Program-made: the position numbers and the translations under genes | NCBI GenBank assembly: GCA_031179215.1 | Contig: JAPSIA010000007.1 | Location: 1-47,129, forward strand | Length of the DNA: 47,129 nt | Direction: 5' to 3' | Source: Agrococcus sp. | Lineage (GTDB): Bacteria > Actinomycetota > Actinomycetes > Actinomycetales > Microbacteriaceae | Shown here: positions 1-47,129 of the stretch, in pieces | How the letters are laid out: each line of letters begins with the position of its first letter | Numbering within the stretch: position 1 is the first letter of the stretch | Notes under the pieces: generated by a model | Seen by the model: only the letters and a program-made list of their open reading frames with translations | Told to the model about the DNA's origin: nothing | The model's database searches: none

Positions 1-2
1 AT

Positions 3-461
3 CTCTACGTGCAGATGGCGGATGCGCTCGGCGCGCAGGCCACCGTCCTGCCGCTCGGCGACGTCTACACCGGCCTGCAGAACGGCACGATCGACGCCGC
101 GGAGGGCAGCCCCAACGTGATCCTCACCAACGGATGGAGCGAAGTGGCACGCAACGTGACGCTCGACCGCCACGTCTACAACCCGCTTTCCATCGTCTTC
201 ACGCTCGACACGTGGAACGGACTCACCGACGAGCAGCGAGAGATCATTCAGACGGCGGTCGACGAGGCGTCGGCCGAGCAGCTGCAGCTGCTCGAGGAGA
301 CGAACGACGCGGCCGTCGATGAGCTGCGGGCCGACGGCGTCAACGTCATCGAGCTCGAGGACCGCGAGGCGTGGGCCGAGCGCGTAGCGGACGCCTCCGA
401 GCGCTTCGCTGCCGAGATCGGCGACTCCGGGTCGTTCATCGCCGAGGCCCTCTACGAGTAG
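3..461 (+). CDS. TRAP transporter substrate-binding protein (DctP family), C-terminal part, truncated by window start
   Basis: Open at the left edge; 'LPLGDVYTGLQNGTIDAAEGSP..TNGWSEVARNVTLDRHVYNPLSIVFTLDTWNGLTDEQREIIQTAVDEA' is typical of DctP C-termini. Confidence 0.85.
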   Translation, partial: LYVQMADALGAQATVLPLGDVYTGLQNGTIDAAEGSPNVILTNGWSEVARNVTLDRHVYNPLSIVFTLDTWNGLTDEQREIIQTAVDEASAEQLQLLEETNDAAVDELRADGVNVIELEDREAWAERVADASERFAAEIGDSGSFIAEALYE

Positions 462-490
462 CCGGCACCCCGATCTCGAGGAGCAACGTC

Positions 491-1705
491 ATGCATGTCG
501 CCGCACCACCCGCCGCATCCGAGCGCACCGGCGCGCTCAGAGAGATCAAGGTGCTCGACCTCTCGCGCTTCATCGCCGGTCCGCTCTGCGCCCAGTACCT
601 CGCCGACATGGGCGCAGAGGTCATCAAGGTCGAGCGCCCGGGAGGGGAGGACGCACGGGGCTTCGAGCCGCGCATCCGCGGCGAGAGCCTCTACGTGATG
701 CACTACAACCGCAACAAGCTCGGCGTGACGCTCGACACCCGCCATCCCGCCGCGCTCGAGCTCCTTCAAGGCCTCGTCGCTCGCGCCGACGTCCTGGTCG
801 AGAACTACCGGCCCGGCACCCTCGCGAGCATGGGCCTCTCGCCCGAGGTGCTGCACGAGCTCAATCCGGATCTGGTGGTGACCTCACTGTCGGGCTTCGG
901 GCAGACGGGGCCACTCGCGCAGCGGTCGCTGTTCGACGCGATCGCGCAGGCGATGTCGGGGCTCATGGCGCGCACCGGGGACGTCGATGCCCCGCCCACG
1001 CTCGCGGGCGCCTTCATCGCCGACTACCTGACGGGCATCCACGGCGCGCTCGGCACGGTCACGGCGCTGCTCGCCAGGTCCAAGGGCGCGGGCGGCCAGC
1101 TGGTGGACGTCGCCTCGCTCGACTCCCTGTTCGCGACGCTCGGCATGGCCCCGAGCGCCTTCCTCGAGCTGGGACTCGAGCCGCAGCGCACCGGCGCACG
1201 CGATGCGATCTCCGGCCCCGCCAACGCGTTCCCCACAGCCGACGGGTGGATCTACATGCATGCGGGCACGGACCCCCTCTTCCGCCGCCTCGCCGCGGCG
1301 ATGGGCCGCCCCGAGCTCACCGAGGGCGCTTGGCGGGACGTGGCGGGCCGCATGGCCGACGTCGAGCAGGTGGAGGCAGAGGTCGGCCTCTGGTTGCGCG
1401 GGATGACGACGGACGAGGCGTCCACCGTGCTCGACCGCGCCGGCATACCGTTCGGCCCAGTGCACTCCGTCGCCGACGTGGTCGAGCACGAGCAGATCGC
1501 AGCGCGCTCGATGATGGTGCCCACCCCGCACACGAGCGCCGGCACGGTGCGTCTGCCCGGACTGCCGATCAAGCTGAGCGGCACGCCCGGCTCCATCCGG
1601 CACGGCGCACCCGACGTCGGCGAGCACAACGACTACGTCTACGGGGAGCTGCTCGGGCTGGATACGGCACGCATCGCAGAACTGCGAGCGACCGGCGCGA
1701 TCTAG
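491..1705 (+). CDS. CaiB/BaiF family CoA-transferase
   Basis: 'IKVLDLSRFIAGPLCAQYLADMGAEVIKVERPGGEDAR..' and 'LVENYRPGTLASMGL' type III CoA-transferase motifs; in-frame ATG at 491 rather than the longer 371 ORF start. Confidence 0.9.
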   Translation: MHVAAPPAASERTGALREIKVLDLSRFIAGPLCAQYLADMGAEVIKVERPGGEDARGFEPRIRGESLYVMHYNRNKLGVTLDTRHPAALELLQGLVARADVLVENYRPGTLASMGLSPEVLHELNPDLVVTSLSGFGQTGPLAQRSLFDAIAQAMSGLMARTGDVDAPPTLAGAFIADYLTGIHGALGTVTALLARSKGAGGQLVDVASLDSLFATLGMAPSAFLELGLEPQRTGARDAISGPANAFPTADGWIYMHAGTDPLFRRLAAAMGRPELTEGAWRDVAGRMADVEQVEAEVGLWLRGMTTDEASTVLDRAGIPFGPVHSVADVVEHEQIAARSMMVPTPHTSAGTVRLPGLPIKLSGTPGSIRHGAPDVGEHNDYVYGELLGLDTARIAELRATGAI

Positions 1706-1832
1706 TGCCGTCGGCGACGTGCGCCGCCCGCCGGCCGCGTCGGCGCTCGAGGCTGCGCAGCCGCCCGCGCAGAGCTCGCGATGCTCACCGGAATGGCGCG
1801 GGAGCTGGTGAGCCGGGTTCAGGTAGCAAGCG

Positions 1833-2642
1833 TCACGCCCGGCGCGCGAGATCGACGGCGTACGTGTTGATCCCCCGTGCGCGCTCGATCGCGGCCGCGG
1901 GCACACTGACGACCGCGACGCCCGGCTCGTCGCCCAGCAGCACGGCGTTGCGGCCGAACGGGGTCGCGATGCAGCTGTGCCCGGTGAACCCCGGCCCGCA
2001 CTGGTTCGCGTAGGCGATCACGACGCCGTTGTCGAGCGCTCGCGCCGGCACCTGCAGCGTCGAGATCTGCGTGGCGGAGTAGTGCCACGCGTCGCCGAGC
2101 TCGGCGATCCCCTCCTCGACGGTCGGCACCGCCGTCGGCACGAGCAGGATGTCGGCGCCGGCGGCGGAGAGCGAGCGCGCGAACTCGGGGAACTCGACGT
2201 CGTAGCAGATGCCGACGCCCCACGTCTCGCCCTCCCAGGCGAGCGGCGCACCGTACTGCCGGCCCGGCGTCATCCACTCCTGCTCGACCCCGCCGAACAG
2301 GTGCACCTTGTGCACGCGCGAGAGCTCCTCGCCATCCGGCGAGAAGAAGGAGGCGGCGATGTGGTGCCCCTCGCCCACGGAGTCGACGGAGGAGGCGACG
2401 AGGCCGATCCGGTGCTCCTGCGCGATCGCGGCGAGCGCCGCCCGGATCGCGGCGCCGTCGTGGCGCCAGGCGCGCTCCGGCGCGTAGCCCGTCGCGAACA
2501 GCTCGGGCGTCACCACGACGTCGGCACCGAGCTGCGCGGCCTGCCGCACGAGCTCCGCAAGGGTCGCGAGGTTCTGGTCGACGTCGTCGACGACGGCGGC
2601 GCCCTGCGCCACCGCGATCGCGCGGGTCCGGTCGGCGTCCAT
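1833..2642 (-). CDS. Carbon-nitrogen hydrolase (nitrilase superfamily)
   Basis: 'VVTPELFATGY', 'RVHKVHLFGGVEQ', 'GVGICYDVEFPEFAR' match the Glu-Lys-Cys nitrilase triad regions. Confidence 0.9.
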   Translation of the reverse strand: MDADRTRAIAVAQGAAVVDDVDQNLATLAELVRQAAQLGADVVVTPELFATGYAPERAWRHDGAAIRAALAAIAQEHRIGLVASSVDSVGEGHHIAASFFSPDGEELSRVHKVHLFGGVEQEWMTPGRQYGAPLAWEGETWGVGICYDVEFPEFARSLSAAGADILLVPTAVPTVEEGIAELGDAWHYSATQISTLQVPARALDNGVVIAYANQCGPGFTGHSCIATPFGRNAVLLGDEPGVAVVSVPAAAIERARGINTYAVDLARRA

Positions 2643-2699
2643 GCGTCCATCCTCGTCGAAGCGGCTCGAGATCGGGCGAGTGCGGCCCGGTCCGTGTTG

Positions 2700-2716
2700 A
2701 CGAGCGGGCCGCTCGT
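2700..2716. promoter_or_regulatory. Perfect palindrome ACGAGCGG-g-CCGCTCGT in a divergent intergenic region; candidate operator
   Basis: 8-1-8 inverted repeat read directly, overlapping a TTGACG (2697-2702) -35-like hexamer. Confidence 0.45.
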
Positions 2717-2726
2717 GCCCCAGTAT

Positions 2727-2759
2727 GACGCTAAACCAAATCCGATTGGGTTTAGCGTC
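2727..2759. promoter_or_regulatory. 33-bp near-perfect palindrome GACGCTAAACCAAATCCGATTGGGTTTAGCGTC; candidate operator
   Basis: 11-bp perfect arms plus an inner 4-bp palindrome with one mismatched pair, just upstream of the gene at 2802. Confidence 0.65.
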
Positions 2760-2801
2760 GCGTCGACGGCGCGGTCCCGCAGGACGGCGAAGGAGCCGAG
2801 C

Positions 2802-3041
2802 ATGACCCCCACCCCACCCGCGCGCGCCGGCGAGGCGCGCGCCTCCGAGTTCGAGCGCGAGATGATCGCCGCCGGCAAGGACCCGATCGTCGCGGCCGAG
2901 CTCGAGCGCCGCATCGGCACCGTCGAGCGCGATGAGCTCGACGACGCATCGCGCCAGCCCTTCTCGGGCCGCGAGCTCGCGGCCTACGTCGGCGTCTCGG
3001 TCGCGGCCGTCGTCATCGGCATCCTGGTCGTGGCCCTGTGA
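2802..3041 (+). CDS. Small single-TM protein translationally coupled to NCS1 permease
   Basis: 79 aa: charged N-terminal half then 'FSGRELAAYVGVSVAAVVIGILVVAL'; stop overlaps GTG start at 3038. Confidence 0.75.
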   Translation: MTPTPPARAGEARASEFEREMIAAGKDPIVAAELERRIGTVERDELDDASRQPFSGRELAAYVGVSVAAVVIGILVVAL

Positions 3042-4468
3042 GCCGCCACGAGGTCGCGCCGACCGACCCGAAGCTCGCGCAGGAGCACGTCTTCGGCACC
3101 TTCCCGCTCCTCAAGAGCGAGCGCAGCTGGAGCGCGCTCGACTTCACGTGGGTGAACACCGCGCTCGCGATCGCCACGTGGGCCTTCCTCGTGGGCGGCT
3201 CGACGGCGCTGCTCGTCGGCTTCGAAGCCGGCATCGCGGCGATGCTCATCGGCAACGCGATCGGCCTGTGCTTCATGGTGCTCGCCTCCGTCGTCGCGTC
3301 GCAGCGCTGGGGCTCGGAGCAGTACATGCTGCTGCGCGGCGCCTTCGGCGTCGTGGGCGTCGGCGTCGTCGTCTTCACCGTCATCCTCATCACCGAGATG
3401 GGCTGGTCGTCGCTGCTCGCCGTCATGGCGGGCCGCGCGACGAGCCAGGTCGCCTCGACCATGGCGGGCACCGACCTCGGGCAGTATGGCCCCGTGGTGA
3501 CGATCGGCGGGCTCGTCGCGATCGCGATCGCCTGGTGGGTGCTCTCGCGCGGCCCCGTGACGATCGGCCGCTTCAACGCCGTCATCGCCCCAGGACTGGC
3601 CGTGATCACCGTCGTGATGATGGTCTTCCTCATCGCCAACACGTCGTGGGAGGCGCTCCTCACCGCGGCCCCGATCGCGCCGTTCGAGGACGAGACGCTC
3701 AACTTCATGGTCGCCGTCGAGTTCAACGTGGGCGTCGGTGTCTCGTGGTACCCGGTGATGGGCTCGCTCGCGCGCATGACCCGCACCCGCAAGGCCGCGG
3801 TGTGGCCCGCCTACGGCGGGCTCCTCATCGCGACGCTCATCGCGCAGGTCGTCGGCATGGCCGCCGCGCTCACCCTCGGCGACTCGGACCCGACGGTGTG
3901 GATGGTGCCCTTCGGCGGCGCGGTGCTCGGCATCGCGGTGCTGATCTTCATCGCCTTCGCCAACATCACGTCGATGTCGTCGATCGTCTACTCGACGATC
4001 CTCGCGATCCGGCAGTCGTCGGGCGGGCTGCTCGCCAAGGTGCCGTGGAAGGTGCTCACCGCGTCGTTCTTCGTGCTGCCGGCGATCATGACCTTCTTCC
4101 CGCAGTTCATGTACGAGCAGTTCATGATCTTCGTGTCGGTCTCCGGCGCCTTCCTCACGGCGCTGTGCGGCGTCGCCCTCGCCGACTACTTCGTGCTCCG
4201 CAAGCAGCGCATCGACCTGCGGCAGATGCACCTGGGGCAGCGCGGCACGCTGTACGCGTACCCGGGCGGGGTCAACTGGGCAGGCATCGCCGCGCTGCTG
4301 CTCGGCGCCGCGTTCTACCTCTGGCTCTACAACCCGATCACGCTCGAGACGCAGGCGGCCTTCTCGGTCATCACCGCGAGCCTGCCCGCGGCCGTCGTCG
4401 CCGCGATCGTCTACCTGCTGCTCACGCGCCTGCTGCACCGCGAGCGCACCTTCCGGAAGGACGCCTGA
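3038..4468 (+). CDS. NCS1-type nucleobase:cation symporter / purine-cytosine permease family
   Basis: About 12 TM; 'EHVFGTFPLLKSERSWSALDFTWVNTALAIATWAFLVGG', 'NVGVGVSWYPVMGSLARMTRTRKAAVWPAYGG'. Confidence 0.88.
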   Translation: MSRHEVAPTDPKLAQEHVFGTFPLLKSERSWSALDFTWVNTALAIATWAFLVGGSTALLVGFEAGIAAMLIGNAIGLCFMVLASVVASQRWGSEQYMLLRGAFGVVGVGVVVFTVILITEMGWSSLLAVMAGRATSQVASTMAGTDLGQYGPVVTIGGLVAIAIAWWVLSRGPVTIGRFNAVIAPGLAVITVVMMVFLIANTSWEALLTAAPIAPFEDETLNFMVAVEFNVGVGVSWYPVMGSLARMTRTRKAAVWPAYGGLLIATLIAQVVGMAAALTLGDSDPTVWMVPFGGAVLGIAVLIFIAFANITSMSSIVYSTILAIRQSSGGLLAKVPWKVLTASFFVLPAIMTFFPQFMYEQFMIFVSVSGAFLTALCGVALADYFVLRKQRIDLRQMHLGQRGTLYAYPGGVNWAGIAALLLGAAFYLWLYNPITLETQAAFSVITASLPAAVVAAIVYLLLTRLLHRERTFRKDA

Positions 4469-4469
4469 G

Positions 4470-5561
4470 ATGCCCACGACACGAGCGGCCGTCTACGACG
4501 GCACGGCGACCCTCGACATCCGCGAGGTCGCGCTGCGGGAACCCGGGCCCGGCGAGGTGCTCGTGCGCATCGGCGCCTCGGGCGTGTGCGGCTCCGACCG
4601 GCACGTGCTCGACGGCGACTGGCAGATGCCGACCCCCACGGTCATGGGCCACGAGGGCGCCGGCGTCGTCGAGGCGGTCGGCGAGGGCGTGCGGAGCCTC
4701 GAGCCCGGCGACCACGTCGTCATGACGTGGTTCTACCCGTGCGGCGCGTGCACGAGCTGCCGCGAGGGGCGCACGTGGGTGTGCACGGGCTCGAACTCGG
4801 AGGCGTGCCTGCTGCCCGACGGCACGACGCCCATGACCCTCGACGGCGCCACCGCCTACCCCTACCTCGCCGTCGGCTCCATGAGCGAGCGCGTCGTCGT
4901 CGCCGAGCAGGCGGCCATCAAGGTGCCGAAGGAGCTGCCCTTCGACGTCGCGGCGCTCATCGGCTGCTCGATCGCGACGGGCGTCGGGGCGGTCGTCAAC
5001 GACGCGCAGCTGAAGGCAGGCCGCTCGGCGCTCGTGATCGGCGCGGGCGGGGTGGGCATCAGCATCATCATGGGTCTCGCGCTCGCGGGCGCGAGCCCCA
5101 TCGTCGTCGCCGACGTGACGGATGCGTCGCTCGAGCTCGCGAAGGAGTTCGGCGCGACGCACACGGTGCGGTCGGATGCATCGCTGCCGGAGCGGGTGCG
5201 GGAGATCGTGCCCGAGGGCGTCGACGTCGCCTTCGAGGCGATCGGGCGCCCGGACACGATCGCGATCATGCCCGCCACGCTCAAGCGCGGCGGCTCGGCC
5301 GTCGTCGTCGGCCTGCCGCCGCAGGACCGACCGGTGCCGATCGACGCGCTCGCGCTCGCCGAGGAGGGCAAGTCGCTGCTGGGGTCGAACTACGGATCGA
5401 CCGTGCCGGCCCGCGACTTCCCCATGCTCGCCCGGCTCTACCTCGACGGCCGGCTGCCGATCGACCGGCTCATCACCAACCGCATCGGGCTCGACGAGGT
5501 GAACGACGCCTTCGAGCTCATGCGATCCGGTGCGCGAGGGCGAAGCGTCATCATGTTCTGA
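4470..5561 (+). CDS. Zinc-dependent alcohol dehydrogenase (MDR family)
   Basis: 'GVCGSDRHVLDGD', 'GHEGAGVVEAVGEGV', 'CGACTSCREGRTWVC', 'GAGGVGISIIMG'. Confidence 0.92.
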   Translation: MPTTRAAVYDGTATLDIREVALREPGPGEVLVRIGASGVCGSDRHVLDGDWQMPTPTVMGHEGAGVVEAVGEGVRSLEPGDHVVMTWFYPCGACTSCREGRTWVCTGSNSEACLLPDGTTPMTLDGATAYPYLAVGSMSERVVVAEQAAIKVPKELPFDVAALIGCSIATGVGAVVNDAQLKAGRSALVIGAGGVGISIIMGLALAGASPIVVADVTDASLELAKEFGATHTVRSDASLPERVREIVPEGVDVAFEAIGRPDTIAIMPATLKRGGSAVVVGLPPQDRPVPIDALALAEEGKSLLGSNYGSTVPARDFPMLARLYLDGRLPIDRLITNRIGLDEVNDAFELMRSGARGRSVIMF

Positions 5562-5584
5562 GCCCCCGAACGGAACGGAGCCTC

Positions 5585-6199
5585 GTGGCCAGGCCGAAGC
5601 AGCGCATCCTCTCGCCGACGCTCATCGCGGAGGCGGCGCTTCGGCTGGTCGCGAAGCACGGCGACTTCACGATCCCCGGCGTCGCCGCCGCGCTCGGCGT
5701 GCACCCCTCGTCGCTGTACCACCACCTGCCCGGCGGCCGGCTCGCGATCGTGCACCGCATGCGCGAGGAGCTCTACGCCGGGATCGAGCTCGGCGCGGCG
5801 CTCGATGCCGAGCGCCCGCCGCTCGATCGGCTGCGGCTGTGGATGCGGGCGTACCGCGCGGCGACCGCGCGCGTGCCCGCGGTCGTGCCGGTGCTCGTCG
5901 GCGCACCCGTGGAGGACGCGCGCACCCTCGCGATCTACGAGGCGCTCTTCGTCATCCTGCGCGATGCCGGGGTGCCGCCCGAGCAGCGCGTCGCGTGCTC
6001 GGCGATGATCGACGCCGTCGTGCTGGGATCGGCCGTCGACGCGGCCTCGCCCGTGCCGCTCTGGCTCAGCGACGGGCATCCGCTGCCGGAGCTGCGGTCG
6101 GTCGCGGCACCCGACGACGACCGCGACCGCGCGCTCGCGGGCTTCGAGCTCGCGGTCGAGGCGGTCGTGGCGGCAGTCCGCGCGCTCGGCACCGCGTAG
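5585..6199 (+). CDS. TetR/AcrR family transcriptional regulator
   Basis: 'LSPTLIAEAALRLVAKHGDFTIPGVAAALGVHPSSLYHHLPG' TetR HTH; GTG start at 5585 in frame with the 4586..6199 ORF. Confidence 0.85.
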   Translation: MARPKQRILSPTLIAEAALRLVAKHGDFTIPGVAAALGVHPSSLYHHLPGGRLAIVHRMREELYAGIELGAALDAERPPLDRLRLWMRAYRAATARVPAVVPVLVGAPVEDARTLAIYEALFVILRDAGVPPEQRVACSAMIDAVVLGSAVDAASPVPLWLSDGHPLPELRSVAAPDDDRDRALAGFELAVEAVVAAVRALGTA

Positions 6200-6231
6200 C
6201 GCCCTCGATCAGCGCGCGCGCCGCGCGCCGG

Positions 6232-7311
6232 TCACGGCGCCGGGTCGCTGGAGGCGTCGCCGAGGCGCGGGGTGCCGAGCTCGACCGCCATGCGATCGAT
6301 CGCCTCGATCGTGCTCGGCGCGAGCGGGAAGCGCTGCTGCCGCTGTGCCCTCGCGGTCGCCTCGGGATCCCCCGGCGCGAGCACGCCCTCCCCCGCCCCG
6401 CGGACGGCGTCGCGCAGCTGCTGCACGCGGGCCGCGGTCGACTCCGCGCCGGCGAACGCCGCGGGGTCGATCGCGATGACGAGGTGCCCGACGTTCATGC
6501 GCGATGCCGGGTTCGACCAGATGTCCTCGGTCTCGAACGCGAAGCTCGAGCCGCCGAGCACGCCCGAGAGGCCCTCGATGAGCACCGCGACCGCCGAGCC
6601 CTTGTGGCCGCCGAACGCCGTGAGCGCGCCCGCCATCGCCGCCTCAGGATCGGTGGTGGGGCGACCCTCCGCGTCGACCGCCCAGCCCTCCGGGATGGCC
6701 GTGCCGGCGTTCCTCGCGGCGATGACCTTCCCGTAGGCGCCCGTGCTCGTGGCGAGGTCGGCCGTGAGCGGCTCGCCGTCCCGCGCCGGCAGGCTGATCG
6801 AGAGCGGGTTCGTGCCGAGCACCTTCTGCGTCGCGCCGAAGGGCACCACGGTCGGTCCCGTCGACGAGACGCCGATCGCCACCCAGCCCGCCTCCGCGAG
6901 CCGCCGCGTCCAGTAGCCGCCGGCGCCGAAGTGCGAGCTGGACTGCACCGCGACGGCCACCGTCGCGGCGCGACCCCGCTGCTCGCCGATCCAGCGCAGC
7001 ACCTCCTCCATCGCCACCTGCCCGAAGGCGGCGTCGGCGTCGAGCAGCGCCGCGCCCGGCGCTTCGGTGACCCAGCGCATGCGCGGATCGGCGTTGATGC
7101 CGCCGGCGCGCACGGCGGCCGCATACAGCGGCAGCCGCAGCAGGCCGTGCGAGGCGATGCCGCTGCGGTCGGCGAACAGCAGGTTCTCGACCGTCGCGCG
7201 CGCGTGGTCGCGCCTGGCCCCGACCGCGACGAGCAGCTGCTCCGAGACCGCGCGGGCGCGCTCGAGGTCGACGAGCGGCAGGTCGGCGGATGCATCGCGC
7301 TGCCCGGTCAT
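6232..7311 (-). CDS. Malate/L-lactate dehydrogenase family (Ldh2) oxidoreductase
   Basis: 'SGIASHGLLRLPLYAAAVRAGGIN', 'SSHFGAGGYW', 'GTNPLSISLPA', 'GHKGSAVAVLIEGLSGVL'. Confidence 0.92.
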   Translation of the reverse strand: MTGQRDASADLPLVDLERARAVSEQLLVAVGARRDHARATVENLLFADRSGIASHGLLRLPLYAAAVRAGGINADPRMRWVTEAPGAALLDADAAFGQVAMEEVLRWIGEQRGRAATVAVAVQSSSHFGAGGYWTRRLAEAGWVAIGVSSTGPTVVPFGATQKVLGTNPLSISLPARDGEPLTADLATSTGAYGKVIAARNAGTAIPEGWAVDAEGRPTTDPEAAMAGALTAFGGHKGSAVAVLIEGLSGVLGGSSFAFETEDIWSNPASRMNVGHLVIAIDPAAFAGAESTAARVQQLRDAVRGAGEGVLAPGDPEATARAQRQQRFPLAPSTIEAIDRMAVELGTPRLGDASSDPAP

Positions 7312-8060
7312 CGCGTCGCCTCCCGCTCGTGCCCGCCGAGCACGCTCGCGCTCGTGCCCGCCAGCCTCCGGGCAGCACGCGCGACGTCGAAGCCGCGCCC
7401 GAAGCGGTCCAGCGCCGAGAGGAGGTGGTCGCGCATCGCGCGCGTCGCGGCGGGCGCGTCGCACGCGGCGATGGCGTCGGCGATGCGGCGGTGCTCCTCG
7501 ACGGTCACGGCCGCATCCATGTCGTCGGTGTAGAGCCGGAACAGGTGCAGGTGCGCGTGCGTGCGCTCGTAGGCCTCGTCGAGGAAGGGGTTGTCGACCG
7601 AGCGGAGGATCTCCTGGTGGAAGGCGGAGTCGTGCAGCACGAGCGTCTCGGGCGAGGGCGCGTCGCGCGCGAGGGCGAAGCGATCGACCTCGGCGCGGAG
7701 CCGCCGACCCGGGTTCGACGCGCGGTCGACCGCAGCGGCGCCGGCCGCCCAGGGCTCGAGCAGCAGCCGCACCTCGAAGAGCTGGTCGAGGCCGCGCTCG
7801 TCGAGCAGGGCCGTCGTCCAGTACCCACGGGGCTGCTTGGCCACCACGAGGCGGTCGCCCTCGAGGCGCTGCAGCGCTTCGCGCACGGGCGTCGGCGAGA
7901 CGCCCAGCTCGCGGGCGAGCGCGTCGATGTTGAGCTTGACGTCGGGGGCGATCGCGTTCGTCAGGATCGCCTGCCGGATCCGCTCGTACACCGATGCGGA
8001 TGCCGTGGGCCGCGACGTCGCGTCTCGCGTGGTCGTCGCGCCCGCCGCGTCGTCGCGCAT
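7308..8060 (-). CDS. GntR family regulator (FadR/FCD subfamily)
   Basis: 'VYERIRQAILTNAIAPDVKLNIDALARELGVSPTPVREALQRLEGDRLV' wHTH plus FCD-type helices. Confidence 0.9.
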   Translation of the reverse strand: MRDDAAGATTTRDATSRPTASASVYERIRQAILTNAIAPDVKLNIDALARELGVSPTPVREALQRLEGDRLVVAKQPRGYWTTALLDERGLDQLFEVRLLLEPWAAGAAAVDRASNPGRRLRAEVDRFALARDAPSPETLVLHDSAFHQEILRSVDNPFLDEAYERTHAHLHLFRLYTDDMDAAVTVEEHRRIADAIAACDAPAATRAMRDHLLSALDRFGRGFDVARAARRLAGTSASVLGGHEREATR

Positions 8061-9259
8061 CACGCCACCTCCTGCCGCGCGCGCTCGAGGTCCGACCACA
8101 AGCGGCGCACGCCGTACTCCCACCTCGGGAGCTCCTCGGTGCGGCCGACGCGGTTCCAGAGGCAGCCGAGCGCATCGGCGCTGATCTCGACGAGGTCGCC
8201 CACGTGATGCGTGAACCCGTGCCCCGCGGCGTCCCGGTCCTGCGTCGGAGCGAAGAGCGTGCCCGTGAAGAGCGCGAAGCCGTCCGGATACTGGTGGTGC
8301 CGGCCGCTCGTCGCCTCGACGAGCGCCTCGAACGTGCGGCTGAGCGCCGAGACGTGGTTGACGCCCTCGAGCAGGTAGCCGTCGTCGCCCCGGACCTCGA
8401 GGCGGATCGAGATGCCGCGGGCGTCGTCGATGCCGAAGCCGTCGTCGAACAGCCGGATGACCGGCCCGATCGCGGTCGAGCGGTTGTTGTCCTTCGCCTT
8501 GCCGAGCAGCAGCGCGCTCCGACCCTCCACGTCGCGGAGGTTGACGTCGTTCCCGAGCGTCGCGCCGACGATCTCGCCGCTCGAGCGCACGAGGAGCACG
8601 AGCTCGGGCTCCGGGTTGCTCCAGGAGGAGAAGGCGGGCACGCCGATCGCGGCGCCCGATCCCACGGCAGACAGCACCGGCGCCTTCGTGAACACCTCGG
8701 GGTCGGGACCGATGCCCACCTCCAGGTACGGCGACCACCACCCCCGCGAGAGCAGCTCCTGCTTGACCGCGGCGGCCTCCTCGCTGCCGGGCCGCACCGT
8801 CGCGATGTCGACGCCCAGCGCGAGGTCGAGCTCGGCGCGCACCGCGGCGGCGCGCGCCGCATCGCCCAGGCACCGCTCCTCGATGACGCGCTCGAGCATC
8901 GAGCCGGCGAAGGTGACGCCGCAGGCCTTGATGACCTGCAGATCGATCGGCGCGAGGAGCTCGGGACCGCCCGTCTCGCCCTCCCAGCGCAGCTCGCGCG
9001 TGCTCCACGTCGGCGCACCCTCGCGGGCGCGATCCAGCACCGCCCGCAGGTCGTCGCGCTCGAGCAGTCCCGCGACGGTCGGCTCCTCCGCGAGGAGGTC
9101 GTGCACGCCGTCGTCGGCGATGAGCACCGGGATCGGCGCCTGCCGCCGCGGATCCCACACGCGGCCGAGCAGCGTGGCGGGGCCGGCGGGCAGAGCCGCC
9201 GCGACCGAGCGTGCGGCCGCCTCGCGCTCATCCGCACGTCGCGCTGGTGCTTCGGACAT
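8060..9259 (-). CDS. Fumarylacetoacetate hydrolase (FAH) family protein
   Basis: 'NPEPELVLLVRSSGEIVGATLGNDVNLRDVEGRSALLLGKAKDNNRSTAIGP' FAH fold. Confidence 0.85.
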   Translation of the reverse strand: MSEAPARRADEREAAARSVAAALPAGPATLLGRVWDPRRQAPIPVLIADDGVHDLLAEEPTVAGLLERDDLRAVLDRAREGAPTWSTRELRWEGETGGPELLAPIDLQVIKACGVTFAGSMLERVIEERCLGDAARAAAVRAELDLALGVDIATVRPGSEEAAAVKQELLSRGWWSPYLEVGIGPDPEVFTKAPVLSAVGSGAAIGVPAFSSWSNPEPELVLLVRSSGEIVGATLGNDVNLRDVEGRSALLLGKAKDNNRSTAIGPVIRLFDDGFGIDDARGISIRLEVRGDDGYLLEGVNHVSALSRTFEALVEATSGRHHQYPDGFALFTGTLFAPTQDRDAAGHGFTHHVGDLVEISADALGCLWNRVGRTEELPRWEYGVRRLWSDLERARQEVA

Positions 9260-9395
9260 CCTCGTCCTGCTTCCTACATGATCCGGCGAAAACCTATAGT
9301 AAGGCAGTCAAGCACGCCCGACACCTCGAGGCAAGCCCGCCGAACGCACGGGTGCGGTCGCAGGCCCGCTCGAATACGATCGGATCGCCACGACC

Positions 9396-10112
9396 GTGGC
9401 CCCGACGAGATGGAGCCGCGCGATGACACGCAAGCCGCCGGCGCGCGAGCCCGCCACCTCGCCGACGCTGCGATCCCCGATCGGCGAAGAGGTCTACAAG
9501 GAGCTGCTCAGCCGCATCCTCTCGGCGCAGCTGCGACCGGAGGAGCGCATCACGATCGATGCGGTCGCTCGCGACCTCGGCGTCTCCCAGACGCCGATCC
9601 GCGAGGCGCTGCACCGGTTGGAGGCCGACGGCGTCGTCGTGCGCGCGCATCTGGCCGGCTACCGCGTCGCGCCGCAGATGACGAGCGAGCAGTTCGAGAG
9701 CCTCATCGAGATCCGCCTGCTGCTCGAGCCCGCCGCCGCGCGTCGCGCCGCAGAGCGCGTGCGCGACGAGGAGGTCGCGCAGCTGCGCGAGCTCGCGACC
9801 GCGATGACGCCCGAGATGCTCGGCACCGGCGATTCGCGCGGCTACGCGATGTTCTCCCAGCGCGACGCGGCGCTGCACCACGCGATCGCGGCGGCGAGCG
9901 GCAACGGCTTCATCCGCGACGCCGTCTCGCGCTTGCACACGCACGTGCACCTGTTCCGGCTCTCGGATCGCGCCGACATCACCCAGCGCGCCATCGTGGA
10001 GCACGAGGCCATCCTCGCCGCGATCGCCCGACGGGACCCGGACGAGGCGGCCAGCGCGATGCGCGCGCACATCGAGCACTCGGCCGAGCGGTTCCGCCGT
10101 GCCTTCGAGTGA
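9396..10112 (+). CDS. GntR family regulator (FadR/FCD subfamily); true start may be 9423
   Basis: 'EEVYKELLSRILSAQLRPEERITIDAVARDLGVSQTPIREALHRLEADGVV'. Confidence 0.9.
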   Translation: MAPTRWSRAMTRKPPAREPATSPTLRSPIGEEVYKELLSRILSAQLRPEERITIDAVARDLGVSQTPIREALHRLEADGVVVRAHLAGYRVAPQMTSEQFESLIEIRLLLEPAAARRAAERVRDEEVAQLRELATAMTPEMLGTGDSRGYAMFSQRDAALHHAIAAASGNGFIRDAVSRLHTHVHLFRLSDRADITQRAIVEHEAILAAIARRDPDEAASAMRAHIEHSAERFRRAFE

Positions 10113-10148
10113 GCCGGGTCGCTCGAACCGCCCGGCGGGCGCGGTAGC

Positions 10149-10691
10149 GTGACCGCCATGGGTATCGACGCGACCGCCATCATCCGCGCCATCGAGGGAT
10201 CGGCAGCGCCATCGATCGACGGCTCCGCCTTCGTCGCGGCCCACGCCGTCGTCGTCGGCGACGTGACCATCGAGGCCGACGCGAGCGTCTGGTACCACGC
10301 GGTGCTGCGCGCCGAGCAGGCGGCGATCCGCATCGGTGCGCGCTCGAACCTGCAGGACGGCGTCGTCTGCCACGTCGACGCGGGCTCGCCGCTCACCCTC
10401 GGCACCGACGTCTCGGTGGGCCACACCGCCGTCCTCCACGGCTGCACGATCGAGGACGGGAGCCTCGTCGGCATGCACGCGACCGTGCTCAACGGTGCCG
10501 TGATCGGCGCCGGGTCGCTCGTGGCCGCCGGCGCGGTCGTGCTCGAGGGCACGATCGTGCCGCCCGGCTCGCTCGTCGCGGGCGTGCCGGCGAAGGTGCG
10601 CCGCGAGCTCACCGACGCCGAGCGGGACGGCATCCGCGAGAACGCCGCCACCTACCTGCGCCTGCGCGCCATCCACGACGCGGCGCGCTGA
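10149..10691 (+). CDS. Gamma carbonic anhydrase family (left-handed beta-helix) protein
   Basis: 'ADASVWYHAVLRAEQAAIRIGARSNLQDGVVCHVD', 'VGHTAVLHGCTIEDGSLVGMHATVLNGAVIG'. Confidence 0.92.
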   Translation: MTAMGIDATAIIRAIEGSAAPSIDGSAFVAAHAVVVGDVTIEADASVWYHAVLRAEQAAIRIGARSNLQDGVVCHVDAGSPLTLGTDVSVGHTAVLHGCTIEDGSLVGMHATVLNGAVIGAGSLVAAGAVVLEGTIVPPGSLVAGVPAKVRRELTDAERDGIRENAATYLRLRAIHDAAR

Positions 10692-10724
10692 GGCGGGGCC
10701 GAGGCATCGCCTCGACCCCGCCTC
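10690..10724. terminator. Bidirectional terminator-like hairpin
   Basis: GAGGCGGGGcCGAGGC-ATC-GCCTCGaCCCCGCCTC, 15-bp stem with one mismatch between convergent genes. Confidence 0.7.
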
Positions 10725-10747
10725 GCCTCACGCGGCGACCCCGACGC

Positions 10748-12271
10748 TCAGCTGTCGATGAACGATGAGGCCTGACGCTCGGCCGCCCGCCTCGCGGCGA
10801 CCCGTGCGCGAGCCCGGCGGATGACGACCGGAGCGATGACGAGCGCCGCGCCGAGCGCGAGCATGGTCGCCGAGATCGGGCTGGTGAACAGGATCCCGAG
10901 GTTGCCGGCGCCCGCGGCCGACGTCTGCACGAGCGCCTTCTCGAGCAACGGCCCGAGGACGAGGCCGAGCACGAGGGGCGCCATCGGCAGGTCGATCTCC
11001 TTCATGATCCAGCCGATGATGCCGAACACCAGCACGATCCAGATGCTGAAGGTGTTGTTGCTCACCGCGTACGCGCCGATGATGCTCGTGAGCAGGATGA
11101 CCGGGTAGAGGTAGCCGTACGGCACCCGCAGCATCTGCGCGAAGACGGGCGCGAGCGGCAGGTTCAGCAGCAGCAGCACGACGTTGCCGATGAAGAACGA
11201 CACGAGCAGGCCCCACACGAGCGCGGGCTGCGTCTCGAACAGCAGCGGGCCCGGCTGCAGGCCGTAGATCGTGAAGGCGCCGAGCAGCACCGCGGTCGTC
11301 GCGCCACCGGGGATGCCGAGCGACAGCGTCGGGATGAAGTTCGCGTTCGCCGCGGCGTTGTTCGCGCTCTCGGGCGAGGCGACGCCCTCGATCGCACCGC
11401 GCCCGAAGTTCTCCTTGTTCCGCGACACGCGACGCTCGATGCCGTATGCCATGAACGACGCGAGGGTCGAGCCGGCACCGGGCAGGATGCCGAGGACGAA
11501 CCCGACGCCGCTGCCGCGCAGGATCGCGGGGAGGCTGCGCCGCACGTCCTTGCCCGAGATCATCATCTCGCGGAACGACGTCTTGATCGGCGCCGCGGCG
11601 CCCACCCGGATCTGGTGCAGCACCTCGCCGAGCGCGAAGAGGCCGATCGTGACCTCCACGAAGGGGATCCCGCTCAGCAGGTTCGTGTCGCCGAACGTGA
11701 AGCGCGCCTCGCCGAAGCCGGTGGACACCCCGACCGCGGCCAGCAGCAGGCCCACCATCGCCATCATCGCCCCGCGCACGAGCTTGCCGCCCTGGAACGT
11801 GATGACGATCACGAGGCCCAGGATCATGATGGCGAGGTTCTCGGCCGGCCCGAACCGCACCGCGAGCTGCGCGAGCGGCGGCGCGAGCGTCATGAGCAGC
11901 GCGAGCGAGAGGATCGCCGCGATGAACGAGCCGATCGCCGCGATGGCGAGCGCGGCCCCTCCGCGACCCTTCCGCGCCATCTGGTAGCCGTCGATCGTCG
12001 TCACGACGCTCGCGGCCTCGCCGGGGGTCGCGATGAGGACGGAGGTGATGGTGCCGCCGTACTGCGCGCCGTAGTAGATGCCGGCGAGCAGGATGAGCGC
12101 CGTCACGGGCTCGAAGGCGAACGTGAGCGGCAGGAGCACCGCGACGCCCGTCGTCGAGCCGAGCCCGGGCAGCAGGCCGATGACGGTGCCGAGGAAGACC
12201 CCGAGGAAGCACCACAGCAGGTTCTCGGGCGTCGCCGCCGTCTGGAACCCGAGGATGAGGTTGTCGATCAT
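10748..12271 (-). CDS. tctA: Tripartite tricarboxylate transporter, TctA large permease
   Basis: 'GTVIGLLPGLGSTTGVAVLLPLTFAFEPVTALILLAGIYYGAQYGGTITSVLIATPGEAASVVTTIDGYQMARKG'. Confidence 0.95.
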   Translation of the reverse strand: MIDNLILGFQTAATPENLLWCFLGVFLGTVIGLLPGLGSTTGVAVLLPLTFAFEPVTALILLAGIYYGAQYGGTITSVLIATPGEAASVVTTIDGYQMARKGRGGAALAIAAIGSFIAAILSLALLMTLAPPLAQLAVRFGPAENLAIMILGLVIVITFQGGKLVRGAMMAMVGLLLAAVGVSTGFGEARFTFGDTNLLSGIPFVEVTIGLFALGEVLHQIRVGAAAPIKTSFREMMISGKDVRRSLPAILRGSGVGFVLGILPGAGSTLASFMAYGIERRVSRNKENFGRGAIEGVASPESANNAAANANFIPTLSLGIPGGATTAVLLGAFTIYGLQPGPLLFETQPALVWGLLVSFFIGNVVLLLLNLPLAPVFAQMLRVPYGYLYPVILLTSIIGAYAVSNNTFSIWIVLVFGIIGWIMKEIDLPMAPLVLGLVLGPLLEKALVQTSAAGAGNLGILFTSPISATMLALGAALVIAPVVIRRARARVAARRAAERQASSFIDS

Positions 12272-12273
12272 GG

Positions 12274-12825
12274 TCAGTCGCCTCCCAGCACGCCGACCGG
12301 CACCGGGATGCCGAGCACGATCACGAAGACCAGGTACAGGAAGCCGACCGTCACCGCGGTGACGATGAGCGAGACGACGACGCTCCGGCGCTCCACGACA
12401 ATCGCCGCGAACGCCATGAGGAGCCCGAGCGAGACGAGCAGACCGATGAGGGGCACGAGCGCCACCGCCACGATCAGCGCGACGACCACCATGATGAGCT
12501 GGCGGGTGCGCGCGCGCTGGTCGCGGCCGAAGATGTCGACATCGGGCGCGGTCTGGAGCATGTCCGTGGTGAGCGGACGATCCTCCACGAGCCCCTCGTA
12601 GAGGGCGTCGTCGACCGCATCCGTGCCCTCGATGCGCAGCACGTGCTGGACGAGGTCGACGAGCGCGAGCACGAGCAGCGCCATCCCGGCGGCCGCGGGC
12701 AGGAAGCCCGGCCCGACGAGACCGCCGTCGATGAACACGCCGTAGCCGATGCCGCCGGCGAGGAATGCCGCACCGAGGAGGGCGAGCGCCGCGCTCGCGG
12801 CGAGGTTCGCGCGTCGCGTGATCAC
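12274..12825 (-). CDS. tctB: Tripartite tricarboxylate transporter, TctB small permease
   Basis: About 180 aa, 4 TM, position between tctA and tctC; 'DGGLVGPGFLPAAAGMALLVLALVDL'. Confidence 0.85.
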   Translation of the reverse strand: MITRRANLAASAALALLGAAFLAGGIGYGVFIDGGLVGPGFLPAAAGMALLVLALVDLVQHVLRIEGTDAVDDALYEGLVEDRPLTTDMLQTAPDVDIFGRDQRARTRQLIMVVVALIVAVALVPLIGLLVSLGLLMAFAAIVVERRSVVVSLIVTAVTVGFLYLVFVIVLGIPVPVGVLGGD

Positions 12826-12829
12826 GAGG

Positions 12830-13795
12830 TCATCCCAGCGCTGCTTGCACGTCGGCGTTGGTCTCCTCGAGGAAGGCGACGAAGTCGTCGCCGAACAGCG
12901 CGTTCGGCTGCATCATGTTGTCCTCGATGTAGGAGCGGTAGGCATCGCTCTCGGCGTAGGTCTCGGCGGCGGCGATCCAGTACTCGCGCGCCTCGTCGGA
13001 GATGCCGCCGGGGGCGATGAAGCCGCGGAACTGCGAGAACGCGACGTCGATGCCCTGCTCGGCGGCGGTGGGGACGTCGGCGAGCTGCTCGTACTCGTAG
13101 CGCTCCTCCGAGAAGGCGCACAGCGCCCGCAGGTCGCCCGACTCGAGCTGGCCCGCGACCTCCGACGGGTTGAGCGGCGCGACGTCGACATGACCGCCGA
13201 GGAGCGCCGCGACGACCTCGCCCCCGGACTCGTACGGGATGCGGTCGAACTCGACGTCCTGATCCTGCTCGACGAGCGAGATCGTGATCGCGTCGATGCC
13301 CGTCGCGCCCGAGACGGCAGTGACGACGGTCTCGGAGCGCGTCGCCTCGACGACATCGGCGCACGTCTCGAACTCCGAGTCCCCGGCGGTCACGAGGAGC
13401 GCGTAGTCGCTGCCGAGGTTCATGATGGGCGTGAACGACGTGTAGTCGAAGCCGACCTCCTGCGAGAGCGGGAGCGAGACGAGCGCGAGCTCCGCGGCGA
13501 GCAGCGCGTTGTCGCGCCCCTCCTGCCCCTGGAAGTGGGCGTAGCCGACCGCGCCGGCACCGCCCTCGCGGTTCTCGACCGTGATGCTGAGGCCGGTCGC
13601 CTCCTCGAGCCCGGCCGCGACGGCGCGGCCGGAGACGTCGGAGCCACCGCCGGCCGCGAACGGCACGGTGACGACGACGTTGCCCGAGGGGGCGAACTCG
13701 CCCTCGGACTGGCTGTTCTGCGATGCGCAGCCGGTGAGGAGGACGGCGGAGATGACGAGGGCGGATCCCGCGTACAGGGTGCTTGGCGACTTCAT
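12830..13795 (-). CDS. tctC: Tripartite tricarboxylate transporter substrate-binding lipoprotein (TctC)
   Basis: Lipobox 'LLTGCASQ', 'VVTVPFAAGGGSDVSGRAVAAGLEE', 'VENREGGAGAVGY'; in-frame ATG at 13795. Confidence 0.9.
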   Translation of the reverse strand: MKSPSTLYAGSALVISAVLLTGCASQNSQSEGEFAPSGNVVVTVPFAAGGGSDVSGRAVAAGLEEATGLSITVENREGGAGAVGYAHFQGQEGRDNALLAAELALVSLPLSQEVGFDYTSFTPIMNLGSDYALLVTAGDSEFETCADVVEATRSETVVTAVSGATGIDAITISLVEQDQDVEFDRIPYESGGEVVAALLGGHVDVAPLNPSEVAGQLESGDLRALCAFSEERYEYEQLADVPTAAEQGIDVAFSQFRGFIAPGGISDEAREYWIAAAETYAESDAYRSYIEDNMMQPNALFGDDFVAFLEETNADVQAALG

Positions 13796-13834
13796 TGTCT
13801 TGCCTTTCGTGGATGTGCGGTGGTGCAAGGGCAT

Positions 13835-13853
13835 GCGGACGAGGCTCGTCCGC
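13835..13853. repeat. Intercistronic palindrome GCGGACGAG-g-CTCGTCCGC
   Basis: 9-1-9 perfect inverted repeat between the enoyl-CoA hydratase stop and the tctC start. Confidence 0.55.
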
Positions 13854-13866
13854 GAGGGATGGCGGC

Positions 13867-14640
13867 TCAGGCGCCGGAGTAGGCGGCGGGGCGTCGGGCG
13901 AGGAACGCGGCGACGCCCTCCGCGAAGTCGGCGCTCCCGTACACGCGGTCGTACACGTCGTCGACCGGGATGGAGGCGAGCACCGCGTCGACGCGTCGCT
14001 CGAACTCCTTGAACGATCCGAGGCTGAGCGGCGCACCGGTCCGGATCCTCGCGAGCATCGCCTCGAGGCGCTGCTCGAGCTCGTCGGGCTCGAGCAGCTC
14101 GTTCGCGAAGCCGGCGGCGTGCGCCTCCTCGGCGCTCAGCAGGCGGCCGGTGATGAGCAGCTCGCTCGTGAGGCGTCGGCCCAGCGTCCACCAGAGCCTC
14201 GCGATCGAGGTCGGGGCGATCGTGTTGCCGAGCGTGTAGGCGATGGGAGAGCCGAACCGCGCCGCCGGCGTGCACAGCACGAGGTCGCTGAGCGCGGCGA
14301 GCACGAAGCCGCCGCCGACGCACGCGCCGTCGACGACCGAGATCACCGGCACGCGGATGTCGCGCAGCGCGGCGAGCACCTCGCCCACGCGGGCCTCGTA
14401 CTCGACGCCGTCGCGCCCGGATCGGAACTCGGTGAAGTGGGTGATGTCGGTGCCGCCCGCGAAGGCCCCGTCGGCGCCCCGCAGCACGAGCGCGCGCACC
14501 GACGGGTCGTCGTTGATGGCGAGGCACTCCTGGCGGAGCGACTCGTACATCGAGAAGGTCAGCGCGTTGCGGCGCTGCGGGTTCGACAGCGTGAGCGTCA
14601 CGACGCCCTCGTCGCGCGCGACGATGACCTCGCCGCTCAT
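13867..14640 (-). CDS. Enoyl-CoA hydratase/isomerase family protein
   Basis: 'VVTLTLSNPQRRNALTFSMYESL', 'VISVVDGACVGGGFVLAALSDLVLCTPAARFGSP'. Confidence 0.93.
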   Translation of the reverse strand: MSGEVIVARDEGVVTLTLSNPQRRNALTFSMYESLRQECLAINDDPSVRALVLRGADGAFAGGTDITHFTEFRSGRDGVEYEARVGEVLAALRDIRVPVISVVDGACVGGGFVLAALSDLVLCTPAARFGSPIAYTLGNTIAPTSIARLWWTLGRRLTSELLITGRLLSAEEAHAAGFANELLEPDELEQRLEAMLARIRTGAPLSLGSFKEFERRVDAVLASIPVDDVYDRVYGSADFAEGVAAFLARRPAAYSGA

Positions 14641-15869
14641 GCGACACCGCCGGGGACGGTCTGCGCGGCGCGCGCCTGCTCGGCCGCGACCCGCGCCGCT
14701 CGGATGCGCTCGGACTCGGCGCCGAGCACCTCCTCCTGGTGCTCGCCGAGGAGCGGAGGATGCCGCCGCGTGGCCGCGGGCGTGCCCGACAGCTTGACGG
14801 CGAAGCCGAGCGTCTTGACCTCCCCCTCCACCGGGTGCGGGATCGTCTGCGTGAGCTCGCGCGCGGCGGTGTGCGGGTCGTCGAGCACTTGGGCGTAGTC
14901 GGAGATCGGGCCCGCCGGCACGCCGCCGGCGAGCAGCCGGTCGACCCAGTACTCCGTGTCGCCGTCGGCGAGCGCCTCCTCGATGACGGCGGCGAGCTCT
15001 GCCTTGTTGCGCATCCGGTCGGGATTCGTGGCGAACCGCTCGTCATCGGCGAGCTCCGGACGATCGAGCGCTTCGCAGAGGAAGCCCCACAAGCGCTGGT
15101 TGTTCGCGCCGATCGTCATCCAGCCGTCGCGCGTGCGGAACGCCTGGTAGGGCGCCGACATGCGATGCGAGGAGCCCGTCGCCTGCGGCACCTTGCCGCT
15201 CGCCCAGTACTCCGTCGCCTCCCACACCGTGAACGACAGCGCCGCGTCGTAGAGCGAGGTCTCGAGCCGCTGCCCCTCGCCCGTGCGCTGCTTGTGCACG
15301 TACGCGGCGAGGATGCCGTAGGCGCAGAAGAGCCCGGAGCCGAGGTCGGCGACGGGGACGCCCGCCTTCGCGGGCGGTCCATCCGGCATGCCCGTCACGC
15401 TCATGACGCCGGCCATGCCCTGCGCGATGAGGTCGTAGCCGGGGCGCTGCGAGTAGGGGCCGTACTGCCCGAAGCCCGAGATGCTCGCGTAGATCAGGCC
15501 GGGGTTGCGCTCGCGCAGGGTCTCGTAGTCGATGCCGAGCCGCGTCGTGACGCCGGGTCGGTAGTTCTCGACCAGCACATCCGCGTCGTCGACGAGGCTC
15601 ATGAAGTCGGCCTTGCCCTGCTCGGAGCGCAGGTCGATGACGACGCTGCGCTTGTTCCGGTTGAGCGCGAAGAACGCCGGCCCGTCGTCGCCCTTGCCCG
15701 AGCGGCCCCAGGAGTGCCGCGTCTGGTCGCCCATCGGCGGCTCGATCTTGATGACGTCGGCGCCGAGGTCGGCGAGCAGCATCGTGCAGAACGGGCCGGC
15801 CATCACTTGCGTGAGGTCGAGCACGCGCATGCCCTCCAGCGCTCTGTCGTGCGATCCGTGGTTCAGCAT
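14637..15869 (-). CDS. CaiB/BaiF family CoA-transferase
   Basis: 'GMRVLDLTQVMAGPFCTMLLADLGADVIKIEPPMGDQTR', 'VLVENYRPGVTTRLGIDYETL'. Confidence 0.95.
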   Translation of the reverse strand: MLNHGSHDRALEGMRVLDLTQVMAGPFCTMLLADLGADVIKIEPPMGDQTRHSWGRSGKGDDGPAFFALNRNKRSVVIDLRSEQGKADFMSLVDDADVLVENYRPGVTTRLGIDYETLRERNPGLIYASISGFGQYGPYSQRPGYDLIAQGMAGVMSVTGMPDGPPAKAGVPVADLGSGLFCAYGILAAYVHKQRTGEGQRLETSLYDAALSFTVWEATEYWASGKVPQATGSSHRMSAPYQAFRTRDGWMTIGANNQRLWGFLCEALDRPELADDERFATNPDRMRNKAELAAVIEEALADGDTEYWVDRLLAGGVPAGPISDYAQVLDDPHTAARELTQTIPHPVEGEVKTLGFAVKLSGTPAATRRHPPLLGEHQEEVLGAESERIRAARVAAEQARAAQTVPGGVA

Positions 15870-15900
15870 CGTGTCGGTTCCTCTCTTCGTCGAGCGGGGA

Positions 15901-15920
15901 GGCCGCTGCGCGCAGCGGCC
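15901..15920. repeat. 20-bp perfect palindrome GGCCGCTGCGCGCAGCGGCC, intercistronic hairpin
   Basis: Read directly between the Fe-ADH stop and the CoA-transferase start. Confidence 0.6.
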
Positions 15921-15928
15921 GTGTCGGT

Positions 15929-17257
15929 CTACTTGGCCTCGGCGCGCTGCAGCGGCGCGGCGCTCGGCACGGTGTCGTCACCGCTGCCCTGGGGAGGCAG
16001 CGGCGCGGCGGCGCCTCCGGCATGGGCGGCGGTGAGGATGCGCAGCGCACCGTCCACGGTGAGCGGCACCGGGTTGTTCTCGCTCAGGCGCACGGCCCGC
16101 GTGCCCTGCTCCGCTGCCCACTCGAGGCGATCCGAGGGGAAGCCGATGTCGGCGAGCGAGCGCGGCACGCCGACCCGGGCCAGGAAGTCCCCCACGAGCC
16201 CGGGGGCGGCGGCGGCGAGCTCGTCCGTCGAGCCCTTGCCTCCGAACTCGCGCGCGATCATCGCGTGCTCCTCGGATCGCGCGGAGGCGTTGTACGCCAT
16301 GACCGCCGGCAGCAGGATGCCGACGCCGATGCCGTGCGGCGAGTGCGTCGCGGCGCCGACCGGGTACTGCAGCGCATGGGCAGCGGCCGTCCCCGCGGTG
16401 CCGAAGGCGAGGCCCCCGAGCAGCGCTCCGTACATGACCGATGCGCGCGCGTCGGCGTCGCGCGGGTGGTCCTTCGCTCGCTCGAGGCCCGCGACGATGC
16501 TGCGGATGCCCGCGAGCGCGAGCTGATCCGTCAGGGCGCTCTTGCCGACGAACACGCGCTCCGCGGCGAGCCCGCTCGTCGCCTCGCGACGCACCGCGGT
16601 GAGCGCCTCGATGCAGTGGGTGAGGGCGTCCGCCCCGGACGCCACGGTGACGGAGGGCGGACAGGTGTACGTCAGCTCGGGGTCGCAGATCGCGACGACG
16701 GGGATGAGGTAGGGGCTCGAGATGCCCACCTTCGACCCGCGATCGGCGTCCGTCAGCACCGCGACGGGCGTCACCTCGGAACCGGTGCCCGCGGTCGTCG
16801 GCATCGCGATGACGGGCATGATGGGCCCCGGCACCGCGAACTCGCCGTAGTACTCCGACACGGCACCGCCGTGCGTGAGGAGCGTGGCGGTGACCTTCGC
16901 GAGATCGATGGAGCTGCCGCCACCGATGGCGATCACCATGTCGGCGTCGACGCGACGCGCTGCCTCGACGGCGGGAGCGATGCCATCAGCGGGCAGCTCC
17001 GGCACGATGTCCGAGTAGATCGCCGTCTCGATGCCCGCCGCGGCGAGGCCCTCGAGCGCTTCGACGAACTCCGGCGTGCCGACGAGGAAGGGATCGGCGC
17101 AGATGAGCGCGCGGTGGCCGAACCGCGCGGCGACCCATGGCAGCGCGCGGCGCTGCCCCGCGCCGAAGAGGATCTCGGCCGGCGCCCGCAGCACCGCGAG
17201 CGAGGGGGCCGCAGTCGTCGTGAGCGCGTCCGGGGGAAGAGCAGCCATGTCCCTCAA
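15929..17257 (-). CDS. Iron-containing alcohol dehydrogenase
   Basis: 'MVIAIGGGSSIDLAKVTATLL', 'PTTAGTGSEVTPVAVLTD', 'ASGADALTHCIEA', 'PHGIGVGILLPAVMAYN'; start could be 17248. Confidence 0.93.
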   Translation of the reverse strand: MRDMAALPPDALTTTAAPSLAVLRAPAEILFGAGQRRALPWVAARFGHRALICADPFLVGTPEFVEALEGLAAAGIETAIYSDIVPELPADGIAPAVEAARRVDADMVIAIGGGSSIDLAKVTATLLTHGGAVSEYYGEFAVPGPIMPVIAMPTTAGTGSEVTPVAVLTDADRGSKVGISSPYLIPVVAICDPELTYTCPPSVTVASGADALTHCIEALTAVRREATSGLAAERVFVGKSALTDQLALAGIRSIVAGLERAKDHPRDADARASVMYGALLGGLAFGTAGTAAAHALQYPVGAATHSPHGIGVGILLPAVMAYNASARSEEHAMIAREFGGKGSTDELAAAAPGLVGDFLARVGVPRSLADIGFPSDRLEWAAEQGTRAVRLSENNPVPLTVDGALRILTAAHAGGAAAPLPPQGSGDDTVPSAAPLQRAEAK

Positions 17258-17274
17258 GCTCCCTTGCTTGGCGA

Positions 17275-17293
17275 AATCCGATCCGATCGGATT
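17275..17293. promoter_or_regulatory. Inverted repeat AATCCGA-tccga-TCGGATT, candidate operator near the Fe-ADH transcription start
   Basis: 7-bp perfect arms, just downstream of -35/-10-like elements on the minus strand. Confidence 0.5.
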
Positions 17294-17302
17294 GGTGGCT
17301 CG

Positions 17303-17331
17303 ACGCTATGGCTTCGATGCCGGCGTGTCAA
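17303..17331 (-). promoter_or_regulatory. Sigma70-like promoter TTGACA-N17-TAGCGT for the Fe-ADH operon
   Basis: Minus-strand TTGACA at 17331-17326 and TAGCGT at 17308-17303. Confidence 0.5.
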
Positions 17332-17490
17332 GCACCGCGGATCTGCAAACCCCTGGTGTCGCCTCCGCCGCTCTCCGCGCGAGCCGGGACGCCTGCTGGG
17401 GCGCGCGCCGCACGCTCCCATCGCAATCCCAGGCGTGCGAGGAGAAGGTAGAGGTGGCGGCGCCGCCGCCGAGCCGACCGGGGAGGGACG

Positions 17491-17997
17491 ATGTCCGCAG
17501 CACGCGCCGAGGCCGACGCCCACCTCGCGACCTACCTCAACGAGCACCTGCTCGCCTCGGAGGCGGGCATCCGCGCCTTCAACGCCGCGGCCCGCACCTG
17601 GGAGGGCACGCCGCACGAGGCGCCGCTGCTCGCGCTCAAGGAGGACCTCGCGCGCGATCGCCGCGATCTCGCGCGGCTCATCCAGCGGCTCGGCTTCCGA
17701 CCGGCCGGCTGGAAGCGGCTGCTGACGCTCGCCGCGCGCGCCGCGGGCGAGCTCAACCCCGTCAACGCGCTGCGCCTGCGCCGCGGGTCGATGGCGCAGC
17801 TCGAGCTCGACATGCTCACGGGGATGGTGCGCGGGAAGCTCTCGATGTGGGATGCGCTGCTCGAGCTCGCGAAGGACGACGCGCGCTTCGACGTGGGCGC
17901 GCTCCAGGCGCTCAAGCGGCGCGCCGAGCACCAGATCGCCGAGCTGCAGCGCATCTCCCTCGCGACGACGCGCGAGCGGTTCCTGCCGCGGGACTAG
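17491..17997 (+). CDS. Hypothetical all-helical protein (ferritin-like/four-helix-bundle character)
   Basis: 168 aa, strong actinobacterial codon bias, preceded by GGGGAGGGACG; no family recognised. Confidence 0.7.
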   Translation: MSAARAEADAHLATYLNEHLLASEAGIRAFNAAARTWEGTPHEAPLLALKEDLARDRRDLARLIQRLGFRPAGWKRLLTLAARAAGELNPVNALRLRRGSMAQLELDMLTGMVRGKLSMWDALLELAKDDARFDVGALQALKRRAEHQIAELQRISLATTRERFLPRD

Positions 17998-18533
17998 TCG
18001 CGGTTCGGCACGACGGGCGGCGCAACGCGTGGCGCCTCGCCCTGGCGCTGCTGTCGGGCTGCCGACCACTCGACGAGCAGCGCGAACCAGCCGATGACCC
18101 ACATTGCGACAGCGGCGTAGGCGATCGCCGCGGAGACCTCGTGCGCGAGCGACGGGCTGAGGGGCGCCCCGAGCAGCAGCGTGAGCGTCGACTGCACCGA
18201 CGCGGGGCTGTCGCCGCCGTCGACGAGCGTGAACCCGAACAGCATCACGCCGATCGAGGTCAGCCACGCCCACACGGTCGCGCGCACGCGCCGCGCACCA
18301 CCCTCGCGGAGCACACCACGCGCGCGGAGCATGGCGCGCGCGGCGCACGCGACGAGCATCGCGTAGCCGCCGAGCCACAGCGGGATCGAGAACAGGAAGA
18401 AGACGAACGACCACCCGAACGACGGAAGCTTGAGGGCGAGCGCGACGAGCGGCGCGAGGATGAGCACCCACGCGGTGAGCGCCATCGGCGCCGCCATGCC
18501 GGGTGCGGATGCGCGTGTCGGTGGAGCGGCCAT
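17994..18533 (-). CDS. Small integral membrane protein, copy 2 of a tandem duplication
   Basis: 'MAAPPTRASAPGMAAPMALTAWVLILAPLVALAL..AMLRARGVLREGGARRVRATVWAWLTSIGVMLFGFTLVDGG..WVIGWFALLVEW'; ATG at 18533. Confidence 0.7.
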   Translation of the reverse strand: MAAPPTRASAPGMAAPMALTAWVLILAPLVALALKLPSFGWSFVFFLFSIPLWLGGYAMLVACAARAMLRARGVLREGGARRVRATVWAWLTSIGVMLFGFTLVDGGDSPASVQSTLTLLLGAPLSPSLAHEVSAAIAYAAVAMWVIGWFALLVEWSAARQQRQGEAPRVAPPVVPNRD

Positions 18534-18571
18534 AGCACGAGCATGCCGCACCGGCTCGGGATCGAGCGACG

Positions 18572-19139
18572 CTACCGCCTCGGCGGCACGGCGGGCGGCT
18601 CGACCGGGCGCGCCGCCGGCCTCCCCGCGCGCGAGCGCATCGTCGCGACAATCCACTCGCGCAGGAGTCCTGCCGTAGCCGATGAGCCACGCGGCGGCGG
18701 CGAAGCACGAGAGGACGAGCGAGACGTCGTGCACCGTCGAGGGCGGCGTCGGCGAGCCGAACACGAGCGTGAGGCCGGAGTGCGCGCCCCTCCCGCGCTC
18801 GTCGAAGTCAACGAGCGTGACGCCGAGCAGCATCGCTCCGGCCGACGTCAGCCAGCCCCATGCGGTGGCCCGCTTCCGATGGCGCGGCACGCGCAGCGCG
18901 CCCCGACGGCGGAGCATCCCGGTCGCGACGGCGGTCACCAGCAGCGCGTATCCGGCGATCCACAGCGGTGCGCTCAGGATCACGATGAAGAGGATGACGC
19001 CTGGCGCGGGCAGCGTGAAGCGGGTGCCGAGCGCGACCACCGGCGCGATGATCGTCGTCCAGGCGACGAGCGCCATGCTCGGCGTCGGCCAGTCGGCTGC
19101 GGCGGGCAGATCGAGGCGCACTCGCTCAGCATGTCGCAC
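18572..19139 (-). pseudogene. Small integral membrane protein, copy 1; apparent 1-nt insertion near 18678-18684 shifts the frame
   Basis: 'MALVAWTTIIAPVVALGT..GMLRRRGALRVPRHRKRATAWGWLTSAGAMLLGVTLVDFD..WLIGY' continues in another frame as 'AGLLREWIVATM..PAVPPRR*', paralogous to copy 2 'FALLVEWSAAR..PVVPNRD*'. Confidence 0.65.
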
Positions 19140-19263
19140 GCGCCCCGCGACCGCACGCGGGCGAGCGCCGACGCATCAGATCCTGCGTGCCCCCGGGTTG
19201 CGGCCCCCGGCCGGCCGCGACAGGCTGAGCAAGTACGCCGCGCTGCCGATCGGAGGAGGCCGC

Positions 19264-20682
19264 ATGACCACCGCCGTCGTCGTCGGCGCGGGCCCCAACG
19301 GGCTCACCGCCGCCGCGGTGCTCTCGCGCGCCGGGCTCGAGGTCACCGTGCTCGAACGGCTCGCCACGATCGGCGGCGCCGTCGCATCCGCGCCCGCCTT
19401 CGGCGATCAGGCGCTCATCGACCTCGGCGCCGCCGCGCATCCGTTCGGCGTCACGAGCCCCGCCTTCCGCGCGCTCGGCCTCGAGCAGCACGGCCTCGAG
19501 TGGCTGCACGCCGACTACCCGATGGCGCACCCGCTGCCCGGCGGCCGAGCAGCCATCCTCTACCGCGATGCGGAGCGCACGGCGCGGGAGCTCGGCGTCG
19601 ACCGCGAGGCGTGGCTGCGCATGCACGCGCCGGCCACCGAGCATCCTCACGACACCGCCGCGGCCATCCTCGGCCCGCTCCTCCGCTGGCCCGACGACCC
19701 GCTGCTGCTCGCGCGCTTTGGCCTGCGCGGCGCGTGGCCGTCGACGCTGCTCGCGCGCAGCGTCTTCCGCTCGGGCGCGGCGCAGGCGCTCTTCGCCGGC
19801 AGCGTCACGCACGCGACGCTGCCGCTCAAGCATCCGCTCACGAGCGCCTTCGGCGTCGCCTTCGGCGGCGTCGGCCACTCGGCGGGCTGGCCCTTCGCGC
19901 GGGGCGGTTCGCAGTCGATCGCGGATGCGCTCGTGCGCGTCGCCGACGCGGCGGGCGCGCGCATCGAGACCGGCGTCGACGTCACCGACCTGCGCGACCT
20001 GCCCGGCGCCGATGTCGTGCTCCTCGACGTGACCCCGCACCAGCTGCTGCGGCTCGCGGGCGACTCGCTGGAGGGCCCCTACGCGAAGCGCATGCGGCGC
20101 TGGAAGTACGGCCCGGCCGTGTCGAAGCTCGACCTGCTGCTCGACGGCCCCATCCCGTGGGAGGACGAGCGCGTCGCGCGGGCCGGCACCGTGCACCTCG
20201 GCGGCACGATGCGCGAGATCGCGGCCGCCGAGCACGACGTCGCCGTCGGCCGCATGCCCGACGAGCCCTTCGTGCTGCTCACCCAGCCGACCGTCGCGGA
20301 GCCCGAGCGGGCGCCGGCGGGCAGGCACATCGTCTGGGCCTATGCGCACGTGCCCTACGGGTGGCCCGGCGACGCATCCGCCGCGATCGAGGCGCAGATC
20401 GAGCGCTTCGCGCCCGGCTTCCGCGATCGCATCCTCGAGCGGCTGCCGTCGCCGCCGGCGGCGCTCGAGCTGTGGAACCCCAACCTCGTCGGCGGCACGA
20501 TCGGCGGCGGCACGCTCGCCGGCTCGCAGCAGCTCGTGCGGCCCTGGCCGATCGACCCGTACCGCGTGCCGCTGCCCGGCCGCGTCTTCCTGTGCTCCTC
20601 GTCGACCCCGCCGGGCGGCGGCGCGCACGGCATGAGCGGGTGGCACGCGGCGAAGGCGGCGCTCAAGGCGATCGGCGGCTGA
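19264..20682 (+). CDS. NAD(P)/FAD-dependent oxidoreductase (phytoene desaturase/CrtI-like)
   Basis: 'MTTAVVVGAGPNGLTAAAVLSRAGLEVTVLERLATIGGAV' dinucleotide fold; C-terminal 'SSSTPPGGGAHGMSGWHAAKAAL'. Confidence 0.9.
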   Translation: MTTAVVVGAGPNGLTAAAVLSRAGLEVTVLERLATIGGAVASAPAFGDQALIDLGAAAHPFGVTSPAFRALGLEQHGLEWLHADYPMAHPLPGGRAAILYRDAERTARELGVDREAWLRMHAPATEHPHDTAAAILGPLLRWPDDPLLLARFGLRGAWPSTLLARSVFRSGAAQALFAGSVTHATLPLKHPLTSAFGVAFGGVGHSAGWPFARGGSQSIADALVRVADAAGARIETGVDVTDLRDLPGADVVLLDVTPHQLLRLAGDSLEGPYAKRMRRWKYGPAVSKLDLLLDGPIPWEDERVARAGTVHLGGTMREIAAAEHDVAVGRMPDEPFVLLTQPTVAEPERAPAGRHIVWAYAHVPYGWPGDASAAIEAQIERFAPGFRDRILERLPSPPAALELWNPNLVGGTIGGGTLAGSQQLVRPWPIDPYRVPLPGRVFLCSSSTPPGGGAHGMSGWHAAKAALKAIGG

Positions 20683-20683
20683 G

Positions 20684-20715
20684 CCCGCCTTGCCGGGCGT
20701 CGCTGCCCAGGCGGG
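20684..20715 (+). terminator. Terminator-like hairpin CCCGCCT..AGGCGGG after the oxidoreductase
   Basis: 7-bp perfect arms starting next to the stop codon. Confidence 0.45.
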
Positions 20716-20726
20716 GCGGCGGCGAA

Positions 20727-20805
20727 GCCCGGAGGAATCGCGCGCCAGCGGCCGCTCGACTGGATAGTCCATCCAAGGGACCGCTCAGCCGCAGTTCCTC
20801 CGGGC
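20727..20805. other. 79-bp nested inverted-repeat structure, possible structured RNA or REP-like element
   Basis: GCCCGGAGGAA..AGCGG..TGGAT-agtcc-ATCCA..CCGCT..TTCCTCCGGGC: three nested, roughly co-centred arms. Confidence 0.4.
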
Positions 20806-20960
20806 GATCGGCCGCGCGCCGGACGAGCGGCGGCGGGCCGGCGATCGGCCCCTTGCCCGGCGCTCCGCGGCACGCGACGCTAGCGATCGGAGGCGCTCCC
20901 GGAGTCGCTCGGCCTCCGTCGGGCGGCTCCGGGACGAGGACGGCGCTAGGAGGGCTGGAG

Positions 20961-22421
20961 ATGGATTGGGGAACCGTCACGGCGTGGCTCGACGCCCCGC
21001 ACGCCGAGCTCGCCCGCCAAGTGCTGCAGCGCGGCGTCGCGGCGATCTTCGCCGTCGCCTTCCTCTCGACGCTCCTGCAGTTCCCGGCGCTGCTCGGCGA
21101 GCGAGGCCTCATGCCCGCCACGAGGGTGCTGAGCTCGGGCGCGCTCGAGGGCCAGCCGACGATCTTCCGGTGGGGCTACTCTGACCGAAGGCTGCGCATC
21201 CTGTGCGCCGTCGGCATCGCGATCGCGCTGAGCCTCGTCGCGGGCCTGCCGCAGCTCGGCCCGCCGTGGCTGCCGATGCTCGCGTTCCTCGCCCTGTGGA
21301 TCGGCTACCTCTCCATCCTCCCGATCGGGCAGGTCTTCTACGGCTTCGGCTGGGAGCTGCTGCTGTGCGAGGCGGGCTTCCTCGTCGCCTTCCTCGGCTC
21401 GAACGCGACCGCTCCCCCGATGCTCGCGATCCTGCTCATCGTCTGGCTCGTGTTTCGGCTCGAGTTCGGCGCAGGGATGATCAAGATGCGCGGCGGTCGC
21501 GAGTGGCGCGACCTCACGGCGCTGACGTACCACCACGAGACACAGCCGATGCCGAACCCGGTGAGCCGCTGGGCGCACCTGCTGCCGCGCTGGTTCCACA
21601 AGGGCGAGGTGGTCGGCAACCACGTCTCGCAACTTGCGGTGCCGTGGCTGCTGTTCGAGATCGTCATCCCGCATCCGGTCGCGGCGGGCATCGCGAGCGC
21701 CGCCGCGGCGGTCGTCATCCTCACCCAGCTGTGGCTCGTCATCACCGGCAACTTCGCGTGGCTCAACTGGATCACGATCGTGCTCGCCTTCGCCGCGGTC
21801 GACGACCGCGCCGTCGCGTGGCTCGTGCCCGCCATGCCCGCGACCCACGACTACGCGCCCACGCCGCTGTGGTGGAGCATCCTCGTCGCCCTCGTCTTCC
21901 TCGCCTACGCGTGGCTGTCGATCCCGTCGATCCGCAATCTCGCCTCGCGCCGCCAGCTCATGAACGCCTCCTTCAACCCGCTGCGGCTCGCGAACGCCTA
22001 CGGCGCCTTCGGCACCGTCACGAAGGCGCGCGACGAGATCGTCATCGAGGGCACGATGGCGGATGCGCCCGACGACGACGACTGGGTCGAGTACGAGTTC
22101 AAGGGCAAGCCGGGCGATGTGCGACGCGTGCCGGGATGGATCGCCCCGTACCACCTGCGGCTCGACTGGCTCATGTGGTTCCTCGCGCTCGGCTCGCGCG
22201 GCGTGTGGTTCCAGATGCTGCTCATGCGACTGCTCGAGGCCGACGCGCCGACCCTGCGGCTGCTCGGTCGCGACCCCTTCGACGGGCGGCCGCCGGCGGC
22301 GGTGCGGGCGCGCGTCTACCGCTACCGCTTCGCGACCCATCGCGAGCGCCGGGAGACCGGCCAGGTGTGGATGCGCGAGGACCGCGGGCTGCTCGTGCCG
22401 CCGCTGTCGCTGCGGGGGTAG
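20961..22421 (+). CDS. Lipase maturation factor family membrane protein
   Basis: 'RWGYSDRRLR', 'LCEAGFLVAFL', 'RLEFGAGMIKMRGGREWRDLTALTYHHETQPMPNPVSR', 'NASFNPLRLANAYGAFGTVTKARDEIVIEGT'; RBS AGGAGGG. Confidence 0.93.
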   Translation: MDWGTVTAWLDAPHAELARQVLQRGVAAIFAVAFLSTLLQFPALLGERGLMPATRVLSSGALEGQPTIFRWGYSDRRLRILCAVGIAIALSLVAGLPQLGPPWLPMLAFLALWIGYLSILPIGQVFYGFGWELLLCEAGFLVAFLGSNATAPPMLAILLIVWLVFRLEFGAGMIKMRGGREWRDLTALTYHHETQPMPNPVSRWAHLLPRWFHKGEVVGNHVSQLAVPWLLFEIVIPHPVAAGIASAAAAVVILTQLWLVITGNFAWLNWITIVLAFAAVDDRAVAWLVPAMPATHDYAPTPLWWSILVALVFLAYAWLSIPSIRNLASRRQLMNASFNPLRLANAYGAFGTVTKARDEIVIEGTMADAPDDDDWVEYEFKGKPGDVRRVPGWIAPYHLRLDWLMWFLALGSRGVWFQMLLMRLLEADAPTLRLLGRDPFDGRPPAAVRARVYRYRFATHRERRETGQVWMREDRGLLVPPLSLRG

Positions 22422-22514
22422 GCGGCGCGCGCCAGCGATGGGACGCACGCGGGAGGCGAGCGTCGAAGTGCCGCGATGGGCCCGACTGCTGCTGGCGCAT
22501 CCGCCCCGAGCGCG

Positions 22515-23651
22515 CTACCTGACGACCTGCTCCGCATCGTCGGCGTAGCGGCCGATCGCGATCGCCTCGAGGTAGAACCGCTCCGGCCGCATGGCCGCCA
22601 GCTCCGGCACGTCGTCTGCGCCGAGCAGCTCGCGCGCTGCCATCCAGCCCCACATCGGACCCCACCCGATGCCGCCATGGGAGACCGTGAAATAGAGGTT
22701 GCGCAGCCAGGGCACCGCACCCACGATCGGGCCACCAGGCGGGACCGGGCGGATGCCGATGGAGCTGCGCACCGGCGCGGTGCCGGCGAGCGCGGGGATC
22801 GCCGTCGCGATCTCATCGATCAGCTCCTGCGCGGATCGGGCGTTCGCTCCGTGGCTGGCGTCCTGAGGCCCGCCGCGCCAATGCACCGCAAGCCCTCCCG
22901 ACGGGTCGGGCCGCGCGCACCACTCGGGCCCGTTGATGACCTGGCGGACGGAGCCGATCGGCGCTGTGTACACGATGCGGCCAGGGATGAGATCGAGCGG
23001 GATGGCGAGATCGGCCATGGCGGCGATGTGGCTCGCCCAGCTGCCCGCTGCATTGACGAATGCATCGGCCTCGACGCGCGACCCGTCGCGCAATCGGGCA
23101 GCGACGATGCGCTCGCTGGTGCGGTCGAACCCCACGACATGGGCGCCGCGGCGGACGGCTCCTCCGCGACGCTCGATCTCCGTCACGAGGGACCGCACGA
23201 TCTCCGGGCCGTCGACCCAGCCCGAGCCCGTCTCGTTGAACACGACCTCGTCGTCGAGGAGCTGCAGGCCGGGCACCTGCCGCCGGGCCTCCTCGGCGGT
23301 CAGCTCGAGCACCTCGATGCCCTTCGACCGCACGATCTCGGCAGCGCGGCGCAGCTCCTCGCGCTCGTGCCGATAGCCCCACATGAGCGTGCCCGACCAG
23401 TGCACGTAGTCACCAGGCACCTCCTGCTCGAGCTCTTCGAACAAGCGGTGGACCTCGCCGCGGAGCTTGGCTTTGCCCGGCTCCTCCTCCCAGGACATCT
23501 GCGGATAGCTCGAGAGCCAGGCGATCGACGACGCTGAGGTGCCTTGACCGGGCTCCGCCGCGTCGAGCAGCTCTACCTCTGCCCCTCGCTCGAGCAGCCG
23601 GAAGGCGACGTGGCTCCCGATGGAGCCCGCTCCGATGACGACGACCTTCAT
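22515..23651 (-). CDS. FAD-dependent oxidoreductase (DAO / glycine-oxidase-like family)
   Basis: '[46 protein letters not shown]', 'GIRPVPPGGPIVGAVP..LYFTVSHGGIGWGP'. Confidence 0.9.
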   Translation of the reverse strand: MKVVVIGAGSIGSHVAFRLLERGAEVELLDAAEPGQGTSASSIAWLSSYPQMSWEEEPGKAKLRGEVHRLFEELEQEVPGDYVHWSGTLMWGYRHEREELRRAAEIVRSKGIEVLELTAEEARRQVPGLQLLDDEVVFNETGSGWVDGPEIVRSLVTEIERRGGAVRRGAHVVGFDRTSERIVAARLRDGSRVEADAFVNAAGSWASHIAAMADLAIPLDLIPGRIVYTAPIGSVRQVINGPEWCARPDPSGGLAVHWRGGPQDASHGANARSAQELIDEIATAIPALAGTAPVRSSIGIRPVPPGGPIVGAVPWLRNLYFTVSHGGIGWGPMWGWMAARELLGADDVPELAAMRPERFYLEAIAIGRYADDAEQVVR

Positions 23652-25738
23652 GCGTGTTGCACCTCTCTGGTCAGGTTGGGGAAGTGGCAGGCGACATCGC
23701 GCGACGTCGACGTCGGCTCGAGCTCGGGATCATCCCGTTCGCAGCGCTTCCGACGCTCGTCATCGAGCAGTGACGCGAAGACGGGGCAGCGCGAGCGGAA
23801 GGCGCAGCCGGAGGGCCGATCGCTGGGCGACGGCATGTCACCGCGGAGCGTGATCGCCTGCCTCGACCGCTCGACCTTCGGGTCGGGGATCGGGATGGCC
23901 GACAGCAGCGCCTTGGTGTAGGGATGCGCGGGGTCGTCGAAGACCTCATCGCGCCCGCCGATCTCGACGATGCGTCCGAGGTACATGACGGCGATGCGAT
24001 CGGAGATGTGCGCGACGACGGCCAGGTCGTGCGCGACGAAGAGGTAGCCGAGCCCACGCTCAGCCTGCAGTCGCGCAAGCAGGTTGACGACGCCCGCCTG
24101 CACCGATACATCGAGCGCGGACACCGGCTCGTCGAGCACGACGACATCCGGGTCGGTGGCGAGGGCGCGGGCGATGCCGATGCGCTGACGCTGCCCGCCG
24201 GAGAACTCGTGCGGGTAGCGCTCGGCCATCTCCTCGCTCAAGCCCACGTCGCGCAGCAGCTGTGCGACTCGCTCGGCGCGCGCGCGTCGCGGTACGCCCG
24301 CGAGCGCGAGTGCCTCTCCGATCACGGCTGCGACCGACATGCGAGGGTCGAGCGACGAGAACGGGTCCTGGAAGACCATCTGGATCTGCCTGCGCATCGA
24401 CGTGAGCTCACGGCCCCGCGCGGCCGCCAGATCACGACCGCGCACGTGCACCGTGCCGCCCGTCATCTCCTGCAGCCTGGTGACCGCGCGAGCCGCTGAG
24501 GACTTGCCGCAGCCCGACTCTCCGACGAGGCCCAGCGTCTCGCCCGCGCGGATCGTGAAGGAGACGCCGTCGACCGCCACGACGCTCCTGCGGCGTCCGG
24601 CGCGATCCTTGGCCTCGTACCGCTGCACGAGGTCGACGACAGCGAGCAGGACCTCGGAGCCGCGGCCGCCGCCGGCGGGGACCTCCGGCACGGTCGGCAG
24701 GTCGGCCCGCACGATCTCCGGATGGCGCGCGAAGTGGCACGCCGCGGCGTGCGTCGCGAGCGGTCGCGCCTCGTCCTCGGCGCCGACGTCGAGCAGCGCC
24801 GGCTCGACCGAGGTGCAGACGTCCTGCGCGAAGGCGCAGCGGGCAGCGAAGGGGCAGGAGCGGCCGGTGAGCGTCGCCGGACTCGGCGGCGCACCCGGGA
24901 TCGGGCGCAAGGGCGCGTCGCGCTGATCGATGCGAGGGATCGAGGCCAGCAGGCCTCGGGTGTAGGGCATCCTCGAGCGCTCGAACACCTCATCGACGTC
25001 GCCGCGCTCGACGACCCTCCCGCCGTACATCACGAGCACCCGGTCGGCGTGTCCGGCGATGACGCCCATGTCGTGGGTCACGAGGATGAGCGCCGCGTTG
25101 ACATGCTTGCGCGCCTGGTCGAGCGCCTCGAGCACCTGGGCCTGGACGGTGACGTCGAGGGCCGTCGTCGGCTCATCTGCGATGATGACGTCGGGTCGGT
25201 TCGCCATCGCGATGGCGATCACCGCGCGCTGCCGCATGCCGCCGGAGAACTCGTGCGGGTACTGGTCGATGCGCTGCTGGGCGTCCGGGATGCCGACGAC
25301 CTCGAGCAGCGCGACCGCTTCGGCTCGGGCGTGGGCCTTCGACAGGGGGCGGTGGATGCGGATCGCCTCGATGAGCTGCGCGCCGACGGTCAGCACCGGG
25401 TTGAGCGAGCTCATCGGATCCTGGAACACCATCGACAGACGAGCGCCGCGGAGCCTCGACATCGCCCCATCCGAGAGCCCGACGAGCTCTTGCCCCTCGA
25501 AGGTGATCGACCCCTCGATCAGCGTGCGATCGGGGAGGAGCCCCATGATGGCGTTCGACGTCACGGACTTGCCGGATCCGGACTCGCCGACGATGCCGAG
25601 CACCTCCCCTCTCCGCACGTCGAACGAGACGCCGCGCACGGCGTGCACGGCGCCGAAGCGCACGTGCAGATCACGCACCTCGAGCAGCGGCGAGCTCATC
25701 GTCGATGCGGCGTCGAGCGTTGGAGCGAGCGTCGTCAT
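23648..25738 (-). CDS. Dipeptide/oligopeptide ABC transporter, fused double ATPase (DppD-DppF-like)
   Basis: Two Walker A ([16 protein letters not shown]), two signature ([16 protein letters not shown]) and two Walker B regions. Confidence 0.95.
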
Positions 25739-26646
25739 GCGGACCTCCTGGTCGACTGCCGGGGATCGAGGGCGTGGCGCACGCCGTCGCCGATGAACGA
25801 GGCGCACAGTGCGATGAGCACGATGAACAGACCTGGGAAGTAGAAGAGCCACGGCCGCGTCATGACCGCGCTCTGCGAGGTCGAGACGAGGAGCCCGAGC
25901 GAGGTGTCGGGCGCCTGCACGCCGAAGCCGAGGTAGGAGAGGGCCGTCTCCGACAGGATCGCCGTCGCTGTCAGGACCGTCACGGCGACGGTGATGGTGC
26001 CCATCGCGTTCGGGATGAGGTGTCGAACGATGATGCCGAGGTGGCTCACTCCGAGCCCGCGGGCGGCCAGCACGTACTCCGAGGTCGCGAGCGACATGAC
26101 CGTGGCTCGTACGACGCGCGCGACGATGGGCCATGCCAGGAAGGCCAGCACCGCGGCGATCGTCGTCCAGCTCGTCTCTGTGCCCATCGAGAGGTACGCG
26201 AGCACCGCCGCGACGGCGATCGAGGGGAAGACGAGGATCACGTCGATCACTCGCATGATCGCGGCGTCGGCGAGGCCGCGGAAGTAGCCCGCGATCGCCC
26301 CCACGATGGATCCGACCACGGTCGCAGCGATCGCGACGACGAGCGCGATGAGCACCGAGCGCTGCGTGCCGCGCATGATCTGCGCCATGGTGTCGTAGCC
26401 CGTGCTGTCCGTGCCGAACGGGTGCGCGAGCGAGGGTGGCTGCGAGATGTCGTCGGTGTAGACGTCGTACCGGTAGATCCACAGCTGCGGCCCGACGAAC
26501 GCGAACAGCAGCACGAGCACGAAGACCACGAGCGCGATCAGGCTCGTAGGGTTGCGCAGGAAGCGGCGCATCGCCGGGAAGCGGCGACGGCTCGACGGTC
26601 GTGGTACGGCGATGGCGTCGCGCGAGGCTGGTGGTGATAGGAGCAT
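25735..26646 (-). CDS. ABC transporter permease (DppC-like)
   Basis: 'HPFGTDSTGYDTMAQIMRGTQRSVLIALVVA', 'YVLAARGLGVSHLGIIVRHLIPNAMG'. Confidence 0.95.
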   Translation of the reverse strand: MLLSPPASRDAIAVPRPSSRRRFPAMRRFLRNPTSLIALVVFVLVLLFAFVGPQLWIYRYDVYTDDISQPPSLAHPFGTDSTGYDTMAQIMRGTQRSVLIALVVAIAATVVGSIVGAIAGYFRGLADAAIMRVIDVILVFPSIAVAAVLAYLSMGTETSWTTIAAVLAFLAWPIVARVVRATVMSLATSEYVLAARGLGVSHLGIIVRHLIPNAMGTITVAVTVLTATAILSETALSYLGFGVQAPDTSLGLLVSTSQSAVMTRPWLFYFPGLFIVLIALCASFIGDGVRHALDPRQSTRRSA

Positions 26647-26657
26647 GCGCCTTCCCT

Positions 26658-27620
26658 TCAGGCCGTCCGGATGCGAGGATCGAGCACGCCGTAGACGAGG
26701 TCGGCGAGCAGGTTGAGCACGATCGTCGCCGTGGCGAAGACGAGCAGCCACGCCATGACGACGTGGACGTCGAGGTTGCGGATGCCGTTGAGCAGCAGGT
26801 CGCCCATGCCGCGCCATTGGAAGATGCTCTCCGACACGATCGCGCCCCCGACGAGTGCGCTGAAGTCGAGCGCGACGATCGTGACGAAGGGCATGAGCGC
26901 GTTGCGCAGTCCGTGGCGGACGACGGCGCGGCCCTTGGTCAGGCCCTTCGCTCGCGCGAGGCGCATGTAGTCGGCGCTCAGCACCTCGATCATCGAGGAG
27001 CGCACGTAGCGACTCCAAGAGGCGAACTGGTTGATCACGAGCACGATCGTCGGCAGCGCGAGGAAGCCGACGAGCTCGAGCCCCGCCGCGCCGCTGGAGG
27101 TGCCGTCGCCCACGGTGTAGAACACCGTCGTCCCGGCGGCCTCGTTGAACTCGATCGCCGCATACTTCAAGAGCACACCGACCCAGAACACCGGCAGTGC
27201 CAGCGCGATGAAGACGAGCGTGCTCACGACGTTGTCGATGGCGCCGCTCTGGCGCATCGCGCTGATCACGCCGACCACGATCGCGACGACCGCGGCGATC
27301 AGCACGGCGAGCACGATGAGCCGGAAGCTCACGAGCATGCGGGCGCCGAGCTCCGCACCGATGTCGACGTTCGCGACCGATGCGCCGAAGTCGCCTCGGA
27401 AGATGCCGGTCAGCCAGTTCCAGTAGCGCACGAGCACCGGTTGATCGAGCCCGAGCTGCCTCTCGATCGACGCGATGGCCTCGGGCGGCGGAGGAGGATC
27501 CATCGATCGGTACCGAGACATGGGGTCGCCGGAGAACGCCACCATCATGAACATCACGAACGACGCGATGAACAGCATCGGCGCAGCGATCGCGAACCGT
27601 CGAATCGCAAACCTGAGCAT
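26658..27620 (-). CDS. ABC transporter permease (DppB-like)
   Basis: 'RQLGLDQPVLVRYWNWLTGIFRGDFGAS', 'YMRLARAKGLTKGRAVVRHGLRNALMPFVTIVALDFSALVGGAIVSESIF'. Confidence 0.95.
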   Translation of the reverse strand: MLRFAIRRFAIAAPMLFIASFVMFMMVAFSGDPMSRYRSMDPPPPPEAIASIERQLGLDQPVLVRYWNWLTGIFRGDFGASVANVDIGAELGARMLVSFRLIVLAVLIAAVVAIVVGVISAMRQSGAIDNVVSTLVFIALALPVFWVGVLLKYAAIEFNEAAGTTVFYTVGDGTSSGAAGLELVGFLALPTIVLVINQFASWSRYVRSSMIEVLSADYMRLARAKGLTKGRAVVRHGLRNALMPFVTIVALDFSALVGGAIVSESIFQWRGMGDLLLNGIRNLDVHVVMAWLLVFATATIVLNLLADLVYGVLDPRIRTA

Positions 27621-27645
27621 GCTTCCCCTTCCCCGTGCTCCGACA

Positions 27646-27675
27646 GGGGCGCGGGAGCCGTGACTCCCGCGCCCC
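27646..27675 (-). repeat. Intercistronic stem-loop GGGGCGCGGGAG-ccgtga-CTCCCGCGCCCC between SBP and permease genes
   Basis: 12-bp perfect stem, 6-nt loop. Confidence 0.75.
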
Positions 27676-27682
27676 GCTCGCT

Positions 27683-29407
27683 TCACTCGCCGGTGAAGCC
27701 CCATTCGTGGATGTTGTAGGTCGGACCGCTGATCGTGGGGTTGTCTCGGATGTTGCCGAGCGAATCCACGTAGGCGAGCAAGCTGGGCTTCTGGTACAGC
27801 GGCATCAGGAGGAGATCCTCGACCACGAGCGCATCCGCCTCGTTGATGAGAGCGATCGTCTCCTCGCTCGACGTGGCCTGCAGGGCCTCGTCGACGAGCT
27901 CGTCGACCTGGGGATTGGAGTAGTACGGGTTGTAGCCCGTGCCGGTGGTGTAGCGCTTGAAGGCGTTCGAGGCGATGAAGGGCGAACCGGTGTAGCCGAC
28001 GAGCACGAGGTCGTAGCCGTACGGCTCGTTGTTCGATGTCGTGTCGCCGAGGGAGTCGGTCGTCTCGAGCGCCAACGAGATGCCGAGCGGCTGCAGCGCG
28101 GTCTGGATCACCTGCATCGACGACTCGCGCACTGCGTTCCCCACCGAGTACACCGCGCGCAGCGCGGGCACGGCCTCGCCCTCGGGCGTGTGCAGCGCGC
28201 CGTCCTGCAGCGTGTAGCCCGCCTCTTCGAGGATCGCCAACGCCGCATCGGCATCGCCCTGACCGTAGCCGAGCTCCTCGACCTTGCTCTCGTAGCCCTC
28301 CTGCTGCTGCATGATCATCACCGAGCCGACGGGCGTGACCGTCTCGTCGAACTGGCCGACCGTGCGATCGATGACGCTCTGCGTGTCGATCGCCGTCGCG
28401 ATCGCGCGTCGGAGCGCTGGATCCGAGAGGAACGAGTTCGAGTGGTTGAACATGAGCGACTCCATCACCATCGACTGGTTCATCTGATGGCTCACTCCCA
28501 TCCCCGCCATGTCTCGGACCTGCTGCAGGAGATCGATCTGCGGCTGCGGGTACATCACGTCGATCTCGCCGTTCTGCATGGCGATCGGCGTCTGCTGCGT
28601 ATCGGTGATCATCACGAAGTTGATCCGCTCGAGCGGCGGCTCGTCTCCGTACCAGTTGGGGTTCCGCTCGAGGGTGACCGAGACGTCCTGCTGGTAGTCG
28701 GAGATGATGTAGGGGCCGCCCGAGAACTCCGGCACCGTGTTCACGAAGTAGTCGCTGAAGGTCTCGTACAGGTCTCCGTGCTCGGCAGCGATGTGCGCCG
28801 GCAGCAGTCGCTGGAACGGGCGCTGCCACTCCGAGAACGTGCTCTCGTACGTGACGGTGACGGTGCGACCGTCCTCGGACTGCTCGATCGACGTGACCTT
28901 GTCGAGCCCGTCCGAGTCGTGCGTCGCGCAGTCAGGGCAGTCCCGCGTGTTGAGCACCCGCCACTGGTAGATGAAGTCGTCGCCGGTGATCGGCACGCCG
29001 TCGGACCACACGGCATCCTCGTTGATCACGTACTGGACGACCGTCGGGTCCTGGCTGACGACCTCGGCGCTCTCGAGCAGATCGGTGTTCATCTCGATCG
29101 TCGAGGCGTCCGGCTGGATGACGAACGCCGCCGGGTACAGGGCGGAGGTCACCCACACCGTCTCCGAGATGTCGCCCGCCGCCGAGAGCGTGTTCCAGTT
29201 GGGGATCGTCTTCTCGATCGCCATCGTCACCTCTCCCCCGGCCTGCACCTCCGCGGTGTTGACGGCGTTGAGGTCGCCCGTGACTTGACCGGGCGCGGCC
29301 GAGGGCGAGTCGCCGCCCTCGCTCGCGTTGCCCGCGCCACCGGCACAGGCTGAGACGAAGAGCGTGGCGGCGGCAAGCACCGCGACGCTCGTGAACCGAT
29401 TGCGCAT
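27683..29407 (-). CDS. ABC transporter family 5 (DppA/OppA-like) substrate-binding lipoprotein
   Basis: Lipobox 'LFVSACAGG', 'VWSDGVPITGDDFIYQWR', 'GYNPYYSNPQVDELVDEALQATSSEE'. Confidence 0.95.
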   Translation of the reverse strand: MRNRFTSVAVLAAATLFVSACAGGAGNASEGGDSPSAAPGQVTGDLNAVNTAEVQAGGEVTMAIEKTIPNWNTLSAAGDISETVWVTSALYPAAFVIQPDASTIEMNTDLLESAEVVSQDPTVVQYVINEDAVWSDGVPITGDDFIYQWRVLNTRDCPDCATHDSDGLDKVTSIEQSEDGRTVTVTYESTFSEWQRPFQRLLPAHIAAEHGDLYETFSDYFVNTVPEFSGGPYIISDYQQDVSVTLERNPNWYGDEPPLERINFVMITDTQQTPIAMQNGEIDVMYPQPQIDLLQQVRDMAGMGVSHQMNQSMVMESLMFNHSNSFLSDPALRRAIATAIDTQSVIDRTVGQFDETVTPVGSVMIMQQQEGYESKVEELGYGQGDADAALAILEEAGYTLQDGALHTPEGEAVPALRAVYSVGNAVRESSMQVIQTALQPLGISLALETTDSLGDTTSNNEPYGYDLVLVGYTGSPFIASNAFKRYTTGTGYNPYYSNPQVDELVDEALQATSSEETIALINEADALVVEDLLLMPLYQKPSLLAYVDSLGNIRDNPTISGPTYNIHEWGFTGE

Positions 29408-29432
29408 GTTCTGCTCGCTTTCGTGTGGTGGA

Positions 29433-30551
29433 TCAGACGGCGAACGGGTTCCGGCGGAACACGTTGGGGCTCAGCTCGTCGATCGACGAGCAACCGAGGT
29501 GACCGAGGGTCATCCACAGCTCCTGCTTGAGGATCTCGATGACGCGCGCGACGCCGTCCTCCCCGTCAGCCGCGAGGCCCAGTGCGGTCAGCCGTCCGAT
29601 GGCGACCGCATCCGCGCCGAGGGCGACGGCCGCGGCGATGTCGCTGCCGCGCCGGATGCCGGAGTCGATGATGATGGGCATCTCGGGCCCGACCGCGGCG
29701 CGCACCTCGGGGAGCACCTCGATCGTCGAGAGCGTCCTGTCGATCGTGCGACCGCCGTAGTTGGAGACGTAGATCCCGACAGCTCCCGCGTCCTGCGCGG
29801 CCAGTGCATCGGCGGCGCTGTGGACGCCCTTCACGATCACGGGCAGCGGGGCGCGCGCGATCACGCGAGCGGCGTCGACCCAGGTGTAGCGAGGACGCGT
29901 GAACTCGATGAGCTCCTGCAAGCCCGCCGGATCGGACCCTCCTGCCCCGAAGTTGACGTTGTCGCCCGTGGAGCGCGAGGCGAAGCGGTTCTCGATGAGG
30001 CGCTCGCGCCATTGCCGGATGGGCGAGTAGGTGGCGACGATGTGCGTGTAGCCGGCGGCCTTCGCTCGGTGCATCATCTCGAGCACGAGCTCCTCGTCAC
30101 CGACGAGCGTCATCTGATAGAGGTGCGCGGCGTTCGACGCGGCGGCGATGTCCTCGAGCCGGTAGGAGGCCGCGACGGGCACCATCTGCTGCACCCCCGT
30201 CCGCTCCGCGGCGCGGCCGACCGCGAGGTGGCCGTCGACGTGGAACGTGGCCTCTTGCCCGAACGGCGCGGTGAACAGCGGCAGCGAGAGGTCGTAGCCG
30301 AGCACGGTCGTCGAGGTGTCGGGGTTGCGCACCCCCGCGAAGAGCGGCACCTCCCACAGCAGCTCGTCGAACTTCGCGCTGTTGCGCTCGACCGTCGTCT
30401 CGGCTCCGGTGCCCGTCCAGAGGTAGTCCCACGCCGACTCGGAGAGCACATGGCGCGCGGCCTTGGTGATGCCGCGGATCGTGGTGAACCGCTCGCTCGA
30501 TCCGAAGCGGTCGTCGAAGATGGCGCGAGCCTCGGCCTGCTGCGTGGTCAT
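29433..30551 (-). CDS. FMN-dependent alpha-hydroxy-acid oxidizing protein
   Basis: 'LPVIVKGVHSAADALAAQDAGAVGIYVSNYGGRTIDRTLSTIEVLPEV', 'IIIDSGIRRGSDIAAAVALGADAVAIGR'. Confidence 0.92.
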   Translation of the reverse strand: MTTQQAEARAIFDDRFGSSERFTTIRGITKAARHVLSESAWDYLWTGTGAETTVERNSAKFDELLWEVPLFAGVRNPDTSTTVLGYDLSLPLFTAPFGQEATFHVDGHLAVGRAAERTGVQQMVPVAASYRLEDIAAASNAAHLYQMTLVGDEELVLEMMHRAKAAGYTHIVATYSPIRQWRERLIENRFASRSTGDNVNFGAGGSDPAGLQELIEFTRPRYTWVDAARVIARAPLPVIVKGVHSAADALAAQDAGAVGIYVSNYGGRTIDRTLSTIEVLPEVRAAVGPEMPIIIDSGIRRGSDIAAAVALGADAVAIGRLTALGLAADGEDGVARVIEILKQELWMTLGHLGCSSIDELSPNVFRRNPFAV

Positions 30552-30559
30552 GGCGTGCC

Positions 30560-31153
30560 TCACGCGGTCTCGAGGACGCCGCGCAGGGCGCCGACGACCG
30601 CATCGGTGTCGCGGATGCGGCCGATCTGGGGGAAGACCTCGCGCACGGCGAACTCGTGGAGCTGGGTCGTCGCCGAGGCCATCGCGTCCTCGACGAACAC
30701 GAGCTCGTAGCCGTGGTCGTAGGCCGCGCGAGCCGTGCCCTCCACGCCGAAGTTCGTCGAGATGCCGCACATGACGACGGTGTCGATGCCGTGCCGGCGC
30801 AGCTGCAGGTCGAGGTCGGAGCCGTAGAACGCGTTCCAGGAGCGCTTGATGATGACGGGCTCGGTGGGAAGCGGCTGCATCTCCTCCACGAGCCGGTCCC
30901 ACCCATCCCAGCGGCTGGGCGCGTGGCGCTCCACGTCGACTCGCTTCACGAGCGTCAGCGAGTCCGACTCGTCCGGCAGGAAGCTCGTGCGCACGTAGAT
31001 CACGAGGCTCCCGCCTGCACGAGCCGCGTCCACGAGCTCGGTCACGCGCGAGATGACCGTCTCCGCGTCGTACGGCTCGGCTGCGTGGCGCCGCACGGCT
31101 CCTTGCATGTCGATGATGACGAGGGCGGTATTGGTGGGTTCGAGGAGTGTCAT
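30560..31153 (-). CDS. Isochorismatase-like cysteine hydrolase
   Basis: 'NTALVIIDMQGAV', 'IIKRSWNAFYGSDLDLQLRRHGIDTVVMCGISTNFGVEGTARAAYDHGYELVFVEDAMAS'. Confidence 0.93.
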   Translation of the reverse strand: MTLLEPTNTALVIIDMQGAVRRHAAEPYDAETVISRVTELVDAARAGGSLVIYVRTSFLPDESDSLTLVKRVDVERHAPSRWDGWDRLVEEMQPLPTEPVIIKRSWNAFYGSDLDLQLRRHGIDTVVMCGISTNFGVEGTARAAYDHGYELVFVEDAMASATTQLHEFAVREVFPQIGRIRDTDAVVGALRGVLETA

Positions 31154-31188
31154 GGTGTCCTTGTCGATCGGTCGGATGGGGTGGTGGC

Positions 31189-32403
31189 TCACGAGCCGGT
31201 GATGCGGCGCACGAGGCGCACGAGGGTGTCGGGGGCGCCGATCCCGGACGCCTTGGTGATGACCGCGAGGTTCGCGAATGGCCCGCCGCCCAGCCGGAGC
31301 ACGGGGCATAGCGGCTCGAGCTCGTTGCCGGGACGCAGGTCGATCGCGTCGAGCGCACGGATGGTCTTTCCGGAGCTCACGCCGCCGCTCACGATCACCC
31401 CGAGCGCCGGGTGTCGTCCTCGGGTGCTGACGTCGAGGATCCTGCGAACGGCCGCGGCGATGTCGTCGGCGACGACGAGTGGGTCGTCGTCCTGGCGCTC
31501 CGTCGCCTGCACGACGATGACCCGATGCTCTGCCACCGTGTCGAGCAGGAACGCGTCCGTCTCGCGGAGGACGGCCGTGGGGGTCGTCACGCGCGCCGCG
31601 GGGCCGTAGACGTCGGCCACGCGAGCGAGCTGCTGCCGGTCGAGCGGCGCCGACCCCGGCGCCGCGACGACGACGAAGCCGTCGGCGTCGAGTGCCGGGT
31701 GGAAGCGCAGCCAGCCGCCGCTCGATACCGTGACGACCTCGTGGTCGTGCTCGAGCTGCTGGACGACGGCGGCCGTGACCTCGAGATGGCCCTCGTTGGC
31801 CGCGTCGAACACGAGGATGCGGTGCCCCGCCGCGATGGCGCGGCGAGCGTCGTCCACTGCAGCTTGGCGACCGCTCGTGAGCGAGTCGATCGAGATGCGC
31901 GTGCGGGCAGCACCGAGCTCGAGGTGCGCTGCGACGGGGAGCGCCTCGACGCCCGATCCGCGGTGGTGCACGCTCTGGACGCCCTCGACGCAGATGCGGC
32001 CGGCACTCGGGTACGCCGTCACGACCGCCACGAGCGGCTCGCGCGCTCCCGCTCCGGCGAGCACGCCGCGCAGCACCTCGGCGGGAGCGCCCCGGAAGGC
32101 TGAGTCGATGCGCTGCTCGACGCGCAGGCATCCCCGTTCGCGGAGCCAGATCGCCCACCGCTCGGCGAGCATCGCGGTGTCCTCGAGCCGGTCCTGGGCT
32201 TGGATGTCGACGACGAGTGCGTGGAGTCCGGAGGCGGGAGTCGTTCGCGGGTCGTCCACGACCTGGACGCGCAGCCCGCGCTGCTGGAGCCGGCCTGCGA
32301 CCGTGACGGCCGCCTGGAGGTCCTCGGTGACGACGCCCAGCGCGATCGATCCGGACGCGCGGCGACCACCGAGGGTCCCGATCGTTGCACGTCCTGCCAT
32401 CAC
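31189..32403 (-). CDS. Four-carbon acid sugar kinase family (DUF1537), divergent
   Basis: 'IDSAFRGAPAEVLRGVLAGAG', 'VTAYPSAGRICVEGVQSV', C-terminal 'VIVSGGVSSGKTIRALDAIDL..GGGPFANLAVITKASGIG'. Confidence 0.8.
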   Translation of the reverse strand: MMAGRATIGTLGGRRASGSIALGVVTEDLQAAVTVAGRLQQRGLRVQVVDDPRTTPASGLHALVVDIQAQDRLEDTAMLAERWAIWLRERGCLRVEQRIDSAFRGAPAEVLRGVLAGAGAREPLVAVVTAYPSAGRICVEGVQSVHHRGSGVEALPVAAHLELGAARTRISIDSLTSGRQAAVDDARRAIAAGHRILVFDAANEGHLEVTAAVVQQLEHDHEVVTVSSGGWLRFHPALDADGFVVVAAPGSAPLDRQQLARVADVYGPAARVTTPTAVLRETDAFLLDTVAEHRVIVVQATERQDDDPLVVADDIAAAVRRILDVSTRGRHPALGVIVSGGVSSGKTIRALDAIDLRPGNELEPLCPVLRLGGGPFANLAVITKASGIGAPDTLVRLVRRITGS

Positions 32404-32644
32404 CGCCTCCTCGCGTCGCGACCGTCTGAACCGGATGTCAGAGAGCGGCCGTTGTCGTCACGCTAGGCAGGCAGCGGCGGCCTGGCACGCGACATCTGTA
32501 GCGACGTCCGCCGACGCTGCCGCGATGCGGGAGTCGGGCGCCCTTCGTCATCGATTCGCAATGTGCCCGACATGCGGCGTTGCGTACGCTGGCGGAACGG
32601 CGGTCATCGCGCGACGGCCGTCAGCGAGAGCCGGGAGGTGCCTG

Positions 32645-33883
32645 ATGGGTGCGATCCGCCTCGAGGCTGCGCACCGCAAGCTCCTGTTCGAGCTGGCCGA
32701 CGCGATCGGAGCGTCGCTCGAAGTGGCAGTCGAGATCACCGATGCTCGCCTCCGATCCCTCGCTCGCAGTGAGCTCGTCCCGGTCGAAGGACAGGCTCGA
32801 GGCCTGCGACCGGACCTATCCCCCCGCGTGCGCGTCCCATCGGGCCATCGGGAACCGATCCATGTGCCCGCCGTGGCGGCGATCGGCCTGCCCGGCTTCT
32901 GGGTCGTGCCCATCTACGGCGTCGAGCGCCTGCGCGTGCTGCTCTGGATCCTCGACGGCGACGCCGATCGGGCTGCGGTGGAGTTCGCATCGACCGCCGC
33001 GAGCGCGACCGTGCGGGGTCTCGACGCCGCTGGCGCGTTCGGCGCGCCTTCGCGGGGCAAGGACCTCGGCGCTGCGGGCTTCAGCGATCATCTCGCCGAG
33101 GTCGAGGGGGCGCTCGCGGACGCCACCGCTGACGGCGAGTTCCAGTACGACTCCGTCAGCGTGGCGCTGGCGATCGTGGTCGAACCCGCGAGCGCTCATT
33201 TCGCCACGGCAGACGATCTCGCCGCCACGCTGTGGCGCACGGCGCAGCGCGGAGCCGGAACGTTGCCCCACCCGCGGACGCTCGTCGCTCAGCACGACAG
33301 CGAAGCGCTCATCGTGCTCGCCCCGTTCCCCCAGGACCCGCCCTCGAGCGCCCTGGAACGCACCGTCGCCGTGGTCCAGGACCTGCTCTACCGCAGCCAG
33401 GATGTGGGACTCTACGGCCGCTGGGTCCTGGGCAGCAGCGCCGCCATCAGGCATCCCGAAGGGCCGGCGCGAGCGATCTGGCAGGCGCGCAACGCAGCCA
33501 AGACCGGTCTCCGACTGGGGCTGAGCGGTCAGGTCGTCGAGTGGCGACTCGCCGAGCGCTACCACGGCCTCCCGCAGCTGCCACAGCGGTTCATCGATGA
33601 CCACTTCCTCACCGCCGAGCTGGTGGGCTTTTTCGAGGATCCGGAGCATGGCGATCTCACGGCGACGCTGGAGAGCTTCCTCGAGCACGCCGGCAACGTG
33701 CAGGCCGTCGCAGCCGAGCGGTTCGTCCACCGGACCAACGTCTATCACCGGCTGCGGCGCATCGAGTCCGCGCTCGGCGTCGATCTCGGCAACGGGCACG
33801 ATCGGCTCGCCCTGCACATGGCACTGATCGCGTGGCGGATGAGGGGCACAGCGGCGACCGAGCGCGACCAGCTTGTTCGCTGA
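32645..33883 (+). CDS. PucR/CdaR-type transcriptional regulator
   Basis: C-terminal 'FFEDPEHGDLTATLESFLEHAGNVQAVAAERFVHRTNVYHRLRRIESALGVDLGNGHDRLALHMAL' PucR-type HTH; ATG at 32645 after GGGAGGTG. Confidence 0.88.
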   Translation: MGAIRLEAAHRKLLFELADAIGASLEVAVEITDARLRSLARSELVPVEGQARGLRPDLSPRVRVPSGHREPIHVPAVAAIGLPGFWVVPIYGVERLRVLLWILDGDADRAAVEFASTAASATVRGLDAAGAFGAPSRGKDLGAAGFSDHLAEVEGALADATADGEFQYDSVSVALAIVVEPASAHFATADDLAATLWRTAQRGAGTLPHPRTLVAQHDSEALIVLAPFPQDPPSSALERTVAVVQDLLYRSQDVGLYGRWVLGSSAAIRHPEGPARAIWQARNAAKTGLRLGLSGQVVEWRLAERYHGLPQLPQRFIDDHFLTAELVGFFEDPEHGDLTATLESFLEHAGNVQAVAAERFVHRTNVYHRLRRIESALGVDLGNGHDRLALHMALIAWRMRGTAATERDQLVR

Positions 33884-33932
33884 GACGGTTGGGCCGTGCG
33901 CCCATCGGCATCGACGTCCGGCTCGTACGAGC

Positions 33933-34076
33933 ATGACGGAGGCGCGAGACGACAACCGAAGGCGGCCTCGAGATCCTCGGCAAGGCCGAGCTCGTGCTGC
34001 GCTCGCTCGAGACCGCTCGCGAGTGCCCGGCCGGAGGTCGCCGATTCCGAGAGCCTCCCGGTGAGCTCGACCTACG
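33933..34076 (+). pseudogene. IclR-family regulator N-terminal remnant, two frameshifts
   Basis: 'MTEARDDN' (frame of 33933), 'GGLEILGKAELVLRSLETAREC' (frame of 33961), 'EVADSESLPVSSTY' (third frame) together read as one IclR HTH. Confidence 0.65.
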
Positions 34077-34247
34077 GCACCCGTGGCGACGTCCGGACGC
34101 CGAGCCGCCTCAGCGCGCCCCACACTGCGTCGGCGTGCACCCGATGCGCCGCGTCGCCAAGCGTGCGTGAGCGCCAGTAGTGATGCGCAGCACCTGCTCG
34201 GAACCGCCGACGCGCACGCACCGTCGGCGGTCGCGCCCGCAGCGAGG

Positions 34248-35276
34248 TCAGACGCCGAAGCTGATGAGCGTCTTCGTGCTCGCTCGCGAGTCCGCCGCTC
34301 GCGAGAACGCATCCGCGGCCTCCGAGACCGGGAAGACGTCCGTGACGACAGCGTCGAGCGCAGGCGTGGCGGCGAGGATGGCGATCGCTTCATCGAGCTC
34401 GACGTCGAACCGCTGCGACCCGTGCAGCGACAGCTCCTTGGTAATGACATCGGACATCGGTATGGGCAGCTCCCCCTTCGGCAGCATGCCCAGCTGAACG
34501 ACGGCTCCCCCGCGACGTGCGGCGTCGAGGGCGGTGCGGAGCGACGGCACGGCGCCGGCCGCCTCGATGACGATGTCGAACCGCTCCTGCGGCACGGGAT
34601 CCGTGCCGACGCGGAGCGCGACGTGCGCGCCGACCGCCGTCGCGACCTCGAGCGGGCGCGCGTGCAGGTCGCACACGGTGACGCGGCGAGCGCCGCGATG
34701 CAGCAGCGCCGCGACGACGAGGCAGCCGATGGGCCCCGCGCCCGAGACGAGCACATCGGAGCCTTCGAGCAGGGGGCGCGCCCGGTCGACGCCGTGCAGC
34801 GCGACCGCGAGCGGCTCGGCGAGCGCTGCGCGGCGCAGCGGCAGCCCGGCCGGGAGCGGACGCAGCTGCGCAGCGGTCACCTGGAGCCGCTCGACGAGCC
34901 CTCCTTGCGTGTGGGGCGACGTCGACGCGCTGCCGAGGTAGGTGCCCCCTGCGGCGAGGTGCAGCCCCGTGCCGTCGGCCCCGCCGGGCAGCGGCGTCGG
35001 CGTTGCCGGGTGGATCGCGACTCGAGTGCCCACCGGGGGCGCATCCGCGACCTGCGAGCCGACAGCCGCGACCGTGCCGACCACCTCGTGCCCGAGTACG
35101 AGCGGCTCTCGCACGACGAACGCGCCGTTCGCGCCGTGCTGGTGGTAGTGGAGGTCGGAGCCGCAGATGCCGCCGTAGGCGATGTCCACCAGCACGCCAT
35201 CGGGCGCGAGCGACGGCGGCTCGAGCTCGGCGACGCGCAGGTCTCCTGCGCCGTGGACCATGACTGCCCGCATCAT
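34248..35276 (-). CDS. Zinc-dependent alcohol/polyol dehydrogenase (L-idonate 5-dehydrogenase-like)
   Basis: 'GGICGSDLHYHQHGANGAFVVREPLVLGHEVVGTV', 'EPLAVALHGVDRA', 'VSGAGPIGCLVVAALLHRGA'; in-frame ATG at 35276. Confidence 0.88.
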   Translation of the reverse strand: MMRAVMVHGAGDLRVAELEPPSLAPDGVLVDIAYGGICGSDLHYHQHGANGAFVVREPLVLGHEVVGTVAAVGSQVADAPPVGTRVAIHPATPTPLPGGADGTGLHLAAGGTYLGSASTSPHTQGGLVERLQVTAAQLRPLPAGLPLRRAALAEPLAVALHGVDRARPLLEGSDVLVSGAGPIGCLVVAALLHRGARRVTVCDLHARPLEVATAVGAHVALRVGTDPVPQERFDIVIEAAGAVPSLRTALDAARRGGAVVQLGMLPKGELPIPMSDVITKELSLHGSQRFDVELDEAIAILAATPALDAVVTDVFPVSEAADAFSRAADSRASTKTLISFGV

Positions 35277-35292
35277 CTGCTCCCTCTGCTCA

Positions 35293-36027
35293 TCAGCGAC
35301 TGAGGTAGCCGCCGTCGACGGGCACGACGGTGCCCTGCATGTAGCGCGCGGCGGGCGAGACCAGGAACAGCACGGCACCCGCGACGTCCTCGGGACGTCC
35401 CCAGCGCCCGGCAGGGATGCGCTCGAGGATCTGCCGGTTGCGAGTCTCGTCAGCGATCAGTGCAGCGTTCAGATCGGTGGCGATGAACCCGGGAGCCACG
35501 GCGTTGACCGTCACGCCACGTCCGGCCCACTCGTTCGCGACGGACTTCGTGAACTGCGCCACCGCGCCCTTCGACGCCCCGTACGCGGACGCCGTGAAGC
35601 CACCGAAGAACGAGAGCATCGACGCGATGTTCACGATGGCGCCGTCGCCGCGCTCGAGCATCGGCCGCCCGAAGACCTGCGTGAGCTCGACGAGGCGGGC
35701 GACGTTGACCTGCATGACGCGATCGAAGTCGGCCAACGGGAAGTCCTCGAAGGGGTGGCGGATGTTGATGCCGGCGTTGTTGATGAGGATGTCGACGCGT
35801 TGTTCGGCGGCGATGCGCGACGCCGCCGCCCTGGTCGCCTCGCCGTCCGCGAGGTCGACGGCGACGGCGCGGAAGCTGCCCTCGGGACCGCCCTCGCTCG
35901 AGCGCTGCAGGCCGATGACGTCGGCCCCGTTCTCGAGCAGCGCCTCCGCGATGGCACGGCCGATGCCACGCGTGGCGCCCGTGACGACCGCGGTCCTGCC
36001 GCGGAGGTCGGTCGTGATGCCGGTCAT
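35293..36027 (-). CDS. SDR family oxidoreductase (KduD-like)
   Basis: 'TAVVTGATRGIGRAIAEAL', 'NNAGINIRHPFEDFPLADFDRVMQVN', 'SAYGASKGAVAQFTKSVANEWAGRGVTVNAVAPGFIATDLN'. Confidence 0.92.
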   Translation of the reverse strand: MTGITTDLRGRTAVVTGATRGIGRAIAEALLENGADVIGLQRSSEGGPEGSFRAVAVDLADGEATRAAASRIAAEQRVDILINNAGINIRHPFEDFPLADFDRVMQVNVARLVELTQVFGRPMLERGDGAIVNIASMLSFFGGFTASAYGASKGAVAQFTKSVANEWAGRGVTVNAVAPGFIATDLNAALIADETRNRQILERIPAGRWGRPEDVAGAVLFLVSPAARYMQGTVVPVDGGYLSR

Positions 36028-36045
36028 GGTGCACTCCTTCCGAAG

Positions 36046-36074
36046 GAGGGGCGCGGCGCGTCGCGGCGCCCCTC
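36046..36074 (-). repeat. Intercistronic hairpin GAGGGGCGC..GCGCCCCTC
   Basis: 9-bp perfect arms between the 36086 stop and the 36027 start. Confidence 0.55.
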
Positions 36075-36085
36075 GCTGCTGTCGA

Positions 36086-37507
36086 TCAGCCGATCTTGAA
36101 GCCGAGCGCCGTCGCGGTCGAGTAGATCGCGACCAAGCCGATCGCGACCACCGAGATCGTCAGCAGCACGTTGAAGAGCTTCCCGCCACGAACGCGCGGG
36201 TCGGTCTCCGTCTTGCGGAGGAAGATGACCGCGGTGACGACGACGAGCAGGAAGATGCCGCTCGCGATGCCGCCGATCTGCACCATCCACACGGGGTTCT
36301 GCATGAACAGGAACTCGAGCCCCCACACGATGGGGTAGATCACCGTCAGCACCTTCAGCCACGTGAGCCGCTGCTTGCGGTTGTTCCAATCGACGAGGCC
36401 GAAGTTCGCCATGTAGTTCGTGAACAGGCGCGCGTACGACGGGATGGTGGCGTAGTAGGTGGATCCGAGCACGAGGATCGCGCCGATGAGGAACACCGTG
36501 CCGGACCACTCGCCCACGGCATCCGTGTACATCGAGCTGAGCGTGACGAGCATCTCGTTGCCTGCAGGCACGAGCCCCTGGGGGTGCAGCACCGCCGCGC
36601 CCATCGTGAAGAAGGCGACCGTCGCGAAGGTGTAGACGACCCACGAGACGGCGGCGTCCTTGTACATGACCTTGATCCAGCCATTGGCGCGGTCGACCCA
36701 CGCCTCGGAGCCGTCGTTCGGCCCCGCGAATCGCGCGTAGCCCTTCTCGAGGCACCAGTAGTTGTAGATGAGGATCTCGTCGGACCCGACGCCGGAGATG
36801 CCGAACATCGCCACGGCGGCGCCGATGGCGCCGGCCGGGATCAGGAACGAGAAGCCGCTCGCGACGTCGGAGACGGTGTAGGCGAACGGCGTCCACAGGA
36901 GGCCGAACGCGACCGCCACGGTGAAGATCGTGAAGCCCGCGACCATGAGGGTCCCGATCGACTCGATGCGGGCGTAGTTGTTCTTGTAGAGCACCGCGAT
37001 CGTGACGGCCGTCAGGACCGCGGTCCAGATGACGAGCGACGGGAAGCCCATCGGGTCACCGACGATCGGCCACAGCATCGACAGCGCGAGCACGACCCCG
37101 CCCACGATGCCGCCGTACTGCATCTGCTTGCCGATGAAGACGACGCCCCAGAGGATGTTGGTCCAGCTCCACCTGCCGCCGATGAGCGGCGGCACCTTGT
37201 TGAGTCCCGTCATGGCGGGCTGGCCGGTGGAGATGGTCCACCGCGCGAACTCCATCTGCACCGCGACCTTCACGAAGGTCGAGATGACGACCATCCAGAG
37301 GATGGCGAAGCCCGCCTCGGCGCCGAGGGCCGTCGTCGCGATGAGCTCGCCGGAGCCGACGATCGCCGCGGAGAGCAGCAGTCCGGGGCCGAAGTAGCGC
37401 ATCGATGCGCGCCACCCCCTCGGAGGCTCGACGACATCGGCCGGATCGAGCGTGTACTCGTCCTTGATCTCCAGCGGTCCCTTGGGAACAGCAGCGGTGG
37501 ACGTCAT
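36086..37507 (-). CDS. Nramp-like transporter lacking canonical metal-binding motifs
   Basis: 'RYFGPGLLLSAAIVGSGELIATTALGAEAGFAILWMVVISTFVKVAVQMEFARWTISTGQPA' aligns with Nramp TM1-2, but DPGN and MPH motifs are absent. Confidence 0.82.
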   Translation of the reverse strand: MTSTAAVPKGPLEIKDEYTLDPADVVEPPRGWRASMRYFGPGLLLSAAIVGSGELIATTALGAEAGFAILWMVVISTFVKVAVQMEFARWTISTGQPAMTGLNKVPPLIGGRWSWTNILWGVVFIGKQMQYGGIVGGVVLALSMLWPIVGDPMGFPSLVIWTAVLTAVTIAVLYKNNYARIESIGTLMVAGFTIFTVAVAFGLLWTPFAYTVSDVASGFSFLIPAGAIGAAVAMFGISGVGSDEILIYNYWCLEKGYARFAGPNDGSEAWVDRANGWIKVMYKDAAVSWVVYTFATVAFFTMGAAVLHPQGLVPAGNEMLVTLSSMYTDAVGEWSGTVFLIGAILVLGSTYYATIPSYARLFTNYMANFGLVDWNNRKQRLTWLKVLTVIYPIVWGLEFLFMQNPVWMVQIGGIASGIFLLVVVTAVIFLRKTETDPRVRGGKLFNVLLTISVVAIGLVAIYSTATALGFKIG

Positions 37508-37546
37508 TGTCTCTCCTTGTGGTGGTGGGATCTGGCGGCGAGTTGC

Positions 37547-38317
37547 TCAGCCGATGCGGAGTCCGCCATTGACGTTGTAGGTGGCGCCGGTGATGTAGCC
37601 GGCGTCGGGACCGCTGAGGAAGACGAGCAGCGCCGCGACCTCGTCGACGGTGCCGACCCGCCCGACGGGCATGCGAGCGAGGAAGGCGGGGAGCCGGTCC
37701 TCCGTCAAGGGGCCGCCCATGATGTCGGTGTCGATCGTGGCCGGCGCGATCGCGTTGGCCGTCACGCCGTGCGGCGCGAGCTCGCGCGCGACCGACCGCG
37801 TCATCCCCTCGATCGCGGCCTTGGAAGCGGCGTAGGAGGCCTTGGAGTAGTTGCCGCCGCCGTCCTGCGCGGCGGTCGACGAGATCGACACGATGCGGCC
37901 GATCCCGCGATCGCGCATGCCGGCCGCCATCCGCTGCGTGACGAGGAAGGTTCCGACCGTGTTGATCTCGAGCACGCGCCGGAAGCGCTCGCCCGAGAGC
38001 TCGAAGAAGGGCGTCGGGTCGGAGATGCCCGCGGCGTTGATCAGGGCGACGACGGGCGGGAGCTCTTGCTCGACGACGCCGATCGCCGCGGCGACGCTCG
38101 ACTCGTCGCTCACGTCGACTCCGACCGCGATCGCGGATGCGCCCGCGTCTCGAACGAGGGCTGCCGTCTCCTCCGCCGCGGCGATATCGAGGTCGAGCAC
38201 GGCGACGGTCCAGCCCTCTGCGGCGAAGCGCAGCGCTGCCGCTCGGCCGATCCCGCGCGCGGATCCAGCACCGGTCACGACCGCCGTGCGGGCCTCGGGG
38301 AACATCGTCGTCGCCAT
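37547..38317 (-). CDS. SDR family NAD(P)-dependent oxidoreductase
   Basis: 'TAVVTGAGSARGIGRAAALRFAAEGW', 'NAAGISDPTPFFEL', 'ASYAASKAAIEGMTRSVARELAPHGVTANAIAPATIDTDI'. Confidence 0.92.
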   Translation of the reverse strand: MATTMFPEARTAVVTGAGSARGIGRAAALRFAAEGWTVAVLDLDIAAAEETAALVRDAGASAIAVGVDVSDESSVAAAIGVVEQELPPVVALINAAGISDPTPFFELSGERFRRVLEINTVGTFLVTQRMAAGMRDRGIGRIVSISSTAAQDGGGNYSKASYAASKAAIEGMTRSVARELAPHGVTANAIAPATIDTDIMGGPLTEDRLPAFLARMPVGRVGTVDEVAALLVFLSGPDAGYITGATYNVNGGLRIG

Positions 38318-38338
38318 CGGCTCTCCTCTTCGTTGAGC

Positions 38339-38366
38339 GGCCGGCCCCACCGCACGGGGGCCGGCC
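38339..38366 (-). repeat. Leader hairpin GGCCGGCCCC..GGGGCCGGCC upstream of SDR start
   Basis: 10-bp perfect arms, 8-nt loop. Confidence 0.6.
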
Positions 38367-38383
38367 TGCAGTGCATGCTAGGC

Positions 38384-38397
38384 TATTTGATCAAATA
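38384..38397. promoter_or_regulatory. Perfect 14-bp palindrome TATTTGATCAAATA in a divergent promoter region; candidate operator
   Basis: AT-rich palindrome in otherwise GC-rich DNA between divergent catabolic operons. Confidence 0.65.
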
Positions 38398-38455
38398 TAT
38401 GCAAGGCGACGACGCACGGATGCTTCGTCGTACCGACGACGGAGATGGTGGGCAT

Positions 38456-39784
38456 ATGAAGCGCCTCGACGGTGCGATCGACTTCGCGAAGCTGCTGCTG
38501 GCGGGCGGCTTGGCCACGAACCCGGTGACCTCGGCACCGACGATCGACGACCTCCGCGCGGTCGCCAAGCGCCGCTTGCCTCGAGTCGCGTTCGACATCG
38601 TCGACGGTGCGGCAGACGCGGAGGCCACCGCGGCCTCGAACCTCGCCGACCTCCGCGAGGTGCTCTTCGAGCCGCGCTCGCTCGTCGACGTCTCCAGGCC
38701 CTCGACGCGCACGGACGCCGTCGGCATCCCCCTCGAGCAGCCATTCGTCCTCGGCCCGTGCGGCCTCATGCGCATGCTCGGGCACGGCGGCGAGAAGGCT
38801 GCTGTGCGAGCGGCCGGCGACGCGGGAGTGCCTTACACGATCAGCTCCGCGGCCAACTGGTCGATGGAGGAGATCGCAGCCGAGGCGACCGGGCCCCTGT
38901 GGTTCCAGCTGTACATGTACAAGGGCGAGGGCATCGTGCGCGACCTCGTGACGCGTGCGAAGCGGATCGGCGCCGAGCTGCTGATGGTCACGGTCGACCT
39001 GCCCGTGAACGGCAAGCGCCCCCGCGACCACCGCAACGGCATGACGATCCCGCCCAAGGTGACGCGCTCGAACTTCCTCTCCGCTGCCCGGCACCCGAGC
39101 TGGCTGCTCTCCCTCGTCAGCGGTCCGCCCATCGGCTTCCGCAACCTCGCCGACATCGACTTGGGCGGCTCGCGGCTCTCGCACCAGGAGTACGTCAACA
39201 CGAAGCTCATCAACCCGAGCCTGACGTGGGACGACCTCGAGCTCGTTCGCCAGCTGTGGGACGGCCCGCTCGTCATCAAGGGCATCACGACGCCCGCCGA
39301 CGCCCGGCTCGCTCGGCGCGCGGGCGCTGACGGCGTCATCGTCTCGAACCACGGCGGCCGCCAGCTCGACTCGACGCCGTCGTCGATCGCGGCGCTGCCG
39401 CGCGTCGTCGACGCGGTCGCTGGCGACATGTCGGTCGGGTTCGACGGCGGCATCCGTGGCGGCGGCGATGTCGTGAAGGCGCTCGCGCTCGGAGCCGACT
39501 ACACGCTCCTCGGTCGCGCGTGGGCGTACGGGCTGGCGGCCGGCGGCGGCGCGGGCGTGCGTCGAGCGATCGACATCGTCGACAGCGAGGTGCGCCAGAC
39601 GCTCAGCCTCCTGGGCTGCCCCGACGTGCGCGACCTCGACCGCTCGTTCGTCACCTATCCCGCGCGCTGGCATGGCCAGGGGCGCGTGGTCACCGAGCCC
39701 AGGGTGTCTGTCGACGCCGTGATCGAGGCGTCGCAGCGCGGCGCCGGCGCCCCGCTCGACGCCGAGGGCCAGGAGTCGCGATGA
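38456..39784 (+). CDS. FMN-dependent alpha-hydroxy-acid oxidizing protein
   Basis: 'LPRVAFDIVDGAADAEATAASNLADLREVLFEPRSLVDVSR', 'GADGVIVSNHGGRQLDSTPSSIAALPRVVDAV', 'SVGFDGGIRGGGDVVKALALGADYTLLGRAWAYGLAAGG'. Confidence 0.95.
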   Translation: MKRLDGAIDFAKLLLAGGLATNPVTSAPTIDDLRAVAKRRLPRVAFDIVDGAADAEATAASNLADLREVLFEPRSLVDVSRPSTRTDAVGIPLEQPFVLGPCGLMRMLGHGGEKAAVRAAGDAGVPYTISSAANWSMEEIAAEATGPLWFQLYMYKGEGIVRDLVTRAKRIGAELLMVTVDLPVNGKRPRDHRNGMTIPPKVTRSNFLSAARHPSWLLSLVSGPPIGFRNLADIDLGGSRLSHQEYVNTKLINPSLTWDDLELVRQLWDGPLVIKGITTPADARLARRAGADGVIVSNHGGRQLDSTPSSIAALPRVVDAVAGDMSVGFDGGIRGGGDVVKALALGADYTLLGRAWAYGLAAGGGAGVRRAIDIVDSEVRQTLSLLGCPDVRDLDRSFVTYPARWHGQGRVVTEPRVSVDAVIEASQRGAGAPLDAEGQESR

Positions 39785-40782
39785 GCTACCGCGTCGCGAT
39801 CACCGCCGACGTCTTTACCGCTGACGGCACCGAGGTCTTCCCCGGCAGCGGCCTCATCGGCGCGGACGCACCGAACACCGAGTTCGTCGTGCTCGACGAG
39901 CTCCTGCCCGAGGTGACCGGTGCGCAGCTCGCGGGCTTCGACGCGCTCGTGCTCGCCGGCAGCGCGGCGGTGACCGAGCGCACGCTCGAGGACGCACCGC
40001 AGCTGCGGCACGTCGCACGATTCGGGTCCGGCTACGACGCGGTCGACGTGGACGCATGCACCCGGCACGGCGTGCAGGTCACGAACACGCCTGAGGCCGT
40101 CCGCGAGCCCATGGCGCTGGCCGGCTTGACGATGCTGCTCGCCGTCTCGCACAACCTCGTGCAGAAGGATGCGATCACTCGCGCAGGGCGATGGGGCGAG
40201 CGGTCGGCGCTGCAGGGGCCCGGCGTCACGGGTTCCACGGTCGGCATCATCGGCTTCGGGGGCATCGGCAAGGCCACTGCGGAGCTCGTCCGCGGCGTGG
40301 GTGCCGAGGTGCTGGTGCAGAACCGCTCTGACCGGAGCGCCGAGGCGATCGCCATCGGCGCCCGGCAGGTCTCGCTCGACGAGCTGCTCGCGGCATCCGA
40401 CTACGTGATGATCACCGTCGCATACACGGCCGACACCCATCACCTCATCGGTGCCGACCAGCTGGCGCGCATGCCGCGGCACGCCCGCCTCATCAACATG
40501 GCTCGAGGCAAGGTCGTCGACGAGGCGGCGCTCATCGAGGCACTGCGCTCGGGCACCATCAGCGGGGCCGGCCTCGACGTCTTCGCGAACGAGCCGGTCG
40601 AGCCGGACAACCCCCTGCTGACCATGCAGAATGTCACCGTGACGCCGCACGCCCTCTGCTGGACCGACAGCTTCGCCCGCCGCGTCGGCCACAGCGTCCT
40701 CACTGCGATCGCCGATGTCGCCGCGGGCAGACGCCCCCAGCACCTCATCAATCCGGCCGCCGTCGGCGCTGGGATCCGATGA
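39781..40782 (+). CDS. D-isomer-specific 2-hydroxyacid dehydrogenase family
   Basis: 'VARFGSGYDAVDVDACTRHGVQVTNTPEAVREPMA', 'TVGIIGFGGIGKATAELVRGVGAEV', 'LINMARGKVVDEAALIEALRSGTISGAGLDVFANEP'. Confidence 0.93.
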   Translation: MSYRVAITADVFTADGTEVFPGSGLIGADAPNTEFVVLDELLPEVTGAQLAGFDALVLAGSAAVTERTLEDAPQLRHVARFGSGYDAVDVDACTRHGVQVTNTPEAVREPMALAGLTMLLAVSHNLVQKDAITRAGRWGERSALQGPGVTGSTVGIIGFGGIGKATAELVRGVGAEVLVQNRSDRSAEAIAIGARQVSLDELLAASDYVMITVAYTADTHHLIGADQLARMPRHARLINMARGKVVDEAALIEALRSGTISGAGLDVFANEPVEPDNPLLTMQNVTVTPHALCWTDSFARRVGHSVLTAIADVAAGRRPQHLINPAAVGAGIR

Positions 40783-41501
40783 CGCTGATCCGGCACGAGT
40801 CGCTCCGCGAGATCGTCGCCGAGCGGCTTCGCGCCGACATCATCGCCGGCAACCTGCCGTCAGGCTCACCGCTCGGGCTCGACGCGCTCGCGGAGCGCTA
40901 CGGCGTGTCGTTCACCCCCGTCCGCGAGGCGCTCTCGAGCCTCGAGCCGACCGGTTTCGTCGTGCGAGAGCCGCGCAAGGGCTATCGAGTAGCGCCTGCC
41001 CTCACGGCGCGTCAGCTGCTCGACGTGCTCGACGCGCGGCAGGCGATCGAGTCGCGCGCGGCGCTGCGGGCGGCGGCGCGCGTCACCGCCAAGCGGCTCG
41101 CCGAGCTGCGAGCGAACGTCCTCGAGCAGGAGGCGCGCCTCGCCGAGCACCGGGCCGCGTCGACCGAGGCTGAGCGCACCGCGGCGCTGCGCGGCTACTT
41201 CGTCGCCGACGCCGCGTTCCACGACCTCGTGATCGACAGCTCGCAGAACCCCGAGCTCGTGCGGCTCGCCGCGACGCTCTCGGGCCACTGGCACCGCGCC
41301 CGCGACACGCAGGAGCACGGCCTCATCGACGGCGAGGACGCGATGCGGGAGCACCGCGAGATCGTCGCCGCACTCTCGGCGCATGATCCGGCTGCTGCCG
41401 AGCACGCCATGTCGCAGCACATCGAGCGCGTCGTCGAGCTCGTGCGGCGGCGCGACGAGGCCACAGGAACGATTCCCCCTTCCAAGAGGAGCAGCTCATG
41501 A
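40779..41501 (+). CDS. GntR family regulator (FadR/FCD subfamily)
   Basis: 'LREIVAERLRADIIAGNLPSGSPLGLDALAERYGVSFTPVREALSSLEPTGFVVREPRKGYRV'. Confidence 0.92.
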   Translation: MTLIRHESLREIVAERLRADIIAGNLPSGSPLGLDALAERYGVSFTPVREALSSLEPTGFVVREPRKGYRVAPALTARQLLDVLDARQAIESRAALRAAARVTAKRLAELRANVLEQEARLAEHRAASTEAERTAALRGYFVADAAFHDLVIDSSQNPELVRLAATLSGHWHRARDTQEHGLIDGEDAMREHREIVAALSAHDPAAAEHAMSQHIERVVELVRRRDEATGTIPPSKRSSS

Positions 41502-41815
41502 CCCAGCCCGTCGTCGTCACGGCGATCTTCTACCCCGCCGAGGGCGCGCGCGAGCGCGTGCTCGAGGCGCTCGCGCGCGCGATCCCGCGCGTGCACGAGG
41601 AGGCGGGTTGCGAGCTGTACTCGATCCAGGAGGCCGGCGACGGCCGCATCGTCATGATCGAGAAGTGGACGACTGCCGCCCTCCTGGACTCCCACGGCGC
41701 GGGCGAGCCGGTGCGCGACCTGAACGCTTCCCTCGAGGGCTTGCTCACGCGTCCGGTCGACGTCGAGCGCCTCGAGCCGATCCCGATGGGCGATCCCGCG
41801 AAGGGCGCGCTGTAG
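41498..41815 (+). CDS. Antibiotic biosynthesis monooxygenase (ABM) family small protein
   Basis: 105 aa; 'AIFYPAEGARERVLEALARAIPRVHEEAGCELYSIQEAGDGRIVMIEKWTTAALLDSHGAGEPVRDLNASLEGLL'. Confidence 0.85.
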   Translation: MTQPVVVTAIFYPAEGARERVLEALARAIPRVHEEAGCELYSIQEAGDGRIVMIEKWTTAALLDSHGAGEPVRDLNASLEGLLTRPVDVERLEPIPMGDPAKGAL

Positions 41816-41818
41816 CCG

Positions 41819-43003
41819 TCAGGCCCCGGGGTCTTGGCTCGCCGCCCAGTCGATGCGCTCGCGGATCGCGCGCAGCGCGAAGACGACGGACGCGAGCCCC
41901 GACTGCGGCTCCGGCACGTCGACCACGCGGTGGTACAGGTCATCGATCGCGACTTGCGACACCTGCGAGGCCGCCGGCACGCCGACGCGGTCGTGCCACG
42001 CGTGCAGGTGCGCCGCGAGCGCCGCGACGGCTTGCGCCGCCAGCTGCCGCTCGTCGCGCTCGATGCGGATGCCGACAGGCCGCTCCCACGCGGTGCTCGC
42101 GATCGCGTCGAGCACGTCCTCCATGCGATGCACGACCGATCGCAGCGCCGCGAGCGCCCGCTCGTCGGCGTCGAGGTCGTGCTTGTGCCACAGCATCCGC
42201 ACGTTGAAGCGGCGCGCCTCGCGCGCGGCCGTCACCTGCTCGTCGAGCTCCGCGACCTGGCGGCGCAGCTCGGGCCCCCAGCTGGCCCAGTCCTCGCGCT
42301 CCGGAGGCCAGTCGCCGCGCATGGTCTCCGCGAGCACGTCGACCCGCTCGGCGAGGTCGTCGACGGCATCGCGGATGCGCTGCCGCGTCTGGCGGTCGTA
42401 GAGCGCGGGCAGCACGAGCGCGTTGACGAGCACGCCGACGCCCATGCCGAGCGTGAACTGGCCGACGTAGCCCACCGCATACTCCTCGGCATGCGTGCCC
42501 CCGAAGAGGATCACGAGCACCGCGACCACGGGCACCATCGCGGCGCCCTGGCTGAAGCGCGGAATGCCCTGCAGCAGCACGGCGACGCCCCCGATCAAGC
42601 CGATCTCGGCCACGCCGTTCCACTCGATGGCGAGCATGAGCATCCCGAGCGCGGCGCCGGCCGCCATGCCGATCGCCTGCTGCAGCGCGGCGCGCGCGAC
42701 GGTGAAGAGCGTCGTACCGATCGCCACGAAGGCGCCGAGGGGTGCCGCGTACGCGTAGTCGACGAGCTCCGGCCCGAGCTGGTTGCCGAGCAGCCACGCG
42801 AGCATCGCGGCGAGCGCCGTGCGCACCGCGATCGCGACGCGGTAGAGCGGCAGCGCCTGCCTGATGCCGCGCTGTGCCGCCCGGGCTCCGCGGGATGCCC
42901 GAGGCTGCAGCGAACGGCGGGCGGCACCGAAGTCGGTGAACGAGCGCGAGTGCTCGGCACCGTCCGGTGCCGACTCCTCGCGTGGTTCCTCGGGTCGAGC
43001 CAC
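41819..43003 (-). CDS. FUSC-like / aromatic acid exporter family membrane protein
   Basis: 'RVAIAVRTALAAMLAWLLGNQLGPELVDYAYAAPLGAFVAIGTTLFTVARAALQQAIGMAAGAALGML' then a helical cytosolic domain. Confidence 0.78.
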   Translation of the reverse strand: MARPEEPREESAPDGAEHSRSFTDFGAARRSLQPRASRGARAAQRGIRQALPLYRVAIAVRTALAAMLAWLLGNQLGPELVDYAYAAPLGAFVAIGTTLFTVARAALQQAIGMAAGAALGMLMLAIEWNGVAEIGLIGGVAVLLQGIPRFSQGAAMVPVVAVLVILFGGTHAEEYAVGYVGQFTLGMGVGVLVNALVLPALYDRQTRQRIRDAVDDLAERVDVLAETMRGDWPPEREDWASWGPELRRQVAELDEQVTAAREARRFNVRMLWHKHDLDADERALAALRSVVHRMEDVLDAIASTAWERPVGIRIERDERQLAAQAVAALAAHLHAWHDRVGVPAASQVSQVAIDDLYHRVVDVPEPQSGLASVVFALRAIRERIDWAASQDPGA

Positions 43004-43057
43004 GGCTCCAACCTAACCGGGCTGCCGCCGAAGCGCGCAGCGCTCCGCGCAACGAGA

Positions 43058-43089
43058 AGCGGGGCCGCCCCTGCTGGGACGGCCCCGCT
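43058..43089 (-). terminator. Terminator-like hairpin AGCGGGGCCG-N12-CGGCCCCGCT
   Basis: 10-bp perfect stem 12 nt after the stop of the minus-strand gene at 43102. Confidence 0.65.
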
Positions 43090-43101
43090 CGTGCTGCACG
43101 A

Positions 43102-43293
43102 TCACGGCAGCAGCTGTCGGGCGACTGCATCGAGATTGCGCTGCTCGCGGGCCTCGACGGCCTGCTCGTAGGCGTGCGCCTCACGGCGCTCCTGCTCGGT
43201 GGCGTAGGGCTGCACGGCCCAGCGCTCGAGCATGCGCGATGCACTCAGTGCGAGCCGGCGCGGAGCCGGCAGCGCGAGCGTCATGTTCGACAT
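43102..43293 (-). CDS. Small hypothetical protein (63 aa)
   Basis: 'MSNMTLALPAPRRLALSASRMLERWAVQPYATEQERREAHAYEQAVEAREQRNLDAVARQLLP'; followed by a terminator hairpin. Confidence 0.6.
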   Translation of the reverse strand: MSNMTLALPAPRRLALSASRMLERWAVQPYATEQERREAHAYEQAVEAREQRNLDAVARQLLP

Positions 43294-43570
43294 GGTTTCT
43301 GCTTTCTGGCATGGCGATATCGCCCCCGGAATGGGCGCGGGATATCGCACGAGGGATTGCGATGGAATGGCGCGCGGAATTGCACCGTGCGATGGTGCGA
43401 TGCGCGAATTGCGAAGCGCTCGTCGGTCGCAACCTAAGGTCAGGCTGCGGGCGACGCGGTTCGCGGCTCAGCGAGTGGTGTTGGGAAGACGCTGGCGGAG
43501 CAGGCCTGCTGTGGCCTGGCAGTGCCGGTGCTCATGCAGCACGGGCGACGTTCAGCCGCTGCGTCTGCCG

Positions 43571-43627
43571 CTAGGAGACCCCGCCCGGAAGAAGGGCTCC
43601 AGCGGTCTTGATGATCGTGTCAAACAT
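43571..43627 (-). CDS. Putative 18-aa peptide MFDTIIKTAGALLPGGVS
   Basis: AAAGGAGG Shine-Dalgarno (GGAGG, 8 nt before ATG); below normal annotation length. Confidence 0.5.
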   Translation of the reverse strand: MFDTIIKTAGALLPGGVS

Positions 43628-43812
43628 CGCGAGCTCCTCCTTTCTCGTGGCGTGGAAGTTCGCGTCATGAAGATATAACGGGCGAGTGCGAGAATGCAAG
43701 CGCATTGACGAGATTTCTCGCGGAACTTCTCCGAATGGCGCATTTGTACCCCGGTGGGCTGTGCTGTGGACAGCTCTGGAGCGGCGGGCGCTCGCTCGCG
43801 TACCCTGCCCGC

Positions 43813-44370
43813 ATGATCGGCAGGATCGCGTCTGGCATCGCGCTCGCATCGATGGCGGGGCTGATGCTCGCAGGGTGCGGACAGCCAGTGGAGCCGGTGG
43901 AGTCGACGCCGGCGACAGACCCGTCGCCCGAAGCATCGAGCACCCGGGCCACCGAAGCGCGAGCCGCGTGGGACGCATACCAGACGCGTCTCAGCGAGCT
44001 CGGTCGCGAGCCGTCGGGTGCCGCGCTAGATCCGCTGCTCGAAGTGGCCACTGCTGAGCACGCGCGCTTCCTACTCGAGAATTTTGAGGCGGCTGCTGAC
44101 CGTCGGATACACACCGAGGGACGGCGCCGCACCATCTCGTTCGAGGTGGACGAAGCGAGAAGCGACTCAGAACGCCTGCGCGTGATGGTGTGTGAGGACT
44201 TGTCCGAAGAACGCTTGATGGGCGACGAAGGGCAGGACCTCACGCCCGCTGACCAGGCCGATCCAAGGAGCCGAGCCGTCGAACTCGTGGAGGCGGAGGA
44301 GCGTGGCGGCTATGTCGTCGCGACGGTCACTGCGTACGACGGTCCTTCGGAGTCAGATCCATGCCCCTAA
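43813..44370 (+). CDS. Putative lipoprotein, unknown function
   Basis: 'MIGRIASGIALASMAGLMLAGCGQP' lipoprotein signal peptide. Confidence 0.75.
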   Translation: MIGRIASGIALASMAGLMLAGCGQPVEPVESTPATDPSPEASSTRATEARAAWDAYQTRLSELGREPSGAALDPLLEVATAEHARFLLENFEAAADRRIHTEGRRRTISFEVDEARSDSERLRVMVCEDLSEERLMGDEGQDLTPADQADPRSRAVELVEAEERGGYVVATVTAYDGPSESDPCP

Positions 44371-45170
44371 GAGAAGCTGTAAGCCTGGCCTTGCTGTTGA
44401 TGACTGGGACCGCGGCACTCAGCCAGGAGGGCGCACCCCCGGAGCCCGATCCAATCGGCCAGTTCGAAGGCGGGCACCTTGAGGTGGGCGAGGACCGACT
44501 TACAGCAGGAGAACCTGCGCGGTCTCAGGGCGCAAGCGCCGACTGGGACGCCCTGTGGCAGGCGTACGTCGACGGGATAGTCGAGGAGTGCCGCAGCAGC
44601 GCCAGCGGCCAGCTCGATGGCGCGCGCTGCGACGACATGGTGATCGTGCGGGGCCCGGCGGCTGAGCCCGAGTCGGCGGAGGGCATGCCGGCGATCACCA
44701 TCTCCGACCTCGAGCGCTTCGCGCCCGTCGCGGGCGAGCTGGTCGTCGAGCCTGACGGCTGGGGCGTCGTGGGCACGCCGACGAACTTCTACGCGACGGC
44801 CGAGGCTCACACGATGCAGGGCGAGCTGTTCGAGACCCCGATCGAGGTGCGGTGGACCCCCACGTCCTACGTCTTCAACTACGGGGACGGGACGGTGCAG
44901 GAGAGCGAAGCGTCGGGCACGGCTTGGCGCGGCACCGAGGAGTCGTGGACGGAGACGGCCACGAGCCATACCTACGCGACCACCGACGACGTGACGGCAT
45001 CCCTCACCGTGGTCTTCACGGCAGAGGTCGACGCGGGATCGGGATGGTTCTCGGTGCCCGGCACGCTCGCCGTCGATGCACCCGCCGTCGACGTCAAGGT
45101 GTTCGAGGTCGACACCGTGCTCACCAACGGGGACTGCACGGCGAATCCCGCCGCGCAGGGGTGCGGCTAG
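44361..45170 (+). CDS. Secreted protein with PKD-like region
   Basis: Signal peptide 'MPLREAVSLALLLMTGTAALS'; 'TPTSYVFNYGDGTVQESEASGTAW..TSHTYATTDDVTASLTVVFTAEV' PKD-like. Confidence 0.7.
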   Translation: MPLREAVSLALLLMTGTAALSQEGAPPEPDPIGQFEGGHLEVGEDRLTAGEPARSQGASADWDALWQAYVDGIVEECRSSASGQLDGARCDDMVIVRGPAAEPESAEGMPAITISDLERFAPVAGELVVEPDGWGVVGTPTNFYATAEAHTMQGELFETPIEVRWTPTSYVFNYGDGTVQESEASGTAWRGTEESWTETATSHTYATTDDVTASLTVVFTAEVDAGSGWFSVPGTLAVDAPAVDVKVFEVDTVLTNGDCTANPAAQGCG

Positions 45171-45194
45171 ACCGCTCACCCTGGCGCGTTGCCG

Positions 45195-45413
45195 CTACTC
45201 CCCCTGCGATGGCTGGGCGGATTCGCCCTTGTCACGGCGCCCGCCGCCCTGCTTGCCGTCGCTGAGCGCGAGGCCGAAGGCGAAGCCCAGGCAGATGCCG
45301 ATGCCGATCCACACCACCAGGCTCTCGGTCGCGAGGCCGACCGAGATGCCGATCGCCAGGCCCAGCCCGATGCCGACGACCATCATCGAGGAGACCCCGC
45401 TCTTCTTCGCCAT
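45195..45413 (-). CDS. Small two-TM glycine-rich membrane protein
   Basis: 'MAKKSGVSSMMVVGIGLGLAIGISVGLATESLVVWIGIGICLGFAFGLALSDGKQ'. Confidence 0.7.
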   Translation of the reverse strand: MAKKSGVSSMMVVGIGLGLAIGISVGLATESLVVWIGIGICLGFAFGLALSDGKQGGGRRDKGESAQPSQGE

Positions 45414-45483
45414 GCCTCCAACGTAGGTCGGCGATCCGCGGCGCACCTCCACCGCGCGTCGGAGATCGCCGTAGAGTCACCGC

Positions 45484-46458
45484 ATGACGACCACCGCGCC
45501 CGGCTGGGGCATCCTCGGTGCCGGAGGCATCGCCGGCAGCTTCGCACGCGACCTCGCCACCGGCGGACACCGCATCGCCGCGGTCGGCAGCCGCGATGCC
45601 GAGCGAGCGCGGAGCTTCGCCGAGCGCCACAGCATCCCGGCCGCGCACGCCGGCTACCGGGCCCTCGTCGACGACCCCGAGGTCGACATCGTCTACGTCG
45701 CGACTCCCCACTCGCACCACCTGGAGCACGCGCTGCTCGCGATCGACGCCGGCAAGCACGTGCTCGTCGAGAAGGCCTTCACGACCACGGGCGACGACGC
45801 GCAGCGGCTCGTCGACGCCGCGCGCACCAAGGGCGTCTTCGCGATGGAGGCGATGTGGACGCGCTTCCTGCCGACCATGGTCGCCGCTCGCGAGCGCGTC
45901 GCGGCGGGCGACCTCGGCGAGGTCGTCAGCGTCGTCGCCGACCACTCGCAGATGCTCGACCTCTCCCCCGGCAGCCGGCTCATCGAAGCCGCGCTCGGCG
46001 GCGGCGCCCTGCTCGACCTCGGCGTCTACTGCGTCTCGCTCGCGCACGCGTTCCTCGGTCCCATCGAGCGCATCCAGGCCGCGGGCGTCGTCGACGCCGC
46101 CGGCGTCGACCACCGGGGCGCCGCGATCCTCGAGCACGCGAGCGGCGGGATCTCGTCGGTCACCTTCTCGATGGAGACGCTCGGCTCGAACCGGGCCGTC
46201 ATCGCCGGCACCGAGGGTGTCATCGAGCTCGAGCCGGCGTTCTACGCGTGGACCGGGTTCCGCCGGCGCCACGCGTCCGCGCACGGCACCGCGGCGGAGA
46301 CCTTCGCGGCGGAGCTCGTCGGCCGCGGCATGCAGTTCCAGGCCGCCGAGGTCGAGCGCTGCATCGCCGAGGGACGGCTGGAGAGCGAGCTGATGCCGCT
46401 CGACGAGTCCGTCGCCATCATGCGCGCCATGGACGAGATCGCGGCGCGAATGCGCTGA
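45484..46458 (+). CDS. Gfo/Idh/MocA family oxidoreductase
   Basis: 'WGILGAGGIAGSFARDLATGGHRIAAVGSRDAERARSFAERH', 'VYVATPHSHHLEHALLAIDAGKHVLVEKAFT'. Confidence 0.95.
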   Translation: MTTTAPGWGILGAGGIAGSFARDLATGGHRIAAVGSRDAERARSFAERHSIPAAHAGYRALVDDPEVDIVYVATPHSHHLEHALLAIDAGKHVLVEKAFTTTGDDAQRLVDAARTKGVFAMEAMWTRFLPTMVAARERVAAGDLGEVVSVVADHSQMLDLSPGSRLIEAALGGGALLDLGVYCVSLAHAFLGPIERIQAAGVVDAAGVDHRGAAILEHASGGISSVTFSMETLGSNRAVIAGTEGVIELEPAFYAWTGFRRRHASAHGTAAETFAAELVGRGMQFQAAEVERCIAEGRLESELMPLDESVAIMRAMDEIAARMR

Positions 46459-46561
46459 GCGCTGCGACGGCGTCCTGCCGCCGCTGCAGCAGCTCGCTCA
46501 CGGGCCTTCCGGCCTCCGGCGGCCACGCCGTCCGAGACCGATACCGGATCGTGACATGGCG

Positions 46562-46584
46562 ACCCTCAACGACTAGTTGAGGGT
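46562..46584 (+). terminator. Hairpin ACCCTCAAC-gacta-GTTGAGGGT followed by TTTGTTA
   Basis: 9-bp perfect stem, 5-nt loop; could instead be an operator for the downstream gene. Confidence 0.5.
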
Positions 46585-46669
46585 TTGTTACGATCGGCGC
46601 GACGACGAGCATCGACGGATCCGGCCGACGGTCGTCCCCAGCGCCCCCGGATCTGCTGAGGTGTCGAAG

Positions 46670-47129
46670 ATGACCGTCGTTGCCCCTTCCCCCCGTGCCC
46701 GCGCTCGGCGCAGCCTGCGAGCGCTGCTCGCCGGCGCCGCCGCCCTTGCGACCGCCCTGGGCGGCGTCGTGCTCTCGCCGGCAGAGCCCGCGGAGGCCGC
46801 GGTGACCGCCGCCCCGTCGTGGATCGGCGGCAAGGACCTCTACGCAACGAGCGCCCTCATGTCGCGCCAGCTGCCCGGCAGCTCCACGGTCTACCTGACC
46901 TCGGGCGAGTCGGGCGGCGACGCGCTCGCCGTACCGCCCGCCGCCGCGGCCGCGGGCGCCCACGTGCTCATGGTGCGCCGCGACTCGGTGCCCGCGAGCG
47001 TCGAGGCGCGGCTGCGAGAGCTCAACCCGCGCTTCGTCAACGTCGTCGGCGCGCGCAGCGTGCTGAGCGACGCGCTGTGGCGCGACGTCCGCTCGATCCT
47101 GCCTCGCGCATCCATCTACCGCGTCGGCC
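46670..47129 (+). CDS. Cell wall-binding repeat-containing (CW_binding_2-like) secreted protein, 5' part, truncated by window end
   Basis: Twin-Arg-like signal peptide then 'WIGGKDLYATSALMSRQLPGSSTVYLTSGESGGDALAVPPAAAAAGAHVLMVRRDSVPASVEARLRELNPRFVNVVGARSVLSDAL'; open to the window end, so missing from the ORF track. Confidence 0.75.
   Translation, partial: MTVVAPSPRARARRSLRALLAGAAALATALGGVVLSPAEPAEAAVTAAPSWIGGKDLYATSALMSRQLPGSSTVYLTSGESGGDALAVPPAAAAAGAHVLMVRRDSVPASVEARLRELNPRFVNVVGARSVLSDALWRDVRSILPRASIYRVG

Follow-up and report, generated by a model that had tools for sequence, protein, structure and literature searches.

What would a member of the Nramp family carry once the residues that hold its metal have gone and its gene stands among dehydrogenases? 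The question is raised by a gene at positions 36086-37507 of the window, by which we mean the whole 47,129-nucleotide stretch of Agrococcus sp. contig JAPSIA010000007.1 analyzed here. A sequence-only reading had described the product as an Nramp-fold transporter that has lost its metal-binding motifs, lies inside an organic-acid catabolic operon and may move an organic or sugar acid rather than a divalent metal. The observation at this position is confirmed, with the addition that the gene is read from the minus strand. The TM1 and TM6 segments quoted in that reading, FGPGLLLSAAIVGSGELIATTALGAEAG and FGISGVGSDEILIYNY, both match the translation exactly, and an AAGGAG ribosome-binding site lies directly upstream of the gene. 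The plus-strand frame over the same interval is also open, and was set aside as merely the antisense of the Nramp-like gene. A simple gene caller favors the antisense frame in several high-GC homologous loci.

The operon and its neighbors

The Nramp-like gene is the second in a minus-strand operon in which the successive gaps from SDR to Nramp-like gene, SDR and ADH are 39, 58 and 16 bp. Pfam and NCBIfam matches bear out the neighborhood as it had been described: an SDR, the Nramp-like gene, a second SDR and an IdnD-like ADH, opposite genes for hydroxy-acid enzymes. The features referred to below are the following.

29433-30551, minus strand: second FMN-dependent dehydrogenase (PF01070, 1.1e-94; gene model)
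30560-31192, minus strand: isochorismatase-family hydrolase, downstream neighbor (PF00857, 8.4e-41)
31189-32403, minus strand: four-carbon acid sugar kinase family protein (DUF1537; SBD_N + NBD_C; PF07005, PF17042)
32645-33883, plus strand: PucR-type regulator, separating the DUF1537 genes from the operon (PF13556, 1.1e-17)
34248-35276, minus strand: zinc ADH, L-idonate 5-dehydrogenase-like, 342 aa (NF007375, 218.5 bits, below the cut-off of 469; PF00107, PF08240)
35293-36027, minus strand: SDR, KduD / gluconate 5-dehydrogenase-like, 244 aa (TIGR01832, 256.6 bits, below the cut-off of 338.85)
36086-37507, minus strand: VGSGE-clade Nramp-related transporter gene (473-aa ORF; NF037982, 104.5 bits; alignment; best AlphaFold/Foldseek matches to DraNramp)
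36770-36793, minus strand: TM6 codons G239-L246 (GVGSDEIL), unwound segment without MPH (translation, alignments)
37343-37360, minus strand: TM1 codons V50-L55 (VGSGEL), replacing DPGN (translation, sequence, alignments)
37547-38317, minus strand: SDR dehydrogenase, first gene of the operon, 256 aa (PF13561, 1.5e-57; gene model; ATG with ribosome-binding site)
38384-38397, no strand: perfect palindrome of 14 bp, TATTTGATCAAATA, in the interval between the two divergent operons; candidate operator
38456-39784, plus strand: FMN-dependent 2-hydroxy-acid (LldD-like) dehydrogenase, divergent operon (PF01070, 8.7e-125; NF008398, 346 bits, cut-off 376)
39781-40782, plus strand: D-2-hydroxyacid / glyoxylate reductase-like dehydrogenase, divergent operon (PF02826; NF009714, 219.9 bits, below cut-off)
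40779-41501, plus strand: GntR/FCD transcription regulator, divergent operon (PF07729, 2.5e-20; PF00392, 9e-17)
41498-41815, plus strand: ABM-domain protein, last gene of the divergent operon (PF03992, 1.3e-9)

The palindrome occurs once in the window, where 0.02 copies are expected, and a search of the 2.56-Mb draft genome that tolerates up to two mismatches finds no other. The divergent FCD-GntR protein (40779-41501) is the likely regulator, and would act at the palindrome at 38384. Farther down the minus strand, an operon at 22515-29407 encoding an FAD oxidase (DAO) and an Opp-type ABC importer adjoins the isochorismatase, FMN dehydrogenase and DUF1537 genes and is another possible catabolic unit.

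The window protein is Nramp-related

Membership of the Nramp family is indicated by the NCBIfam model NF037982 (Nramp_1), which scores 104.5 bits over residues 40-433 against a curated cut-off of 50. The Pfam search does not report PF01566 for the window protein itself, and reports it for 11 of 12 close homologues; no amino-acid permease (APC) family is matched by the window protein in Pfam or NCBIfam. Comparison of a profile of the window clade with canonical Nramp gives a probability of 98%. An AlphaFold model built on an alignment of 13 sequences is of moderate confidence (pLDDT 69, pTM 0.72), and its best Foldseek matches are the Nramp structures of D. radiodurans (E 1.9e-8, TM by target 0.71). 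Among the matches that come after these are a YcsG model, EleNRMT and the LAT/BasC amino-acid transporters, YcsG and LAT/BasC being within the top 16. The Nramp fold that had been read from the sequence is thus borne out by the NF037982 score and by a model whose top matches are DraNramp; the window protein is Nramp-related, with a predicted Nramp/LeuT fold.

The canonical ligands are lost and two acids are kept

When the protein is aligned by MAFFT or hhalign with MntH proteins from relatives, the D-P-G-N of canonical MntH falls on G51-S52-G53-E54, and a helix-breaking GSG in TM1 stands where canonical Nramps carry DPG. Replacement of DPGN by VGSGE, as had been noted for the window protein, extends to all 12 homologues first found, while the canonical relatives alongside keep DPGN. 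These 12 were retrieved with peptide patterns lying outside the motif, so that its presence in 13/13 first sequences is independent of the search, as are the HMM matches in family, class and phylum genomes. The larger set of 41 was picked by the VGSGE motif, and its invariance there carries no weight by itself. The TM6 motif is likewise gone, as had been claimed, with no Met-Pro-His under either program: the clade reads GVG(A/S)DE, in a register that differs between MAFFT and hhalign, and neither places a Met there. In TM3, the proton-pathway acids D131 and E134 of DraNramp align with Q/S/G130 and an invariant G133, the Nramp glutamate position being Gly in 41/41 clade members. No homologue in the VGSGE clade keeps the canonical ligands. 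As judged by these alignments, the canonical Nramp ligands are lost.

Two acids stand in the broken helices: E54 of TM1, which is part of the set-defining motif, and E244 of TM6, which is kept in 40/41 members. The claim of a lost metal site therefore holds for the DPGN and MPH motifs but does not extend to an inability to bind metal, because two acids, E54 and E244, are conserved where the helices unwind. Some cation may still bind through them.

These acids bring in the first alternative, namely that the protein is still an importer of divalent cations, with a rebuilt site in which E54 and E244 are hard ligands, and that its place in catabolic operons serves to supply metal-dependent enzymes (such as altronate dehydratases, PdxA and Zn-ADH). 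The conservation of both residues in the TM1 and TM6 breaks speaks for such a site, and there are precedents: NRMTs move Mg2+ through an altered site (PMC8806188), and MumT (PMC5050338) and the B. subtilis protein YcsG/MntG (PMC10448178), both from metabolic operons, affect cellular Mn and are reported as Mn importers. In the window protein, however, the site Asp, Asn and Met are all gone, and Gly replaces the TM3 glutamate in the alignment. The comparison with EleNRMT, a Mg2+ transporter, is instructive in that it shares the Nramp fold and an altered site with the window protein, which differs from it in having Gly at the Asp position and Glu at the Asn position. Magnesium transport of the NRMT type was set aside, given that the NRMT site motif is DxxG-TxxA/T (PMC8806188) and that the window protein has GSGE, not DxxG, and so is missing the TM1 Asp.

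A rare and patchy clade

The VGSGE clade has 41 non-redundant members in the present sample, from Actinomycetota, Alphaproteobacteria, Bacillota and Bacteroidota, with sampling outside Actinomycetota consisting of 12 GTDB loci and plasmids only. Among its carriers are Ammoniphilus, Skermanella, Roseomonas and Microscilla. By HMM search the clade is found in 9 of 400 genomes of the same family as the window's genome, in 7 of 395 of its class and in 8 of 397 of its phylum, its own genome being counted each time. The clade is rare and patchy, and this occurrence across phyla suggests horizontal spread.

In a 74-row tree, the DPGN, AIGPG (PxpT type), VGAGD and VGSGE motif types fall into separate groups. 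The DPGN rows lie on their own side of the tree (SH-aLRT 91) and the VGSGE rows form one clade, supported by an SH-aLRT of no more than 80; the tree has several long branches, on which the program gives a warning. Some carriers and more distant proteins are worth recording. Saccharopolyspora soli has two VGSGE Nramp genes in tandem (L010:8387-9784 and 10019-11416). Two Haladaptatus plasmids (L035, L036) hold archaeal LGSGE Nramp-like genes beside three UxaA-family genes and an MFS transporter. At L025:15328-16797, a second, distant Nramp-like protein (TM1 IGSGE) is encoded between a FadR regulator and LutABC lactate-utilization genes, near a DUF1537 kinase and PdxA.

Many VGSGE genes lie among acid-sugar and hydroxy-acid enzymes

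Is the catabolic setting of the window gene peculiar to Agrococcus or a property of the clade? Stretches of ~20 kb were sampled around family members, around canonical MntH genes and at random places in family-member genomes. Markers were sought by six-frame tblastn with the neighbor enzymes, leaving out the loci that supplied reference proteins; these counts are independent of the gene caller, and the Pfam neighbor tally used a seeded gene caller. Acid-sugar and hydroxy-acid signature enzymes occur at 11/27 family loci versus 0/28 controls (Fisher 1e-4), and at least one marker of any kind, the IdnD-like ADH counted among them, at 16/27 versus 1/28 (Fisher 5e-6), p values that are too small because the loci share ancestry. 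FCD-GntR regulators occur at 9/27 family loci and at none of the 28 controls (canonical MntH and random). Grouping at 70% identity gives 15 clusters, and in 12 of them a hand count finds a catabolic partner at one or more loci. The related VGAGD group, in the same six-frame search, has signature enzymes at 0/11 loci and FCD-GntR at 0/11.

The Pfam tally gives a similar picture. Among 131 family neighbors there are 10 FCD, 8 SDR, 6 2-Hacid_dh, 6 ADH and 4 sugar-isomerase-like domains, and two each of ILVD_EDD, GD_AH (galactarate/altronate dehydratase), Ldh_2, MR_MLE, DUF1537 and HpcH; none of these families is in the top 25 of the 132 control neighbors. Some neighbors at the family loci are unrelated (argininosuccinate synthase-like, GNAT). 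Co-occurrence of VGSGE with sugar-acid and hydroxy-acid genes had been put forward as a test of the organic-acid idea, and both the marker counts (16/27 versus 1/28) and the Pfam tallies pass it. These counts show a family-wide link of the clade to sugar-acid and hydroxy-acid catabolism and, in two genomes, to urate catabolism.

Individual loci illustrate the range. Two Streptomyces plasmids carry a four-carbon acid-sugar cluster in the order DeoR, PdxA, DUF1537 kinase, AKR, HpcH aldolase, 2HADH and Nramp, with no second annotated transporter within either cluster. On a Rubrobacter plasmid the VGSGE gene is surrounded by UxaA, LarA, LutABC, DUF1537 and PdxA. In two Rubrobacteraceae-type genomes (L078, L079) it lies within a urate-degradation cluster, which at L079:3790-14143 runs from xanthine dehydrogenase subunits through Nramp and OHCU decarboxylase to uricase and HIU hydrolase. 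A xanthine/urate-type permease adjoins the VGSGE gene of L078, so the Nramp-like protein there need not be a urate importer. Urate as a common substrate was rejected, since the urate cluster is found in two genomes only, one of them with the adjacent purine permease.

The same neighborhoods bear on the metal-import alternative. The partners of the VGSGE genes include SDR, 2-HADH, FMN dehydrogenase and uricase, families not known to need a divalent metal. The window's genome encodes three metal-binding proteins of the ZnuA type, which belong to ABC import, and a full-length canonical Nramp match is also present in 10 of 23 genomes that carry a VGSGE gene, and a metal role would therefore often be redundant. 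If the Streptomyces proteins were metal importers, their clusters would be left with no other annotated transporter. We consider continued metal import unlikely.

A further alternative is that the gene is a passenger in these clusters, or exports a toxic pathway intermediate, and is not an uptake system. The tested markers are absent at 11/27 family loci, the purine permease adjoins the gene in L078, and an Opp-type ABC importer lies ~7-13 kb away in the window, each of which leaves room for such a role. It is hard to reconcile with a gene that is co-directional in its operon, lying 39 and 58 bp from the two SDR genes, that encodes the sole annotated transporter in the two Streptomyces clusters, and whose association with catabolic genes recurs in several distinct subclades. 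We regard this as the least credible of the alternatives, and highly improbable.

A model for a probable organic-acid transporter

We return to uptake of an organic acid. Judged from protein family and gene context, the window protein is probably an Nramp-related secondary transporter with a substrate of the organic-acid type. The statement in the sequence-only reading that it may carry an organic or sugar acid is partly supported: context enrichment favors it at the level of the family, but it does not hold uniformly, given the urate cluster in two genomes and the loci with no metabolic partner. In our model, the LeuT-fold transporter would import, rather than export, a small organic acid. 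For the window operon, the neighboring dehydrogenases make a hydroxy or sugar acid the most likely substrate, perhaps an aldonate. We do not name the pathway or substrate because the SDR, ADH and hydroxy-acid dehydrogenase scores fall below their curated cut-offs. Once inside, the acid would be oxidized by the flanking SDRs and IdnD-like ADH together with the divergent hydroxy-acid dehydrogenases.

How such a substrate could be held is suggested by the APC/SLC7 transporters. In AdiC and LAT1, TM1 is broken by a GSG whose backbone contacts the carboxylate of the substrate (PMC5877779; compare GkApcT, PMC5803215). AdiC, LAT1 and BasC share with the window protein the LeuT fold and a GSG at the corresponding TM1 break, which makes the comparison one of working principle; the window protein is no member of that family and has a Glu after its GSG. 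By analogy with the AdiC/LAT transporters, the backbone amides of the GSG turn might hold the acid group of the substrate, a proposal that we offer tentatively and think somewhat doubtful.

The conserved E54 and E244 would serve coupling, to H+ or another cation. They also count against an organic-acid reading, as one would not expect an anion site to have acids in its substrate region, except in a protonated or cation-bound state. It is conceivable that the protein carries a metal–organic acid complex, or that acid uptake is coupled to a cation bound by E54/E244. The GSG turn and the two acids do coexist, Mn and 5-oxoproline phenotypes have both been reported for the PxpT/YcsG relatives, and citrate-metal symporters are an example of a metal being transported together with an organic acid. 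The window protein lacks the proton-pathway residues of canonical Nramps, however, and we think this combined mode very unlikely.

The wider version of the organic-acid model is that the whole VGSGE branch consists of organic-acid transporters (for sugar acids, hydroxy acids and possibly urate) that bind through the GSG turn, with canonical metal transport being one specialization of an older organic-solute fold. We find it plausible, although we would stop just short of calling it probable.

Relation to known transporters

Two points should be separated in placing these proteins: (i) loss of DPGN/MPH among Nramp-related proteins and (ii) the association of the VGSGE clade with catabolic genes. 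The first is already known. A 2026 preprint (PMC12873925) describes Nramp-related groups without DPGN/MPH and calls all but the NRMT-like and MntG groups entirely uncharacterized; such groups (PF01566 / NF037982) have in common with the window protein the family model, the LeuT/Nramp fold and the absence of DPGN/MPH. The second, linkage to sugar-acid, hydroxy-acid and urate catabolism, is the new part: the literature searched, whose coverage leaves out most subscription journals, holds no earlier report of this linkage or of an Nramp protein together with sugar-acid catabolism. Canonical Nramp/MntH, represented by DraNramp, is the best structural match, and the window protein differs from it in being without DPGN, MPH and the TM3 acids.

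Permeases of the IdnT / GntP type for gluconate and idonate sit beside idnD-idnO. The window gene resembles them in its position, next to an IdnD-like ADH and a gluconate-dehydrogenase-like SDR, and differs in belonging to an unrelated transporter family and in that the window dehydrogenases score below curated cut-offs.

Precedent for an organic substrate in the Nramp family comes from PxpT of C. glutamicum, an NRAMP-family protein required for growth on 5-oxoproline (PMC13274462). Like YcsG/MntG, it is Nramp-related, has no DPGN and is encoded beside catabolic enzymes, and PxpT has a divergent GntR regulator. The PxpT type differs from the window protein in its TM1 sequence, which is SAIGPG in the pxpA-linked genes of genus mates, and groups apart, in a clade whose profile does not match that of the VGSGE clade significantly. 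In the genus mates, at L136-L143, PxpT-type Nramp genes with this SAIGPG motif adjoin pxpA; the PxpA family has no match in the window's own draft genome, which is 88% complete.

VGSGE-clade genes carry the automatic annotation 'Nramp family divalent metal transporter'. If the clade carries organic acids, (i) this name is wrong for the whole clade, (ii) several acid-sugar clusters that are now without a transporter gain one and (iii) a tractable system is at hand for the switch of one fold between organic anions and metal ions. The question also bears on the conflict over PxpT, YcsG and MumT, proteins of the wider type for which import of 5-oxoproline and import of Mn2+ have both been claimed (PMC13274462, PMC10448178, PMC5050338). 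For the homologous PxpT and YcsG, the functions reported are 5-oxoproline uptake in one case and Mn2+ import in the other (PMC13274462, PMC10448178).
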